Part shown: positions 1 to 52,858 of the stretch, in pieces
How the letters are laid out: every line of letters begins with the position of its first letter
Numbering within the stretch: the first letter of the stretch is position 1
DNA from: a virus
Length of the DNA: 52,858 nucleotides
Direction: 5' to 3' (one strand)
IMG/VR virus record: IMGVR_UViG_3300032213_003065
Location: 1 to 52,858 of that record
Program-made: the position numbers and the translations under genes
Notes under the pieces: model-generated
Told to the model about the DNA's origin: nothing
The model's input: the letters and a program-made list of their open reading frames with translations, nothing else
Databases searched by the model: none

Positions 1-8
1 GAATGAAT

Positions 9-155
9 TTAATTATTCAATAAACCTAAAACATCTGCTCCCCACATTGCAAAATAAACTAACATGGTTAGTGTTACTAAAAATACAGTTGACAATATTA
101 CTTCTTTTGGTTCTGATTTCCAATACTGAATAAGTGTGTTATTTGTTTTTTTCAT
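9..155 (-). CDS. small predicted membrane protein, 48 aa
   Basis: Not recognised. A short polar N-terminus (MKKTNNTLIQ) is followed by one hydrophobic segment at about residues 19-38, so a single-pass inner-membrane protein is likely. The start is the ATG at 155, about 25 bases below a TATATTTA promoter core, as for its neighbours. It is the last gene before the window edge. Confidence 0.6.
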   Translation of the reverse strand: MKKTNNTLIQYWKSEPKEVILSTVFLVTLTMLVYFAMWGADVLGLLNN

Positions 156-179
156 TTAACTTTTTATTTTAATTATACT

Positions 180-217
180 TAAATATACAATAAATCTTTT
201 TAATTATAATAAAAGAA
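180..217 (-). promoter_or_regulatory. family 1-like promoter, weak upstream box
   Basis: Core ATTGTATATTTAAG is present, but the upstream box reads TTCTTT. It serves the 48-aa membrane protein. Confidence 0.5.
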
Positions 218-222
218 TTTAT

Positions 223-432
223 TTATTTAAAATTAATATTTTCTAATAACTTTACTAAATATAATTCTAAAACTTTATATAATTCTTTATCATTATTCTT
301 ATATAACTCTTTAATACTATCTACATCTTCTAAAAAATCCATATTTTCTATCTCATCATCCCCAAATTCATTATATATTCTTTCTTCAATATCACCTATT
401 TTACTACAAATAATTTTTATTTCATTTTTCAT
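223..432 (-). CDS. hypothetical acidic protein, 69 aa
   Basis: Not recognised. It is rich in Glu, Asp, Asn and Ile, has no cysteine and should be mostly helical and soluble. The start ATG is 24 bases below a TATATTTA core. It is one of the run of tiny, separately promoted genes filling the left end, a pattern typical of phage host-takeover genes; that role is inference. Confidence 0.6.
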   Translation of the reverse strand: MKNEIKIICSKIGDIEERIYNEFGDDEIENMDFLEDVDSIKELYKNNDKELYKVLELYLVKLLENINFK

Positions 433-455
433 ATCTTAACTTTTTTATTAATACT

Positions 456-493
456 TAAATATACGAAATATTATTTTAATCTAAATGAGGGAC
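456..493 (-). promoter_or_regulatory. family 1 promoter
   Basis: Core TTCGTATATTTAAG with upstream box TCCCTC, one base closer than usual. The box is the 3' arm of the hairpin at 487-507. It serves the 69-aa gene. Confidence 0.75.
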
Positions 494-507
494 TATTTAA
501 GTCCCTC
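487..507 (-). terminator. hairpin across a stop codon
   Basis: GAGGGACT and AGTCCCTC form a perfect 8-bp stem with a 5-base loop. The hairpin spans the stop codon (493-495) of the preceding gene, and its 3' arm doubles as the next promoter's upstream box. There is no long U-run, so termination is likely rather than certain. Confidence 0.6.
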
Positions 508-792
508 AATAATTTTTTTCACTATATTTCCTTCAAATATTTCATCAAATTTTTCATCTAATACTTTATTATAATTTATTCCCCACTCTTTGTTCATGTC
601 AACAAACTTTCTCCAATCTGAAATTTCCATTCCCATATAGGTTTGGTTTTCAATGTCCATGAATTCAATACCATCAATATTACCTTCACATACAATAACC
701 TGAGCTATCAATTTTACTTTTAAAGGGCCTATTTCAACAGGTGCACTTAAGTTAAAGAATTCTAATTTACTTTCTAATTTAATACTGTTCAT
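493..792 (-). CDS. hypothetical protein, 99 aa (internal start)
   Basis: This is the C-terminal part of the 205-aa frame, beginning MNSIKLESKL. It is listed separately because its ATG sits 22 bases below a TATATTTAAG core and an A-rich leader, the same arrangement as the independent genes around it. It may be made alone as well as in fusion. Predicted soluble; function unknown. Confidence 0.6.
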   Translation of the reverse strand: MNSIKLESKLEFFNLSAPVEIGPLKVKLIAQVIVCEGNIDGIEFMDIENQTYMGMEISDWRKFVDMNKEWGINYNKVLDEKFDEIFEGNIVKKIIEGLK

Positions 793-1110
793 ATTTTTAT
801 TTTTTAATTTACTTAAATATACAAAATCATTTTTAATTTCTACTTTAGGAAGATCATTTATAAAATAAATAAATTTATAAGATCTACCTTTAACTTCTTC
901 CCTTCTTATTTTACCTGAATACAAGGCACGTCTTAAACAATCAGCATATTTTTTATTTGATTCCCGAGTTGAACCTCTAAAAAAACCATATATGCTTCCC
1001 ATTATACTATTTTCAGGTGTGCCAGGGTTGTGTTTTAAGAAATCAACTATTTCCTCTTGGTTAACCATTCTTCTTTTAACACCAAATCTATTTGTTTTAA
1101 ATTTATTCAT
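493..1110 (-). CDS. 205-aa ORF, apparently two genes read through in frame
   Basis: Residues 1-95 look like a small winged-helix-type domain: VNQEEIVDFLKHNPG near residue 16, and basic residues around 60-80. Residues 96-106 (FVYLSKLKNKN) are the translation of a complete promoter and leader at 793-851. From Met107 (ATG at 792) a second, 99-aa protein begins with its own promoter spacing. The likely reading is that an upstream gene of about 95 codons lost its stop and now runs in frame into the gene at 493-792. Neither half is recognised. Confidence 0.6.
   Translation of the reverse strand: MNKFKTNRFGVKRRMVNQEEIVDFLKHNPGTPENSIMGSIYGFFRGSTRESNKKYADCLRRALYSGKIRREEVKGRSYKFIYFINDLPKVEIKNDFVYLSKLKNKNMNSIKLESKLEFFNLSAPVEIGPLKVKLIAQVIVCEGNIDGIEFMDIENQTYMGMEISDWRKFVDMNKEWGINYNKVLDEKFDEIFEGNIVKKIIEGLK
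814..851 (-). promoter_or_regulatory. family 1 promoter inside an ORF
   Basis: Upstream box TTCCTA, 23 bases, then GTATATTTAAG. All of it lies within the coding frame of the 205-aa ORF and points at the internal ATG at 792. Confidence 0.65.
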
Positions 1111-1134
1111 CTTATTATCTTTTTAATTTATACT

Positions 1135-1172
1135 TAAATATACTAATAATATTTTTAGTAAGAGTAGAGGAA
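1135..1172 (-). promoter_or_regulatory. family 1 promoter
   Basis: TTCCTC, 23 bases, GTATATTTAAG. It serves the gene starting at 1110. Confidence 0.8.
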
Positions 1173-1190
1173 TATATTAAAACATTCCTC
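1167..1190 (-). terminator. GAGGAAT / ATTCCTC hairpin
   Basis: A 7-bp stem with a 10-base loop containing the stop codon of the 64-aa gene. The 5' arm is coding (last codons for Gly-Met-Phe region); the 3' arm is the TTCCTC box of the next promoter. Confidence 0.55.
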
Positions 1191-1371
1191 CTGCAATTAC
1201 TAATCTTCTTCTATAACCGATTTCAGTATCATAAACATTTTCTACATTAACATCAGTTTTTTCAATTCTGTTTACATAAACAAAATCTGTAGGGTCCATT
1301 CCTGTAACTACTACTTTTAAATTCTTGTTTTCAACTTTTTCTAATACTTCAATTAATTCTTGTACTGTCAT
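1177..1371 (-). CDS. hypothetical phage protein, 64 aa
   Basis: Starts MTVQELIEVLEKVENKNLKV and ends in a RRRLVIAGGMF-like strand, so it is probably a small helix-plus-sheet domain. Short proteins with this MTVxELIxxLEKxxN opening are common in phages, but no function is known to me. It has its own promoter, and a hairpin overlaps its stop. Confidence 0.65.
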   Translation of the reverse strand: MTVQELIEVLEKVENKNLKVVVTGMDPTDFVYVNRIEKTDVNVENVYDTEIGYRRRLVIAGGMF

Positions 1372-1399
1372 AACTTTATATTTTTAACTTATTAATACT

Positions 1400-1437
1400 T
1401 AAATATACGAAATAACTTATTAGTAAGAGTAGAGGAA
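1400..1437 (-). promoter_or_regulatory. family 1 promoter, consensus match
   Basis: TTCCTC, 23 bases, GTATATTTAAG. It serves the 64-aa gene at 1371. Confidence 0.85.
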
Positions 1438-1725
1438 TTATTTTATTTCTACTAAATTCAATTCTAAAGCTTTATTAATTCTTTCTAAAACATTATTGTA
1501 TTCACTTCCTTCACTATAACTTATTTCTATAGCAAAATCTTCAATTCTTTCAAACATGTTTTCTACATAAGCTCCTTCTACAAACATTTGCATATCAAAT
1601 AATAATTGATCATAACTTGAAAAATCATAATATAAATCAATATCTGAATCTTCTAATTGATTGTGAATTTTCAATAAATTATTGAATTCTTTTTCTGCTA
1701 ACTTTGTTAATACTAATTTTTTCAT
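1438..1725 (-). CDS. hypothetical acidic protein, 95 aa
   Basis: Not recognised. The N-terminus MKKLVLTKLAEKEF is basic and the rest is strongly acidic with many Tyr, Asp and Glu residues. No cysteine, no membrane segment. Its stop codon directly abuts the TTCCTC box of the next gene, the usual packing here. Confidence 0.65.
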   Translation of the reverse strand: MKKLVLTKLAEKEFNNLLKIHNQLEDSDIDLYYDFSSYDQLLFDMQMFVEGAYVENMFERIEDFAIEISYSEGSEYNNVLERINKALELNLVEIK

Positions 1726-1748
1726 ATCTTAACTTTTTAATTTATACT

Positions 1749-1786
1749 TAAATATACGAACGTTATTTTTAGATAGATATAAGGTA
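1749..1786 (-). promoter_or_regulatory. family 1-like promoter, divergent upstream box
   Basis: Consensus TTCGTATATTTAAG core, but TACCTT in place of TTCCTC. It serves the 95-aa gene. Confidence 0.6.
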
Positions 1787-1790
1787 GTTT

Positions 1791-1937
1791 TTACCAATTA
1801 TACCATCTAAAACTTCCGCTACCACATATACATTTAAATTTTCTAGCCCATTTTTGTAATGTAAAATTATAAACACGGTTTGTTTTTTTACCACAGCTAT
1901 AACACTGACATTTTTTAATTTCTGTATGATGATTCAT
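1791..1937 (-). CDS. small zinc-ribbon protein, 48 aa
   Basis: Cysteines at residues 10, 12, 15, 36 and 38 (CQCYSCG then CICG) with basic residues between them indicate a zinc ribbon. The start ATG at 1937 lies below a family 1 promoter. Small zinc ribbons of this kind bind nucleic acid or modify host transcription in phages; the role here is inference. Confidence 0.65.
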   Translation of the reverse strand: MNHHTEIKKCQCYSCGKKTNRVYNFTLQKWARKFKCICGSGSFRWYNW

Positions 1938-1958
1938 ATTTTATATTTTTAATTTAAT

Positions 1959-1996
1959 TAAATATACAAACAAAATCGTTAGTAAGAGTAGAGGAA
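1959..1996 (-). promoter_or_regulatory. family 1 promoter
   Basis: TTCCTC, 23 bases, GTATATTTAAT. It serves the 48-aa zinc-ribbon gene. Confidence 0.8.
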
Positions 1997-2398
1997 TTAT
2001 TTTACTAAATGTCCCCAAATATCAGTTCTTGAAACATCAAATTCCCTTACTTCAGAATCAAACCAACCATAATCTTCAAAACATTTTCTAACTTGTTCAT
2101 AAATGTCTTTACCATCAATTTCAATTGTTGGTTTTTTCATTTTAGGTTCATATGGTCCCCCATACATGTCAAATTCCCCATTTTGAATAACTGTAATATG
2201 TTTTTCTTGTTTTGTTATTCCTTCTATATTAAATTCATCTCCATCAAAATAAATTTCACCACTTTTAAGGTTAAGGTCACTTACAATTATTTCAGCTAGT
2301 TCTTCTACTGAATCATAACATTCACTTACTGAAGAGGAAATATCATATTCAATTTCACTAATAATTTCTTTAATTTCTTTTACTTTAATTACATTCAT
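1997..2398 (-). CDS. hypothetical protein, 133 aa
   Basis: Not recognised. A helical acidic N-terminus (residues 1-45) is followed by a likely beta-rich half with FDMYGGPYEPKMKKPTIEI near residue 80. Ends YGWFDSEVREFDVSRTDIWG. No membrane segment or cysteine pair. It has its own promoter. Confidence 0.65.
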   Translation of the reverse strand: MNVIKVKEIKEIISEIEYDISSSVSECYDSVEELAEIIVSDLNLKSGEIYFDGDEFNIEGITKQEKHITVIQNGEFDMYGGPYEPKMKKPTIEIDGKDIYEQVRKCFEDYGWFDSEVREFDVSRTDIWGHLVK

Positions 2399-2418
2399 AA
2401 TTTAACTTTTTAATACTT

Positions 2419-2456
2419 TAAATATACGAAACATTATTTTAATTAGATGAGGGGAA
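2419..2456 (-). promoter_or_regulatory. family 1 promoter inside the upstream gene's end
   Basis: TTCCCC, 23 bases, GTATATTTAAAG. The upstream box lies inside the last codons of the preceding 104-aa gene, with no hairpin there. That argues the box is conserved for promoter function and not only as a terminator arm. Confidence 0.8.
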
Positions 2457-2753
2457 TCTTAACATATACTCAATTTCCCTTTTAGCATTATCTGTAATAT
2501 TTTTACTCATACCTCCAATATGCCATTCAATTTTTTCGTCATATCCTATTTTACGATATTCCTTCCAATCGTAAATTGTAACAACATCTTCATTGTCATC
2601 TTCCAATTCCCATTCGATATTTACTTTATCTTCGCCGTCATTGCTTTCATAAGTGGGTTCACCTATTATTTTAATTAATTCATTCACAGATGCTCTAACT
2701 GTTGAATAATGAAAACTTGTACCACTTGAACTTCTACTTGTTGATTTTAACAT
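2439..2753 (-). CDS. hypothetical protein, 104 aa
   Basis: Not recognised. Ser-rich N-terminus (LKSTSRSSSGTSF), then EWELEDDNEDVVTIYDWKEY near the middle, giving an alternating hydrophobic/acidic pattern consistent with a small beta sheet. Its last codons overlap the upstream box of the next promoter. Confidence 0.65.
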   Translation of the reverse strand: MLKSTSRSSSGTSFHYSTVRASVNELIKIIGEPTYESNDGEDKVNIEWELEDDNEDVVTIYDWKEYRKIGYDEKIEWHIGGMSKNITDNAKREIEYMLRFPSSN

Positions 2754-2776
2754 AACTTTTATTTTTTAATTTGAGA

Positions 2777-2814
2777 TGAATATACGAAATAAATCGTTAG
2801 TGAGAGGAGAGGAA
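2777..2814 (-). promoter_or_regulatory. family 1 promoter, altered core
   Basis: TTCCTC, 23 bases, GTATATTCA. It serves the gene at 2753; the core carries a T-to-C change. Confidence 0.75.
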
Positions 2815-2822
2815 TTATTTTA

Positions 2823-3041
2823 TTAATCTAATAAAGGTTGATATTCAATGCAAGTTGTTAAAGATGCATTATACAATTTTAATTTAGGCTTATCTAAACT
2901 GATTTTTGCTTCTTCATTATTTGGTAAAATTACATGATAAATGATAGAAGATTTTGTATAAGTGATTTTTTGAATTTTGAAACCTGAATTTTCAATTTCT
3001 TGTGTTGCTAAAATTTCTAATTGTGATTCTAATTTTTTCAT
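2823..3041 (-). CDS. hypothetical protein, 72 aa
   Basis: Not recognised. An amphipathic N-terminal helix is followed by a short beta-rich stretch (IQKITYTKSSIIYHVILP near residue 24). One Cys near the C-terminus. Own promoter and A-rich leader. Confidence 0.6.
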   Translation of the reverse strand: MKKLESQLEILATQEIENSGFKIQKITYTKSSIIYHVILPNNEEAKISLDKPKLKLYNASLTTCIEYQPLLD

Positions 3042-3062
3042 ATCTTAACTTTTTAATTTGCT

Positions 3063-3100
3063 TAAATATACGAACGTTATTTTACTCGTAAGTGGAGGAA
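3063..3100 (-). promoter_or_regulatory. family 1 promoter
   Basis: TTCCTC, 23 bases, GTATATTTAAG. It serves the gene at 3041. Its box is the 3' arm of a GAGGAAT/ATTCCTC inverted repeat (3095-3127) whose other arm is inside the next gene's coding end. Confidence 0.8.
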
Positions 3101-3103
3101 TTA

Positions 3104-3340
3104 CTATAAAATAGCTTCATATTCCTCTACACCATATTTTCTATCTTTATTATCGTAAGAATATCTTACACCTAATTCTCTTACATTCTGTAACTGATAA
3201 AATTCAATAATTTCATTTAATGATGAAAATTGTTTACCAGGATCAGACCATGTTTGTTTTCCATAAGCATTAGGTGAAATTAATTTATAACCTTGCCATG
3301 TTCCATCTAAATCAAGAATTCTATTTATTAATACTTTCAT
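3104..3340 (-). CDS. hypothetical protein, 78 aa
   Basis: Not recognised. Contains DLDGTWQGYKLISPNAYG and ends in an acidic VEEYEAIL. The codons for VEE carry the 5' arm of the 3095-3127 inverted repeat. Probably a compact soluble domain. Confidence 0.6.
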   Translation of the reverse strand: MKVLINRILDLDGTWQGYKLISPNAYGKQTWSDPGKQFSSLNEIIEFYQLQNVRELGVRYSYDNKDRKYGVEEYEAIL

Positions 3341-3358
3341 AACTTTTTAATTTATACT

Positions 3359-3396
3359 TAAATATACGAATAAAACTATAGATAACGACGGGGGAA
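3359..3396 (-). promoter_or_regulatory. family 1 promoter
   Basis: TTCCCC, 23 bases, GTATATTTAAG. It serves the gene at 3340. The box is part of the 3391-3415 hairpin. Confidence 0.8.
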
Positions 3397-3415
3397 GAAA
3401 ATATATTTCCTCCCC
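3391..3415 (-). terminator. hairpin upstream of the 3340 gene
   Basis: A 10-bp stem (GGGGAGGAAA with TTTCTTCCCC on the minus strand, one G-U pair). It marks the downstream edge of the non-coding gap at 3416-3746. Confidence 0.5.
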
Positions 3416-3746
3416 TTGTATCAATTTTATCTATTATATATTCAGTTTTCAAATCTTTTAATAGATTTTATCAATCCACCCCCCACCCCCCATCACCTCT
3501 ATATATAGGGGGGGAAGGGGGGTTCAAAAAAAAGTATATACTTTAAAAACTTTAAAAAAGGGTTGGGGGGGTGTGGGAAAGGGTTAGATCCCTGACCTTT
3601 CCAATTCCATACCACACCAATCGTTTTCCACATACATTTTCCGTTGTAATTATTTTGTGACATCCGTTCGTAAGTGTTTGTCATAGATTTTATCAATACA
3701 CCTTTAATGACTATTGATTTTATCAATCGAATAGTTTTGAACCCAA
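3416..3746. repeat. non-coding gap with G/C tracts and three 12-base repeats
   Basis: No credible gene. The plus strand has C-runs at 3478-3491, G-runs at 3508-3522 and more G-runs at 3560-3583. GATTTTATCAAT occurs three times, at 3464, 3686 and 3716. The G/C tracts contrast sharply with the AT-rich surroundings and could fold as hairpins or quadruplexes. An 83-codon minus-strand frame here translates to low-complexity Pro/Phe sequence and is not called. Confidence 0.6.
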
Positions 3747-3938
3747 TCACTTAAATCTCGAATAATTCCCTATCCAATTATCTAATTCAACTCCTCTTCT
3801 AATGTCGTAACCGGTATTAGCTTCTAAATTCTTTTCCATTGTCCATAATGCTAATTCCCTATACACCTCTTCTTTTAATACTTTCTTCCAATCAGCTAAT
3901 TGTTCATTTTGTATTTGAATACCTTGTTCTACTGTCAT
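3747..3938 (-). CDS. hypothetical protein, 63 aa
   Basis: Not recognised. Mostly helical and charged, beginning MTVEQGIQIQNEQLADWKK. Own promoter. The gene sits between two repeat-rich non-coding stretches. Confidence 0.55.
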   Translation of the reverse strand: MTVEQGIQIQNEQLADWKKVLKEEVYRELALWTMEKNLEANTGYDIRRGVELDNWIGNYSRFK

Positions 3939-3958
3939 ATTATTATCTTTTTATACTT

Positions 3959-3996
3959 TAAATATACGTTATTTTTTTTTCGTCGTCATAGAGGTC
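3959..3996 (-). promoter_or_regulatory. family 1 promoter, variant
   Basis: GACCTC, 23 bases, GTATATTTAAAG. It serves the gene at 3938. Confidence 0.65.
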
Positions 3997-4062
3997 GTTT
4001 CGTAAGTTTCTTTCGTCAATATATTTCGTAAGAGTCCGTCGTCATTATGTTCGTAAGTGTTT
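3981..4062. repeat. TTCGTAAG and CGTCGTCAT short repeats
   Basis: TTCGTAAG occurs at 3999, 4025 and 4050, with a further copy at 3667. The copies at 3666 and 4049 extend to an identical 14-mer (GTTCGTAAGTGTTT). CGTCGTCAT occurs at 3981 and 4037. This could be a protein-binding array or remnants of duplicated promoter regions. Confidence 0.5.
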
Positions 4063-4094
4063 TTGTTATTACTGGATTATCTCTATTATATTTT

Positions 4095-4283
4095 TTATTC
4101 TCCTTCATCCATTATTTCATCTCCAATATCTAATATTAATTGGGTTTTATCATATTCATGTTCTTCTTCATCAAATGTTTCCATTGTGAATGTTATTCTT
4201 CCCATGGCTTCTAAAGCTTGTTCTAATGTCATTACTTTACCATAGAATTTTTCTAATTGGAATAATATTTGTATTTCTGTCAT
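4095..4283 (-). CDS. hypothetical acidic protein, 62 aa
   Basis: Not recognised. Very acidic C-terminal half (FDEEEHEYDKTQ, DIGDEIMDEGE), one of several acidic mini-proteins in this block that could act as nucleic-acid mimics; that is speculation. Leader ends AAAGGTTATG. Confidence 0.6.
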   Translation of the reverse strand: MTEIQILFQLEKFYGKVMTLEQALEAMGRITFTMETFDEEEHEYDKTQLILDIGDEIMDEGE

Positions 4284-4306
4284 AACCTTTATTTTTTATT
4301 TATACC

Positions 4307-4344
4307 TAAATATACGAATGATTTTTTTAATATGATTGAGGGAA
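4307..4344 (-). promoter_or_regulatory. family 1 promoter
   Basis: TTCCCT, 23 bases, GTATATTTAGG. It serves the gene at 4283. Confidence 0.75.
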
Positions 4345-4346
4345 TA

Positions 4347-4553
4347 TTATTTATTCTTTAATAATCTCTCTACTTCATTCATTATATCTTCTTCATAGTT
4401 TCTATTCATTACTTCTTTAGGGTAACCTTCAGGTAATTCATCTAAATTATCTAATTGCCAATCTAAAAATTGTTCAATATCAAACAAACCCCAATCATCA
4501 CTTATTCCTAATAGGCAACTAGCTGCATCTTTTATTTGTTCTTTCTTATTCAT
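4347..4553 (-). CDS. hypothetical protein, 68 aa
   Basis: Not recognised. Contains CLLGISDDWGLFDIEQFLDW near residue 13 and an acidic helical tail (EEDIMNEVERLLKNK). Predicted all-helical. Own promoter. Confidence 0.6.
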   Translation of the reverse strand: MNKKEQIKDAASCLLGISDDWGLFDIEQFLDWQLDNLDELPEGYPKEVMNRNYEEDIMNEVERLLKNK

Positions 4554-4576
4554 AACTTATTTATTTTATTTATACT

Positions 4577-4614
4577 TAAATATACGATCTATTTTTTACT
4601 TTAAAGTTGAGGAA
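4577..4614 (-). promoter_or_regulatory. family 1 promoter
   Basis: TTCCTC, 23 bases, GTATATTTAAG. It serves the gene at 4553. The box pairs with GAGGAATT inside the upstream gene (inverted repeat 4609-4649). Confidence 0.8.
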
Positions 4615-4916
4615 TTTAATAATTTAAACGTTTTTTCAATCAATTCCTCATTACTAAAATCTTTATTTATATCATACCCCAACCAATATAATCTTCTTTT
4701 AACTAAATTACCATTATCAAATATCTTAACAATAACTTTATGTTTAATTTTATCGTCCATTTTATGAGTAAATAAACCATAATCATCAGTTAATTCAATT
4801 ATAAAATTATCTTTTTCATATTTACTAACTTCAAGTCTATCAATTATAGTTTTAGTTTCATCTTCCCAATATGGTTTTTGAGTTTCACTTAATATTTTTG
4901 TTTCAATTAATTTCAT
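4596..4916 (-). CDS. hypothetical protein, 106 aa
   Basis: Not recognised. Likely a small alpha/beta domain: beta-rich N-terminal part (FIIELTDDYGLFTHKMDDK, HKVIVKIFDNGNLVKRRLYW) and a helical C-terminal tail. Its 3' end carries both the inverted-repeat arm and the next promoter's upstream box. Confidence 0.65.
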   Translation of the reverse strand: MKLIETKILSETQKPYWEDETKTIIDRLEVSKYEKDNFIIELTDDYGLFTHKMDDKIKHKVIVKIFDNGNLVKRRLYWLGYDINKDFSNEELIEKTFKLLNSSTLK

Positions 4917-4937
4917 AACTTATTTTTTTAATTTACT

Positions 4938-4975
4938 TAAATATACGAACGATTTTATTAGATAAAATAGGGGAA
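4938..4975 (-). promoter_or_regulatory. family 1 promoter
   Basis: TTCCCC, 23 bases, GTATATTTAAG. It serves the gene at 4916. Its box is the 3' arm of the 4970-4989 terminator. Confidence 0.8.
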
Positions 4976-4989
4976 ACTTTTGTTTCCCC
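4970..4989 (-). terminator. intrinsic terminator-like hairpin
   Basis: Perfect 8-bp stem GGGGAAAC / GTTTCCCC with an AAAA loop, followed by TATTTTAT on the minus strand. It lies five bases past the stop of the 255-aa gene. Confidence 0.7.
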
Positions 4990-4994
4990 TTTTA

Positions 4995-5762
4995 TTATTT
5001 AGCCAAATAATTAACTATTTCTAATTTATCTTTTGGTAATCTATTATCAATTTGTTTTATAATAGACCAAGTTCCATCTTCATAATATTTTATTTTAACA
5101 AAATTTGTATTTGAAAATGTAATATCAAGACAACTAATATAATAACCTCCGTTTCTCCCAAAACCCATTTGCCATTCTTCTTTTTCTTCAATTTTACAAT
5201 TTGGGTCCAAATTGATAAAATCTTTTTTTAAGTTTTGTTTAACTATTTCTTTTTTATTTTTAGCAATTTGTCTTTGTTTATAATTTTCAATAGCATCTTT
5301 TATTTTAACAAGTGCCGTTTTATAAGAATATTTTTGATATCTATTTGAAATACTACTTGGTAATTCAAATTTTAAATCATCAGTAACCCCCCAAATTGAT
5401 CCCATGTTATTTATAAATTCTATTCTAGCAGATGTTACTTGAATATCTTCAATTTTATCTTCTTCTTTCAATTTAAACTTAGTATATGATGGTAAGTCAA
5501 AATTTCTACAATTGACTAAAGTAGTAAGCTCAACATAATCACCTAATCCATCTTCAACTAATTTATTGTATAAATTTTCAATGTTTTTGAATTCTCTTTT
5601 TATCTTTTCAATATCATTAAGAAAATGTTTTTTGTAATATTCAACATCTTTTTGATACTTAATTTGAGATTCAATTTCTATCTTTGCTTTTTCAATTCTT
5701 TCTTCTTCTCTTTTAAGTTCAATCATTTTGATTTCTGCTTCTGATAATTTAATTTCTGTCAT
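4995..5762 (-). CDS. coiled-coil protein, 255 aa, unknown function
   Basis: Residues 1-75 are almost entirely charged heptad-like helix (LSEAEIKMIELKREEERIEK and onward), a probable coiled coil. The middle and C-terminal parts are mixed, ending in a beta-rich segment around FGRNGGYYISCLDITFSNTN. It is the largest gene in the left block and likely a structural or regulatory scaffold. Its own promoter and a terminator make it a single-gene unit. Confidence 0.7.
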   Translation of the reverse strand: MTEIKLSEAEIKMIELKREEERIEKAKIEIESQIKYQKDVEYYKKHFLNDIEKIKREFKNIENLYNKLVEDGLGDYVELTTLVNCRNFDLPSYTKFKLKEEDKIEDIQVTSARIEFINNMGSIWGVTDDLKFELPSSISNRYQKYSYKTALVKIKDAIENYKQRQIAKNKKEIVKQNLKKDFINLDPNCKIEEKEEWQMGFGRNGGYYISCLDITFSNTNFVKIKYYEDGTWSIIKQIDNRLPKDKLEIVNYLAK

Positions 5763-5784
5763 AACTTTATTTTTTTAATTTACT

Positions 5785-5822
5785 TAAATATACGAATAAT
5801 TTTTTAGATTGAGTTAAAGGAA
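5785..5822 (-). promoter_or_regulatory. family 1 promoter
   Basis: TTCCTT, 23 bases, GTATATTTAAG. It serves the 255-aa gene. Confidence 0.75.
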
Positions 5823-5825
5823 TTT

Positions 5826-6074
5826 TTATCTTATTAAATTAATTTTAATTCCTCCAATACATTCACTGCAATTAATTTTTAATTCATTACAAAACATTAA
5901 GAGTTTATGTTGTGTAATATCTATGTTTTCATAGAATGTATTTTTAATTGTAAATGTATTGTTTTTGTAATCTGTAAACATCATTGGGTATGCTTTAAAT
6001 TCATTATAAAGCAATTTTTTAAACTCTTTTAATGTGATGTTTGTATTCGGTAACATTAGATTATTTAACTTCAT
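5826..6074 (-). CDS. hypothetical protein, 82 aa
   Basis: Not recognised. Two cysteines near the C-terminus (MFCNELKINCSECIGG) give CX5CX2C, too few for a confident zinc site. Otherwise a mixed helix/strand protein with no membrane segment. Confidence 0.6.
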   Translation of the reverse strand: MKLNNLMLPNTNITLKEFKKLLYNEFKAYPMMFTDYKNNTFTIKNTFYENIDITQHKLLMFCNELKINCSECIGGIKINLIR

Positions 6075-6095
6075 AACTTTATTTTTTAATTTACT

Positions 6096-6133
6096 TAAAT
6101 ATACGAATTATTTTCTAAATAATATTAGAGGAA
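6096..6133 (-). promoter_or_regulatory. family 1 promoter
   Basis: TTCCTC, 23 bases, GTATATTTAAG. It serves the gene at 6074. Confidence 0.85.
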
Positions 6134-6156
6134 ATAGTATTTTATAATAAAATGAG

Positions 6157-6552
6157 TTAATATGAATATTCTCTAAACCCATTTGGGAAAAAGAATCTCA
6201 TTACTATTTTTTCAGAAAATATAATTTGAAGATATAATCCTGTATATGTTGTATAATTTAACATTTCATGTAAATCATACTTATAACCTGCATCTGTTTC
6301 TGATGTGAATATTGGGTCAACTTGAGTTAAATGGAATGTCTCTGTTTGTCCATTTGTATATATTATCATTAATCCATTATCATTTTCATTAAATGATAAT
6401 TTTGATGGTTTGGGAAAATATATTGCCTTCTCCCCATATTCTTGAAATAAATATGATTTTGAATAATAATCCCAACCATGTTTTGTCTTAACCATTTGTG
6501 AATATGATGACATAGTTACCATCATCAATATTGATGTTATTAATTTTTTCAT
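6157..6552 (-). CDS. exported protein, 131 aa
   Basis: A clear signal peptide (MKKLITSILMMVTMSSYSQ) with cleavage expected after the SYSQ region, typical of Bacteroidetes secreted proteins. The mature part is beta-rich with aromatic residues (HGWDYYSKSYLF, TYTGLYLQIIF). It should act in the periplasm or outer envelope. Superinfection exclusion or envelope modification would fit; not shown. Confidence 0.7.
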   Translation of the reverse strand: MKKLITSILMMVTMSSYSQMVKTKHGWDYYSKSYLFQEYGEKAIYFPKPSKLSFNENDNGLMIIYTNGQTETFHLTQVDPIFTSETDAGYKYDLHEMLNYTTYTGLYLQIIFSEKIVMRFFFPNGFREYSY

Positions 6553-6571
6553 AACTTTATTTTTAATATAT

Positions 6572-6609
6572 TAAATATACTAAATATATTTTAGTTTAAT
6601 GTGGGGGAA
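6572..6609 (-). promoter_or_regulatory. family 1 promoter
   Basis: TTCCCC, 23 bases, GTATATTTAAT. It serves the exported protein at 6552. The box overlaps the 3' coding end of the next upstream gene. Confidence 0.75.
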
Positions 6610-6764
6610 GAAGGAGCAACATTGTTATCACTTATCATGAATGGTTTTTCTTCTATATAATCTTCATCAAAACCCCATAACTGAAGTTCACCAAATATAC
6701 CTCCATTTATTATTTCTTCTAATTCTTCAAAAAATTTGTTAAAATCCTTGTTTTTATTTTTCAT
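6591..6764 (-). CDS. hypothetical acidic protein, 57 aa
   Basis: Not recognised. Starts MKNKNKDFNKFFEELEEI, then a Gly/aromatic patch (GGIFGELQLWGFDEDYIEE). Below 60 residues but supported by its own promoter and by the same leader layout as its neighbours. Its last codons include the TTCCCC box of the next promoter. Confidence 0.6.
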   Translation of the reverse strand: MKNKNKDFNKFFEELEEIINGGIFGELQLWGFDEDYIEEKPFMISDNNVAPSSPTLN

Positions 6765-6786
6765 AACTTTTATTTTTTAATTTACT

Positions 6787-6824
6787 TAAATATACGAAAT
6801 TAAACTCTAAACTAATTAGAGGTC
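6787..6824 (-). promoter_or_regulatory. family 1 promoter
   Basis: GACCTC, 23 bases, GTATATTTAAG. It serves the 57-aa gene at 6764. Confidence 0.7.
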
Positions 6825-7024
6825 TTAAACCATTTAGATAATTCCTCTATTGGGAATAGATGTTCTTCATTTTCATCATCTATTATTACAATACAGTCAT
6901 TATCGTTATCATCTATAGTGAGATCAATAATTTCATATTCTTTACCTACAATGAGGGATTCTATACCTGTGCTTCTCATTACACAAGGATCAATTGCTTC
7001 TAATTTTTTTCCAATTTTTATCAT
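6812..7024 (-). CDS. hypothetical protein, 70 aa
   Basis: Not recognised at family level. The pattern GKKLEAIDPCVM..VGKEYEIIDLTIDDND..CIVIIDDENEEHLFPIEEL resembles small SH3-like beta barrels common in phages (strand, VGKxY, strand, acidic turn, strand). Binding partner unknown. Confidence 0.65.
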   Translation of the reverse strand: MIKIGKKLEAIDPCVMRSTGIESLIVGKEYEIIDLTIDDNDNDCIVIIDDENEEHLFPIEELSKWFKTSN

Positions 7025-7053
7025 AACTTTTATTTTTTAATTTTTAATTTACT

Positions 7054-7091
7054 TGAATATACGAAATATATTTTACTTACTGTTGGAGGAA
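7054..7091 (-). promoter_or_regulatory. family 1 promoter, altered core
   Basis: TTCCTC, 23 bases, GTATATTCAAG. It serves the gene at 7024. Confidence 0.8.
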
Positions 7092-7345
7092 GGTTTTGGT
7101 TTGTTATCAATTTCACTTGCACGTGAACCTTTAATTAATGAGGTAGGTTTTATAGTATTATTCCATTCCATCATATTTTCATATTCTTCTGTTAAACATT
7201 CAATAGCATAATTTTCATCAATTGGGTCTTCATCTTCAAAATATCCTATATCTTCAACATAATCTTTCCAATTTCTATAACCTATTTCATTTAAAAAAAT
7301 AAATAACTTTGGAAATCTTTTTTTGAATTGATTGTTAGTTAACAT
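7073..7345 (-). CDS. hypothetical protein, 90 aa
   Basis: Not recognised. Basic N-terminus (MLTNNQFKKRFPKLF), acidic middle (EDIGYFEDEDPIDENY), Ser/Pro-rich tail. Predicted soluble. Unlike its neighbours to the left it has a TTTGG-type promoter. Confidence 0.6.
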   Translation of the reverse strand: MLTNNQFKKRFPKLFIFLNEIGYRNWKDYVEDIGYFEDEDPIDENYAIECLTEEYENMMEWNNTIKPTSLIKGSRASEIDNKPKPSSNSK

Positions 7346-7361
7346 ATTTTATTATTTATTA

Positions 7362-7394
7362 TAAATACACAAAATGTATTTTAAATGACCAAAT
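7362..7394 (-). promoter_or_regulatory. family 2 promoter
   Basis: TTTGG, 18 bases, GTGTATTTA. It serves the gene at 7345. The sequence from the box towards the core (TTTTAAATGACCAAATAG on the plus strand) repeats exactly in the tRNA promoter at 7579-7611. Confidence 0.7.
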
Positions 7395-7401
7395 AGAAAA
7401 T

Positions 7402-7417
7402 TTGCTTGTCTTTCCAA
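7402..7417 (-). terminator. short hairpin after the tRNA-like gene
   Basis: GCTTG and CAAGC pair around a 6-base loop, followed on the minus strand by AAATTTTC. It may end the tRNA transcript. Confidence 0.4.
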
Positions 7418-7478
7418 GCTGTCAACTAAAATTTCTTGGTAGTGGCACCTTTACACAGCCAATTAGTTCTACTTGTGA

Positions 7479-7564
7479 TGGTAGTCAGGACAGGAATCGA
7501 ACCTGTATCTACGAGATGGCCAATTCCAGTAACTCGTTGCTCTAACCAATTCCGCCACCTGACT
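7479..7564 (-). tRNA. tRNA-like gene with an enlarged anticodon loop
   Basis: Acceptor arms AGTCAGG and CCTGACT pair perfectly, followed by A and an encoded CCA. The T arm is ACAGG-TTCGATT-CCTGT. The D loop has GGTTA but the D stem keeps only about two pairs. The only possible anticodon stem is ACGAG/CTCGT, enclosing 17 bases instead of 7. Eight bases in that loop (GGAATTGG) repeat the D-region octamer. No standard anticodon can be assigned. It may be a decayed tRNA, one needing processing, or a tRNA mimic. Confidence 0.7.
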
Positions 7565-7578
7565 TATTTCTTATAATA

Positions 7579-7611
7579 TAAATATACAAAATTTATTTTA
7601 AATGACCAAAT
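7579..7611 (-). promoter_or_regulatory. combined family 1 + family 2 promoter for the tRNA-like gene
   Basis: TTTGG, 18 bases, GTATATTTA, with TTCCTA directly beside the TTTGG at 7611-7616. The core ends 15 bases before the tRNA 5' end, a suitable distance for a short leader. Confidence 0.75.
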
Positions 7612-7618
7612 AGGAATA

Positions 7619-8041
7619 TTAAATATCTAATTCGTTTATTTCTTCCAATACAAAGTCATCTTCATTGATCTCAAACGAACCACTTTCCTCCGTTTTAAAC
7701 CAGTTAATTGGTTCATCAATATTCTCCTCATCTTCCTTGAAGAACTTGGAATTTACAACGACTTTACCGTTATCATCCATTCCTTCTAATAGACCTGCGT
7801 TTTCATATAAATTCCATACACGATCTTTCCAAACATCTAATTTAATTCCTTCAACAGTTTGCTTATAACCACCTTCAACTGTTAGTTTAGCTAATTCTAA
7901 TAAAAATTCCTGACATAGTATGTCTAATTCACCTCCTATTGGAAAATTTTCACCATATTTGGTTCTACCATTAGTACCTGCTTTATAAATTGATTTAATT
8001 TGATTGAATTGATCAGTAATTGGTTTAATTTTCTTTGCCAT
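7619..8041 (-). CDS. hypothetical protein, 140 aa
   Basis: Not recognised. Lys-rich start (MAKKIKPITDQFNQIKS), a central helical part (GGELDILCQEFLLELAKLTVEGG) and a very acidic C-terminal tail from about residue 104. Predicted cytosolic. Transcribed towards the tRNA-like gene from its own promoter. Confidence 0.65.
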   Translation of the reverse strand: MAKKIKPITDQFNQIKSIYKAGTNGRTKYGENFPIGGELDILCQEFLLELAKLTVEGGYKQTVEGIKLDVWKDRVWNLYENAGLLEGMDDNGKVVVNSKFFKEDEENIDEPINWFKTEESGSFEINEDDFVLEEINELDI

Positions 8042-8065
8042 TATCTTTATTTTTTATTTATGAAT

Positions 8066-8103
8066 TAAATATACGAACTATTTTTTTGATTAGAGTGAGG
8101 GAA
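8066..8103 (-). promoter_or_regulatory. family 1 promoter
   Basis: TTCCCT, 23 bases, GTATATTTAAT. It serves the 140-aa gene. Confidence 0.75.
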
Positions 8104-8392
8104 GAGCTAAATACTCATTAGTATCTAAAATAACATTGTTTATAAAGTCTTGTAGTTGTTTTTCTAATTCTCTACTTCTTTCATAACCGTTCTCGTTTCT
8201 TACTTTATGAGTAATTATATCAAAATCATTTCTACTCATATCAAATCTATATTCTTCATCATTGTCAATGATTGAAAATGTAAAATAACCATGTCCTTCT
8301 TCATCATTAAAATCATCTCCTATTGTAAAGATATTTTTAACTTGTAAAATAATTTCTTTTGTTAATAATTTTTTCTTTTCTGTTTTTGTCAT
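8090..8392 (-). CDS. hypothetical protein, 100 aa
   Basis: Not recognised. Helical N-terminus (MTKTEKKKLLTKEIILQ), then FNDEEGHGYFTFSIIDNDEEYRF, a likely beta hairpin, then helix. Own promoter; leader ends AAGGTTATG. Confidence 0.6.
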   Translation of the reverse strand: MTKTEKKKLLTKEIILQVKNIFTIGDDFNDEEGHGYFTFSIIDNDEEYRFDMSRNDFDIITHKVRNENGYERSRELEKQLQDFINNVILDTNEYLALPSL

Positions 8393-8413
8393 AACCTTTA
8401 TTTTTAATTTACT

Positions 8414-8451
8414 TAAATATACGAACTATTTTTTTGATTGGATGGGAGGAA
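8414..8451 (-). promoter_or_regulatory. family 1 promoter
   Basis: TTCCTC, 23 bases, GTATATTTAAG. It serves the gene at 8392. The box is the 3' arm of a GAAGAT/ATCTTC hairpin (8449-8463) that covers the upstream gene's stop codon. Confidence 0.85.
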
Positions 8452-8454
8452 GAT

Positions 8455-8628
8455 TTAATCTTCAACATATACATCTTTTATATCACAAAAAGGAAAAAAT
8501 TTATTAAATACCCTCCTTGCTTCATCTTCACTTTTAGCTGTGTGAGTTGATTTGAATTCTTTTCCTTTATGTTCAGGATTTCCTAATGGGGAATTGGTTG
8601 TGTATATAATTATAAATTCTTTGTTCAT
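8455..8628 (-). CDS. hypothetical protein, 57 aa
   Basis: Not recognised. The pattern NKEFIIIYTTNSP..KSTHTAKSEDEARRVFNKFFP..DIKDVYVED fits a small ferredoxin-like beta-alpha-beta fold often seen in phage mini-proteins. It begins 4 bases after the 144-aa gene ends and has no promoter of its own, so the two form an operon. Confidence 0.6.
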   Translation of the reverse strand: MNKEFIIIYTTNSPLGNPEHKGKEFKSTHTAKSEDEARRVFNKFFPFCDIKDVYVED

Positions 8629-8632
8629 TGTC

Positions 8633-9067
8633 TTATTTTTTAACTATAATTAAATAACCTTTATCTACTGATTTGAATTGTTCAATTTTCATTCCTTTAA
8701 ACGAATCATCAAAAGATCCTAGATCTAGATGTTCACATAAATAAGGACCACCTGATGGGTCTATCATATCGATTATATTTGGGTTTGAGTAAACTAATTT
8801 ACCATATTTAGAACATATTTCATGTTTTATATAATTACCATTTGTATCATAAAAACCTTCATGAACTAGTTCTTTAAATTTTTCAATTGGAATTTGCTCA
8901 CTTATATCAGTGGTGTCATTTCTATATGCTTCATAAGCATCTTCGTAAACATTTGGATAGCCCATTCTCATATATGTAAAAGGGCCTTTTATTAAGACAT
9001 TACCATCTTCTGTTTTACTAAAGGTAAATATATTACCGTAACGATTTTTATATTCTATTTTACTCAT
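8633..9067 (-). CDS. hypothetical protein, 144 aa
   Basis: Not recognised. Beta-rich start (NRYGNIFTFSKTEDGNVLIKG), a Tyr-rich acidic middle, and DMIDPSGGPYLCEHLDLG near residue 100, a phrase-like segment suggesting a conserved phage family. First gene of a two-gene operon. Confidence 0.65.
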   Translation of the reverse strand: MSKIEYKNRYGNIFTFSKTEDGNVLIKGPFTYMRMGYPNVYEDAYEAYRNDTTDISEQIPIEKFKELVHEGFYDTNGNYIKHEICSKYGKLVYSNPNIIDMIDPSGGPYLCEHLDLGSFDDSFKGMKIEQFKSVDKGYLIIVKK

Positions 9068-9091
9068 AACTTATTTATTTTATTTATACTT

Positions 9092-9129
9092 TAAATATAC
9101 GAAAGATTATTTTAAACAACCGAGAGACT
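9092..9129 (-). promoter_or_regulatory. family 1-like promoter, weak upstream box
   Basis: AGTCTC, 23 bases, GTATATTTAAAG. It serves the 9067/8628 gene pair. Confidence 0.6.
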
Positions 9130-9499
9130 TTAAATATTTTATACATTCTTTTGTATAATATTGTTGTATATCGTTTGCTTCTATTTCTTGAGGATGATCT
9201 TCATATCCGAATTCTTTTAACAAAGAATAATAATAATTCATTTTTTTATGATGGTTCAATTGTAAATGATGTACATATTCATGTATAATAGTTTCAATTA
9301 AATTCTTTACAGATGGAATATTATATGGGAAAAGAACAATAATTCCTACTCTATATTCTCCAAATCTTGTCTTGTATCTTCTATCAAATATTAAATTAAT
9401 TTCAGGACGTTCTTTACTATCAAATTTCAATTCACAAAAATCAATAACCTTTTCAGGTATTACATCTATTAATTCTAAAACTTTTTCTTTTGATGTCAT
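9107..9499 (-). CDS. putative zinc metallopeptidase, 130 aa
   Basis: An HExxH motif (TIIHEYVHHLQL, about residues 69-80) provides two zinc-binding histidines and a catalytic Glu. A downstream HPQEIEAN (about residue 100) supplies a plausible third ligand Glu, as in gluzincin or SprT-like minimal peptidases. No signal peptide, so it should act in the cytoplasm. The substrate is unknown; single-domain phage peptidases can be host-protein or anti-defence proteases, which is inference. Confidence 0.7.
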   Translation of the reverse strand: MTSKEKVLELIDVIPEKVIDFCELKFDSKERPEINLIFDRRYKTRFGEYRVGIIVLFPYNIPSVKNLIETIIHEYVHHLQLNHHKKMNYYYSLLKEFGYEDHPQEIEANDIQQYYTKECIKYLKSLGCLK

Positions 9500-9516
9500 A
9501 TTTTCTTATTAATACT

Positions 9517-9554
9517 TAAATATACGAAAATAAAAGTACCTCCCAATGAAGGAA
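9517..9554 (-). promoter_or_regulatory. family 1 promoter inside a terminator
   Basis: TTCCTT, 23 bases, GTATATTTAAG. It serves the peptidase. The upstream box sits in the 5' arm of the 9533-9562 hairpin on the minus strand. Confidence 0.75.
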
Positions 9555-9562
9555 GATACTTT
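9533..9562 (-). terminator. strong terminator hairpin
   Basis: A 12-bp stem (AAAGTATCTTCC with GGGAGGTACTTT, G-U pairs allowed) with a 6-base loop, followed by TTATTTTC. It ends the short transcript carrying the 29-aa gene. Confidence 0.75.
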
Positions 9563-9588
9563 CGGTTTATAATTAGTTTGTTGTCGGC

Positions 9589-9678
9589 TTACTTATTTTT
9601 TCGATCCCTTACCCAAAATATTAATGTAATAAATGTTATAATTAGTATTGATATTATTTCCTTAATTTTAAATTCCAT
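9589..9678 (-). CDS. membrane micropeptide, 29 aa
   Basis: MEFKIKEIISILIITFITLIF is one membrane-spanning helix, followed by a basic tail (WVRDRKNK). It has a consensus promoter upstream and a terminator downstream, a complete transcription unit for a very small protein, which supports it being real. Confidence 0.55.
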   Translation of the reverse strand: MEFKIKEIISILIITFITLIFWVRDRKNK

Positions 9679-9698
9679 TATTTTATTTTTAATTTACT

Positions 9699-9736
9699 TA
9701 AATATACGAATCAAATTTTAAATTACAACAGAGGAA
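9699..9736 (-). promoter_or_regulatory. family 1 promoter
   Basis: TTCCTC, 23 bases, GTATATTTAAG. It serves the 29-aa membrane peptide. Confidence 0.85.
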
Positions 9737-9752
9737 AATATAAATTAATTTA

Positions 9753-10301
9753 TTACTTTATATCTTTTGTAGAATTCATTAAGTTTTTAACATTTTCCCT
9801 ACAAAACCCTTCTTTTTCTCTTGTTATAAATTCATATATTATCCCGGTTAATTCTGAAGGTTTAGTAAATACTTGAACCAGACCAGGACATCTTAATGGT
9901 TCATCTGTTGTAAATTCAACATAACCTAATTCCTTAAGTTCATTCATTTTATCTTCAACCGAATCTACTTGATAAGCTAAGTGATGGATGCCTCCTATGT
10001 TACCTCTTTCCTCTACCCATTTTTCAACAATAGATCCTTGAGAACCATCTGAAATAAAAATTTCAGGTGCCATATGGTAATTTATAAGTTCACCTCCAAA
10101 GTATGTTTCTGTTAACCAAGGATTGTTATTAAGTTGTTCTGGTGGAAGTAATACTAAACATTTAGCATAACTGCCATCTTCAAATTGAATGTCAAATCCA
10201 TCAGGTAAATCCTCAGCAATTCTATAACCAAATGATTTTATAAAAAAATGTGCTGTTTTAAATCTGTCTTTAACTCTGTATGCTATGTGATCTAATCTCA
10301 T
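9753..10301 (-). CDS. VOC (glyoxalase-fold) protein, 182 aa
   Basis: Two VOC half-domains. The first opens LDHIAYRVKDRFKTAHFF (His4); the second opens GGIHHLAYQVDSVEDKMNEL (about residue 103) and ends GIIYEFITR. The His/His/Glu pattern suits a divalent metal. The layout resembles 4-hydroxyphenylpyruvate dioxygenase-like or glyoxalase-type proteins, but the substrate cannot be told. It lies 12 bases after thymidylate synthase in the same operon, so a nucleotide-linked role is possible. Confidence 0.7.
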   Translation of the reverse strand: MRLDHIAYRVKDRFKTAHFFIKSFGYRIAEDLPDGFDIQFEDGSYAKCLVLLPPEQLNNNPWLTETYFGGELINYHMAPEIFISDGSQGSIVEKWVEERGNIGGIHHLAYQVDSVEDKMNELKELGYVEFTTDEPLRCPGLVQVFTKPSELTGIIYEFITREKEGFCRENVKNLMNSTKDIK

Positions 10302-10313
10302 AATAAATGTAAT

Positions 10314-11621
10314 TTAATTTGATAAAGGGGCTTTAATTGTTGGGTGTGATTGATAGTTTTCTATAATAAAACAATTAGGTGACCATATATGTAAATTATC
10401 AAGTATAGATATTTTTTTACCAATTGCTGGTTCAAAAATGTTTAGTGTTGGTAATGGATATGGTTCTCTTGTTCTACGAGGTACTCCAAAATCATCTAAA
10501 CAGGACATTTTACCATCATCACTCCAAACTGGAGTGTTTGGAAAATTAGGTAAATTAACTATACCACTACTAAATTCATTTTGTATTTCCTCAGAAACCA
10601 TATTAAGTCGTTCCTCTAATGTATAATCTCTACCAATTTGTTCTTTAGCTTGTTCAATATGGTTAAGATAAAGGTGTGTGTCGCCCAAGTTACCAATCAA
10701 TTCATCAGGAACCATATTCACTTCTCTAGCAATGATTTCTAATAATAAAGCATAACTAGCAATGTTGAATGGTAAACCTAAGAATGTATCTACTGAACGT
10801 TGATTCCACATTAAAGAGATTGCTCTGGTTGGAATGTTTAAGTCACTTAATAAATCATGTCTTTCTACATCATCAGGTCTTTGGTCTATGCCTCCAGTGT
10901 AAATTGGGTTATTAAAAGAGTGTGTATATAAGTCTTGTCTAATTTCTTTATTGATTTTATCTGCCAATAATAATCTTTCTTCCAAACTCAATTCTCTTGT
11001 ATAAACTTGAAATCCATAATGACAAGGTGGAAGAACCATTTGGTCTAATTCACCTACATTCCAAGCATTAACCATTAATCGTCTTGAGTCTGGGTTTGTT
11101 TTTAGGTCGTTGATTAGGTTTGCGATTTGGTCTATTCCCCAAGTATGATTAGGATTTACAGACCAATCTCTCCATTGTGACCCGTAAATTTTTCCTAATT
11201 CACCCCACGTTTTAGCAAATTCATCAATAGTTTTAATTCTTTCAATAAACTCTTCTTTAGTAAACAATCTTTTATCGGGATGTAAATCTAATCTTGTATA
11301 TAACTCAAAATTAACTGGGTCAATTGGATTACCCCAATGTGTTACATATCTCTTATACGCATCACCATCCCAAATGTGACAATTGTTATCAACAAGGAAC
11401 TTAATGTTTGTATCACCACGTAAGAACCATAGTAATTCAGTCACCATTGTCTTCCAAGCCATTTTCTTGGAAGTTAACAATGGAAACCCATCTTTCATGT
11501 TATGCCTAATTTGTCTACCAAATACACTTATAGTCCCAGTTCCTGTTCTATCTGTTTTAGTTACCCCATTATCCAAGATATCTTGAAGTAGTTGTTGATA
11601 TTGTTTATCTAATTTATTCAT
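10314..11621 (-). CDS. thyA: thymidylate synthase, long form, 435 aa
   Basis: Converts dUMP to dTMP with methylene-tetrahydrofolate, supplying dTMP for phage DNA synthesis. Seen: RTGTGT near residue 25, catalytic Cys200 in LPPCHYGFQVY, the QRSVDTFLGLPFNIASYALL nucleotide-binding block with the dUMP-binding Asn, GDTHLYLNH, and HPTIKAPLSN at the C-terminus. It is far longer than the usual roughly 265 residues. Extra segments of about 50 residues follow the catalytic Cys, and about 60 more precede the C-terminal strand. The keeping of Asn argues against dCMP hydroxymethylase. Start overlaps the previous stop (TAATG). Confidence 0.93.
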   Translation of the reverse strand: MNKLDKQYQQLLQDILDNGVTKTDRTGTGTISVFGRQIRHNMKDGFPLLTSKKMAWKTMVTELLWFLRGDTNIKFLVDNNCHIWDGDAYKRYVTHWGNPIDPVNFELYTRLDLHPDKRLFTKEEFIERIKTIDEFAKTWGELGKIYGSQWRDWSVNPNHTWGIDQIANLINDLKTNPDSRRLMVNAWNVGELDQMVLPPCHYGFQVYTRELSLEERLLLADKINKEIRQDLYTHSFNNPIYTGGIDQRPDDVERHDLLSDLNIPTRAISLMWNQRSVDTFLGLPFNIASYALLLEIIAREVNMVPDELIGNLGDTHLYLNHIEQAKEQIGRDYTLEERLNMVSEEIQNEFSSGIVNLPNFPNTPVWSDDGKMSCLDDFGVPRRTREPYPLPTLNIFEPAIGKKISILDNLHIWSPNCFIIENYQSHPTIKAPLSN

Positions 11622-12043
11622 TATTTAATAATTTTTAAATTCATAATCGGATGTATTTCCGTAATATTATGACCTTTATCAAAAACATAAGGACCTTCAA
11701 TTTTTATACTATCACCTTCTTTAGGTAATGTTATTTCATTTTTATAAAACCAACAAATTGGAAATACTGATGGTACAGCACATACAATTTCACCTACCAT
11801 ACATCCATTTTCATCTTTATAGTTATTTTTTACCAATAATGAACTATCACCTATCTTTAATCTTATATGTATATCACCATCAATATCCGATTCAATTTTA
11901 TCCACTTTACCCACTAATACTTTACTACTATCTAATAAAACTAGTCTTTCGGGATGATGAACTCTATTACATGGGCAATCTTTTATCGACACTAAACCTA
12001 ATAAAAATATAATCGATAATGTAACTAATAATGTTGTTTTCAT
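11621..12043 (-). CDS. exported or membrane-anchored protein, 140 aa
   Basis: N-terminal hydrophobic segment (LLVTLSIIFLLGLVSI) followed by CPCNRVHHPERL, then a probable OB-like beta domain (GKVDKIESDIDGDIHIRLKIGD) and YVFDKGHNITEIHPI near the C-terminus. His residues in both segments hint at metal binding. It is translationally coupled to thyA through TAATG although it is predicted to leave the cytoplasm. Confidence 0.65.
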   Translation of the reverse strand: MKTTLLVTLSIIFLLGLVSIKDCPCNRVHHPERLVLLDSSKVLVGKVDKIESDIDGDIHIRLKIGDSSLLVKNNYKDENGCMVGEIVCAVPSVFPICWFYKNEITLPKEGDSIKIEGPYVFDKGHNITEIHPIMNLKIIK

Positions 12044-12062
12044 ATTATTTATTTTTATAATA

Positions 12063-12100
12063 TAAATATACGAAAAATTATATTAAATCCAAAAGAGGAA
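12063..12100 (-). promoter_or_regulatory. combined promoter for the thyA operon
   Basis: TTCCTC at the family 1 spacing and TTTTGG next to it (17 bases from the core), then GTATATTTA. Drives 12043, thyA and the VOC gene. Confidence 0.75.
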
Positions 12101-12295
12101 TTAAATATTTTCCCCAATTTTTTTAATTTTATATCTGTAACCTGAATCAGAATTTACTTCAAATCTAGCTCTCATTTCTTCAGCTTCTTCAACTGTAGTG
12201 TATTCCAATACATCACCATGAGTGTCTAAAATTACAACAGGTAATTCCTTATCTGATTTTTGGTCTTTAATTAGTTTGATGATAATATAACTCAT
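12101..12295 (-). CDS. hypothetical protein, 64 aa
   Basis: Not recognised. MSYIIIKLIKDQKSDKELPV then TTVEEAEEMRARFEV fits a small beta-alpha-beta fold. An in-frame upstream Met at 12361 would overlap the lipoprotein gene; the ATG at 12295, 3 bases after that gene's stop, is preferred. Forms an operon with it. Confidence 0.65.
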   Translation of the reverse strand: MSYIIIKLIKDQKSDKELPVVILDTHGDVLEYTTVEEAEEMRARFEVNSDSGYRYKIKKIGENI

Positions 12296-12297
12296 TT

Positions 12298-12477
12298 TTA
12301 TTTTCTTTTTAATGTTACAATTATAAATGTATCTTGTTGAGTTGATACAACATATCTCCAACCTCTTTTAGTCATGTATTTTACATCACTATCAAATGTT
12401 TGTTCTGTTGTTTGTATATAAATTTCTTTACCTGACCCACAACTATACATTAGTGCTAATAATAATAATTTTTTCAT
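12298..12477 (-). CDS. putative lipoprotein, 59 aa
   Basis: A basic start and short hydrophobic stretch end in a lipobox-like LMYSC followed by GSGKE (Cys13). Lipid attachment at this Cys would tether the 47-residue mature protein to the envelope. Small phage lipoproteins often block superinfection or aid lysis; neither is shown here. No clear promoter of either family lies upstream. Confidence 0.6.
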   Translation of the reverse strand: MKKLLLLALMYSCGSGKEIYIQTTEQTFDSDVKYMTKRGWRYVVSTQQDTFIIVTLKRK

Positions 12478-12540
12478 GATCTTTATTTTAATTTTGTATA
12501 TACGTATTTAGGGAGTGTGGTGGGTATGTGAAGGCAAAAT

Positions 12541-12687
12541 TCAATTTTCTTTTAACCATTTTTTATCTTTTCTTGAATATATTTTTCCATCACCATGATC
12601 TTTTTGGAGCATTTTTCTTCTTATTATTTGAGCTATTTGACCTGCTTCTTTACTTCTTCTTTTATTTTTTACCTTTTTCTTTTTCAT
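12541..12687 (-). CDS. basic protein, 48 aa
   Basis: Not recognised. MKKKKVKNKRRSKEAGQIAQ and many later Lys and Arg make it a candidate nucleic-acid binder. A weak promoter core lies just upstream (12692-12700). Confidence 0.5.
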   Translation of the reverse strand: MKKKKVKNKRRSKEAGQIAQIIRRKMLQKDHGDGKIYSRKDKKWLKEN

Positions 12688-12691
12688 AACT

Positions 12692-12729
12692 TGAATATAC
12701 GAAGAATTTTTTTGTTATTCAATAAGGTC
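12692..12729 (-). promoter_or_regulatory. weak family 1-like promoter
   Basis: GTATATTCA core at 12692-12700 with GACCTT in the upstream position. Serves the 48-aa basic protein if real. Confidence 0.4.
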
Positions 12730-13038
12730 TAATATCCATTCTAAAAAAAATATTCTTTGTGATTCAATACATTCAATCTTACCATTTTTATGATAAATTG
12801 TTTTATAATAATATGTTGGGGTTTTTTGGATTAGAACTCTTTGATTTTTTGTGTATAACATAGTTTCACTATAATTTTCATTACCATCAACCCACATTGC
12901 ATTTACTTTACATAATGTGTCATCAATAACAATGTTTCCTAATCCATTAAATCTCCATTCAACTATGTTTAATTTTAATTTTGGTTTTTGAGAAAATGAA
13001 AATAGAGGTAATAATAAAATTAATATAAACTTTCCCAT
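12715..13038 (-). CDS. exported protein, 107 aa
   Basis: Signal peptide MGKFILILLLPLFSFSQ with the SFSQ end typical of flavobacterial secreted proteins. Mature domain is beta-rich (NGLGNIVIDDTLCKVNAMWV, TYYYKTIYHKNGKIECIES). Function unknown. It is the last gene before its promoterless junction with the strong terminator at 13058. Confidence 0.65.
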   Translation of the reverse strand: MGKFILILLLPLFSFSQKPKLKLNIVEWRFNGLGNIVIDDTLCKVNAMWVDGNENYSETMLYTKNQRVLIQKTPTYYYKTIYHKNGKIECIESQRIFFLEWILDLIE

Positions 13039-13057
13039 AAATTTTTTTTAAATAAAT

Positions 13058-13081
13058 AAAGGGTCAATTTCTTGACCCTTT
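13058..13081 (-). terminator. intrinsic terminator
   Basis: Perfect 10-bp stem AAAGGGTCAA / TTGACCCTTT with a 4-base loop, followed by ATTTATTT on the minus strand. Ends the transcript of the HTH gene at 13104. Confidence 0.8.
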
Positions 13082-13103
13082 TATTTGTTGACTTTAGAAT
13101 ATC

Positions 13104-13322
13104 TTATGCTACAGCTCTTTCACTGTTTTTCATTCTACGTCTTGAAATGGTATACATTTCATTAGCTAAAGTTTGAGGAACTGATCTACGACCTGCTAAT
13201 ACATTAGCGATGTGAGATGTTGAATACCCAGTTGATTCACTCAATCTGAATACGTCACCTTGTCTTTTTCGTGCATTAAAAAATGTTAATTTTGCACTTC
13301 TGTTTAATTTTGATTTTGCCAT
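13104..13322 (-). CDS. small HTH DNA-binding protein, 72 aa
   Basis: Residues 22-50 (FRLSESTGYSTSHIANVLAG) form a lambda-repressor/XRE-like helix-turn-helix, with RRSVPQTLANEMYTISRRRM behind it. Basic at both ends. Likely a transcription regulator binding phage or host promoters. It has a family 2 promoter and a terminator, so it is expressed alone. Confidence 0.7.
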   Translation of the reverse strand: MAKSKLNRSAKLTFFNARKRQGDVFRLSESTGYSTSHIANVLAGRRSVPQTLANEMYTISRRRMKNSERAVA

Positions 13323-13350
13323 AATTTATTGGTTTTAATTTTTAATGATA

Positions 13351-13383
13351 TTAATATACGAATGTTTTTTTATAAAGCCAAAT
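13351..13383 (-). promoter_or_regulatory. family 2 promoter
   Basis: TTTGG, 18 bases, GTATATTAA. Serves the HTH gene. Confidence 0.75.
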
Positions 13384-13387
13384 GAAC

Positions 13388-13675
13388 TTATCTTTTTCTT
13401 CTTTCTGGTCTTATATAACCTGGGAGGTAATTGATTTGATCTACTACTTGGTCTTGAGGTACTATTTTATTTGAACCAAAATAATATATTGGGCCAAGAT
13501 ATTCTTCATATACAGGGTTGTTTCTGTCTTCAACATTTAAGATACGTCTATTTCCACCCCATGATCTAAATTCATTACATGTTGTTCTGTAAAATACTCC
13601 ATTACTTTCTACTTCAGTACTATAGACCGTATTGAAATCATACTCTAGTTTTTCTAAGTGTCCCTGTTTTTCCAT
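13388..13675 (-). CDS. hypothetical protein, 95 aa
   Basis: Not recognised. Beta-rich with several aromatic residues (TVYSTEVESNGVFYRTTCNEF, YLGPIYYFGSNKIVP) and a basic C-terminus (RPERRKR). Begins 4 bases after the next upstream gene ends, so it is cotranscribed with it. Confidence 0.6.
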   Translation of the reverse strand: MEKQGHLEKLEYDFNTVYSTEVESNGVFYRTTCNEFRSWGGNRRILNVEDRNNPVYEEYLGPIYYFGSNKIVPQDQVVDQINYLPGYIRPERRKR

Positions 13676-13679
13676 ATTT

Positions 13680-13919
13680 TTAATTTAAAATTTCGGTTTT
13701 TAATTCTTTCAAGAACATACTTTGTTCAGGTGTCATTTGAAGATTATCTAACATAAAATTGACATTATGATAAGATGATGATTTAGCTAACACCATTAGA
13801 TAATCTAATCTATGTTTTTCCATAACTTCATCTCCTGATGGAATAACTTGGACTTTTAAAAATTGATTAAGATTAACTCTAATCAATTCTTGGGCTTGTT
13901 CTTTAATTGTTGTTTGCAT
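13680..13919 (-). CDS. hypothetical protein, 79 aa
   Basis: Not recognised. Predicted helical throughout (TIKEQAQELIRVNLNQFLKV, TPEQSMFLKELKTEIL). First gene of a two-gene operon with a combined promoter. Confidence 0.6.
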   Translation of the reverse strand: MQTTIKEQAQELIRVNLNQFLKVQVIPSGDEVMEKHRLDYLMVLAKSSSYHNVNFMLDNLQMTPEQSMFLKELKTEILN

Positions 13920-13936
13920 TTGTTAAATTTATACCT

Positions 13937-13974
13937 TAAATATACGAATAATATTTCTAGAATCCAAATAGGAA
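13937..13974 (-). promoter_or_regulatory. combined promoter
   Basis: TTCCTA and TTTGG side by side at their usual distances, then GTATATTTAAG. Serves 13919 and 13675. Confidence 0.75.
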
Positions 13975-13980
13975 TAAAAA

Positions 13981-14001
13981 AGAGGATGCAATGCATCCCC
14001 T
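13981..14001 (-). terminator. terminator with palindromic stem
   Basis: GGATGCAATGCATCC is a 7-bp palindrome flanked by further G/C pairs, followed on the minus strand by TCTTTTTTATT. Ends the transcript of the gene at 14030. Confidence 0.75.
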
Positions 14002-14029
14002 TCAAATATATAAAAAGTAAATTAGTGTA

Positions 14030-14272
14030 TTATGATCCCATTTTATCACCAACATAGTTTTCAAAATCTTCGATAAAATCTTCTTTAGTAAAATCTTTAT
14101 AATCATCAGCATTAGTTTTCATGTCCATTCTTAATGAGTTGATATATGCTTCTACTACATCTTCATCTCCACCATTATCCATTAAAAGATCTTTTAAAAT
14201 CTCAGATGAATATGAAAAATGTTTTTCTTCATTTATAAATTGATTCCATTTTGATTGGTATGTCTCTATCAT
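14030..14272 (-). CDS. hypothetical acidic protein, 80 aa
   Basis: Not recognised. Helical and acidic (LLMDNGGDEDVVEAYINSLR, KDFTKEDFIEDFENYVGDKM). Single-gene unit with a family 2 promoter and a terminator. Confidence 0.6.
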   Translation of the reverse strand: MIETYQSKWNQFINEEKHFSYSSEILKDLLMDNGGDEDVVEAYINSLRMDMKTNADDYKDFTKEDFIEDFENYVGDKMGS

Positions 14273-14296
14273 TTTAATTTATTTAATTGTTTATTA

Positions 14297-14329
14297 TAAA
14301 TATACAAAATTTATTTTAGGATACCAAGG
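14297..14329 (-). promoter_or_regulatory. family 2 promoter
   Basis: CTTGG, 18 bases, GTATATTTATAA. Serves the gene at 14272 and overlaps the last codons of the upstream gene. Confidence 0.7.
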
Positions 14330-14601
14330 GCCTTTGCTCTAGCATATCCAACATATTTACCATTTATTTCATTGAAAAATTGTCTTTTAGTAAGTGGTAA
14401 TTCTGCTTGTTCTTCCTCAAATGATTTATGTTTCTTAACATGTTTCATTTCAACACTTACTGGTCCATTTTGGGTTATTTTACTATTAAAATGCCATATT
14501 TCACTGCTTCCATCCTCTGAAATATATTCTCGAGTGTATTTAATTGGTTTATCTTCTATTGAGATGAGTGCTGGTCTACCTCTTCTTGATTTATTTTCCA
14601 T
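14311..14601 (-). CDS. hypothetical protein with AT-hook-like start, 96 aa
   Basis: MENKSRRGRPALIS contains RRGRP, the core of an AT-hook DNA-binding motif. The remainder has a beta hairpin (KITQNGPVSVEMKHVKKHKS) and a helical tail. The start at 14601 is preferred over an upstream in-frame Met at 14727, because it overlaps the end of the SWIM gene by only 11 bases and drops a low-quality Val/His/Ile leader. Confidence 0.65.
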   Translation of the reverse strand: MENKSRRGRPALISIEDKPIKYTREYISEDGSSEIWHFNSKITQNGPVSVEMKHVKKHKSFEEEQAELPLTKRQFFNEINGKYVGYARAKALGILK

Positions 14602-15055
14602 TTTGAACTTCTTTAATATGTTTACAAATTCTATCTTTTGAACGATACACTCCAGGACAATTACATTTATATGTTTTACCTGATAATCTAACAGTATAAA
14701 ATTGTCCAGGTGAAGATGATGATTCAAATTCCCATGTTGTTGGAGATTGTATTGGTTTTGGTTTATTATATACTATAACTCTATTAATAGGATCTATTTT
14801 AATCCATTCAATATCATCCATTGTAGTTTCAAGAATAACTTCTTGATTGGAAGGCAAAATGTATTTTTTACCATTTTCAATATGTAATGTTGGAGGTGTA
14901 GTTGGATGTTCATATGTGTACTTAAATAATTGAACATGAACAAATCCACCATATGCTTTAGGATTATCAACTACAAACTGAGTTGTAGGGCGATGTAATA
15001 TCCTAGTACGAATGTTTCCGTGCTTGTTGCGATGTGCGAACTTAAATAATGCCAT
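14591..15055 (-). CDS. SWIM-type zinc-finger protein, 154 aa
   Basis: The C-terminal YKCNCPGVYRSKDRICKHIK (about residues 128-147) matches the SWIM CxC...CxH zinc finger, found in proteins that bind DNA or partner proteins, some linked to recombination. The first 120 residues are unassigned and beta-rich. It overlaps the AT-hook gene, so the two likely work together near DNA. Confidence 0.75.
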   Translation of the reverse strand: MALFKFAHRNKHGNIRTRILHRPTTQFVVDNPKAYGGFVHVQLFKYTYEHPTTPPTLHIENGKKYILPSNQEVILETTMDDIEWIKIDPINRVIVYNKPKPIQSPTTWEFESSSSPGQFYTVRLSGKTYKCNCPGVYRSKDRICKHIKEVQNGK

Positions 15056-15074
15056 AACCTTTATCTTTTATGCT

Positions 15075-15112
15075 TAAATATACGAAAGCAAATTTAAAAT
15101 ACCAAGGAGGAA
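15075..15112 (-). promoter_or_regulatory. combined promoter
   Basis: TTCCTC and CTTGG merged into one block at both standard distances, then GTATATTTAAG. Serves the SWIM gene. Confidence 0.75.
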
Positions 15113-15253
15113 TTATCTACCTTGACCTTTATATGTTTTTTTATAGTTTTTGCTTGATGGGTTAGAGCTTGTTTTCTTTTTTGCGTGTATTCCTTTTCCG
15201 TTTACTTTAACTTTTGGGATGAAAGAATTTACTTGTATTTTTGATTTTGCCAT
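15113..15253 (-). CDS. small basic protein, 46 aa
   Basis: MAKSKIQVNSFIPKVKVNGK then a Lys/Ser-rich tail (KKKTSSNPSSKNYKKTYKG). Strongly basic and probably disordered, so a nucleic-acid or capsid-associated peptide is possible. Begins about 28 bases after the glucosaminidase gene, with no separate promoter. Confidence 0.5.
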   Translation of the reverse strand: MAKSKIQVNSFIPKVKVNGKGIHAKKKTSSNPSSKNYKKTYKGQGR

Positions 15254-15280
15254 TTTTTAAGGTTTTTTTGATAATAAATA

Positions 15281-15844
15281 TCAAAATATACCCTTTAGTT
15301 TCTCTTTTTCTATAACCATTTTAATCTTAGCTACATAGTTTTTATCCTCTGCATAACTGGCACTTAAATAATCAAGGTATTCTGATTCTGATTTTATTCC
15401 TCCAAGGTATCTACTTTGATAAAATGCATAATCATATACTGATTGATACCAGTCTTCATAATATGCATGTCCTCTTTCAGTACCTGAGGATGTTGTTATT
15501 CTAACACTAGCTTCTTTCATACCAAATAGATTATGGTTTTCTTTGAATATGGGGCTAGTCCATTTTCTTGTTTCAATAATGGATTGAGCCATTACTATGT
15601 GTGGAAATTTAATGTTTAGTCGTTTTATTTCATTTACTAATTTATCTTTAGTAAATTTTTTCTTTTCAGTTTCAAGATTAACTATTAAAAGCTCGTGTTC
15701 ATATTTATCTAAAGCTTTAAATCGTGCTAATCTTCCTATACTGAAGGAAGTTATTAGTAGAAATACTATTGTTCCGACTAAAATTTTAAAACGAGTTTTA
15801 TTTAATTCTAATCTAAGTGTTTGGGGATTGAATTGATATAACAT
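15281..15844 (-). CDS. membrane-anchored glucosaminidase-like protein, 187 aa
   Basis: A basic N-terminus, a membrane helix at about residues 20-42 (ILVGTIVFLLITSFSIGR), a charged linker, then a glucosaminidase-like domain: IVMAQSIIETRKWTSPIFKENHNLFGMK (shortened here in meaning: ETxxWTS, ENHNLFG), and YEDWYQSVYDYA. The Glu in AQSIIET is the expected catalytic acid. It should cut peptidoglycan from the periplasmic face. It could be a signal-anchor endolysin or a remodelling enzyme; no holin is visible nearby. Confidence 0.8.
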   Translation of the reverse strand: MLYQFNPQTLRLELNKTRFKILVGTIVFLLITSFSIGRLARFKALDKYEHELLIVNLETEKKKFTKDKLVNEIKRLNIKFPHIVMAQSIIETRKWTSPIFKENHNLFGMKEASVRITTSSGTERGHAYYEDWYQSVYDYAFYQSRYLGGIKSESEYLDYLSASYAEDKNYVAKIKMVIEKEKLKGIF

Positions 15845-15865
15845 AACCTTTATTTTTATTTACCC

Positions 15866-15898
15866 TAAATATACGAATATTAGGATAGGAAACCAAAT
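15866..15898 (-). promoter_or_regulatory. family 2 promoter
   Basis: TTTGG, 18 bases, GTATATTTAGG. Serves the glucosaminidase and the 46-aa gene. Confidence 0.8.
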
Positions 15899-16194
15899 TA
15901 CTTTTTAAGTTTGGCAATAAGTTGTTGAATTGCATAGCAACCTTCAAAATCTTCATGATATTCATGAACTTTTAAATTTAATTCTAATGTACTTTTAAAA
16001 TCTTCTCGATTGATAGATAGTATAATTACTTCCCCCTTATCTTTAATATAAACCTCAGCAGCTGGGATTATTTCATCTATAGTGTGGATATTTTCAGTTA
16101 TAATCTTTACTATTGCTTTAGATAAATCTAAATTCTTTTCAGCTATAAGATTATTGAATTGTTCTACATTGTTTAATTTGAGTTTATATATCAT
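15898..16194 (-). CDS. hypothetical protein with UVR-like end, 98 aa
   Basis: The C-terminal HEYHEDFEGCYAIQQLIAKL resembles the UVR helix-pair motif of UvrB/UvrC, which mediates protein-protein contact. The rest is an alpha/beta domain. The gene at 17880 ends in a matching pattern, so the two are probably distant paralogues. No own promoter; fed from 17312. Confidence 0.6.
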   Translation of the reverse strand: MIYKLKLNNVEQFNNLIAEKNLDLSKAIVKIITENIHTIDEIIPAAEVYIKDKGEVIILSINREDFKSTLELNLKVHEYHEDFEGCYAIQQLIAKLKK

Positions 16195-16199
16195 AACCT

Positions 16200-16367
16200 T
16201 TAAAATAAATTTAAAAAATCTTTACCTATGTTTTTGTTTTTTAATTTTTCGTTTTTTTCATCCCTTTTTAAGATGTCACTAGCTAATTTTTCAAGATGTT
16301 TTGATTTTATTTTATCATAGTCTCTAACTATGGCATCATGTTTTTTTGATTTTTTGAAATTTTTCAT
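16200..16367 (-). CDS. basic helical protein, 55 aa
   Basis: Not recognised. Begins MKNFKKSKKHDAIVRDYDKI and stays Lys-rich and helical. Its ATG overlaps the TGA of the upstream gene (ATGA), showing translational coupling. Confidence 0.6.
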   Translation of the reverse strand: MKNFKKSKKHDAIVRDYDKIKSKHLEKLASDILKRDEKNEKLKNKNIGKDFLNLF

Positions 16368-16993
16368 TTTCTAGCTATTATATCATATTCTTCTGGTTCT
16401 TCATCTCCGAGTCCCAATTCTTTCAAACGTTGTAAATGGTAGTCATCTAATTCCCATTCCACCTTACTTAAACTAACTGAGACATGGTCTTCAAGTCCTT
16501 TAATTTGCCTATCAGTGAACATATCACCTTGATAAATAAAATAACAGTTATAACATAGTAATTCTATATTTTCCTGTCTATAATTTTTCTTATTTTTATC
16601 TTTAAAATTAAGAAGTAAAGGCATTTTATAGTCTAATACTCGTCTTTCCTTGAAACCACACTCAGCACATTCCTCTAATAAATATCCTTCAGTGACAAGT
16701 CTATATTTCATCTTTTCAGGTGAAAATGAAGCAGCATTAACTCTACCTTCAATTATATCTATTAAGGCATGATGTTTTTTACCATTATTTAAAAATTTTG
16801 GAATACCTTTACCTGATTGGTTTATATGAAGTTCAAATAAACTTTTACCTGTTTCTTCGTCTTTATAGAACTTAGCCCATTTTTTATAGTGCTGGTATGA
16901 GCAATGGAGATATCTTGCTGCTGCCCTGTTTGACTGGGTAACATTCATTGCTCTTACAATGTCTTCTTTTAAGAATGGTCTTGCTTTTGGCAT
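16364..16993 (-). CDS. HTH plus degenerate HNH protein, 209 aa
   Basis: Residues 12-40 (VTQSNRAAARYLHCSYQHYK) look like a Fis/homeodomain-type helix-turn-helix. Residues 107-155 have the outline of an HNH domain: CAECG, a PLLLNFKDKN block and ENIELLCYNCYFIYQGD. The expected catalytic His residues are replaced (LNF for LDH, CY for CH) while zinc cysteines remain. So it probably binds DNA without cutting it. It follows the DksA-like gene by 1 base. Confidence 0.7.
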   Translation of the reverse strand: MPKARPFLKEDIVRAMNVTQSNRAAARYLHCSYQHYKKWAKFYKDEETGKSLFELHINQSGKGIPKFLNNGKKHHALIDIIEGRVNAASFSPEKMKYRLVTEGYLLEECAECGFKERRVLDYKMPLLLNFKDKNKKNYRQENIELLCYNCYFIYQGDMFTDRQIKGLEDHVSVSLSKVEWELDDYHLQRLKELGLGDEEPEEYDIIARK

Positions 16994-16994
16994 G

Positions 16995-17282
16995 TTATTC
17001 TTCTACATTTGACGGGCCATCTTCAAGGAATATCTGATCGAAATTAGAAATGGTGGGGATACCATTCATTTCAGCTACTTTTCTTTCGGTTCTCATATAC
17101 ACATTATATTCATTTTCAGACATGATTTTTGTTTCCTGCCATGTATCTTCACCTTCACCACAAGTAATGGTTACTGATTTATATGCGCCTGTAGTTGAGC
17201 AATTTACACAGGTTACTGTGTGGGGAAGCGCCATAAGGCGTTTTTCTGGGATTTCGATATTACATTTTATACAATTCTTCAT
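16995..17282 (-). CDS. DksA/TraR-type zinc-finger protein, 95 aa
   Basis: CIKCNIEIPEKRLMALPHTV then TCVNC match the C4 zinc finger of DksA/TraR proteins, which enter the secondary channel of RNA polymerase. The acidic coiled-coil tip of full DksA is not obvious in this short version. A role in tuning host transcription is likely. First gene of an operon with 16993, 16367 and 16194. Confidence 0.75.
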   Translation of the reverse strand: MKNCIKCNIEIPEKRLMALPHTVTCVNCSTTGAYKSVTITCGEGEDTWQETKIMSENEYNVYMRTERKVAEMNGIPTISNFDQIFLEDGPSNVEE

Positions 17283-17311
17283 ATGTTATTCTATAATTTC
17301 TAATTTTAAAA

Positions 17312-17344
17312 TAAATATACGAAGGAGATGTTACTTTTCCAAGT
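17312..17344 (-). promoter_or_regulatory. family 2 promoter
   Basis: CTTGG, 18 bases, GTATATTTAT. Serves the DksA-like operon and overlaps the 3' end of the gene at 17331. Confidence 0.75.
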
Positions 17345-17741
17345 CTTTATTAAAGATGGTTTTTTGAAGATAATTCCATAAATCAATAGGTTTATTTAGA
17401 ATGATTTTATTTTCTTCTTCATCTTCTAATGCTATAACATTATTATCTTCATCTAATCGTTCCATCAAATACCACATTATTAACTCTGTGGCTTCTTCTC
17501 CATAAATTAATTTAAATTGATTTTCAATTACAAACCATAATGGATCTGTTATTTTAGTAATATCAATATCCATTTCACCTAACTTATCTTCTAAGTTTAA
17601 TGAATCATCTGCTTTTTGGATTAATATTTCAAATACTGTAGATTCTGTAGCTTTAATATTATCTTTAACTATAGTATTAGCACCTAATACAGTATCAAAT
17701 AATTTTTTTATATGTTTTATTTCTTCTGGTCCTTCGAACAT
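17331..17741 (-). CDS. conserved-looking phage protein, 136 aa
   Basis: Function unknown. DPLWFVIENQFKLIYGEEATELIMWYLMER (key part LWFVIEN and IMWYLMER) followed by an acidic DEDNNVIALEDEEEN and a DLWNYLQ end. I associate this phrase pattern with hypothetical proteins of marine T4-like phages. It overlaps the upstream small gene by 25 bases and is the last gene of the glycan operon. Confidence 0.65.
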   Translation of the reverse strand: MFEGPEEIKHIKKLFDTVLGANTIVKDNIKATESTVFEILIQKADDSLNLEDKLGEMDIDITKITDPLWFVIENQFKLIYGEEATELIMWYLMERLDEDNNVIALEDEEENKIILNKPIDLWNYLQKTIFNKDLEK

Positions 17742-17893
17742 AATATAACTTTAAATATTTCTAAAAACGATTCCAATGGTAATCTTTTAATCCCACTAGC
17801 TATTATTTGGGCTTCATCTAAACTTTTAGCTTTAACTATACCTATTGTTTCTTCATTTTGATCATTAACATGACAATATTTATACTTTTTCAT
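17717..17893 (-). CDS. hypothetical protein, 58 aa
   Basis: MKKYKYCHVNDQNEETIGIV then AKSLDEAQIIASGIKRLPLE suggests a small beta-alpha domain. It overlaps its neighbours by 14 bases (upstream) and 25 bases (downstream), a tight translational chain with the 17880 and 17331 genes. No function recognised. Confidence 0.6.
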   Translation of the reverse strand: MKKYKYCHVNDQNEETIGIVKAKSLDEAQIIASGIKRLPLESFLEIFKVILCSKDQKK

Positions 17894-18215
17894 ACACAGA
17901 TAATTTATTTATTACGTCTTGGATTTCTATACATTTATCAAAATCTTCCAATTGTGAATAATGTTCTTGGATTTTCTTTAATACTGGGATGTATTGAGTT
18001 GAGTCTATTTCAACTATTAATGACAGATTAACTATATTAAATAGTTCAATTTTATCTTTTTTATCTTCAATGGATTGGAGAATAACATCTAAACTTTTTT
18101 GCAATGCAAATCCTGTAAAATCCTCATTCTTTGATATTGCTTTTAAATCTTCTTTATTCTCATATGATATTTGAAGATTAATGATACCCTTTTTGGTTTT
18201 GATATCTTGTTCCAT
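17880..18215 (-). CDS. hypothetical protein with UVR-like end, 111 aa
   Basis: Ends KKIQEHYSQLEDFDKCIEIQ then DVINKL, similar to the C-terminus of the 15898 gene and to the UVR motif. The N-terminal part is mixed alpha/beta. Probably binds a protein partner. It lies at the downstream end of the glycan operon but has no glycan-enzyme features. Confidence 0.6.
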   Translation of the reverse strand: MEQDIKTKKGIINLQISYENKEDLKAISKNEDFTGFALQKSLDVILQSIEDKKDKIELFNIVNLSLIVEIDSTQYIPVLKKIQEHYSQLEDFDKCIEIQDVINKLSVYEKV

Positions 18216-18248
18216 AGGTTGAGGGTTTTATATGTTCAATAATAAATA

Positions 18249-19571
18249 TTAGATAAATTTAAAATTATCCACATTATTAATTTGATATGGTTTTGGATTC
18301 AAGTTTTCAATATTAATATCCTTTAAATTATTGATTTTTATTAAAAAATTTCCTATTTGATAATCCCCCACATATGAATCTTGTTGAAGCATGTTATTAA
18401 ATATTTCATTACTTTTTGAAATAAAACTATGCATTTCTTGAGAATTTATATTAGTCATTAAATCATAAAATGATGTCTTTATAATAATATCACCTTCTAC
18501 ATATGAATCTAAATCAGAACAATATTCAATTCTTTTATCAAAATCAACTATGTTAAAATCGTGTTTAACTTCATCCCAATGTTTAGAAGTATAACCCCAT
18601 CTTTTATTGGCATAATAATAATTTTCGAAGTCTAACTGGTGTTTTAATTCTTGAGTTACATCTAAATCGTTTAAGACTATTTTGCTAAAATAAGGTTCAA
18701 TTGATTTTATAATATTAATATCTACCCCAGTATCAATGTTTATTAATAATGTACTATTATATTTTGGTTTATAATCATGACCAAAATATCCCCATTTTCT
18801 TATGAATCGTTTTAATTCTTCTTGATCTGCTTTTTCTTGTAGTAAATTTTTTCTTTTTGCTGAGTTGTTTTGTTTAAACCAATCATTTCCACGGCTGGAA
18901 ACACAAGTAAAATGATAGACACATGCATTCCATGATTGGATAGTATTTAAACCACTCATTTTCATTCTTAATATTGTATCTGAATCTTCTCTTGAGCATC
19001 TAAATTGAACATCAAATCCCCCTAATTGTTTAAACCATGTTTCTTTATACACAGCAAATGGAGCAAAATGACCATCCATATTTGGTCTGTTTTCTTTTTG
19101 CAGTTCATCTACAAACTTATTAAATTCATCAAATTTAAACTCATCTGGGGTAATACCAAAATCCATTACAATTTTTTCAGGAGAACCTGGATGGAGAGGA
19201 GGTTCAATTCTAGCACAAGATAAAACTGTATTTTCACCTATATTTTCAGAAATATGTTTATCCAAATCCCTACCAGCAACCATATCAGATTGTAAATAAC
19301 ATACAATAGGATTAGTAGCATGATGAAACATGATAGAGACATTACGTTGACTCCCTATAGGAAATTCAGTTTCATTCCTATATATTTTTAAATTAGGAAA
19401 TGTAGGTTGTAATTCAGATAGATGTTCATATGTATTTTGATTATCTGAATCAATGAATATTAAAATTTCATGATTTTCTAGTTGGGTATGTTTTTTTAGA
19501 GAGTTTAATAGTAATGTAGTATAATCTTTTTCATTTTTAGCTGATGCTATACAGAATGTTATGTTTTTCAT
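18249..19571 (-). CDS. GT2-type glycosyltransferase, 440 aa
   Basis: Residues 1-230 form a GT-A fold: TFCIASAKNEKDYTTLLLNS, EILIFIDSDNQNTYEHL, and a nucleotide-sugar site around VCYLQSDMVAGRDLD, then GGFDVQFRCSREDSDTILRM, the usual acceptor-end ED motif. The C-terminal 200 residues are unassigned. It would add a sugar to a growing glycan at the cytoplasmic side. Starts 4 bases after the epimerase-like gene. Confidence 0.8.
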   Translation of the reverse strand: MKNITFCIASAKNEKDYTTLLLNSLKKHTQLENHEILIFIDSDNQNTYEHLSELQPTFPNLKIYRNETEFPIGSQRNVSIMFHHATNPIVCYLQSDMVAGRDLDKHISENIGENTVLSCARIEPPLHPGSPEKIVMDFGITPDEFKFDEFNKFVDELQKENRPNMDGHFAPFAVYKETWFKQLGGFDVQFRCSREDSDTILRMKMSGLNTIQSWNACVYHFTCVSSRGNDWFKQNNSAKRKNLLQEKADQEELKRFIRKWGYFGHDYKPKYNSTLLINIDTGVDINIIKSIEPYFSKIVLNDLDVTQELKHQLDFENYYYANKRWGYTSKHWDEVKHDFNIVDFDKRIEYCSDLDSYVEGDIIIKTSFYDLMTNINSQEMHSFISKSNEIFNNMLQQDSYVGDYQIGNFLIKINNLKDINIENLNPKPYQINNVDNFKFI

Positions 19572-19575
19572 TTTA

Positions 19576-20361
19576 TTATTTTAATATATTATAAACTTCT
19601 TTAATTCCTTGTTCTAATCCTATTATATTAAAAGGCATAATATTATGAGTACCACAATATGCTTTACCTTCAATTTTATTTTCTATTTGTATTTTTACTT
19701 GATAATCATCTAATGAATTAATTATCTCAGCAATTTGGATTAAATTATATTTTTTTAAATAACTACAATTAATTTCTTGGATGGGGAATTTTTCTTTGTG
19801 GTAATCAAGTAACCATTCAATCATAGAAATCAAATCTTTCATATAAAAGAAATCCATCTGCTTATTTTGATGAATACTTAAATTTTCTTGATTAATATAT
19901 TTTAAAATATTATTTTTAATAAACCTAGTGGATAATTCATTTTCATCAAACACCGCATAAATTTTTATATTTATACTTTTTGGATCTAATTTCATTAATT
20001 GGTTTATAATATGTTTACTGAATCCATAAGGGGTATTTGCATCTTCTTCTGCACCTGATCCAAAATGGATTAATCGGGAAAATTTATCTCTACAATACAT
20101 TAAGTTATCATACATTAAAAGATTTTCTACTACAACTTCTGGTCCTTCAATTGGGTTTAATCTACTACCTCCTTTTACAGCGGTGTGGATTACTACATCA
20201 AAATACTTATCTGAGAAATAATGTTGGGTTTCTTCTCTTTGAGTAAGATCAAAGTCATTTCTAGATATTAATGTTATGTCATATTTTGAATATAGATAAG
20301 AATGTATACTTTTCGCTATATAACCATTCGCTCCAGTAATCAATATTTTTAATCTATCCAT
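19576..20361 (-). CDS. NAD-dependent sugar epimerase/reductase, 261 aa
   Basis: Extended SDR: ITGANGYIAKSI (Rossmann GxxGxxA-like) at residue 8, DVVIHTAVKGGS, and the catalytic YGFSK at about 112-116. Slightly short for the family (about 300). It could reduce and epimerise a GDP-4-keto-deoxy sugar from the GMD branch (fucose- or colitose-type), but the substrate is inferred. Overlaps the TPP enzyme gene by 13 bases. Confidence 0.75.
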   Translation of the reverse strand: MDRLKILITGANGYIAKSIHSYLYSKYDITLISRNDFDLTQREETQHYFSDKYFDVVIHTAVKGGSRLNPIEGPEVVVENLLMYDNLMYCRDKFSRLIHFGSGAEEDANTPYGFSKHIINQLMKLDPKSINIKIYAVFDENELSTRFIKNNILKYINQENLSIHQNKQMDFFYMKDLISMIEWLLDYHKEKFPIQEINCSYLKKYNLIQIAEIINSLDDYQVKIQIENKIEGKAYCGTHNIMPFNIIGLEQGIKEVYNILK

Positions 20362-22076
20362 TGTATATTTTTTAATTCACCAGGAATAAATTTACCATCT
20401 TCTCCTAATTTAGCTACTACTTTAGGTTCATGAAATTCTTCAGGATCAGTAAACACCTCTAAAACTGCTGGGCCTTCATATGATAAAAATTCTTCTAATG
20501 TAGGATGAATATTTTGGTTATTTTTAATATTATAATAAGGTAAATCGTATGCTTTAATCAATTTTTCAAAGTTTGGAAATGATACACCACTACTTTTTTC
20601 AGATGCTACAAAACGTCCATTAAAAAATGCTTTTTGAGATATCTTAATTGAAGTATACCCATCATTGTTAAGTAAAATAAGTTTGATAGGTAAATTATAA
20701 TGTTTCATTGTTTGTAACTCATGAATATTTAAATGTAAACTACCGTCTCCTTCAATACAAACTATTTTATGATTTGTAGCTGCTCCAAGTGCCGCTGGTA
20801 ATCCATATCCCATTGGGGCACATCCTGTATTAGTGATTAATCTTTGATTGCCTTTAAGTTTCATGACTTGCATAGTTACTACATTTGCTGAGCCATCACT
20901 AGTTACAATATGATGATCTTGAGGGAAAACTTTATGTAATTGTTCTATAAACGCATAATGACTTGCATATTCAGTTTTATTTCTATGTTTAGGTAATACT
21001 GTAGGTTCATAATACCATTTAATACATTCATTTAACCAACTTGTATTAGTTTCAGGAAGATTTTGAGAATCTAATACTTTTAAAAATTCTTTAGCGTCTG
21101 AATGGATTTTTAAATCTGTAAATAAAGTTGGTTTATTTAATTCATTTTCATCTACATCAATATGAACTTTATATGCTTGTCTCGCAAACCCTTCAAAATT
21201 ATATCCAGTTTGTCTAACATACAATCTACTACCTATTGTTAAAAGAAAATCACATTCACTCAATAAATTATTCGCTCCAATTTGAGCATGAGTTCCAAAT
21301 CTACCACAATAATATTCATAATCATCATTTACAATATCATTTCCATTAACCGCTGATATTACAGGTATTTTTGTTTTATCTAATATTTTATATAACTCTT
21401 CAATACCTCCACTTAATCGGATACCATTACCAACAACCATAAGTGGTTTTTTAGCTTGATTCCATTTTTCTAATAAAGAATCCATTTCTAATTGAGATGG
21501 AGATAATAACTCCATAACCTCATTATATCCATTTAATTCATCAGGTTCAATATTCATTGATTGGATATTTAATGGAATATCAATCCAAACAGGTCCTGGT
21601 CTTCCTGATGTGGCTAAACTACATGCTTTTTCCAAATGATATCTAATTTCAGAAGCATCATTTACTTGTACAGCATATTTAGTCATGTTTTTTACTGAAT
21701 CAATAATATTGAATTCTTGATCACCTAATTGTCTTAAAGGTAAACCTGTATAATTTGTAGTCATTTCTTTATTAACTTGACCACTAATATAAATTACTGG
21801 GATAGAATCTAACCAATTACATAATGTACCTGTTATAGCATTTGTTCCTCCAGGTCCACTTGTAATAATACATGCTCCTAATTTATTATTCATTCTTGCA
21901 TAACCTTCAGCTGCTATTGATGCTGCTTGTTCATGGTGAGTAGCTACATATTTTACTCCCTCAGTTGTTCCTAGAGAATCAATCAAAAATATACATCCTC
22001 CTCCAGATACAGTAAAAATTGTATCAGTTTTGTATTTGTTTCTTAAAAATTGGATAACATAATCAGATAATCTCAT
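20349..22076 (-). CDS. thiamine-pyrophosphate enzyme, acetolactate-synthase-like, 575 aa
   Basis: Three-domain TPP enzyme. The catalytic Glu is in ATHHEQAASIAAEGYAR (about residue 49), SGPGGTNAITG follows, and the TPP motif GDGSLHLNIHELQ...LLNN is near residue 440. Full length for the family. It joins 2-keto acids or cleaves a cyclic diketone-like substrate. Next to AroB-like, SDR and aldolase genes, it most likely works on an unusual sugar or cyclitol, not on branched amino acids. Overlaps AroB-like by 14 bases. Confidence 0.8.
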   Translation of the reverse strand: MRLSDYVIQFLRNKYKTDTIFTVSGGGCIFLIDSLGTTEGVKYVATHHEQAASIAAEGYARMNNKLGACIITSGPGGTNAITGTLCNWLDSIPVIYISGQVNKEMTTNYTGLPLRQLGDQEFNIIDSVKNMTKYAVQVNDASEIRYHLEKACSLATSGRPGPVWIDIPLNIQSMNIEPDELNGYNEVMELLSPSQLEMDSLLEKWNQAKKPLMVVGNGIRLSGGIEELYKILDKTKIPVISAVNGNDIVNDDYEYYCGRFGTHAQIGANNLLSECDFLLTIGSRLYVRQTGYNFEGFARQAYKVHIDVDENELNKPTLFTDLKIHSDAKEFLKVLDSQNLPETNTSWLNECIKWYYEPTVLPKHRNKTEYASHYAFIEQLHKVFPQDHHIVTSDGSANVVTMQVMKLKGNQRLITNTGCAPMGYGLPAALGAATNHKIVCIEGDGSLHLNIHELQTMKHYNLPIKLILLNNDGYTSIKISQKAFFNGRFVASEKSSGVSFPNFEKLIKAYDLPYYNIKNNQNIHPTLEEFLSYEGPAVLEVFTDPEEFHEPKVVAKLGEDGKFIPGELKNIQWID

Positions 22077-23079
22077 AAATTTGTTTTAATGTTTCTTGTA
22101 ATATACGAACATTTTCTATGTTTTCCAAAAATGGTTTATCATCTATTAAAACCATTGTTAATTTTCCTGTACTTTTTTTATCGGATTTAATAATTTCAAG
22201 AAGTGGATTCAACTCAAACCATTCTTGTTTAAATTGTAATTTACTATTTTTAAGTAATAATTTACCTTTTTCAATAATAACATCATAATTAACAACATCA
22301 TACCCTAACTCTTTAGATATCATCACTGCTATCATACTTCCTATAATAACTGCTATACCATGAGGTATTTCATGTTTTGAAGTTGATTCTAAAGCATGTC
22401 CAAATGTGTGCCCAAAATTTAAAAATTTACGTTCACCTTTATCAAATTCATCTCTAGATAAAATATCAATTTTATATTTTAACCCGTCATAAATCATAGA
22501 TTTAATAGGGGATAAAGGATCAAAATTAAGTATTTTATTCTGTAGTATATGGAATTTATATATTTCTCCTAAACCACTAATATAGTCTAATTCAGGTAAA
22601 GTTTGAGTAAATTCAGGGTATATTAGAATTGATGATGGTGGGTAAAATGTTCCTAATAAATTTTTTCTATCATGAAAATTAAGTGATGTTTTACCTCCAA
22701 TACAGCTATCAGCTTGAGATAATAGTGTAGTTGGAACTAAAATATATTCAATTCCTCTACTATAAATTGAAGCACAAAACCCAACTAAATCCTGTAAGAT
22801 ACCTCCACCAATAACTACTAATTTAGTATTTATATTAGCTTTTTTTATAGATAATACTTCAATAATTTTATCTACTTCCTGTAATTCCTTATTTTGTTCA
22901 ATACAATTAATTAAAACTGCATCAAAAGTATTTAATTCAGGATATAGATGAGCAACATTGTCATCTATAAAAGTAATAGTATTAGGTTGCTGAACTATTT
23001 CTGTGATGTAATTTAAAGATTCTATGAATTTTAGTTCATAGTTATTAATTTTTGATGATATTTTTAATATGTCGTACAT
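22063..23079 (-). CDS. 3-dehydroquinate-synthase-like sugar cyclase, 338 aa
   Basis: NAD-dependent sugar-phosphate cyclase family: GGGILQDLVGFCASIYSRGI (NAD and metal region, about residue 92), PTTLLSQADSCIGGKTSLNF, and GHTFGHALES (metal His). Related enzymes make dehydroquinate, scyllo-inosose or valiolones. Without a shikimate neighbour, and beside a TPP enzyme, a cyclitol or keto-sugar product is more likely than aromatic amino acids. Overlaps the SDR gene by 16 bases. Confidence 0.8.
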   Translation of the reverse strand: MYDILKISSKINNYELKFIESLNYITEIVQQPNTITFIDDNVAHLYPELNTFDAVLINCIEQNKELQEVDKIIEVLSIKKANINTKLVVIGGGILQDLVGFCASIYSRGIEYILVPTTLLSQADSCIGGKTSLNFHDRKNLLGTFYPPSSILIYPEFTQTLPELDYISGLGEIYKFHILQNKILNFDPLSPIKSMIYDGLKYKIDILSRDEFDKGERKFLNFGHTFGHALESTSKHEIPHGIAVIIGSMIAVMISKELGYDVVNYDVIIEKGKLLLKNSKLQFKQEWFELNPLLEIIKSDKKSTGKLTMVLIDDKPFLENIENVRILQETLKQIYEII

Positions 23080-23699
23080 AAATAACCTCCGTCTATTTTA
23101 ATGTTTTGTCCTGAAATGTAAGTGTTTTCTATGCTAAGTAGATATACTAATTTAGCTATTTCACTAGGTAATCCTAATCGTTTGATAGGAATATTTTCTT
23201 TTAATTTTTCTAATTCTTCTGGGGTATTATTTTGGGTTGTTAGATCTGTTAAAATAAACCCAGGTGAAATAGTATTAGATAGAATATTATATTGGGCATA
23301 TTCAGCAGTTAATGCTTTAGTTAATGAATGTAAAGCATTTTTACTAGCACTATATGCTAATCTACCCGGTTTGGCAAGATCAATCCAAATACTTCCTATA
23401 TTTATAATTCTACCATATTTTTGATGAACCATAAAAGGTAAACACTGTTGTATAATTTCAAGAGGAGATAAATAATTTACTCTCATTACATCTTCATCTG
23501 ATATTTCTGTTATTGATTTAATAGGGTTAATACCTGCATTATTAATTACAATATCAAATTCATTAGATTCTAAAGATACTTTATCCGATAAATTAATATC
23601 TTCTCTTGAAGGTGAATATACAATATGTCCATGTTTTTCAAATTCATCAACAATTGATTTTCCTATACCTCTTGATCCTCCTGTAATGAGTACTTTCAT
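23064..23699 (-). CDS. short-chain dehydrogenase/reductase, 211 aa
   Basis: Classical SDR: GGSRGIGKSI (residues 7-16), NNAGINP, catalytic Ser in NIGSIW and YSASKNA, and the PGFILTDL exit loop. NAD(P)H-linked reduction of a keto group in the glycan precursor branch. Coordinates overlap the adjacent genes by 1-16 bases, giving tight coupling with the aldolase and AroB-like genes. Confidence 0.85.
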   Translation of the reverse strand: MKVLITGGSRGIGKSIVDEFEKHGHIVYSPSREDINLSDKVSLESNEFDIVINNAGINPIKSITEISDEDVMRVNYLSPLEIIQQCLPFMVHQKYGRIINIGSIWIDLAKPGRLAYSASKNALHSLTKALTAEYAQYNILSNTISPGFILTDLTTQNNTPEELEKLKENIPIKRLGLPSEIAKLVYLLSIENTYISGQNIKIDGGYLCTTY

Positions 23700-24499
23700 T
23701 ATTTAAAAGAGATAGATTGATTAATTCTGTCTTGAATCATTTGAATTCTTTTAATATCCTGGTTAGCTAATGTAGTGTAATATTCATTTTTAGATTTTAG
23801 CCATTCATATTCAAACATTTGTGCTTTAGATAACGCTCTAGATAAATTTTTCAAACTAATAGATGGATCAAAAATTGCATATCTGGTTTCAAATTTATCT
23901 AATAATCCTTCAGAATGTAGTTTTTTCAAAAAGTTAAGAGAATCTACAGAAACTGCTCCACCTAAACAAGCTTTAAGACCTTTTTCTTTTGCTTTAGTAA
24001 ATACGGTTTTAGCCATTTTATAAACTTCATCACTATTTACATAATTTCTATCTTTTCCCATTGATGATACTAAATCAACTCTTCCTACTGTTACACCATA
24101 TAAATCCTCAGATTCAGGTGTTTCTAACATTTTTGTAGCATTATTAATGGCAGTTACAGTTTCGATATTTACATTAAGTTGAAGTGAAGAACGGATATCT
24201 TCAGGAATATATGTTCTAGTAGCTTGAATGAATTTTTTTAATCCAAATTCTGATTCAACCATAGGAGCTACTAAACCTTTTACTCCAATAATAGAGGAGT
24301 CTTTTAAGTCTCTAATAGCTTCTGGTCCACCTATTTTTAGAGTTATTTTGGTTTTAGCTTGATTACACACTTCTTTTAAACGAACAGTCTCATTAAATAG
24401 AGCACCTTCATCTTCAAAACTTGTTTTAATACCTATTAAACCTTCATTTTCAATAAGGTCTGTAAGGATTTTTACGCATTTAAATTCTCTTGTATTCAT
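23699..24499 (-). CDS. HpcH/HpaI aldolase-like protein, 266 aa
   Basis: TIM-barrel pattern: GLIGIKTSFEDEGALFNET, KITLKIGGPEAIRDLKD, GVKGLVAPMVESEFGLKKF, then LNVNIETVTAINN and GVTVGRVDLVSSMGKDR. The Glu residues in MVESE and the Asp in GRVDL match metal and CoA/pyruvate-binding positions in HpcH/HpaI aldolases and citrate lyase beta subunits. It would form or break a C-C bond with a pyruvate-like unit. Confidence 0.7.
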   Translation of the reverse strand: MNTREFKCVKILTDLIENEGLIGIKTSFEDEGALFNETVRLKEVCNQAKTKITLKIGGPEAIRDLKDSSIIGVKGLVAPMVESEFGLKKFIQATRTYIPEDIRSSLQLNVNIETVTAINNATKMLETPESEDLYGVTVGRVDLVSSMGKDRNYVNSDEVYKMAKTVFTKAKEKGLKACLGGAVSVDSLNFLKKLHSEGLLDKFETRYAIFDPSISLKNLSRALSKAQMFEYEWLKSKNEYYTTLANQDIKRIQMIQDRINQSISFK

Positions 24500-24530
24500 A
24501 TAACTTGTTTTTTATGAGTTTTATTTATTG

Positions 24531-25505
24531 TTACCATATAAATTTATTTTTATAATGATTAATTATACGAACAATTTCTTCAGAAAACACGCTTTTTGGC
24601 GACCATCCTAAAGCTCTTATTTTAGAATCATCTAATGCATAACGAACATCTTGTCCTGGTCTATTACATGAAAAATCTATATAATCTTTATACATTATAC
24701 TAGCTTCTTGTGGTCGATCCTTAACATTAAAATATTCGGATATTATAGCATTAACTGTGTCTATATTTTGTTGTTCAAAACCACCAGCAACATTATATAT
24801 TTCACCGATTTTACCGTTTTCAATCAAAGTAATTACTGATTCTGCGGTATCACTAGCATGTAACCAGTTTCTATAAGGTGTACCATTATTATGTAAAGGT
24901 ATTTTACGACCTAAACTTAAACATTTAACTGCTTTTGGTATTAATTTTTCAACATATTGTCCTATACCATAATTGTTTGTTGGACGAATAATCATATAAG
25001 GTACATTGTGTGTTCTACCCCAAGCCATTACTAACATATCAGCAGCTGCTTTAGTTGCTGAGTATGGATTACTTGGTTTTAATAAATGATCTTCAGTATG
25101 AGCTCCTTCATCTATATCACCATAAACTTCATCAGTACTAAAATGTAATAATACAGGTTTTTTACTATTTTCTCCTCTATGGTTTTTGATTAATTCAAGT
25201 AAATTATGAACTCCATCAATATTTGACTTAACAAATTCAACACTACTAGCAATTGAGTTACCAACATGAGTTTCAGCAGCTGTATTAATTACATAATCAC
25301 AATCATATAAGAATTTTAAATCATTAATATCACTGTGAACAAATGAAAAATTTGGATAAGATTTAAATTCATTTAATAGGTCTTTATCAGCAGCATAAGT
25401 CATTTTATCTACTCCTTTTACATACCATCCTTTTTTTAAACATGCTCTTGTTACATGAGAACCTATAAACCCGCAACATCCTGTTATATAAACTACTTTT
25501 ATCAT
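24531..25505 (-). CDS. nucleotide-sugar 4,6-dehydratase, RmlB-like, 324 aa
   Basis: Extended SDR: ITGCCGFIGSHVTRACL, HFSTDEVYGD with the Asp-Glu dehydratase pair, YSATKAAADM, and RPTNNYGIGQ. These match dTDP-glucose 4,6-dehydratase, which makes the 4-keto-6-deoxy sugar for rhamnose and amino sugars. No RmlA, C or D is visible here, so the host supplies the rest or the product feeds the neighbouring enzymes. Confidence 0.85.
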   Translation of the reverse strand: MIKVVYITGCCGFIGSHVTRACLKKGWYVKGVDKMTYAADKDLLNEFKSYPNFSFVHSDINDLKFLYDCDYVINTAAETHVGNSIASSVEFVKSNIDGVHNLLELIKNHRGENSKKPVLLHFSTDEVYGDIDEGAHTEDHLLKPSNPYSATKAAADMLVMAWGRTHNVPYMIIRPTNNYGIGQYVEKLIPKAVKCLSLGRKIPLHNNGTPYRNWLHASDTAESVITLIENGKIGEIYNVAGGFEQQNIDTVNAIISEYFNVKDRPQEASIMYKDYIDFSCNRPGQDVRYALDDSKIRALGWSPKSVFSEEIVRIINHYKNKFIW

Positions 25506-25513
25506 ATTATTTA

Positions 25514-26146
25514 TTATTTTTTTATTAAACCTACTTGATATCCACTAAATAAAGCATCATAAAAATCTTCATAAACATTATAGAAACAATTAATAGCTAA
25601 TTCTGGGCTATTTGTTGGGGAAAGATTATTTGGGTCTTTCCAAAGAAAATCATCAAATATCATAACTCCACCTGATTTTAATAATGGGTGAGATAAAATA
25701 GCATCAGCTAAAACATCATAAGCTGTATGAGACCCATCAATATAAATGAAATCAAACATATTATTATTAAATTCTTTTTTAAGAATCTCACTTGAATATC
25801 CCTGATGGATAAACACTTTTTCTTTATGGTTTGAAATATTATGATTGAATTTATTATATAAATTACTTAAACCTAAATTAATATCAGATGCAGACATACC
25901 TATTTCATTCGTAGATCCTTGAAAAGTATCTACAACATGAATTATTGAATTATCTCCAGTTAATATATTTTCAAGCATATAATTTGTAGCTCTACCTTCA
26001 AAACATCCAATTTCTAAAAATGTAAGGTTATCTTTTCCTTTGAGATTGGTTTTTGAAAATACCATTTCCCATACTGGGATGTTGTTGCTAAACCAGTCTA
26101 CACTGTACATAGGTTCTTTTATTTTATTTATCATATTTTTTAACAT
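25514..26146 (-). CDS. class I SAM methyltransferase, 210 aa
   Basis: LTFLEIGCFEGRATNYMLEN is the SAM-binding motif I, followed by HVVDTFQGS, DFIYIDGSHTAYDVLADA and GGVMIFDDFLW. The FIYIDGSHxYxxVLxD pattern is that of the CmcI/TylF-like O-methyltransferases found in sugar clusters. It probably methylates a sugar. Overlaps the fucosyltransferase gene by 7 bases. Confidence 0.8.
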   Translation of the reverse strand: MLKNMINKIKEPMYSVDWFSNNIPVWEMVFSKTNLKGKDNLTFLEIGCFEGRATNYMLENILTGDNSIIHVVDTFQGSTNEIGMSASDINLGLSNLYNKFNHNISNHKEKVFIHQGYSSEILKKEFNNNMFDFIYIDGSHTAYDVLADAILSHPLLKSGGVMIFDDFLWKDPNNLSPTNSPELAINCFYNVYEDFYDALFSGYQVGLIKK

Positions 26147-27006
26147 TTATTATTTATATTAATCCAAGTTGGTGGGTAATAATTTCCATTAATCCAGGAT
26201 GATTGATGGTTTGATTTTAACCAATTAGTTGGACAAATTATTTTTTTATTAGGATTTTTACATAAATAAGCACCCCACCAAGAATAAGAGCTGTTTGCAG
26301 TAATATGATGATCACATAAACTCATTAAAGCTAAATCTTCTTTTTCAGAATCAGAACATATTTTTTCTCCTCCTACAGGATCAATAAAGTAAATATTATC
26401 ACCTTCAAAAAGTGCTTTAGCATATGAAATATCATTAGAGAAAATCAAAAAATTATAATCTTCAATAGGAAGAAAGTGATCTACTAATGCTTTTGTATAA
26501 TATTCATTATCTAATTCACAAAATGAATGATGAGGTAACAAATAATCCCCTCTTCTAATATGGATACTCACAATAGGATTATCATTTCCTAACTCTTTTT
26601 TAATTTCTTCCATCCTACGATTAGCTTGGGATTGAATATACGGTTGATAATTCCATAATTCAACATCTTTCCCAATATCATTATACCAATATGTGTATAA
26701 ATCAAACCTTCCAATTAAATTATAATTAATATCAGATTGAAGATTAAATAAAGTTTCATCATACCTAGTTGTATGAAAATTTATTTGTTTATTTTGAAAT
26801 GTTTTAAAAAATTCAAGTGGTTTAATTTCATACTTTAAATCTAATAAATCAAATACTCTAATCCCCACACCATGTTTTAACATTTCCTCAGCAAACACTA
26901 CAGTTTTATTGTTTGCTTTAGCAACTGCCAATAAACTTGAATAAATTTGTAGTTGGGAACAAAGCCCACCTGAAGATCCTAATTCGGCTAATGTGATATA
27001 ACTCAT
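26140..27006 (-). CDS. alpha-1,2-fucosyltransferase-like, GT11, 288 aa
   Basis: SIHIRRGDYLLPHHSF (about residues 147-162) is the GDP-fucose-binding HxRRGDY motif, and ANSSYSWWGAYLCKNP near residue 240 is the second GT11 hallmark. N-terminal GLCSQLQIYSSLLAVA also fits. Transfers L-fucose or a related GDP-6-deoxy sugar. The gene sits 1 base after GMD, which makes the sugar precursor. Confidence 0.88.
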   Translation of the reverse strand: MSYITLAELGSSGGLCSQLQIYSSLLAVAKANNKTVVFAEEMLKHGVGIRVFDLLDLKYEIKPLEFFKTFQNKQINFHTTRYDETLFNLQSDINYNLIGRFDLYTYWYNDIGKDVELWNYQPYIQSQANRRMEEIKKELGNDNPIVSIHIRRGDYLLPHHSFCELDNEYYTKALVDHFLPIEDYNFLIFSNDISYAKALFEGDNIYFIDPVGGEKICSDSEKEDLALMSLCDHHITANSSYSWWGAYLCKNPNKKIICPTNWLKSNHQSSWINGNYYPPTWININNKC

Positions 27007-27007
27007 T

Positions 27008-27979
27008 TTATTTTTTTAATATGCTCATCCAATATTCAATCATTTCATCCATCATACTTTCAAATGTATATGTTGGTTTCCATCCTAATTCTTCTCTAAT
27101 TTTTGTTGAATCTCCTTTTAAATATGGTAATTCTTCAGGACGTAAGAATTTTTGATTTTGGATTACATATTCTTTATAGTCTAATCCCAATTTTCCAAAC
27201 ACATATTCACACATGTCTCGAACTGATCTTGTTTCACCTGTTGCTACAACCCAATCTCCAGGTTTGTCTTGTTGAAGAATTAAATACATAGCTCTAACAT
27301 AATCATATGAATGACCCCAATCTCTGTAAGCATCCATATTTCCTAATTCTAGTTTATCTAAAATACCTAACTTAATTTCAACAGCACTTTTAACTACTTT
27401 ATTTGTTACAAAATTAGATCCACGTCTTGGTGATTCATGGTTAAATAAAATACCATTTGAAGCGTGTAATTTATAGGCATTACGATAATTACGTACAATA
27501 TTATATCCAAATACTTTAGTACATCCATACGGAGAAACTGGGTTCATTGGTGTTGTTTCTCTTTGGTATCCATCTGCATCAACACTACTACCAAACATTT
27601 CTGATGAAGATGCTTGATAAAATTTAGCATTAGGACATGAACGTCTATATGCTTCTAATATATTTAATACACCTAAAGCATTTGTTTGAGCTGTAAATTG
27701 TGGAATATCATAACTAATTCTAACATGAGATTGTGCTGCAATATTATAGATTTCATCTGGTTGGATTTTATCTAATAAATGTTCAATGCTTGATTGATCT
27801 AAAAGATCTCCATAATAAACATGAATTTTATCTCTTAATGATTCAATTCTATTTTGTTGATGTTCTGGGGTTGAATTTCTTCTAATTATACCATGAACTT
27901 CATATCCTTGTTCAACTAGATATTCTGCTAAATAAGAACCATCTTGTCCTCCTATACCTGTAATAAAGGCTTTTTTCAT
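27008..27979 (-). CDS. gmd: GDP-mannose 4,6-dehydratase, 323 aa
   Basis: ITGIGGQDGSYLAEYLVEQG at the N-terminus, SSSEMFGS, PVSPYGCTKVFGYNIVRNYR with the catalytic Tyr-Lys, and FNHESPRRGSNFVTNK are all diagnostic. Converts GDP-mannose to GDP-4-keto-6-deoxymannose, the branch point for fucose, colitose and perosamine. Full length. It needs host GDP-mannose. Confidence 0.93.
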   Translation of the reverse strand: MKKAFITGIGGQDGSYLAEYLVEQGYEVHGIIRRNSTPEHQQNRIESLRDKIHVYYGDLLDQSSIEHLLDKIQPDEIYNIAAQSHVRISYDIPQFTAQTNALGVLNILEAYRRSCPNAKFYQASSSEMFGSSVDADGYQRETTPMNPVSPYGCTKVFGYNIVRNYRNAYKLHASNGILFNHESPRRGSNFVTNKVVKSAVEIKLGILDKLELGNMDAYRDWGHSYDYVRAMYLILQQDKPGDWVVATGETRSVRDMCEYVFGKLGLDYKEYVIQNQKFLRPEELPYLKGDSTKIREELGWKPTYTFESMMDEMIEYWMSILKK

Positions 27980-27994
27980 ATAACTTATTTTATT

Positions 27995-28585
27995 TTAATC
28001 TTTAAAAATATCCATTTGTGTTAAATCTGGCCAATCTTTTATGGTCCATTGTACAGGTTTTATTTCTATTGCTTTAGGTAATTTATCTAAACCCAATTGA
28101 GCTGTTTCAGGAGTCATATAATAATGATATCCTATCATATCAATATTTTGATCTCTCCATAACACATTTGGATCTCTACCATCATATGACATCTTCTTTA
28201 ATATTTCTGCGGCTTTTTTATTATCTGTTAATATAACACCTCCTCTACCTAAAGCCAAATGCTTCCTAAATTGAAATGAAATATTCATGTAAGTTCCAGG
28301 AATATAACTATTAGGCTTCCAAAGTACAGCTGCATCAATTATTTTATCTGTTACATAATAATAGTCAACCCAGTCTTCATATCTCCATTCTCTATTAATA
28401 TTTAATTTTTCAGCTAAAAACGGGATGGAGAGATATGTATTTTTAGGAACACTTATGTGATCTGATTTTGTGTATCTTAAACATAATTCAACACCATGAG
28501 TGCAGCAATCTACTGCTACCGCATATGGTGATCCAAAAAAATCAGCTATTTTATTTTCAAATTCTGTTATTGTATTAAAACTCAT
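27995..28585 (-). CDS. miniature DegT-type aminotransferase, 196 aa
   Basis: Keeps the DegT/DnrJ N-terminal logic (FENKIADFFGSPYAVAVDCC), IDAAVLW at the PLP-ring position and Lys108 in SFQFRKHLALGRGGVILTD as the PLP lysine. It lacks about half the usual 370-390 residues, mainly the C-terminal domain. No frameshift is evident and it starts within the acyltransferase gene's end (11-base overlap), so it looks maintained. It may be a reduced enzyme or a partner subunit. Confidence 0.7.
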   Translation of the reverse strand: MSFNTITEFENKIADFFGSPYAVAVDCCTHGVELCLRYTKSDHISVPKNTYLSIPFLAEKLNINREWRYEDWVDYYYVTDKIIDAAVLWKPNSYIPGTYMNISFQFRKHLALGRGGVILTDNKKAAEILKKMSYDGRDPNVLWRDQNIDMIGYHYYMTPETAQLGLDKLPKAIEIKPVQWTIKDWPDLTQMDIFKD

Positions 28586-29087
28586 ATCCTAATTGTTTAG
28601 CATTTTCTATAATTTTGCTTCCATCTATTTTTTTCTTTAATACGGCTGGGTTACCTTGGTATACTCCCCATTCTTCTGTATCACCCATTAATAAACTACC
28701 TGCGGTTAATAATACTCCTTTTCTCAGTCTAGAACCGGGAAGTACGATTGCATTTGTTCCAATATTAGAAAACTCTTCCATAATTACATGTTTTATAATT
28801 TGGGTACCTTTTAATTCTTCTGGAATCATTGCTCCAAATAATCCACTTCCATCAAATCTATCTGAACCACAGATTATCCTGGCTCCAGCCATAATATTAT
28901 TAAAACCTTTACATTCAAATTGTCCATTTTTACCTCCTATGATTGTTACATAAGGACTTATATGTACATAATCTCCTATAGTAGCATTCACAGTACAATA
29001 TGCTCCTTTATCGATTGCAATGTGATCACCTAAAATAGGATCTATTTTGAATTCAACATCACTATGTATGAATACATCTTTACTCAT
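28575..29087 (-). CDS. left-handed beta-helix acyltransferase, 170 aa
   Basis: Hexapeptide repeats run through IGDYVHISPYVTIIGGKNG, FNNIMAGARIICGSDRF, FSNIGTNAIVLPGSRLRKGV and LTAGSLLMGDT. This is the trimeric O- or N-acetyltransferase fold of the CatB/WbbJ type. It would acetylate a sugar or amino-sugar precursor using acetyl-CoA. Overlaps the cupin gene by 8 bases. Confidence 0.82.
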   Translation of the reverse strand: MSKDVFIHSDVEFKIDPILGDHIAIDKGAYCTVNATIGDYVHISPYVTIIGGKNGQFECKGFNNIMAGARIICGSDRFDGSGLFGAMIPEELKGTQIIKHVIMEEFSNIGTNAIVLPGSRLRKGVLLTAGSLLMGDTEEWGVYQGNPAVLKKKIDGSKIIENAKQLGYEF

Positions 29088-29502
29088 TTATAAAGGTTTT
29101 ATCTAAAGATTGACCTTCATATGGGCCAGTTTTATATTCATAAACTAGTGTATTATCTTCTAAAATTATATAATTATGACCACCTTCAAGAGTAAATGAT
29201 GCATCACCGGGGTATAATATAGGTTCAGCGATTATTTGATCATCAATATCATAAAATATACATTTTACACTTCCTTGGATTACAATCCAACTTTCTTGTG
29301 CGATAACGTTTCTAGTTCTTTCTTTCCAAATATGTTTATGAGGTTTAAATGTTTTACCTTCTTCCATATTCAAAATTGCACATTGAATAAAATTATCTTC
29401 AGGTACAACTTCACTTCTACCAGGAACTAAATCTTCTTTTCTTACTATTACATGTAAGAGTTTATCTGATTCTACTTTACTATATATTTTTTCCATTTTC
29501 AA
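29080..29502 (-). CDS. cupin protein, 140 aa
   Basis: A beta-barrel cupin with GKTFKPHKHIWKERTRNV as motif 1 and YPGDASFTLEGGHNYIILED as motif 2. The His pair in PHKH and His in GGHNY could bind a metal. Similar proteins (FdtA or WbuC-like) act in sugar-nucleotide clusters. Isomerase versus sugar-binding role cannot be decided. Overlaps the aminotransferase-family gene by 23 bases. Confidence 0.72.
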   Translation of the reverse strand: MKMEKIYSKVESDKLLHVIVRKEDLVPGRSEVVPEDNFIQCAILNMEEGKTFKPHKHIWKERTRNVIAQESWIVIQGSVKCIFYDIDDQIIAEPILYPGDASFTLEGGHNYIILEDNTLVYEYKTGPYEGQSLDKTFINE

Positions 29503-30634
29503 AAAACTCTTTTATTTTATCACAAACATAATCTACATCTTCAACAGTCATTCCATGATGTGCTCCCAATAAAAATCCATTTTTCATAATTGTATCTGAA
29601 TTTTCAAATGGTTGAAGATATTCTCTATAAATTGGGTGACGAGTTACGTTACCAGCAAATGTTACTCTTGTTTGGATGTTATTATTTTCTAAGAATGTTA
29701 ATAATTCTAAACGTCTTTCTGTCTGTAATGGAATTGCTAACCAATTTGGTTTAATACTATCATCAGGTAATACAATTTCACTTACATCCTTAAGATTTTC
29801 TAAATAACGCTCAAAATTAGCTCTACGAATATCTTCAAATTTCTTAAAACGTTCTAGTTGTATTAAACCAAATGCTGCACTCATTTCAGAGCATTTAAAA
29901 TTATATCCTAAAACACTATATAAAAATTTATGATCATAAGGAATACCATCTACACTATGATTAAAACGATCATCCATAATTTCAGAGTTATCACCCATAC
30001 GACCCCAATCCCTATATTGTAATGCTCGGTCAACATGTTTTTTATCATTGAACATTACCATACCACCTGTTCCACCAGCTGTAATAACATGACTAGCATA
30101 AAAACTAGTAGTCGCAACATCTGTTTCTTCAGTATATGTAATTGTATCAGCTGAGTCTTCGATTACTATAATATCTTCTCTTCCAATTCTTTTTAATTCT
30201 GAACGTAATGCTTTCCAGTCTGGTTTGTTTCCAATTAGGTTAGGAATCATAATTGCTTTAACGTCATCAGTAATTACATCCATTACATCTTTAACTAAAG
30301 GAACATATGCTGTTAAATCAACATCTACAAATACAGGTTTAAAACCTAACTGAATAATAGGGGCTAATGTTGTTGAGAATGTACAAGCAGGAGTAATTAT
30401 TTTGCATCCCTTAGGTAAATCTAAAGCTGCAATAGCTAATAAACATGCTGAAGATCCAGAATTAACAAACACCCCATATTTTTTACCAAAACGTTTAGCT
30501 ATTTTTTCTTCAAATTCTATAGAACGAGGACCAAATCCAGCTAACCAACCATCTCTAAGACATTGTTCTACAGCTTTAATTTCTTCTTCTCCATAAGATT
30601 CAAACTTATTGGGAGCATACCATACTTTTTTCAT
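29480..30634 (-). CDS. DegT-family enzyme, ColD-like 3-dehydratase candidate, 384 aa
   Basis: DegT/DnrJ fold with FVNSGSSACLLA, VIEDSADT and SFYASHVITAGGTGGMV. At the position of the PLP-binding Lys there is His182, as in the sugar 3-dehydratases ColD and E1 (RfbH). Few cysteines are present, so the non-iron-sulfur ColD type fits better. With GMD in the same operon, the predicted step is GDP-4-keto-6-deoxymannose to the 3,6-dideoxy form on the way to colitose-like sugar. Length matches ColD (about 390). Confidence 0.78.
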   Translation of the reverse strand: MKKVWYAPNKFESYGEEEIKAVEQCLRDGWLAGFGPRSIEFEEKIAKRFGKKYGVFVNSGSSACLLAIAALDLPKGCKIITPACTFSTTLAPIIQLGFKPVFVDVDLTAYVPLVKDVMDVITDDVKAIMIPNLIGNKPDWKALRSELKRIGREDIIVIEDSADTITYTEETDVATTSFYASHVITAGGTGGMVMFNDKKHVDRALQYRDWGRMGDNSEIMDDRFNHSVDGIPYDHKFLYSVLGYNFKCSEMSAAFGLIQLERFKKFEDIRRANFERYLENLKDVSEIVLPDDSIKPNWLAIPLQTERRLELLTFLENNNIQTRVTFAGNVTRHPIYREYLQPFENSDTIMKNGFLLGAHHGMTVEDVDYVCDKIKEFFENGKNI

Positions 30635-30643
30635 ATTATTGTT

Positions 30644-31267
30644 TTATAAATTATTATATAAATTATTCTGTTTTTCTTGTTTCTGAATTGTTTTATGATG
30701 TTGTAAAGATAATGATGGGTCTTCAGGAAGCCAAGTGTATGTAGAATATCCTACTATTTTTTCATGTACTTTTCCTTCCCATTGAATTTTTGGGTAGTCT
30801 TTTTTATATATTCTCCATTGATAATCAGGCCAGTTTACCCAACCTTCAGAATTAACTCTCCATCCCCATTTTTGGATATGTTCATCTGTTAAACCATCTA
30901 CAGTATTAACTCTTGGAACTAAAATAACATCAATATCATTTGTAGATAATATTTCAGGTAAATTTTCCATTAAACTGGTATGAGGAATTTCATCTGCGTC
31001 TATTTGGAATATGTAATTTCCAGAGCATAATGCAGTTAGATAATTTTTTAATTCAGCAAAGTTGTTATTAAATGAGTAAGGATACCATCTAAATTCATTA
31101 TTTACAGAATGGGTTTGAAGAAATTCTTCTACTCCTTTACTCCCATTTATAATGTCGTACACTATAACTATTTCATCTTGTTTACGTTTATATTTGAGTA
31201 AATGTGAAACTAAACGTTGAATTTCAACAAATTCATTACAAACAGTAATAGCATAACTTATTTTCAT
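30644..31267 (-). CDS. GT2 glycosyltransferase, 207 aa
   Basis: SYAITVCNEFVEIQRLVSHL opens a GT-A fold, with IFQIDADEIPHTSLMENL carrying the DxD-type metal/sugar site (about residue 91). VHEKIVGYSTY follows, as in the WaaE/KdtX-like group. Short, with no membrane segment. Likely adds an early sugar of the glycan. Second gene of the 31.5-kb operon. Confidence 0.82.
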   Translation of the reverse strand: MKISYAITVCNEFVEIQRLVSHLLKYKRKQDEIVIVYDIINGSKGVEEFLQTHSVNNEFRWYPYSFNNNFAELKNYLTALCSGNYIFQIDADEIPHTSLMENLPEILSTNDIDVILVPRVNTVDGLTDEHIQKWGWRVNSEGWVNWPDYQWRIYKKDYPKIQWEGKVHEKIVGYSTYTWLPEDPSLSLQHHKTIQKQEKQNNLYNNL

Positions 31268-31268
31268 A

Positions 31269-31517
31269 TTAATATATGTTTAATATTTGTTGGTTTTTAT
31301 CATAAAGGTAGGTGATTTTAAAGTTGGAATCATAGTAATCTTTAACGGTATCAACATTAAAACCCCCAAACCCCATATACTGCATAAACAATTGTTGGAA
31401 TGTGTTTATATCAAAAGTAAATGATGTATTTTTATTGAATATATTATAATATTCATATATTAACGATATATCAAATCTATTTATTTTCAACATTTCAATA
31501 TATTGTTCTCTACTCAT
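31269..31517 (-). CDS. hypothetical protein, 82 aa
   Basis: Not recognised. Tyr/Phe/Asn-rich with a helical N-terminus (MSREQYIEMLKINRFDIS) and a GFGGFNVDTVKDYYDSN middle. First gene of the long glycan operon, starting below a family 2 promoter. Confidence 0.6.
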   Translation of the reverse strand: MSREQYIEMLKINRFDISLIYEYYNIFNKNTSFTFDINTFQQLFMQYMGFGGFNVDTVKDYYDSNFKITYLYDKNQQILNIY

Positions 31518-31532
31518 AACTTATTTTTGGAT

Positions 31533-31565
31533 TGAATATACGAATAATATTTTAAGAATCCAAAT
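31533..31565 (-). promoter_or_regulatory. family 2 promoter for the glycan operon
   Basis: TTTGG, 18 bases, GTATATTCA. No other motif match is seen until 17344, so it probably drives about 14 kb and 20 genes. Confidence 0.75.
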
Positions 31566-32019
31566 TTGATTCGAACACACCAATGTATTCTAATGCTTCT
31601 ATGAAGTCTTTTTCTTCAAATTCTTTTAGTGTATTCATATCCATTCTCCACTCATAGTATTCTCCTTTTTTATGTGGATTTGGATATTTGGTTTTTTCTT
31701 CTTCCTTAACAGGAACTGCTTTAACTGCCGCCCATTTCCAATTAATGGAACTTGAACCATTAGCAAAAACCATACCTTGAGAAGGGACATTGATTGTTGT
31801 AGGCATCCAAACTTTTCCACTTTCATCTTCACCCATCAATTCTTTATATAGGTTTGGAAGTGTTTCCATTTGTTCTTTTAAAAATTCCGAATCAGCAGTC
31901 ATTACTGTACTGGATTGGAATCCACATCCATAGCAAAAGTGATTTTTGATTGTTTCGTTTACTTCAGTAACATAACAAGCATCACTTCCACATCTATCAC
32001 ATATTATTAAATTATCCAT
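31552..32019 (-). CDS. zinc-ribbon protein, 155 aa
   Basis: Residues 7-33 hold CDRCGSDACYV and FCYGCGFQ, a zinc ribbon. The rest has a beta-rich middle (GKVWMPTTINVPSQGMVFAN) and acidic ends. I relate this layout to hypothetical proteins of large phages, but no function is known. Its last codons overlap the glycan-operon promoter. Confidence 0.65.
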   Translation of the reverse strand: MDNLIICDRCGSDACYVTEVNETIKNHFCYGCGFQSSTVMTADSEFLKEQMETLPNLYKELMGEDESGKVWMPTTINVPSQGMVFANGSSSINWKWAAVKAVPVKEEEKTKYPNPHKKGEYYEWRMDMNTLKEFEEKDFIEALEYIGVFESNLDS

Positions 32020-32039
32020 TTGATTCTACTTTTTTTAAT

Positions 32040-32582
32040 TTATTTTTTAGTTACATACCAGGTATTATCTTCTTCAAAATAGCCCTTATTAAATTCAAAT
32101 TCACCTTTATTTAATTTTCTAAACATGTTCTGGAAGTAACTTAATCGATCATCTTCAAGGCCATCTCCATCATATGGTTCAAATTTTATACCTTCACTTT
32201 CCGTGGTTTTTAAGAATGGAATAATCTCACTATCCATTACTTTTTGTAAAAATAAGGCTTTGGGTAAACGATTAGGATCATTATCATCCCATTTAAATTG
32301 ATCTTCGGAGTTGGGCGCATTTAAATTTCCAAACTTTAATTCCCAAAAATTATCATTTGGATCATAAACTAATCTAACTTCAAAAGGAAAACTATCATTA
32401 GTTCCTTTAAATTCTTTTGGTTTAAATATTATAGTATTTCCTTGATTTAACTTTCTTATACCCCATTGAGTTATCTCAGTAAGAATATATTGTTTAGTAG
32501 CCTCTTTTCTTTCTGTTAAATTAGGGTATTGTTTTCCTAATTTCTGGTATATTTCATTAGCTAATATTGTTAATACTCTCAT
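32040..32582 (-). CDS. hypothetical protein, 180 aa
   Basis: Not recognised. A helical N-terminal half, a central beta patch (FEVRLVYDPNDNFWELKFG) and an acidic, aromatic C-terminus. Soluble, no motif. Sits 8 bases after a GT-B gene and 20 before the zinc-ribbon gene, in the operon from 35362. Confidence 0.6.
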   Translation of the reverse strand: MRVLTILANEIYQKLGKQYPNLTERKEATKQYILTEITQWGIRKLNQGNTIIFKPKEFKGTNDSFPFEVRLVYDPNDNFWELKFGNLNAPNSEDQFKWDDNDPNRLPKALFLQKVMDSEIIPFLKTTESEGIKFEPYDGDGLEDDRLSYFQNMFRKLNKGEFEFNKGYFEEDNTWYVTKK

Positions 32583-32590
32583 TTTATTTT

Positions 32591-33904
32591 TTATTTTATT
32601 TTTTTCAATTTAGGTAATTCAATTTTTTTAAGTTGAGGTAATTTTAACTCGACTTTTTTAGCTATTTCAGGTACATTTTTAGATAAAATACCATCCAATT
32701 GTTCTTTCATTTTCTCGAAACTAAAATTATTTCTACTATAGTATCCTTGACGTTTACCATTTACTGTCCAATCTTTATAGTTCTCAAATACTTTATTCAT
32801 ATTATATCCTATTTGGCCAAAATCAGGAGTAAACCATTGAGATCCTTCAATTAACATATCTTTTACTTGAGCTGATGGATGGATTGGTTTTACTTGTCCA
32901 TCTATTAAAGCTGTAAATTCTGGGTTTAGAAAATCTAAATGACCTGACCAGTTTGAAGCTATAATTGGTTTATTTGTTAAACTAAATTCAAGTAATGGTC
33001 TTCCAAATCCTTCACCTTTAGTTAAGCTAACCATAGCTTTTACTTTAGGGTGATTATATAATTCATTTATTTCAGTATCTGTAAATTCACCACATAATAG
33101 ATAAATGTTTGGTAGGTTTTTACTTGGAACAGATTTACGGATTGTATCTATTCTTTTTTGTATTTCTCTTCTATCCATATAAGAAGAACCAACCATGCTT
33201 GTTTTTAAGATAAGTGCAGGTGCATTTTTTTTATTTTTAAACAATTCATAAAATGCTTTGATTAACAAACCAACATTTTTTCTATCTTCACCTATATCTC
33301 CTTGCATCCAATGTCCTACAAATAAAAAGGCAAATGATTCTTTAATTGAATTTATATCTGTTAATAAATTTTTCTCAGTTATTTCTCCAATTTTTAATGG
33401 TTTGTATGTATCTAAATTAGCTCCTTCAATTAATACTTCAACTGGAGTAGTTAATTTGATTTCACCTTGTTGTCCTGTTTGAGGATTTTGGAAATTGAAT
33501 TTTGTTTCTTGAAATACTTTTTTAGAATGTTCTGATGATACTAAAACAATATTCATTTTATTACATCCTTCTAACCATTGTGGAGCACAAGCTGTAGTTT
33601 CAATGCCAGCTGTTAATCCTATATTGTATTTTCCAATTGCTTGAAATTCATTTGGTACAGTGATTTGACACCAAATGTCAGGTTGTTCAGTTAATTGTCC
33701 ATTAACTAAATGTTTAGATAGAAACCCCCATTCTTCTTTATGGTTTTCAATAAACCCAAATGGTGTACTACCCCATCTCTGAGGTAATACTTTAACATCA
33801 TATCTATCTAATTCTATAAGTGATTTAACGAAATCTCTTGAACGTGCACCATAACCTGAATATGTGTCTATAGGGCAACTTACATAAAATGTATTTTTAT
33901 TCAT
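32591..33904 (-). CDS. GT-B glycosyltransferase, 437 aa
   Basis: GT4/GT1-type. YSGYGARSRDFVKSLIEL near the N-terminus is an acceptor-domain loop, and the C-terminal donor domain has KGEGFGRPLLEFSLTNKPII (the EX7E region) and NWSGHLDFL. The last 25 residues repeat a Lys-Leu-Pro pattern (LKLPQLKKIELPKLKKI), possibly an amphipathic membrane tether. It starts 8 bases after the previous GT gene. Confidence 0.82.
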   Translation of the reverse strand: MNKNTFYVSCPIDTYSGYGARSRDFVKSLIELDRYDVKVLPQRWGSTPFGFIENHKEEWGFLSKHLVNGQLTEQPDIWCQITVPNEFQAIGKYNIGLTAGIETTACAPQWLEGCNKMNIVLVSSEHSKKVFQETKFNFQNPQTGQQGEIKLTTPVEVLIEGANLDTYKPLKIGEITEKNLLTDINSIKESFAFLFVGHWMQGDIGEDRKNVGLLIKAFYELFKNKKNAPALILKTSMVGSSYMDRREIQKRIDTIRKSVPSKNLPNIYLLCGEFTDTEINELYNHPKVKAMVSLTKGEGFGRPLLEFSLTNKPIIASNWSGHLDFLNPEFTALIDGQVKPIHPSAQVKDMLIEGSQWFTPDFGQIGYNMNKVFENYKDWTVNGKRQGYYSRNNFSFEKMKEQLDGILSKNVPEIAKKVELKLPQLKKIELPKLKKIK

Positions 33905-33912
33905 ATAACTTA

Positions 33913-35343
33913 TTAATATATTAAAGCGTGTTTTAATGTTCTTGGTTCAAAATCGGTGTCTTTTAGAAATTCATATTTTTCTCTTGGTTTCCAAGTTGAA
34001 AATAACTCATCCATTCCTTCAATAATTCTATTAGACATTTTTATAGATGTAAATCCTGCTTCATCTCCTGTAGCCCATTCTTTACCTGCTGCTCCTCTTT
34101 CTTGTCTTTCTTCTTTACTCATATTGTAAAGATTTAAAATTTGTTCAGTAGCATCTTCAGGACGACATCTATCATCAAAGATATAAGGGGTAGGTACAGA
34201 GCCAACTAAAGACATATTACTTGGAAATACTGGTAGAGCCCATTTACCACATAATCCAAATGTACCTCTGTGGTTTGAAGGTATTTCTGGAGATGGTGTA
34301 AACCATTTTCCATCTGCATCTATGAATCTCATTTGATCTTGCATTCCACCTGTTACGTTTGCTATAATAGGTGTTCCTGATAGTAATGCTTCAGTTAATG
34401 CTAATCCCCATCCTTCATTTGATGTTAATAAGATAACACCATCTGCTATATTGTATAGGAAGTTCATTCCATTACCATCAAATTTACCATTAGTAAATTT
34501 AACATTACAATATTCTTCAGGACACAAATATTCTATTACTGCGGGTAGATCAGTTCCATTATCATCTACTGGGTCTGTATGGAGTAAAAGTAAACATTTT
34601 TTTGCTTTTTCTTCTCCAATTTGATCACAAAATAATCTCCAAGCTAAAATTGTATCTGGAATTGATTTACGTCTAATGTTTCTTGAGTTAAATAACAAAA
34701 CAAATTCATATTCTTCATTTCCTAAAATTTGTTTTTTAAATTTAGCTAATTCTTCATTTTTAGGATCAACTGGTTTGAATGTATGTTCATTTAAACCATG
34801 AGGAACATATTTAATTACTTTATTTTTAGCTTTATCACCTAAAACTATTTCATTGATATTTACTGTTTGTTTTGAAATTCCAAACAATGCATCACAAGAT
34901 TCATAGAATTCTTTATTATACATTGGAGCTGGATAGTCATCCCAAATGTTAAGATAAGCAATTGGAATTTTCTTTCTAATTTCATTTTCAATTTGAAATA
35001 ACCAAGTAAAATATCTTGGATCTGTAATTAAGAAAATGGCATCAATTTTTTCCATTTCCATGATTTGTCTAACTAGATCTGGATTTCCATACCCATCAGT
35101 AGGATATAGTATAACTGAAGCATCTTCTATACCATTCATTTTCCCAGTATCTCCAGATAAATCTAAACGTTTACCTTTTTCTGGGTGATTAATTGCTCCA
35201 GCTAATTGAACCCAATTGTATCTATGGGATGTGTGAATAACCATTTCACGGGCAATATGAGCTACACCTGAGTGTACTCTTATGTCATCTGTAAGTAACA
35301 AGATTTTTTTACGATCCTCTCTTTTAATGTAACCTTCTTTCAT
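33913..35343 (-). CDS. GT-B glycosyltransferase, 476 aa
   Basis: ILLLTDDIRVHSGVAHIARE is a GT-B N-terminal strand-loop, LLFNSRNIRRKSIPDTILAW the interdomain region, and NEGWGLALTEALLSGTPIIA the donor-binding EX7E motif. Related GT-B proteins occur in T4-like marine phages. Works with the 437-aa enzyme on the same glycan or glycosylates phage DNA or capsid; undetermined. Confidence 0.82.
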   Translation of the reverse strand: MKEGYIKREDRKKILLLTDDIRVHSGVAHIAREMVIHTSHRYNWVQLAGAINHPEKGKRLDLSGDTGKMNGIEDASVILYPTDGYGNPDLVRQIMEMEKIDAIFLITDPRYFTWLFQIENEIRKKIPIAYLNIWDDYPAPMYNKEFYESCDALFGISKQTVNINEIVLGDKAKNKVIKYVPHGLNEHTFKPVDPKNEELAKFKKQILGNEEYEFVLLFNSRNIRRKSIPDTILAWRLFCDQIGEEKAKKCLLLLHTDPVDDNGTDLPAVIEYLCPEEYCNVKFTNGKFDGNGMNFLYNIADGVILLTSNEGWGLALTEALLSGTPIIANVTGGMQDQMRFIDADGKWFTPSPEIPSNHRGTFGLCGKWALPVFPSNMSLVGSVPTPYIFDDRCRPEDATEQILNLYNMSKEERQERGAAGKEWATGDEAGFTSIKMSNRIIEGMDELFSTWKPREKYEFLKDTDFEPRTLKHALIY

Positions 35344-35361
35344 TTAATATTTTATTTTAAT

Positions 35362-35394
35362 TTAATATACAAAACATTTTTTAAGTATCCAAAT
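35362..35394 (-). promoter_or_regulatory. family 2 promoter
   Basis: TTTGG, 18 bases, GTATATTAA. Drives both GT-B genes, the 180-aa gene and the zinc-ribbon gene. Confidence 0.78.
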
Positions 35395-35399
35395 ATTGA

Positions 35400-35597
35400 T
35401 TATTCTTCTATAGAATCTGCAATGGTTGTATTGTGGATCATTTTTCTAAAATCTTCATTTGTTAAATACAAAAAAACACCTCTATCAGCTAATTTTTGAA
35501 ATGAAAATTTTCTTTTAACACATTGAATTTTGAATTCTTCAAACATGTCACTTTGGATTTTTACACTTGTTAATGTTAATTCTTTTTTAGTACTCAT
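35400..35597 (-). CDS. ribbon-helix-helix protein, 65 aa
   Basis: LTLTSVKIQSDMFEEFKIQC gives the short beta strand and first helix, and KFSFQKLADRGVFLYLTNED the second helix, as in Arc/MetJ repressors common in T4-like phages. It should dimerise and bind DNA. It closes the replication operon, so it may feed back on it. Confidence 0.72.
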   Translation of the reverse strand: MSTKKELTLTSVKIQSDMFEEFKIQCVKRKFSFQKLADRGVFLYLTNEDFRKMIHNTTIADSIEE

Positions 35598-35647
35598 AAT
35601 ATTATATTTATTTTTTAATTATATACGATGATACATATATAAAGATT

Positions 35648-36595
35648 CTATAAAGATGCAGAGCACAATTCTTTATTATCTTTATATGGACAAAAGAAAC
35701 AAGTTTTTTGAGATGGGGTAGGTGTATGGGATTTGTTTTTATACCCATTTTCATCAAATACTTCTTCAATAAAATCATTTAATGCAGTATTGGCTTTACT
35801 TAATTTTATTTTACCTGAAGGTGGAATAAAGTCTTGAATTCTTGAGATAGGGAAATCAGCATTTTCATATATTTTTCTTCTTAAAATGAAAAATTTAATA
35901 CTAATACTATCTATTGGAATATTAAATTGAGCCGAAAGGAATTGTTTATACAGTATTAATTGAAATTGTTTATCCTCATCTTTTTTAGTATCAGCATCCC
36001 AGCCTCTAGTACTGGTTTTAATGTCGATTATTTCAAATGTATTGGTTGGTTCATGATATAACACGACATCCAAGAATCCCTGATATATAACATTATTAAA
36101 TCCAGGGTGTGGTGTAATTGATATTGGGACTTCACATCCTACTAGATAATATCCTTTTTTAGAAAAATATAAGTTACGTTTTTTCTTTAAGTAAGATAAT
36201 ATTTTAAGACCATCCTCAAAAAATTCTCTCAATTCTTCAGATGAACTAAAATGTTGTTTTTTATTTTTATCATATTGAGTTTTATATTCGTTTCGATATG
36301 CTTCTTCAAATATAGATTCAATATCTTCTCTATCAGCTTCTGCTCCACTTTTTTCATACATAACATCTAAATAATGTTGAATGGCAACATGAAGTGCAGT
36401 TCCAAACACAGTATGAATAGTTGAAGTAAATACTTTATACCCGTCTTTATATTGAAGAGACCACCTGTGAGGACAACTTCTATATAAAGATAGTTGGGAA
36501 TAAGAAATGTTTTTTTGAAAGGAGTAGTCTATTTCTCCTTGTTTAAAACTTCTTATTTCCTTAACTATTTGAGGTATTTTTTTACTTTTAGTCAT
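35648..36595 (-). CDS. Cas4/AddB-like PD-(D/E)XK nuclease, 315 aa
   Basis: HTVFGTALHVAIQHYL supplies the RecB-type His, GFLDVVLYH the Asp and EIIDIKTSTRGW the E-x-K, together a PD-(D/E)XK site. Cys41 (YRSCPHRW) plus three C-terminal cysteines (KTCFFCPYKDNKELC) can hold a 4Fe-4S cluster, as in Cas4 and AddB. Probably an exonuclease for recombination-dependent replication or host-DNA breakdown. No CRISPR array is present. Confidence 0.8.
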   Translation of the reverse strand: MTKSKKIPQIVKEIRSFKQGEIDYSFQKNISYSQLSLYRSCPHRWSLQYKDGYKVFTSTIHTVFGTALHVAIQHYLDVMYEKSGAEADREDIESIFEEAYRNEYKTQYDKNKKQHFSSSEELREFFEDGLKILSYLKKKRNLYFSKKGYYLVGCEVPISITPHPGFNNVIYQGFLDVVLYHEPTNTFEIIDIKTSTRGWDADTKKDEDKQFQLILYKQFLSAQFNIPIDSISIKFFILRRKIYENADFPISRIQDFIPPSGKIKLSKANTALNDFIEEVFDENGYKNKSHTPTPSQKTCFFCPYKDNKELCSASL

Positions 36596-36597
36596 AT

Positions 36598-36834
36598 TTA
36601 AAATTGTGGATCATATTCAGCTTCTTCTATTTTTTTTCTATTTTCTATTTCTCTGTTTAGATACCAGGCTGCTTTTTCAAGTTCTTGGATTTCTCTATCT
36701 TTTTTTCCACATCTGGAGATATATTTTAAAACATTTCCTATATTAAAATTAGCATTCCATGCTTCTATTACTTTAATAGCTTCATATGGATTACTTTCTC
36801 CCCCATAATGTTTTGGATGATTTACTTTGTCCAT
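36598..36834 (-). CDS. DUF3310 family protein, 78 aa
   Basis: VNHPKHYGGESNPYEAIKVI, NANFNIGNVLKYISRCGKKD and ELEKAAWYLNREIE are the full DUF3310 signature. The family is common in phages and sometimes labelled nucleotide-kinase-related, without firm proof. Lies 2 bases from the nuclease gene and directly after the clamp-loader small subunit. Confidence 0.85.
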   Translation of the reverse strand: MDKVNHPKHYGGESNPYEAIKVIEAWNANFNIGNVLKYISRCGKKDREIQELEKAAWYLNREIENRKKIEEAEYDPQF

Positions 36835-37289
36835 TATTTAATACTTAATTTAGCTTTTTTAATTAATTTATCTGATTCTTTAGATTCAATTCCCATTTCA
36901 TTCAATATTTCTCTAACACCAGTACCTCTTAGAATATCAATATAATGTTCTGCTTCTCCAAGAGAACAGTCAAAATATTTTGCTACATATTCTTCTAATT
37001 CTTTTTGTTCTTTTTTAGCTTCGTTTTTAATATATTTGAGCCACATTTTTCTTTTAGGTATCATCTCTTTATAAATTGAATATATTTGTTTTTTATTTTG
37101 GGGGTTGATCTTTTGTACAAGATTAACAATATCAATATAATCTTGATTCATACTCACATAACGATGAATCATGTAACTATTCCAAGTATCCCATGACTCG
37201 TCTGAAATGATGTCTAGAGGAGACTTATTTACTGTTATCTCCTCTAACCATCCAAAAATGTTTTTAATCTGTTTCTTAGATTGTGTCAT
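36834..37289 (-). CDS. clamp-loader small subunit, gp62-like, 151 aa
   Basis: Weakly conserved family, called on pattern and context. YMIHRYVSMNQDYIDIVN, IPKRKMWLKYIKNEAKKEQK and SLGEAEHYIDILRG parallel the T4 gp62 arrangement (PRGKRYGKW..., AINYKSIL). T4 gp62 is 187 residues. It would form a complex with the gp44-like ATPase encoded three genes upstream to load the clamp. Overlaps the 79-aa gene by 14 bases. Confidence 0.72.
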   Translation of the reverse strand: MTQSKKQIKNIFGWLEEITVNKSPLDIISDESWDTWNSYMIHRYVSMNQDYIDIVNLVQKINPQNKKQIYSIYKEMIPKRKMWLKYIKNEAKKEQKELEEYVAKYFDCSLGEAEHYIDILRGTGVREILNEMGIESKESDKLIKKAKLSIK

Positions 37290-37515
37290 TTTTGTATTCT
37301 TCTCTCAATTCTGTAGGAATAGTACTTTCTAAAATTTTACCAGAAACTGGATCATAGAATACAGGAATTGGCATTACTGCATCTTCTTTAGCTCCTACTA
37401 CAAACTTAGATACTTTTCTAAGCAATACACCTTGTTGGAATATTTTGTTTCCATCTGGTGTTTCAATTGATGTTGTTGACTTTAAGTCAATGTTTACTTG
37501 TGGTTGATTTTCCAT
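37276..37515 (-). CDS. hypothetical protein, 79 aa
   Basis: Not recognised. TSIETPDGNKIFQQGVLLRK and MPIPVFYDPVSGKILESTIP suggest a small beta domain; the wording recalls uncharacterised T4-like phage proteins from the clamp-loader region. Conserved position in the replication operon. Confidence 0.6.
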   Translation of the reverse strand: MENQPQVNIDLKSTTSIETPDGNKIFQQGVLLRKVSKFVVGAKEDAVMPIPVFYDPVSGKILESTIPTELREEYKNDTI

Positions 37516-37517
37516 TT

Positions 37518-37712
37518 TTATTTGTTTTTATGTTGTTGTTTATAATCTAAAAAGAATCCTATTGCTACTATAATATTCATTCCACAGGATGCTAATATTT
37601 CATGTATATCTTCATAGACAGTGTGCATTAAATGAATATGACCTACTGTCCAGAAAGGTACGGACAAATTTTGAGAAATCCAAATAATTAGGTATCTAAG
37701 GAAATTTATCAT
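37518..37712 (-). CDS. small membrane protein, 64 aa
   Basis: Hydrophobic at residues 2-20 (INFLRYLIIWISQNLSVPF) and again near 43-55 (CGMNIIVAIGFFLDY), so one or two membrane helices. A membrane gene inside the replication operon is odd; it overlaps the clamp-loader gene by 4 bases. Function unknown. Confidence 0.6.
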   Translation of the reverse strand: MINFLRYLIIWISQNLSVPFWTVGHIHLMHTVYEDIHEILASCGMNIIVAIGFFLDYKQQHKNK

Positions 37713-38632
37713 ATTACTTTAGGTTTCGCTAATTCTATTAACTTTGAAATCAAAGCCATACAATTTATCTCTTTGTCTATTCTGAATGTTGATTGAAATG
37801 AATATTCATTTATATAATATGCTACCATTCCTTCATTTCCACTAGCATAGTGTTCAGCATTGTCAAATAAGAAACGATATAGTTCTTCAAAATCTTGAAC
37901 ATTTGCATTAGCTATAATCTGTCTAATTTCTTTCCAATCCGGTTTTTTACCGCATAGTAATTTGAGAATTTGCGTCATATAGTTGGATGAAACGAGTATC
38001 GATTTATCTACAGTAAGTGTATTGTTATGTGTAGATAATTGAATAGTATTAAGAATTTTACGTAGATCTGGGTAGAATTGATTTACAATTGTAGCTACAT
38101 CTTCTAATTCAAATGATATTTTTTCTTGATCTAAGATCCAAGCAGCATGTTTAGCTACATCTTTTTTAGTTGGGGGTACAATTTTAAGTACTTGACAACG
38201 TGATTGAAGTGGATCGATTATTCTCTCTACAAAGTTACAAGTTAATATAAATCTTGTATTTCTAGAAAACGTTTCAATTACATTTCGAAGTGATGCTTGA
38301 GCTTGAATAGTTAAGAAATCAGCCTCATCTAATATTACTACTTTGATAGATTTGAAAGACATTGTACTTGCGAAACCTGATACTTTATCTCTAATAGTTT
38401 CAATACCTCTTTCATCTGAAGCGTTTAGGAAAAGATAGTCACAATCTAAATTTTTAACTATTAATTTAGCTAGGGTAGTTTTCCCAGAACCAGGAGGACC
38501 ATAGAAAATCATGTTAACTAGATCATTATTATCTAAAAATTTTTGAATTTGGGTTTTGATATGTTCATTTCCTACAAAATTTTCTAATTTTTGGGGTCTG
38601 TACTTCTCATTCAATAATCCGTGATCTTTCAT
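37709..38632 (-). CDS. clamp-loader large subunit, gp44/RFC-like AAA+ ATPase, 307 aa
   Basis: Walker A FYGPPGSGKTTLAK (about residue 43), Walker B VVILDEADFLT, sensor 1 FILTCNF and the SRC motif LQSRCQVL that supplies the arginine finger. Length close to T4 gp44 (319). Opens the gp45-like clamp with ATP. It works with the gp62-like subunit at 36834. Confidence 0.92.
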   Translation of the reverse strand: MKDHGLLNEKYRPQKLENFVGNEHIKTQIQKFLDNNDLVNMIFYGPPGSGKTTLAKLIVKNLDCDYLFLNASDERGIETIRDKVSGFASTMSFKSIKVVILDEADFLTIQAQASLRNVIETFSRNTRFILTCNFVERIIDPLQSRCQVLKIVPPTKKDVAKHAAWILDQEKISFELEDVATIVNQFYPDLRKILNTIQLSTHNNTLTVDKSILVSSNYMTQILKLLCGKKPDWKEIRQIIANANVQDFEELYRFLFDNAEHYASGNEGMVAYYINEYSFQSTFRIDKEINCMALISKLIELAKPKVI

Positions 38633-38644
38633 AACTTGTTATTT

Positions 38645-38917
38645 TTATACTCCTTGTTTAAATTCACCGTAAAAACTATATGTTTTAGGCTGTTCTACTG
38701 GTATTTCAACTTCTGTAGTTAGGATAGCATATAATTTACTATCTAGTGGTTCTAATCTATATGGACCCTTAAAGTGTGTTTCATCAAAATATGCTTGAAG
38801 AGTATCAGTTAGAGATTTATGGATAGACCCATTAGGCCCATCCATAACTAATCTCCAAGTATCTCCACCTTTTACTCTAGTAGCAATAAGTATGTTTTCT
38901 TCTTGCGTAGTTGTCAT
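38645..38917 (-). CDS. hypothetical protein, 90 aa
   Basis: Not recognised. ATRVKGGDTWRLVMDGPNGS and FDETHFKGPYRLEPLDSKLY suggest beta strands. One base between its start codon region and the GroEL stop shows close coupling to the chaperonin genes. Confidence 0.6.
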   Translation of the reverse strand: MTTTQEENILIATRVKGGDTWRLVMDGPNGSIHKSLTDTLQAYFDETHFKGPYRLEPLDSKLYAILTTEVEIPVEQPKTYSFYGEFKQGV

Positions 38918-38918
38918 C

Positions 38919-40565
38919 TTAATACATTGGCATTTCAGGTGATTGATCTTTCACTTCAGGGTGTTGAACTATAATACATTCTGTGATTAGGATTGATCCT
39001 GCAACTGCAGCTGCATTTTCTAATGCTGTACGAGTTACTTTAGCTGGGTCAATAATTCCTGCTTCTTTCATGTTTACTATAGCTTCTTTTTTAATGTTGA
39101 AACCAAACCATGGTTTTGAACCACCTTCACCTTGTTCTCCTATTTCACTTAGGATTGGATAAATTTCACTATCATTTAATCCAGCATTTTTAAGAATTTG
39201 TTCGAATGGTTTACCACATGCTTTATAAACAATATTTTTACCTAAATGAACACTACTATCTCTATCTTCTTTAGTATATGTAATAGCTTCACGAGCATAC
39301 AATAGAGCAGATCCACCACCAGGTACAATACCTTCTTCAACAGCTGCTTTAGTTGCATTCAAAGCATCATCTACACGGTCTTTTTTCTCTTTCATTTCTG
39401 TTTCAGTGAATCCTCCAACATGAATGATTGATACTCCACCTACCATTTTAGCTAAACGATTTTGAAGTTGTTCTCTTTCGAATGGTGTTTTAGCGTTGTC
39501 GATTTGTTTTTGAAGATCTTCTATTCGGTTGTTGATAACTGTTTCATCTCCTTTACCATCTACAATTGTAGTTTGTTCTTTAGAGATAGTAACTGTACGA
39601 GCTGATCCAAACCAATCCCAACTAAATCTATCAAGTTTCATTCCTTTATCTTTATCAAATACAGTTCCACCTGTTAGTGTAGCGATATCTTCAAGGATAA
39701 GTTTTCTTCTATCTCCAAAATCAGGAGCTTTAACAGCACATACTTTGATACTTCCTCTTGCTTTGTTTACTACTAATGTAGCTAAAGCTTCACCATCAAT
39801 ATCTTCAGCAATTACCAATAGAGGTTTGTTTGTTGTTGAAACATGTTCTAGGATTGGAAGCAAATCTTTTACTTGAGTAAATCTTTGATCTGCAATCAAA
39901 ATAAAAGGATCATTTAAAGTACAAGTCATTGTACTATTATCTGTAACAAAATATGGGGATTTGTATCCTCTATCAAATTGCATACCTTCTACTGTTTCAA
40001 GATATGTTTCATCTGATTTTGATTCTTCGATGTGAACTACACCATCTCTACCTACTTTTTCAATTGCAGTAGCAATTAATTTACCTACTTCAGAATCGTT
40101 ATTTGCTGAAATAGTAGCGATTTGTTCTAGTTGTCCTTCATTTGATATATCTTCTGCTACTTGTTCTCTAAGATGCTCAACTACTTGTTTAACAGCAGCA
40201 TCAATACCACGTTTTACTTCTACTGCGTTTACACCATTGTTAATATGTTGTAATCCAGCTTTTACCATTTCACGTGCTAATAGAGTTGAAGTTGTTGTCC
40301 CATCTCCAGCTTTATCTGCTGTTTGCATTGCTGCTTGACGAACCATTTTAACTCCTAAATCTTTAATTCTACCGTTAACATTTACGCTTTTGGCTACTGT
40401 TACACCATCTTTTGTTGATAGTGGAGATTGTTGATCGTTTTCAATCAATACGTTTCTTCCGTTTGGACCTAAAGTACAAACAACTGCATCTGCAAGGATA
40501 TCAATTCCTTCCATTAATTCTTTTCTGGCTTCTGGGCCTAATTTGATTTCTTTTCTTAAATCCAT
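38919..40565 (-). CDS. groEL: chaperonin GroEL, 548 aa
   Basis: Forms the double-ring ATP-driven folding chamber. Seen: LGPNGRNVLIENDQQSPLST near the N-terminus, GDGTTTSTLLAREMVKAGL (ATP site, about residues 86-104), apical region, and VEEGIVPGGGSALLYAREAI. Full length. It lacks the Gly-Gly-Met tail of many bacterial GroELs, ending SPEMPMY. Phage-encoded with its own GroES immediately upstream, so it likely folds phage proteins; T4 supplies only a GroES substitute. Confidence 0.95.
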   Translation of the reverse strand: MDLRKEIKLGPEARKELMEGIDILADAVVCTLGPNGRNVLIENDQQSPLSTKDGVTVAKSVNVNGRIKDLGVKMVRQAAMQTADKAGDGTTTSTLLAREMVKAGLQHINNGVNAVEVKRGIDAAVKQVVEHLREQVAEDISNEGQLEQIATISANNDSEVGKLIATAIEKVGRDGVVHIEESKSDETYLETVEGMQFDRGYKSPYFVTDNSTMTCTLNDPFILIADQRFTQVKDLLPILEHVSTTNKPLLVIAEDIDGEALATLVVNKARGSIKVCAVKAPDFGDRRKLILEDIATLTGGTVFDKDKGMKLDRFSWDWFGSARTVTISKEQTTIVDGKGDETVINNRIEDLQKQIDNAKTPFEREQLQNRLAKMVGGVSIIHVGGFTETEMKEKKDRVDDALNATKAAVEEGIVPGGGSALLYAREAITYTKEDRDSSVHLGKNIVYKACGKPFEQILKNAGLNDSEIYPILSEIGEQGEGGSKPWFGFNIKKEAIVNMKEAGIIDPAKVTRTALENAAAVAGSILITECIIVQHPEVKDQSPEMPMY

Positions 40566-40566
40566 T

Positions 40567-40866
40567 TTATTGTTCGTTTTTAATTTTTGCTAAAATTTGG
40601 TTTTCAGGACCAACATAATATTCTTCACTGTCATGTTCTAGTTTAGTAAATCCCATTGTTGGTAAAATTACAACATCTCCTATTTGGATTTGAGTTTTAA
40701 TAAAATCCCCAGTGATTGTGTGTTTACCTGGTCCAACAGCCACAACTGTTGCTTTTTCATTTTTTTCTTTCCCCATATCTGGGACGATAATGTTACCGTA
40801 AGATTGTTCTTCTGCAGATAATGGTTTTACAATAACTGCATCAAATAGTGCTTCTAATTTTGACAT
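40567..40866 (-). CDS. groES: co-chaperonin GroES, 99 aa
   Basis: FDAVIVKPLSAEEQSYGNII matches the GroES N-terminus, the mobile loop is the region of SYGNIIVPDMGKEKN, and ATVVAVGPGKHTITG and GDVVILPTMGFTKLEHDSEE complete the beta barrel. Heptameric cap for the GroEL encoded 1 base downstream. Overlaps the 109-aa gene by 13 bases. Confidence 0.92.
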   Translation of the reverse strand: MSKLEALFDAVIVKPLSAEEQSYGNIIVPDMGKEKNEKATVVAVGPGKHTITGDFIKTQIQIGDVVILPTMGFTKLEHDSEEYYVGPENQILAKIKNEQ

Positions 40867-41183
40867 GCGTTTAATTTATTTATAAGGTTTTGTGTTTCTT
40901 GATTAATTAATTTTAATTCATTCATGTATTCTTTAAGAGAGGTATAAGAATCACATTTGGTTATTTTTTGTCTAGATACTGCTTCTATGGCATTTCCTAA
41001 TGTAGAATAATATCCAATAGCTTTTTCATATGTTTTTCCATTAGGATCTAATTCAACAACAGCATCTTTTTTTCTACGCCCTTTTCCACTTAAAGTAGCA
41101 GGTACTATTTCAAATACTGTATAGTTGTGTTTGTCTTTTCCTATGTAATAAGGTTCTAAAATGGGGTCTTTGATAATGGTCAT
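40854..41183 (-). CDS. hypothetical phage protein, 109 aa
   Basis: ILEPYYIGKDKHNYTVFEIV, then KTYEKAIGYYSTLGNAIEAV and SYTSLKEYMNELKLI. I associate this pattern with a widespread uncharacterised phage family. First gene of the chaperonin/clamp-loader operon. Confidence 0.68.
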   Translation of the reverse strand: MTIIKDPILEPYYIGKDKHNYTVFEIVPATLSGKGRRKKDAVVELDPNGKTYEKAIGYYSTLGNAIEAVSRQKITKCDSYTSLKEYMNELKLINQETQNLINKLNACQN

Positions 41184-41206
41184 ATAACTTATTTATTTTA
41201 TTTACT

Positions 41207-41239
41207 TAAATATACAAAAGGGAGAGTGGGAAGCCAAAT
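41207..41239 (-). promoter_or_regulatory. family 2 promoter
   Basis: TTTGG, 18 bases, GTATATTTAAG. It lies just after the sliding-clamp stop and drives GroES, GroEL and the clamp loader. Confidence 0.8.
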
Positions 41240-41244
41240 ATTTT

Positions 41245-41979
41245 TTAAAAATTCGACTCCGCTTTTCTTACCATAAAATATTCACTGGTGGTAGTGGCAG
41301 TGGTAAATACCATTTGCATAAGACCATCTTTACTCATGTTCAAATATGCTGATTCCATATCTTTATTTGATTGGAGAATAGTTTTAAATATATCTGAATT
41401 GAATGGTATTTTAAGATTTTGTTCAGTTATATCTCCTAATATTTGATATGTAATTTTATTATTATGACCTGATTCATCTCCGAAGATAAATCTACATAGT
41501 GGTTCATCATCTAAACTTTTATCAGTTGTAACTAACATATTATCTATTCCAGATAATGCTGATTTTGCTTTGATAATGTTGTTTATATCTTCAATAGTTA
41601 AAATTAACTTAACAGCCCATTCAGGTACATTTACAGTACCTGCTTTACCAATCAATAATGGGTCTGATAGAGCATATGTTAAGTTAAAGTTGTTGTCTGA
41701 GATATGGAGTTTAGTGCATAGTTTATTGGTTTTTTCTACTTCTAGAAATAGATCACCATAGCATATACTGATAAGGTTAGATAATTTTTTAGTGTCATAG
41801 ATTGCTAATTCACAATCTTCAAATTTAAAGTCATTACATTTAACACTACCGATAACATCTTTGGTAGGCGTCATAAACCTTATCTCTAATGTATTATCAT
41901 TGATAATCCATTTAACGGATTCGTTTAGACCCAAATAGTATTTGTCTATTATAGACGTTAAAACCTGTTTATTTATCAT
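41245..41979 (-). CDS. sliding clamp, gp45-like, 244 aa
   Basis: Two or three repeated beta-rich modules with little signature sequence, as usual for phage clamps: ELAIYDTKKLSNLISICYGD, DNNFNLTYALSDPLLIGKAG and IPFNSDIFKTILQSNKDMES. Length is near T4 gp45 (228). Position between DNA polymerase and the clamp-loader genes supports it. Tethers polymerase to DNA and in T4 also activates late transcription. Confidence 0.82.
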   Translation of the reverse strand: MINKQVLTSIIDKYYLGLNESVKWIINDNTLEIRFMTPTKDVIGSVKCNDFKFEDCELAIYDTKKLSNLISICYGDLFLEVEKTNKLCTKLHISDNNFNLTYALSDPLLIGKAGTVNVPEWAVKLILTIEDINNIIKAKSALSGIDNMLVTTDKSLDDEPLCRFIFGDESGHNNKITYQILGDITEQNLKIPFNSDIFKTILQSNKDMESAYLNMSKDGLMQMVFTTATTTSEYFMVRKAESNF

Positions 41980-41990
41980 TTATTTATATT

Positions 41991-42254
41991 TTAGAATCTT
42001 GTATCTAATCCAGGTACTGTGATTATACCTGAATCTTTTAAGCCTTTAGAATTATATAGTTGTTCTTCTACTTCAATGCAAATGTCAACCCCATTCATAC
42101 TAAATCTTCCTCCCGCTTTAAGTATTTTTCTAAAGAATAATTCTTGTTTTTCATCCCAGTCTTTACTAAAGTCTAATACTTCTTGTTTAGTAACTTTTTT
42201 ATTATTGAATTTGATGATAACTCCTTTTCTAATTGCTTGTGATGTTAATGCCAT
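41991..42254 (-). CDS. hypothetical protein, 87 aa
   Basis: Not recognised. VIIKFNNKKVTKQEVLDFSK, then ELFFRKILKAGGRFSMNGVD. Lies between DNA polymerase and the clamp, the place of regA in T4, but no RegA similarity is seen. Own family 2 promoter. Confidence 0.62.
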   Translation of the reverse strand: MALTSQAIRKGVIIKFNNKKVTKQEVLDFSKDWDEKQELFFRKILKAGGRFSMNGVDICIEVEEQLYNSKGLKDSGIITVPGLDTRF

Positions 42255-42266
42255 GTTTTTTTGATT

Positions 42267-42299
42267 TAAATATACAATTTTTTATTTTAGATACCAAAT
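42267..42299 (-). promoter_or_regulatory. family 2 promoter
   Basis: TTTGG, 18 bases, GTATATTTAAA. Serves the 87-aa gene and the clamp; the box touches the polymerase stop codon. Confidence 0.8.
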
Positions 42300-45025
42300 T
42301 AAAAGTTAAAGAATTTAGATACATGTTCGTTGAGTTGTAAACTCCATCCTAAATCTTGATACAAATTCTCTAGTTTATTTCTGATAATACTGTCAAATAA
42401 TCCTTCTCTGTCAATGTATTTATTTACAATTTCTAATATTTCAGGTGCATCGTTATAACCATTTAACCCTACTACTGTTAATTGATATGGGTTTGGTTTT
42501 AACATTGCTATATACATTTTATCTCCTAATGAAAACTCAGGGTATTGAACATTTAATTTTTTAAATCTTAAAATATCGTTTGTAGCTATAGCTGCTTTTG
42601 TATTTACAGGGCATTTTAGTTTAAGTTTAGAGAACAATTCACCTGATGTTGGTTTTCTTTCAATATATTCATCTAGTTTTTTAAGACCTGTAGGTTTTAA
42701 TAGTTGTTTCCAATCTATGGTTTTAAGGGAATCTTTAAATTTCATTACATCCTCATCTATTTCTGTTTTGGATTTACCAAACAAGATATTTTTTAACAGT
42801 TCTTCTCCAAAGTTTTTAAATAGAGGTGGGAAATTTGATTTCATAATATCTAAACCTTTCATCTCCAATTCTTCAATTTCAATCCCCTCTTTGTTTACAA
42901 TATACATTGCATATCTTCTTTTACCAGCCCAATATGCTTTTTCAGCAATAACTTCTTGTTTTAAAACAAAGTAATGTTTGTCTGCGATGTTGAACAGATC
43001 CTGGGATATGTTATTGAGATTCTCGTTTGATTTTGTTTGTAATTCGTCTGTTAATAGTAGTAATCGTTTAATTTTTTCTTCACGGTTACTATAATCTAAA
43101 TCAGGGTTACGGTGAAGTAACAATTCTGTTAATTCCATATAAAGTGAATCGGTATCACTTGCTCTTACATATTCTGTGGTTTCTTTTCCTAATTGATCTG
43201 AAATATACTGGTTTACAAATATGATAGACTCTTGAGTTAATCTTTGTCCACTATTAGTAATGGCAGCAGAACATATTTTAAATCCATCAGTAAACCTCCA
43301 AGAGTTAATAGCATATGTACCATATAAGGCATTCTGTAAGATCTTAAAGGCCATTTGATACAGGTCATATAGTTTATAATTTGCCCAATCTTCAGCTTTA
43401 CCTGCTGTTTTCTTAAGTGCTCTATAATGTTCCCTTTTATCGAACCAGTCTTCCAATACTTCACAAGCAATACTTTTAATGTCTGTTCTATAAAACGCTC
43501 CACTAGCTGAAATAGACCATTTATTTTCTTCGATTAGTTCTATTAGATCACTTATTTTGATTTTAGCGTCTCTTAATCTATATGTTTTTTTATCTAATCT
43601 TTGAATTGAAATAATTTCATCTTGAGGTTTTTGTTTTAACTTTTCAAGTGAATTGGTTTGTTCATAGTTGTTTTTTGTTACTATTCTTCCTACTAGTGTT
43701 TCAACACCTAAATTAAGAGATTTAATGATTGAAGGATATAGTGAGGTAAAGTCAAGATCGGATAAATCTGAATATAGTCCTGGTTTGGGGTCTAAAAGAT
43801 ATCCTCCAGCATATGAATCTTTCTTTCTAACTGTTTTTAAATATCTTACTACAAGTTGATTTGATAGAGTTTTAACTGTAACTAGGTTATCTTTTATATC
43901 GTATATGATACCTTCAACAGTTGGGGTGTTTCGTTGATGGGTTACATGATCCCCAATTTCTAACTCTTTGATTGAAGGATTTGTAGTGGTTGGTTTATTT
44001 GGGGCTATAATGTTTTTTCTTTTAAGATATGTTAATATAGCACCTTCATTTAATTCAGTATTGTAATATATTGATTCATATGGTGTATGACATAAGTGAG
44101 AGATAAGAACTGTTAACTCAACGAATTTAAGTTTTTCTTCTAATGCCTCTATAATCTCAACGTCTCGAATGTTATAGTCAATATACTTGTCTATATCATC
44201 TTTAAATAATTTATCTAACGATCCATTATACTCTACTTTACCTAACTTAGCATATTTGGTTCCTATATCACCTAACTTATAGGATTGTTCTTCTTTTGCA
44301 ATATACTTTTTAAGCAAAAGCATAAAGTCAAGACAGTTAACTAATCCTATTTTGATTGGTGAATTTGGGTTGGCAGCGTTTTCTTCAATTTTACCTATTG
44401 GAGATAATCTGTTAACTTCATCTCCTAGTACCTTCTGAATTCTATAGTAAAGGTAAGGCATATCAAAGAAATCACTGTTGTATCCTACTACAATTGTAGG
44501 ATCCATTTGTTCCCATTTGCTTAAGAATTTTTTGATTAGATCTTTTTCTGAAGAACAAGGTATAACTTGTTTTGTGCCTATAGAAATTTCTTCTAGTTTA
44601 TGCTCTTTATCTAAGATAAAACATATTTTTTCCTTCGAATTAGCATCCATTAAAGCAATGGCTGTTATTTCAGCTCTTGCTTCTTTAATAGTTACTGGGT
44701 TAAGTGGTCCTAAAATTTCAATCTCAATATCCAGATAAACTATATTATGATATTTTGGTTTATCATCTGTTTTATAGTATAAATCTCTAAGTAAAACTAA
44801 TTCTTTAGAAATATCTTTTTCGAGTATGGTAGGGTCTTTTCTATCATATTTTCCACTTACGGGAGTGCATCTGTCTCCAAATAGTGTTTCATATTCACCT
44901 TCATCATGTAATTTATAGACAGTAGGGAAATATTGAAAACATTTAATACCTTTATCATCATCACGGAGATAATAGTGGTATTGGTCAGGGCCAGGTTGAC
45001 GATTAAAAAATACACTTTGATACAT
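42299..45025 (-). CDS. family B DNA polymerase, gp43-like, 908 aa
   Basis: Exonuclease motifs: YLDIEIEIL (about residue 98), VVGYNSDFFDMPYLY and YNIRDVEIIE. Polymerase motifs: DFTSLYPSII (motif A), ILQNALYGTYAINSW (motif B), SDTDSLYME (motif C, the two catalytic Asp) and KRRYAMYI. Length matches T4 gp43 (898). Replicative polymerase with 3'-5' proofreading, held by the gp45-like clamp. A terminator lies just upstream and no clear promoter of either family precedes it, so it may rely on readthrough. Confidence 0.96.
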   Translation of the reverse strand: MYQSVFFNRQPGPDQYHYYLRDDDKGIKCFQYFPTVYKLHDEGEYETLFGDRCTPVSGKYDRKDPTILEKDISKELVLLRDLYYKTDDKPKYHNIVYLDIEIEILGPLNPVTIKEARAEITAIALMDANSKEKICFILDKEHKLEEISIGTKQVIPCSSEKDLIKKFLSKWEQMDPTIVVGYNSDFFDMPYLYYRIQKVLGDEVNRLSPIGKIEENAANPNSPIKIGLVNCLDFMLLLKKYIAKEEQSYKLGDIGTKYAKLGKVEYNGSLDKLFKDDIDKYIDYNIRDVEIIEALEEKLKFVELTVLISHLCHTPYESIYYNTELNEGAILTYLKRKNIIAPNKPTTTNPSIKELEIGDHVTHQRNTPTVEGIIYDIKDNLVTVKTLSNQLVVRYLKTVRKKDSYAGGYLLDPKPGLYSDLSDLDFTSLYPSIIKSLNLGVETLVGRIVTKNNYEQTNSLEKLKQKPQDEIISIQRLDKKTYRLRDAKIKISDLIELIEENKWSISASGAFYRTDIKSIACEVLEDWFDKREHYRALKKTAGKAEDWANYKLYDLYQMAFKILQNALYGTYAINSWRFTDGFKICSAAITNSGQRLTQESIIFVNQYISDQLGKETTEYVRASDTDSLYMELTELLLHRNPDLDYSNREEKIKRLLLLTDELQTKSNENLNNISQDLFNIADKHYFVLKQEVIAEKAYWAGKRRYAMYIVNKEGIEIEELEMKGLDIMKSNFPPLFKNFGEELLKNILFGKSKTEIDEDVMKFKDSLKTIDWKQLLKPTGLKKLDEYIERKPTSGELFSKLKLKCPVNTKAAIATNDILRFKKLNVQYPEFSLGDKMYIAMLKPNPYQLTVVGLNGYNDAPEILEIVNKYIDREGLFDSIIRNKLENLYQDLGWSLQLNEHVSKFFNF

Positions 45026-45053
45026 AACTTTTATTTACATAAAGATAAGAAAA

Positions 45054-45073
45054 AGCTTGTCGGAAGACAAGCT
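45054..45073 (-). terminator. intrinsic terminator
   Basis: Perfect 8-bp stem AGCTTGTC / GACAAGCT with a TTCC loop, followed by TTTTCTTAT on the minus strand. It separates the MazG-like gene from DNA polymerase. Confidence 0.85.
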
Positions 45074-45096
45074 CTTTTTATTTAAAATGACATTTT

Positions 45097-45612
45097 TTAT
45101 TTCAAAAATTGAGATAGATCGGGTTTAAAGTAATTTATGTTTTTCATTACCTTTCTATCACGAGTTCTATAAACAATAAAATGTTCTCCTACTTGTTCAT
45201 AGTGACATTTTTCACCTTGTTCTTTACTACGTTTTTTAACTGTAGTTTTTGCTTCTTCTTCGGTTTTACATGCTTTAGACATATTTGAAGCTTGAACTTC
45301 ATCATACGCAGGAACTATTTTATCTTTAAGACCATGTAACATAGCTCCATTACCTAATGAAACATAAGTGATATCACACAATGCATCTAATACTTCAACA
45401 ATATTACCTGTTTCACAGGCATGTTTATATTCTTCAAGTTCTTCAAGGATGAAATTGTATACAAACTCCCATTCTTTTCTATCTGGAATGTTAGGTGTAT
45501 AGTTGTTTGGTTTGTTCATTGTTGCATTGAATGTTTCTACTTCAGAAACAAATGGTACATATCCAACTCTATTAGACAACCATTTAATAAATTTTATAGT
45601 TATATTTCTCAT
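45097..45612 (-). CDS. MazG-like NTP pyrophosphohydrolase, 171 aa
   Basis: All-alpha NTP-PPase pattern: ILEELEEYKHACETGNIVEV (EExxE) followed by LDALCDITYVSLGNGAML (DxxxD), the Mg-binding acidic set. C-terminal KACKTEEEAKTTVKKRSKEQ is typical of phage members. Hydrolyses NTPs or dNTPs to monophosphates. It may trim nucleotide pools or modified nucleotides. Confidence 0.82.
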   Translation of the reverse strand: MRNITIKFIKWLSNRVGYVPFVSEVETFNATMNKPNNYTPNIPDRKEWEFVYNFILEELEEYKHACETGNIVEVLDALCDITYVSLGNGAMLHGLKDKIVPAYDEVQASNMSKACKTEEEAKTTVKKRSKEQGEKCHYEQVGEHFIVYRTRDRKVMKNINYFKPDLSQFLK

Positions 45613-45615
45613 AAT

Positions 45616-45795
45616 TTATATTTTTTTAATTTGTTTTTGTATTTCTTTTACACGTTCTTCTAAAACACTAATAGCTGTATTATAACGTCCTGTTCCTTCA
45701 ATGTTAGGGTTATAATATATATCTTTTAATACTTTTATTTCTTGTTGAAGTACATTTAAATGTATATGTAATGTATGGGTGGATGAATCTATCAT
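45616..45795 (-). CDS. small coiled-coil protein, 59 aa
   Basis: LNVLQQEIKVLKDIYYNPNI and RYNTAISVLEERVKEIQKQI are two helices likely to pair as a hairpin. It lies 1 base after FolE and 3 bases before the MazG-like gene, so it is part of that operon. No function recognised. Confidence 0.65.
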   Translation of the reverse strand: MIDSSTHTLHIHLNVLQQEIKVLKDIYYNPNIEGTGRYNTAISVLEERVKEIQKQIKKI

Positions 45796-45796
45796 A

Positions 45797-46432
45797 TTAT
45801 TTCATTTTAGTTCCATTAACTTCAATTGCATGAAGGAATTCTTCTCTGATTAGGTTATCTTTTTCCATAAACACACCTGAAAATTTATTTGTAGTCATTA
45901 CAGATGGATGTTTAATACCTCTATGGGAGCAACAAGTATGTTTACAAGCAATACTAACTGCTACTGATCCACAATCCATTTTATCTGCAATATAATCATG
46001 AACTTGTTGAGTTAAAGATTCTTGCATTTGTGGTCTACGAGAAAACCATTCTACAATACGATTTAATTTAGATAAACCAATTACGTTTTCAGCAGGTACA
46101 TAAGCTACTGTAGCATATCCAGTGAATGATAAATTGTGATGTGCACACATACTAACAATTGGAATACCTGATTGGATTACTAATCCACTGTATCCTTCAT
46201 CATTTGGGAATACTGTAATGTTTGGTTCGTCTGAAATTGATCCTACAATTAGATCTTTTAGCCATGCTTTAGCTACACGACGAGGTGTATCTTCAGTTTG
46301 TCTATCTGCTTTATAGTCAAAACCAACAGCTGTAAGGAAATCTCCATATGCTTTAGAGGCTTTGTCTATCATTTTATCTATTTCTTTTTGTGTACGGGGA
46401 AGATTACCGTTTGACTTTTTTAATAGTTCCAT
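45797..46432 (-). CDS. folE: GTP cyclohydrolase I, 211 aa
   Basis: Opens the pathway: GTP to dihydroneopterin triphosphate, the substrate of QueD. Zinc ligands Cys96 and His99 (SMCAHHNLSFTGYATVAYVP) and Cys167 (HTCCSHRGI) are intact, with IGLSKLNRIVEWFSRRPQMQ between. Normal length. Phage copies usually accompany 7-deazaguanine DNA modification. Own family 2 promoter. Confidence 0.93.
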   Translation of the reverse strand: MELLKKSNGNLPRTQKEIDKMIDKASKAYGDFLTAVGFDYKADRQTEDTPRRVAKAWLKDLIVGSISDEPNITVFPNDEGYSGLVIQSGIPIVSMCAHHNLSFTGYATVAYVPAENVIGLSKLNRIVEWFSRRPQMQESLTQQVHDYIADKMDCGSVAVSIACKHTCCSHRGIKHPSVMTTNKFSGVFMEKDNLIREEFLHAIEVNGTKMK

Positions 46433-46450
46433 TTTATAACTTTATTTATT

Positions 46451-46483
46451 TGAATATATGAAAAAATATTTGAGGGGCCAAAT
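46451..46483 (-). promoter_or_regulatory. family 2 promoter
   Basis: TTTGG, 18 bases, CATATATTCA, a slightly divergent core (ATATATTCA). Serves FolE and the two genes after it. The box touches the QueE stop codon. Confidence 0.65.
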
Positions 46484-47265
46484 TAGACACCACGACGAGT
46501 GTCATATGCAATAATATGTTCACGACCTGTGAAATTGTAACCATTTTCAGTACAGAAGTCAAATACCATAGGATATACTCTAATTAATTCTTCACGGTTA
46601 TCTCCTGGAGGCATTAACCATGTTTTAGATTTTGGTATTTCCATTTCAACTCTAAAGTTTTCAATTTCTTCCCATGTTTCAGCCATTTCAACTGGATTAC
46701 AAACTGGTTTGAAATGATAGTCTGTATGGTAAGCTAGTGTTTGTTTAATAGCTTCTTTATTTAATCTTAAACTATTGTGTTTAGCTACCATTTTTTCATC
46801 TGTTAATTCTCCTTTTGGTGTTGGAACTCCAATTTTAGGAACAGAATTTGAAAATTTAGGTGAAAGTGAAATCAAACCAATTGGAAAATCGGTTTCAATA
46901 AAATGTGAACCTTCAGTTTCTATTGTTATTACAATACCTCTTTCATTAGCAAAATGAGTTAATTCATTTACTAGATCAGGATGCATTGTTGGAGAACCTC
47001 CAGTTAACATCATTTCAGTAATATCTGGTCTATCATCGTACATTTTGATGATATCGTTAAATGTAAATGTACCTTTTTCTGGGTGTACTGAAGTATACCA
47101 TGAATCACACCATCCACCGTCTCCAAACCAACATCTGTGAGTACAGCCTGTTGTTCTGATAGCTACGGTTGGTTTACCTGCTCTTGATCCTTCTGATTGG
47201 ATACAATAATATAGTTCTACTATTTGTAATGGTTTATCGTAATGTTTTAATCTACCTGGTTTCAT
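46483..47265 (-). CDS. queE: 7-carboxy-7-deazaguanine synthase, variant cluster, 260 aa
   Basis: Radical SAM enzyme turning carboxy-tetrahydropterin into CDG. YYCIQSEGSRAGKPTVAIRT is the typical QueE start, and LTGGSPTMHPDLVNEL the GGEP-like SAM site. The cluster cysteines are Cys41, Cys45 and Cys53, CX3CX7C instead of CX3CX2C, from five extra residues (FGDGG) in the loop. SLSPKFSNSVPK and KPVCNPVEMAE support the assignment. Longer than the usual 210-230. Confidence 0.88.
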   Translation of the reverse strand: MKPGRLKHYDKPLQIVELYYCIQSEGSRAGKPTVAIRTTGCTHRCWFGDGGWCDSWYTSVHPEKGTFTFNDIIKMYDDRPDITEMMLTGGSPTMHPDLVNELTHFANERGIVITIETEGSHFIETDFPIGLISLSPKFSNSVPKIGVPTPKGELTDEKMVAKHNSLRLNKEAIKQTLAYHTDYHFKPVCNPVEMAETWEEIENFRVEMEIPKSKTWLMPPGDNREELIRVYPMVFDFCTENGYNFTGREHIIAYDTRRGV

Positions 47266-47273
47266 ATTTTATT

Positions 47274-47741
47274 TTAATTTTCTTGATAAATTGCTGTGTT
47301 TTTGTTATGCTCCATAAACTCTACTTTTGCTACTTTAACTCTACCATTTGTTTCTTCTTGAACAAATGTGTTTAATTTCTTGTAGATATATTTTGCAAAT
47401 TGTTCTGCTCCTGTAGCTGGGATTATTCTTAATTGGATAATGCCCATATCACTAGCTATTTTAAATGATTCTAGATATGGATCATCTTCAGCTATTATTG
47501 TAGTGTGGTCAAACATGTAATCCATCCATTCTTTAGGATTCTTACCATCAATATGACCATTAGCTCTTTTCATACCACCAAAATCCCATACCCAATTACG
47601 TTCGTCTAATTCACCTTCGAACCATACTCTAAATGATACTCCATAACCATGTAGGAATCTACAATGTGTTCCTTCTGCTTTCCATTGGCGAAACACTGTA
47701 CTGAAACCATCAAATAGTTTTGTTGATTGAAATTTTCCCAT
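47274..47741 (-). CDS. queD: 6-carboxytetrahydropterin synthase, variant, 155 aa
   Basis: 6-pyruvoyl-tetrahydropterin-synthase fold. Catalytic Cys27 in THCRFLHGYGVSF, the Asp-His pair in YMFDHTTI (78-79) and ATGAEQFAKY. Two of three usual zinc His are changed: FSTVF replaces FxAAH, and HGY replaces HGH. I believe similar FRQW/HGY versions exist in some bacterial QueD proteins, so this may be a known subfamily with an altered metal site. Starts 6 bases after thioredoxin. Confidence 0.85.
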   Translation of the reverse strand: MGKFQSTKLFDGFSTVFRQWKAEGTHCRFLHGYGVSFRVWFEGELDERNWVWDFGGMKRANGHIDGKNPKEWMDYMFDHTTIIAEDDPYLESFKIASDMGIIQLRIIPATGAEQFAKYIYKKLNTFVQEETNGRVKVAKVEFMEHNKNTAIYQEN

Positions 47742-47747
47742 TTTATA

Positions 47748-47993
47748 TTATTTAAAGTTGCTTATATAAAAGTCTGCATTTTTTACTCCAGTGAATCTTT
47801 TAAGTTCATTATTACTGTTGTCTACTAAAATAACAGTAGGAACACTTCGGATGCCAAATCTTGATGACATATCCGGGTTAGAATCGACATCTATTTTTTC
47901 AACTGGGATTCCTTTTGATTTTACTTGTTCCATAATTGGAGATAAAGATTGGCATGGACCACACCATGCTGCTGAGAATTGTAAGTATTTCAT
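47748..47993 (-). CDS. thioredoxin-like protein, 81 aa
   Basis: FSAAWCGPCQSLSPIMEQVK has the WCGPC redox site right at the N-terminus, and RFGIRSVPTVILVDNSNNEL the cis-Pro strand. It lacks the first beta strand and helix of full thioredoxin (about 105). Likely a disulfide reductant, perhaps for the neighbouring deazaguanine enzymes or host proteins. Confidence 0.88.
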   Translation of the reverse strand: MKYLQFSAAWCGPCQSLSPIMEQVKSKGIPVEKIDVDSNPDMSSRFGIRSVPTVILVDNSNNELKRFTGVKNADFYISNFK

Positions 47994-48006
47994 TTTATTT
48001 ATTTGT

Positions 48007-48213
48007 TTAATTAAAAAATTCGTTTTCTTCTATTAAGGTGCATTTTCCACTTAAGGTCAATAGTTTTGTATTGGATAAACATAGGGGTTTTGCTTCTTCC
48101 CATTTCGAGGAAAAAACAAAATTGCCACCTAATAATCCTATAAAAACTTCATCTAAATCATTCATAACCACATATTGTGGTTCTTTATTTTCTTGTTTTT
48201 TTCTTCTAGCCAT
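48007..48213 (-). CDS. hypothetical protein, 68 aa
   Basis: Not recognised. Basic start (MARRKKQENKEPQYVVMND), then LDEVFIGLLGGNFVFSSKWE and a short beta end. Its ATG overlaps the previous stop (TAATG). Confidence 0.58.
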   Translation of the reverse strand: MARRKKQENKEPQYVVMNDLDEVFIGLLGGNFVFSSKWEEAKPLCLSNTKLLTLSGKCTLIEENEFFN

Positions 48214-48383
48214 TATACTAATTCTTCTATTATTCCTATAATTTCGCTAAATATAAGAACTCCTGTTGCAAATACCAAATCTATTGGTAAAAGAATGTAA
48301 CCTACTATTCTAGTTCCAGATTTAATAAAACTTACGATTTTATGCCATTTTTGATCAGGCATGTGATTTAAATTTTTATCCAT
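48213..48383 (-). CDS. small membrane protein, 56 aa
   Basis: Residues 26-52 (IVGYILLPIDLVFATGVLIF) form a membrane helix after a basic, aromatic N-terminus. Coupled by TAATG to the 68-aa gene. Unknown role in the deazaguanine operon. Confidence 0.6.
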   Translation of the reverse strand: MDKNLNHMPDQKWHKIVSFIKSGTRIVGYILLPIDLVFATGVLIFSEIIGIIEELV

Positions 48384-48389
48384 GATTTT

Positions 48390-48812
48390 TTATTTTAAAT
48401 ATTCTTTTATGTTTATTCCTGTTTGTTTTTCCTGGTAGTGGAAATCTCTATGACAATTTGAGCATAAAGGGATACATTTTTTTAATTCTTCTTTTGTTAT
48501 TTCAATACCTCTTATAACAGTACCAATCATAAAATCTTTTTCCTTTGGGTTAATATGATGAGCATCTATTGTATGAGGTCTAGTTTCTCTGCATTTCTGG
48601 CAACCTTGGGATTTCCATTCTAAAATCAATTGGTTATATTTTTTGCTATGGTTTTTACTATTTTCTCTCCACTTGTCTTTATTATTTTGTCTATAAGCTT
48701 CAGTTCTAATAGCCATACATTTACGGCATTTACTTAAATTTCTATTTCGAGATTTATCATAAGTAAAATCAGTTAATGATTTTTTAATGTTACAGTCAGT
48801 ACAAGTTTTCAT
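48390..48812 (-). CDS. HNH endonuclease, 140 aa
   Basis: N-terminal zinc finger (CTDCNIKKSLTDF, KCRKCMAIR) and an intact HNH core: CQKCRETRPHTIDAHHINPK, then CIPLCSNCHRDFH. Catalytic His residues are present, unlike the degenerate copy at 16364. Probably a free-standing homing endonuclease that has entered the que operon. Confidence 0.85.
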   Translation of the reverse strand: MKTCTDCNIKKSLTDFTYDKSRNRNLSKCRKCMAIRTEAYRQNNKDKWRENSKNHSKKYNQLILEWKSQGCQKCRETRPHTIDAHHINPKEKDFMIGTVIRGIEITKEELKKCIPLCSNCHRDFHYQEKQTGINIKEYLK

Positions 48813-48827
48813 AATAGTATAATTAAT

Positions 48828-48860
48828 GGGTATTCACGATTATACATATGATGAATACCC
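48828..48860 (-). terminator. hairpin between QueC and HNH genes
   Basis: Perfect 9-bp stem GGGTATTCA / TGAATACCC with a 15-base loop. No U-run follows, so it may slow or process the transcript more than end it. Confidence 0.55.
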
Positions 48861-48871
48861 ACTAAAATATA

Positions 48872-49726
48872 TTATTTTCCATTTTCTTCTAAAACTTTTT
48901 CTACATGGGCTTTAACTGTTTCCCAGGAAACAACTTTACCATTTTCTCCATAAGTTACAGGGTCAGGACGGCCTAATTTAATAAACGCCTCTACTCGCTC
49001 AACTGAGGATGCTGAACGGAAATCACTCCATCCTTCTGGGGTTGGTTTATAGGATGTATTTGTACGGGAGTATACTTCATTAAAATCAAGTCCTAGTTCT
49101 TTACATAGTACTTCTCCGTCTTTTAAGATATCAAACTTCATTCCATTAATATATGGAGTAAAATAACCTACTTTTTCAGCTCCCCAATTTCCTAAACGGA
49201 AAGCAGCATCATCCGCATCACGAAATTCAGCTCTACAATCTGGGTAGATTGAAAAGTCACCTGCATGGATTCCTAATGCAATATCACATGTTTCGCCTGT
49301 TTTTTGAGCTACAGATAACGCTACTGCTTGGGTGATTGAAGCAAATATTTTGTTACGGTTAGGAACAACTGTTGCTTTCATATTATCTTCAGCATAGTGT
49401 CCTTCAGGTACATCGTCTCCACCTGTTACCAAAGCTGAATCTAATAGATCAACTAGTCCATTTAATTGAATTTGACGATAGGTGATAGGGGTAAAATTCT
49501 CTCCTGTTACTGTGATTGTACCTAATTGGTCTTGTTCTGCTTTTTGAGAACAACCATTTAAATAATCTACCAATGATTGAGCTCTCTCTAGCTCAACTCT
49601 ATGTTTTTGACCATAGTCAAATGAGATAGCAGTTACACTATCGTATTCTTTTAGACATCTAAGCAACAATGTACTTGAGTCCATACCACCTGAAAGTGAT
49701 ACTACTACATGTTTTTTAGTTTCCAT
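48872..49726 (-). CDS. queC: 7-cyano-7-deazaguanine synthase without zinc cysteines, 284 aa
   Basis: Makes preQ0 from CDG with ATP and ammonia. LSGGMDSST (residues 11-19) is the PP-loop ATP site, and VPNRNKIFASITQAVALSVA and ALGIHAGDFSIYPDCR match QueC. At the C-terminal zinc site the four cysteines are replaced by Ser225, Asp235, Ser238 and Ser241 (TNTSY, DFRSASSVERVEAF), while the flanking residues are kept. So it is a zinc-free variant, slightly longer than usual (about 230). Overlaps the 73-aa gene by 11 bases. Confidence 0.88.
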   Translation of the reverse strand: METKKHVVVSLSGGMDSSTLLLRCLKEYDSVTAISFDYGQKHRVELERAQSLVDYLNGCSQKAEQDQLGTITVTGENFTPITYRQIQLNGLVDLLDSALVTGGDDVPEGHYAEDNMKATVVPNRNKIFASITQAVALSVAQKTGETCDIALGIHAGDFSIYPDCRAEFRDADDAAFRLGNWGAEKVGYFTPYINGMKFDILKDGEVLCKELGLDFNEVYSRTNTSYKPTPEGWSDFRSASSVERVEAFIKLGRPDPVTYGENGKVVSWETVKAHVEKVLEENGK

Positions 49727-49937
49727 TAAATATTTCTTTTACTTTAAAAAATGCATCTATTGTTTCTTTAGGGTATATTTCAATTTTCCCATCGTTATAT
49801 TTTGAATGTGGTACTATTTTATGTGCTTTAGGAGCACCTATAATACGAGCAAATGCATATAATTGTTTTCCTACACCGTCTGTGTCTCTGTGTCCTCTAT
49901 ATTCATATAGAGACATGAATGTTTTACTTTCTGTCAT
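49716..49937 (-). CDS. hypothetical protein, 73 aa
   Basis: Not recognised. FMSLYEYRGHRDTDGVGKQL and IIGAPKAHKIVPHSKYND give a basic, possibly nucleotide- or DNA-binding surface. First gene of the que operon, overlapping queC by 11 bases, so a role tied to preQ0 use is worth considering. Confidence 0.62.
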   Translation of the reverse strand: MTESKTFMSLYEYRGHRDTDGVGKQLYAFARIIGAPKAHKIVPHSKYNDGKIEIYPKETIDAFFKVKEIFNGN

Positions 49938-49969
49938 GTTGTAAATTGTTTATATTTTTAAATAATAAC

Positions 49970-50002
49970 TAAATATACAAAGAAAGTTTTAGGAAGCCAA
50001 AT
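49970..50002 (-). promoter_or_regulatory. family 2 promoter for the que operon
   Basis: TTTGG, 18 bases, GTATATTTAGT. Drives the 73-aa gene, queC and onwards. Confidence 0.8.
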
Positions 50003-50008
50003 TTTGTT

Positions 50009-51667
50009 TTATTTTTTTGGAATTACATATTGAGAATAAACTCGACCATCAGCAGTAGATAATGTTGGAATTAAATATTTATCAACTATATTTTTAGGCA
50101 ACATTGCTAATCCATCTCCTCTTCCCCAAAAATCATATTTTTTTAATTTTTTATCAATGTCTTCTATTTTAGATTGAAGTCCTAATTCTTCCCAAGTTTT
50201 AAATTTTATACTATCCTTAATTTTTTTAGATATAGGGTCTCTATAATCAGAACCAAATCTATATTCTTCTGCTTCTTTAAAATCTGGGTTGGATTTTTGG
50301 AAATCATATCCTGATTTTTCAATAACACGTACATAATAATCAGGGAATAATGGTGTTAAATCCCATTTTTCAAATATAAATGGGTTTCTATACATATATT
50401 GTTTTTTATCAGTTAATCCGGAAGGCTCATCTGGAAGAGGGTATGTTTTTGAGTTATTTGTAAAAGTATAAGTTTTAAAATTTGGGTATGGATGTAAATA
50501 AGCGGCATTAGATATTTTAATTTCTTGGGGTTTTGGATTATATTGTATCTGGGAAGGGTTTCCTTCTTTAGATTGTTTATAAGGAGTATTAGATTGGGGA
50601 GTACCCTGGTAAGTTTCAGAAGGTATATTCATTTTATTTAACATACCATTTAAAACTTCTAAATATTTTTGTTGTCTTTTATTAGGTTGTTTTTTTATAA
50701 AAATGTCTATTCTTTTTATATATGGAATAAGATAGAATTTTCTACCATCAGTTATTATAGCTTCTTCAGCATATTTACCTTTAGCACCTTTTCTTTTTAA
50801 AAAATTTTTTCTATCTTCATAATCTAAACCATCATCTCCATAAGAATTATCAATATCCGAAGGGTGTACAAATCCTTGAATTTTATATTTAGTACTAATT
50901 TTATCTCCATCTAGCATTATTCGACACATTATGTTATCATCTCCATGGGATATAAATCCTGTATCTGAGTTTGCGTATCTAGAAGTAGAAATTTGATTTT
51001 CATCATTAGGTACAATATGCTGAGATTTTAAAATATCAATACAATAATTTATTGGGGTAAAGTGATATAAATTTCCTACTTGTTTTGCTTCTAAAAGTAT
51101 TTCTTTTAATAAATTCATGAATTTCATAGGATTGATTTTATCTTTTATTTGGGATTTTAAAAAATCGAAATATTGTTGGTTACCTATAAAATATTTTTTT
51201 GCATTTCCTAAATCTTCATATTTAAATGTGATACTCCCATCAGAATTAACTGTAAAGTCGTTATCTCCAAATACTTCTTTTGGAATAAATTTAATAAGAG
51301 ATTTAAATAATAATGGTTTTGGATTTTTAAATCCTAATTTTTTCATCATAGGTAACAGGTCATTTGATACCATTCCCCAAATTGGTTTATTTAAAGAGTT
51401 AAGTTCTTGTATTCCTTTTAAAATACCTTTAGGGTTCCCCCCAACAATTGCCAACTTATATAAACCACTTTGTTGTATTCTTACAGCAACATATCCTGTT
51501 TGATCTCCATAAAAAGTCCAATTATCTGCTCTTTCAAAAAAATTATATTTATCCCAAGCTTTTCCAACACTTTTTTCATATGAATTTTTATATAAATTAT
51601 ATATATTATTTTGTTCTTCAGGTGAAAGATCTTCTATATAAAAAGTTTCATATAATTTTTTTTTCAT
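50009..51667 (-). CDS. multidomain protein with ADP-ribosyltransferase-like centre, 552 aa
   Basis: Residues 1-130 resemble a GNAT acyltransferase fold (TGYVAVRIQQSGLYKLAIVG, PMMKKLGFKNPKPLLF) though weakly. Residues 198-320 read GNLYHFTPINYCIDILKSQ, then ISTSRYAN, then AEEAIITDGRKFYLIPYIKR: His202, Ser-Thr-Ser 227-229 and Glu301-302 match the H/R-S-E order of ADP-ribosyltransferases. The Pro/Gln/Asn-rich part (355-395) is a linker. The C-terminus (400-552) is unassigned. It lies between the DpdA-like gene and the que operon. The function is an inference. Confidence 0.65.
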   Translation of the reverse strand: MKKKLYETFYIEDLSPEEQNNIYNLYKNSYEKSVGKAWDKYNFFERADNWTFYGDQTGYVAVRIQQSGLYKLAIVGGNPKGILKGIQELNSLNKPIWGMVSNDLLPMMKKLGFKNPKPLLFKSLIKFIPKEVFGDNDFTVNSDGSITFKYEDLGNAKKYFIGNQQYFDFLKSQIKDKINPMKFMNLLKEILLEAKQVGNLYHFTPINYCIDILKSQHIVPNDENQISTSRYANSDTGFISHGDDNIMCRIMLDGDKISTKYKIQGFVHPSDIDNSYGDDGLDYEDRKNFLKRKGAKGKYAEEAIITDGRKFYLIPYIKRIDIFIKKQPNKRQQKYLEVLNGMLNKMNIPSETYQGTPQSNTPYKQSKEGNPSQIQYNPKPQEIKISNAAYLHPYPNFKTYTFTNNSKTYPLPDEPSGLTDKKQYMYRNPFIFEKWDLTPLFPDYYVRVIEKSGYDFQKSNPDFKEAEEYRFGSDYRDPISKKIKDSIKFKTWEELGLQSKIEDIDKKLKKYDFWGRGDGLAMLPKNIVDKYLIPTLSTADGRVYSQYVIPKK

Positions 51668-51688
51668 ATTATTGTTTCGTTATAAATA

Positions 51689-52486
51689 TCATGAACGTTG
51701 TATATTGTTTATATTTTTAAATAATGTTAAATTTGCTTCTAAAAGATCAAAATCAATATTTTCAATGTTAATATTGTAATGGTCGTTCATGTTCGCTTTA
51801 GGTTTTTCAGTTAGACCTGAGATGTTATACATATTGCCTTCTAATGTAGCCATTATAGGATTTGAAGTATCAATAGATTCTATACAATTGATTCCTTGAT
51901 ACCATCCAAATTCTTGAGGTACAGCACATCCTAATAAATGTACTCTATCAAATTGAGATAAAACTTCTTGGTTTAATAACGTTGAAATTACATAAACACG
52001 TCCTAATGCTTTTCCTATGTTTTTGTTTGGATGAACGCAGATATCGTTATAATATGACGCCCCATATGAATAAGCTATTTTTTGATATCTTAAATCTTTA
52101 TATGTTTGAGTACATAAAAATGCTTCATGTAATGTTTTAGCCTGCACTACAGCTACTTTGGTTGTTTCTTTAGGTAATTCCATACCTGACCAATATCTGG
52201 CATTAACTACACTTTGAATATAGTTTTCCCAAACATCAGGTACTATAAATTCATTTGGTTTTAGTTCATCAATCCAGTGAAGTAAACGTTTAGTATCATA
52301 TGCTTTACCTAATTCATGAAGTGAATTATCCATTATAATATATCGACCTTGTCTTTTAGATTCTCTAAAAAATTCTAAATATTCAGGATCTTGATCAAGT
52401 AAATGGGGAAGACAATAGTCATAATCGTTGAATTGTCTACTTTGTTCTAATAAACATTTTGGTACTTCGTGACTAATTTTTATCAT
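51689..52486 (-). CDS. dpdA: DpdA-like DNA-guanine transglycosylase, 265 aa
   Basis: TGT-fold enzyme predicted to replace guanine in DNA with a 7-deazaguanine base. YIIMDNSLHELGKAYDTKRL, LKPNEFIVPDVWENYIQSVV (substrate/catalytic Asp region) and RVHLLGCAVPQEFGWYQ (the MGxG-P-like strand) match phage and archaeal-type TGT/DpdA proteins. It lacks the RNA-binding tail and zinc site of tRNA enzymes. Together with FolE, QueD, QueE and QueC it implies preQ0-type DNA modification. Confidence 0.85.
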   Translation of the reverse strand: MIKISHEVPKCLLEQSRQFNDYDYCLPHLLDQDPEYLEFFRESKRQGRYIIMDNSLHELGKAYDTKRLLHWIDELKPNEFIVPDVWENYIQSVVNARYWSGMELPKETTKVAVVQAKTLHEAFLCTQTYKDLRYQKIAYSYGASYYNDICVHPNKNIGKALGRVYVISTLLNQEVLSQFDRVHLLGCAVPQEFGWYQGINCIESIDTSNPIMATLEGNMYNISGLTEKPKANMNDHYNINIENIDFDLLEANLTLFKNINNIQRS

Positions 52487-52492
52487 AACTTC

Positions 52493-52597
52493 TTATTTAT
52501 ATTTATTTTTTATCTTCTTTTCAAGTGTGTATTTCAGTAATACTGCTATTAAAATAGCTATAAATCCATAAATTAATAAAACTGCTAATACTTTCAT
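52493..52597 (-). CDS. membrane micropeptide, 34 aa
   Basis: MKVLAVLLIYGFIAILIAVL is one membrane helix followed by a basic tail (KYTLEKKIKNKYK). Its promoter is inside the preceding 45-aa gene. It leads the DpdA transcription unit. Confidence 0.58.
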   Translation of the reverse strand: MKVLAVLLIYGFIAILIAVLLKYTLEKKIKNKYK

Positions 52598-52600
52598 AAC

Positions 52601-52738
52601 CTATTTGTTTCTTTTTATTTTGTGTTTAATATACGAAAGAACAGGTAATGAACCAAATCCTCCCATTAAAAAAGTAAAAATATTTGGATGCCAATGTTCA
52701 CCACATAGGCCAAGAGAATGTTTTAAAATTTCTAACAT
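52601..52738 (-). CDS. small membrane protein, 45 aa
   Basis: MLEILKHSLGLCGEHWHPNI then IFTFLMGGFGSLPVLSYIKH, one membrane segment and a basic end. Its last codons encode part of the next promoter. Two small membrane genes in a row suggest an envelope role. Confidence 0.58.
   Translation of the reverse strand: MLEILKHSLGLCGEHWHPNIFTFLMGGFGSLPVLSYIKHKIKRNK
52626..52658 (-). promoter_or_regulatory. family 2 promoter within a gene
   Basis: TTTGG, 18 bases, GTATATTAA, all inside the coding frame of the 45-aa gene. Serves the 34-aa peptide, dpdA and the 552-aa gene. Confidence 0.75.
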
Positions 52739-52741
52739 AGT

Positions 52742-52858
52742 TTAAAATATTTTATCTAGAAAATCTTTTTTTAAAGCACGTGTTCTTCCTCTTTTTGATG
52801 TTTTAGAAAAACATTTTCCATTGATATAATGATACAATTCTTCTATCGTGCCTTCAAA
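52742..52858 (-). CDS. partial gene at the window edge, last 38 aa
   Basis: The frame is open from the window end to a TAA at 52742. FEGTIEELYHYINGKCFSKT followed by KRGRTRALKKDFLDKIF is basic and helical, so DNA binding is possible. The start lies outside the window. It ends 4 bases before the 45-aa gene begins. Confidence 0.55.
   Translation of the reverse strand, partial: FEGTIEELYHYINGKCFSKTSKRGRTRALKKDFLDKIF

Follow-up and report, generated by a model that had tools for sequence, protein, structure and literature searches.

A fixed-distance TTCCTC box at putative promoters of small phage genes matches, as its reverse complement, the box that related phages carry there

The window and its phage

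The window is the whole stretch analysed here, 52,858 nucleotides of IMG/VR record IMGVR_UViG_3300032213_003065. Judged by its T4-type replisome genes (a gp43-like polymerase and the large and small clamp loader subunits), it is part of a T4-like phage; the virus infects water-dwelling Bacteroidota. Among cultured phages, one conserved protein places it closest to Flavobacterium phage vB_FspM_immuto (here immuto; NC_055915; 51% identical), and the polymerase closest to Mel-JY01 (31%). The capsid protein of a relative had no cultured match at E 1e-5, and gp23, gp20 and terminase, the genes of the Far-T4 clade phylogeny, fall outside the window.

A family of boxed putative promoters at small genes

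We define T(0) as the first T of TATATTTA and count all family-1 offsets from it; by the F. johnsoniae consensus T(0) lies at about -12 (PMC6847099). An earlier, sequence-only reading described about 25 left-end gene starts with a shared box and core. Scanning 1-10 kb turned up 26 cores that precede an ATG, and the 25 listed below were kept as promoters after the intragenic core at 6699 was left out. All lie on the minus strand and carry the core (C/T/A)GTATATT(T/C)A, with TATATT in 25 of 25. They serve small genes, mostly without family matches, and each would drive one tiny gene, as had been proposed.

Family-1 promoters (window coordinates, strand, box, gene served)
180..217, minus; weak box TTCTTT, core TATATTTAAG; gene 9-155
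456..493, minus; box GTCCCT, CC at -28/-27, box doubling as the 3' arm of a hairpin; gene 223-432
814..851, minus; box TTCCTA; gene 493-792
1135..1172, minus; box TTCCTC; ORF start 1110
1400..1437, minus; box TTCCTC; gene 1177-1371 (homologues TGAGGA / AATGGA)
1749..1786, minus; box TACCTT; gene 1438-1725
1959..1996, minus; box TTCCTC; gene 1791-1937
2419..2456, minus; box TTCCCC; gene 1997-2398
2777..2814, minus; box TTCCTC; gene 2439-2753 (L120 homologue AGGGGA)
3063..3100, minus; box TTCCTC; gene 2823-3041
3359..3396, minus; box TTCCCC; gene 3104-3340
3959..3996, minus; box GACCTC; gene 3747-3938
4307..4344, minus; box TTCCCT; gene 4095-4283
4577..4614, minus; box TTCCTC, 3' arm of a strong predicted hairpin; gene 4347-4553
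4938..4975, minus; box TTCCCC, 3' arm of a strong predicted hairpin; gene 4596-4916
5785..5822, minus; box TTCCTT; gene 4995-5762
6096..6133, minus; box TTCCTC; gene 5826-6074
6572..6609, minus; box TTCCCC; gene 6157-6552
6787..6824, minus; box GACCTC; gene 6591-6764
7054..7091, minus; box TTCCTC; gene 6812-7024
8066..8103, minus; box TTCCCT; gene 7619-8041 (homologues in L127 and L119 AAAGGA / GAAGGA)
8414..8451, minus; box TTCCTC; gene 8090-8392
9092..9129, minus; family-1-like, degenerate box AGTCTC; gene 8633-9067
9517..9554, minus; box TTCCTT; gene 9107-9499
9699..9736, minus; box TTCCTC, rightmost of the cluster; short ORF start at about 9678

The promoter at 814..851 sits within ORF 493-1110, upstream of an in-frame ATG at 792.

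The distance between box and core is nearly invariant. CC stands exactly at -28/-27 in 23 of the 25 promoters, as TTCCTC or near variants, the exceptions being 187 (TTCTTT) and 9099 (AGTCTC). At offset -30, TTCCTC fits 10 of the 25 exactly, 17 with at most one mismatch and 23 with at most two; at all other offsets there is no exact fit and at most 3 with one mismatch. Exact matches to TTCCTC-N20..26-GTATATTTA number 10 in the window, each at N23; the mean over 100 dinucleotide shuffles was 0.00. When gapped word pairs in front of window genes were counted de novo, TTCC-N25-GTATAT came first (20 genes), the same pair at other spacings having a mean of 0.0. The fixed N23 spacing claimed from the letters alone is thus borne out by the motif search and by shuffling, and the box variants named with it, TTCCCC, TTCCTT and GACCTC, were each found.

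A terminator or RNA-processing hairpin that ends the upstream gene might instead supply the box as its 3' arm, the fixed place then reflecting no more than tight packing. Strong pairing with an upstream arm occurs at about 10 of 28 sites, GAGGAA arms number 6 against 0.5 expected, mean pairing is 0.585 against 0.504 in shuffles, and the upstream stop codon is often within about 20 bases of the box. Most boxes, however, lack such a hairpin although their sequence and spacing hold, and a terminator arm requires neither a fixed sequence nor a set distance to the next core. In related phages (see below) the complementary sequence at the same place would make a different RNA. We consider this explanation very unlikely, and the hairpin was rejected as the main cause of the box.

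A second, host-like class and hybrid sites

Bacteroidota primary-sigma promoters consist of TTTG (-33) and TAnnTTTG (-7) (PMC6847099, PMC2483708). Family 1 resembles them in its TATATT at the -7 position and its A-rich spacer, but its core ends in A, not the nearly invariant G: TATATTTA has A where the host element has G at -5. The -33 TTTG is absent as well. TTG was found at -23..-21, the -33 position, at none of the 25 family-1 sites in the window. It is present in a separate promoter class, TTTGG-N19 followed by the same core, which serves the right-hand genes; the replication-side genes carry TTTGG and not family-1 boxes. TTCG just above the core is common to both classes. TTTGG occupies -24..-20 and TTCCTC occupies -30..-25, in agreement with the earlier estimate that the box lies about 5 bases beyond the host -33 box. 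TTCCTC lies 24 bp above TATATT and covers about -42 to -37 in promoter numbering.

Four further boxed sites, 12070 and 15082 (TTCCTC) and 13944 and 7586 (TTCCTA), each also have TTTGG, CTTGG or TTTTGG. A fifth hybrid is the only AGGA-form site of the window.

Hybrid promoters
7579..7616, minus; TTCCTA + TTTGG; tRNA-Ser 7479-7564
12063..12100, minus; TTCCTC + TTTTGG; gene 11621-12043
13937..13974, minus; TTCCTA + TTTGG; gene 13680-13919
15075..15112, minus; TTCCTC + CTTGG; gene 14591-15055 (homologues in L119 and L128 TTTGG only)
52626..52661, minus; AGGA + TTTGG

Immuto has a comparable arrangement: 26 host-like TTG-N20-TATnTTTAG sites of a single spacing, one per tiny gene, with the core TATATTTAG. 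Its upstream element differs from family 1 in being TTG, placed at -23..-21 as in host promoters. Neither immuto nor Mel-JY01 has a series of AGGA or TTCC boxes. Because the core is common to the TTTGG class and the immuto TTG class, a host-type sigma is its simplest reader. This argues against a phage sigma factor or phage polymerase that reads box and core together. The relatives do carry a third motif, TATTTATA, before other genes, and the group is therefore probably able to re-programme polymerase, but that motif has no box. We give a dedicated phage sigma or polymerase very little credence.

The box is inverted in related phages

Seven fetched relatives contain 113 AGGA sites in the same place as the window box, on the coding strand; a reversed-pattern control gave at most 1 match per genome. 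The AGGA box, with its GG at -27/-26, is the window box in reverse complement, moved by one base, and the spacing is N22 before YGTATATT nearly throughout (5 sites in G008 are at N21). Each relative has 7-26 such sites against one in the window, which carries the reverse complement in place of the GG at -27/-26 that defines the AGGA class. TTG at the -33 position is again rare (3 of 113), and in de novo counts the pair of box and core also ranked first in two relatives. A scan of viral contigs found AGGAAT-N18-TTCGTATATT repeatedly on individual contigs, with as many as 12 copies in a single stretch, and an off-register control pattern gave single matches only.

Position is conserved at the level of individual genes. 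Genes 493-792, 1177-1371, 2439-2753 and 7619-8041 have TTCC-type boxes here and AGGA-like boxes at the same position in homologues; the family homologous to gene 493-792 has mostly AGGA-type boxes in the relatives. Among 336 box-to-box mappings the reverse complement scored best, a score that column-permuted controls reached 4 times in 20000. Only one contig shows the TTCC form, and the flipped state rests on it; two scans for the form, returning 7 and 16 contigs, gave single chance-like matches in each. L017 alone is close to the window in lineage, and it lacks the early region. The relation to the relatives' box could not have been seen from the window alone.

It had also been proposed that the class is phage-specific, and the results agree with this. 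The layout is tight, it adjoins a separate host-like TTTGG class, and many related phages have the AGGA form. Boxed layouts number 0-4 per genome across 149 Bacteroidia genomes, much as controls do, and on this chance level a host promoter class was rejected. A GroEL bait for host genomes returned mainly other phyla.

A candidate activator site

We think it probable, from the arrangement of the sequences, that family 1 comprises host-sigma promoters in which a trans-acting activator, sitting on the DNA at about -42 to -37, takes over from the -33 contact. Such phage promoters would each serve a single small, probably early, gene. At the -7 position the host primary-sigma RNA polymerase would recognise TATATT, the contact of sigma region 4 with a -33 TTTG would be missing, and the activator, most likely phage-encoded, would bind the TTCCTC box and recruit or remodel the polymerase. 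A promoter without the -33 TTTG is weak in Flavobacterium (PMC2483708), and a compensating element is for this reason to be expected at family 1. Immediate-early genes would pose a problem of timing: an activator that the phage has to make anew would arrive too late for them, unless it were injected or host-borne.

The polymerase itself might instead read the box, through the host alpha-CTD or sigma region 4 and with no extra factor. The box adjoins the -33 element, the core is host-type, TTTGG hybrids occur, and the host enzyme must serve early genes at once. On the other hand, boxed layouts are not enriched in the 149 Bacteroidia genomes, and an intrinsic contact is not expected to flip among sister phages. 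The specificity for GG/CC is also unlike UP elements, which are A/T tracts. This reading is unlikely. A single asymmetric site of fixed orientation at each promoter could also be an operator through which a repressor or silencer turns early genes off, a pattern reminiscent of the stoperators of mycobacteriophage L5. An operator would not need the loss of the -33 TTTG, which is seen wherever the box is strong; moreover, T4-like phages are lytic and no repressor gene was seen. We regard an operator as highly improbable. The terminator, operator and polymerase-only explanations are all less likely than activation.

For an activator, the inverted box has a further implication. The activation element of most related phages would be written AAGGA, and the reversal in the window suggests that the activator accepts both orientations, or that this lineage has an activator with altered docking or a substitute for it. 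That one activator family is involved, with its asymmetric site reversed at a near-unchanged distance across about 25 promoters of this lineage, is possible, but we advance it only tentatively.

The search for the factor gave one lead. No Pfam or PHROGs match to a MotA- or AsiA-like protein was found in the small selection of proteins scanned, the window being a fragment, and a comparison of boxed with unboxed relatives gave no clear DNA-binding activator among the protein families confined to the former. Across the boxed regions the protein found most widely consists of repeated KRGRPVNENS-like, AT-hook-like units. It also occurs in G021, a relative lacking AGGA sites, and is absent from the window; as an activator candidate it is a lead only. 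The idea that a modified host polymerase or a phage-encoded factor reads these promoters is accordingly supported in part: it fits the absent -33 TTTG and the sigma-type core, and the factor was not found.

Comparison with known systems

Neither box is described in the literature searched. A close parallel is with T4 middle promoters, which also keep the host sigma core, have a phage box for the -35/-33 element at a near-fixed distance, and occur in many copies per phage genome (PMC2988021). The T4 MotA box is TGCTTtA, centred at -30 and 12 ± 1 bp from the -10 element, and the middle promoters, which work by sigma appropriation with MotA and AsiA, serve replication genes (PMC2988021). Family 1 differs in the sequence and distance of its box (TTCCTC here, AGGA in relatives, 24 bp above TATATT) and in its gene set: tiny genes of unassigned function rather than replication/nucleotide genes, the replication side being served by TTTGG. 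The MarA/SoxS/Rob marbox is likewise an asymmetric activator site whose orientation varies by promoter type. In that system, class I sites are reversed and far and class II sites forward and near, so that orientation goes with distance (PMC12052159), whereas the two phage box orientations occur at nearly equal distance in different phages. If they do belong to one factor, the activator docks on polymerase regardless of orientation and a promoter element has been flipped genome-wide; the inversion would then be a test of the activator's dependence on DNA orientation.

In uncultivated Far-T4 phages the T4 transcription-control genes were not detected, and their programme was said to need experiments (PMC4360716). 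The boxes provide a concrete handle on what may take the place of MotA/AsiA in these T4-like phages of Bacteroidota. Each genome offers dozens of putative promoters, homologous genes can be paired across phages with their boxes inverted, a cultured relative without the box is there for comparison, and the pattern points to an activator that can now be sought.

Promoter classes of the window

The sequence-only reading had proposed that the upstream box of the family 1 promoters is held at a fixed distance from the core, and the counts bear this out. Within the left 10 kb a common core is shared by 25 promoters, with CC at exactly -28/-27 in 23 of them (offsets are counted from T(0), the first T of the TATATT core) and a box consensus of TTCCTC. 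The fixed spacing is unique, with near-zero counts at every other offset between -45 and -13, and shuffled sequence gave 0 matches. With no motif assumed, TTCC-N25-GTATAT ranked first in count of all gapped word pairs.

Of the 14 matches to a second, host-like class, TTTGG-N19-TATATT, one belongs to the tRNA-Ser gene and the other 13 lie right of 13 kb; at least two matches (22100 and 28230) fall well inside ORFs and may be chance. Both elements stand side by side in four promoters (7586, 12070, 13944 and 15082). Several right-hand promoters have TTCCT-like letters just below TTTGG (TTTGGNTTCCTA), and the spacing scan counted three TTCC at N12 before YGTATATT, as if the same letters recurred about one turn nearer the core.

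In about 10 of 28 cases the box, as 3' arm, is predicted to form a strong hairpin with a 5' arm at the end of the upstream gene. GAGGAA arms number six versus 0.5 expected, and often no more than about 20 bases separate the upstream stop codon from the box. These hairpins look like putative terminators that reuse the box, because the remaining boxes keep their sequence and spacing without a hairpin.

Two other features of this region were seen. Promoter 814-851 sits within the open frame ORF 493-1110 (window 815-1110), in which two apparent genes are joined stop-free. The tiny-gene cluster also contains two apparently non-coding islands (3470-3750 and 3960-4080) with C/G runs and repeated TTCGTAAGTGTTTGTCA-like words; an island of similar look occurs at 1650-2300 of a related contig, L582 (IMGVR_UViG_2529292698_000002), which carries AGGA-type tiny-gene promoters.

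The window genome and its relatives

The window spans an entire virus record, linear, 52,858 bases long and about 28% G+C, with nearly all larger genes on the minus strand. Gene calls are simple ORFs, and the relatives are fragments of uncertain completeness. The window is part of a T4-like phage, since it encodes the following:

42299-45025, gp43-like family B polymerase
37709-38632, clamp loader large subunit
36834-37289, clamp loader small subunit

More than 80 polymerase relatives were found in viral contigs; one (L017, 11.9 kb) is 99% identical and the others 50-81%. By the conserved protein 16364-16993 (51%), the nearest cultured phage is the Flavobacterium phage immuto.

The relatives carry an AGGA box

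In the relative G008, A/G-AGGA occupies the place of the window's TTCCTC above the same core, and AGGA takes that place likewise in six others. Coding-strand AGGA-N23-GTATATT sites total 113:

G001, 21; G003, 16; G004, 26; G008, 21; G012, 9; G014, 7; G018, 13

G002 (26 AGGA sites), whose early region is common to G004, lies outside this total. The window has one such site, where TTTGG is present too. For TTCC-N25-GTATATT the window has 23 sites versus 0 or 1 per relative, the TTCC form being that of one contig. AGGA is nearly confined to N22 before YGTATATT, apart from five sites at N21 in G008 and scattered singles. The AGGA class is widespread among viral contigs: AGGAAT-N18-TTCGTATATT was found in at least 120 stretches, many with 3-12 sites. 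TTCCTC-N20-TTCGTATATT was found in 16, each with a single, chance-like site.

The commonest small protein of AGGA-type early regions (L127:5262-5585 and relatives; 17 of 30 sources) is a very basic, AT-hook-like repeat of KRGRPVNENSVRQKRIKELE-like units. The window gave no profile match to it, and G021 has it though it lacks AGGA sites. In the loci of G004 and G001, for example upstream of L124:4100-5728, many genes outside the tiny-gene clusters are preceded, at 11-32 bases, by a further promoter-like motif, TATTTATAA, the third in this group, which lacks an upstream box. It precedes 28 of 237 G004 genes versus 11 with TATAAATA, the T4 late box, of which TATTTATAA is the reverse complement. 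The product of L126:16461-17198 presumably resembles a T4 gp55-type late sigma factor; in PHROGs it had only a weak match, to a family of no assigned function.

The box is inverted between the window and its relatives

We scored mappings between the 26 window sites and the 169 sites of relatives by their column frequencies, trying every one of the 24 base relabellings in either direction and at seven shifts. The best of the 336 mappings was the reverse complement with a one-base shift, and the identity mapping was strongly negative; column-permuted reverse complements equalled the observed score in 4 of 20,000 trials. Individual genes and their homologues carry these boxes:

Gene 1177-1371: window TTCCTC; homologues TGAGGA and AATGGA
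Gene 2439-2753: window TTCCTC; homologue AGGGGA
Gene 7619-8041: window TTCCCT; homologues AAAGGA and GAAGGA

ORF 493-1110 matches (2.6e-9) the profile of a protein family, about 111 residues long, in which the boxes are mostly AGGA-type. The matching part, judged by eye, is the C-terminal half, starting at an in-frame ATG at 792, and the promoter box of that start is TTCCTA (846-851). The homologue of a fifth gene, 3747-3938, has no clear box.

AGGA is more likely the older state, the deep branching of the polymerase tree being poorly resolved, because AGGA phages span three separate groups (two well supported) and the window with L017 forms a lone branch of uncertain placement. A further separate group, G007/G011, also has a few AGGA-like sites.

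Comparison with host promoters

Each of the 149 Bacteroidia genomes scanned has between 0 and 4 copies of either boxed layout, approximately as many as of the reversed control patterns; these control-level counts rule out the boxed layout as a host architecture. The Flavobacterium -7 element is T-12 A-11 T-8 T-7 T-6 G-5, and the -33 motif that goes with it is weak (PMC6847099); the phage core retains TATATT but has A at -5. The -33 TTTG is dispensable, yet required for full activity (PMC2483708). In immuto, a phage of Flavobacterium sp. LMO8, there are 26 TTG-N20-TATnTTTAG sites at a single spacing, most of them preceding small genes at 60 to 77 kb, and therefore the layout of one promoter per tiny gene occurs with a host-type element. 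It has no TTCC series and one AGGA match. None of the 25 window sites has TTG at -23 to -21, and 3 of the 113 AGGA sites do; some AGGA sites have TAG there. From these sequences, the boxed phages appear to have swapped the host-type element for a box that sits some five bases farther upstream.

A possible activator

At T4 middle promoters MotA and AsiA act where the -33-type contact is replaced and the sigma core kept (PMC2988021). Family 1 likewise lacks the -33 contact, keeps the sigma core and has its upstream box at a fixed place, and by analogy may work in this manner. It is not itself a T4 middle promoter, because the box has another sequence, serves other genes and lies elsewhere (-42 to -37, taking T(0) as -12). 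The simplest account would be a candidate activator bound at a fixed place upstream of the core; protein family scans, covering a small part of the genes, named no factor. Given the inversion, such an activator would dock independently of orientation, or its docking would have changed or the protein been replaced in the window lineage. Orientation and distance are coupled in MarA-type activators (PMC12052159), so it would be unusual for a box to flip with its distance almost unchanged.

The window also encodes putative GroEL/GroES- and queuosine-type proteins, named from translations and comparison with immuto's annotation. FolE-, QueE-, QueD- and QueC-like genes and a relative of the immuto protein annotated DpdA lie at 45797-49726 and 51689-52486. 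Their predicted products suggest 7-deazaguanine modification of the phage DNA, which could affect recognition of the GG/CC box.
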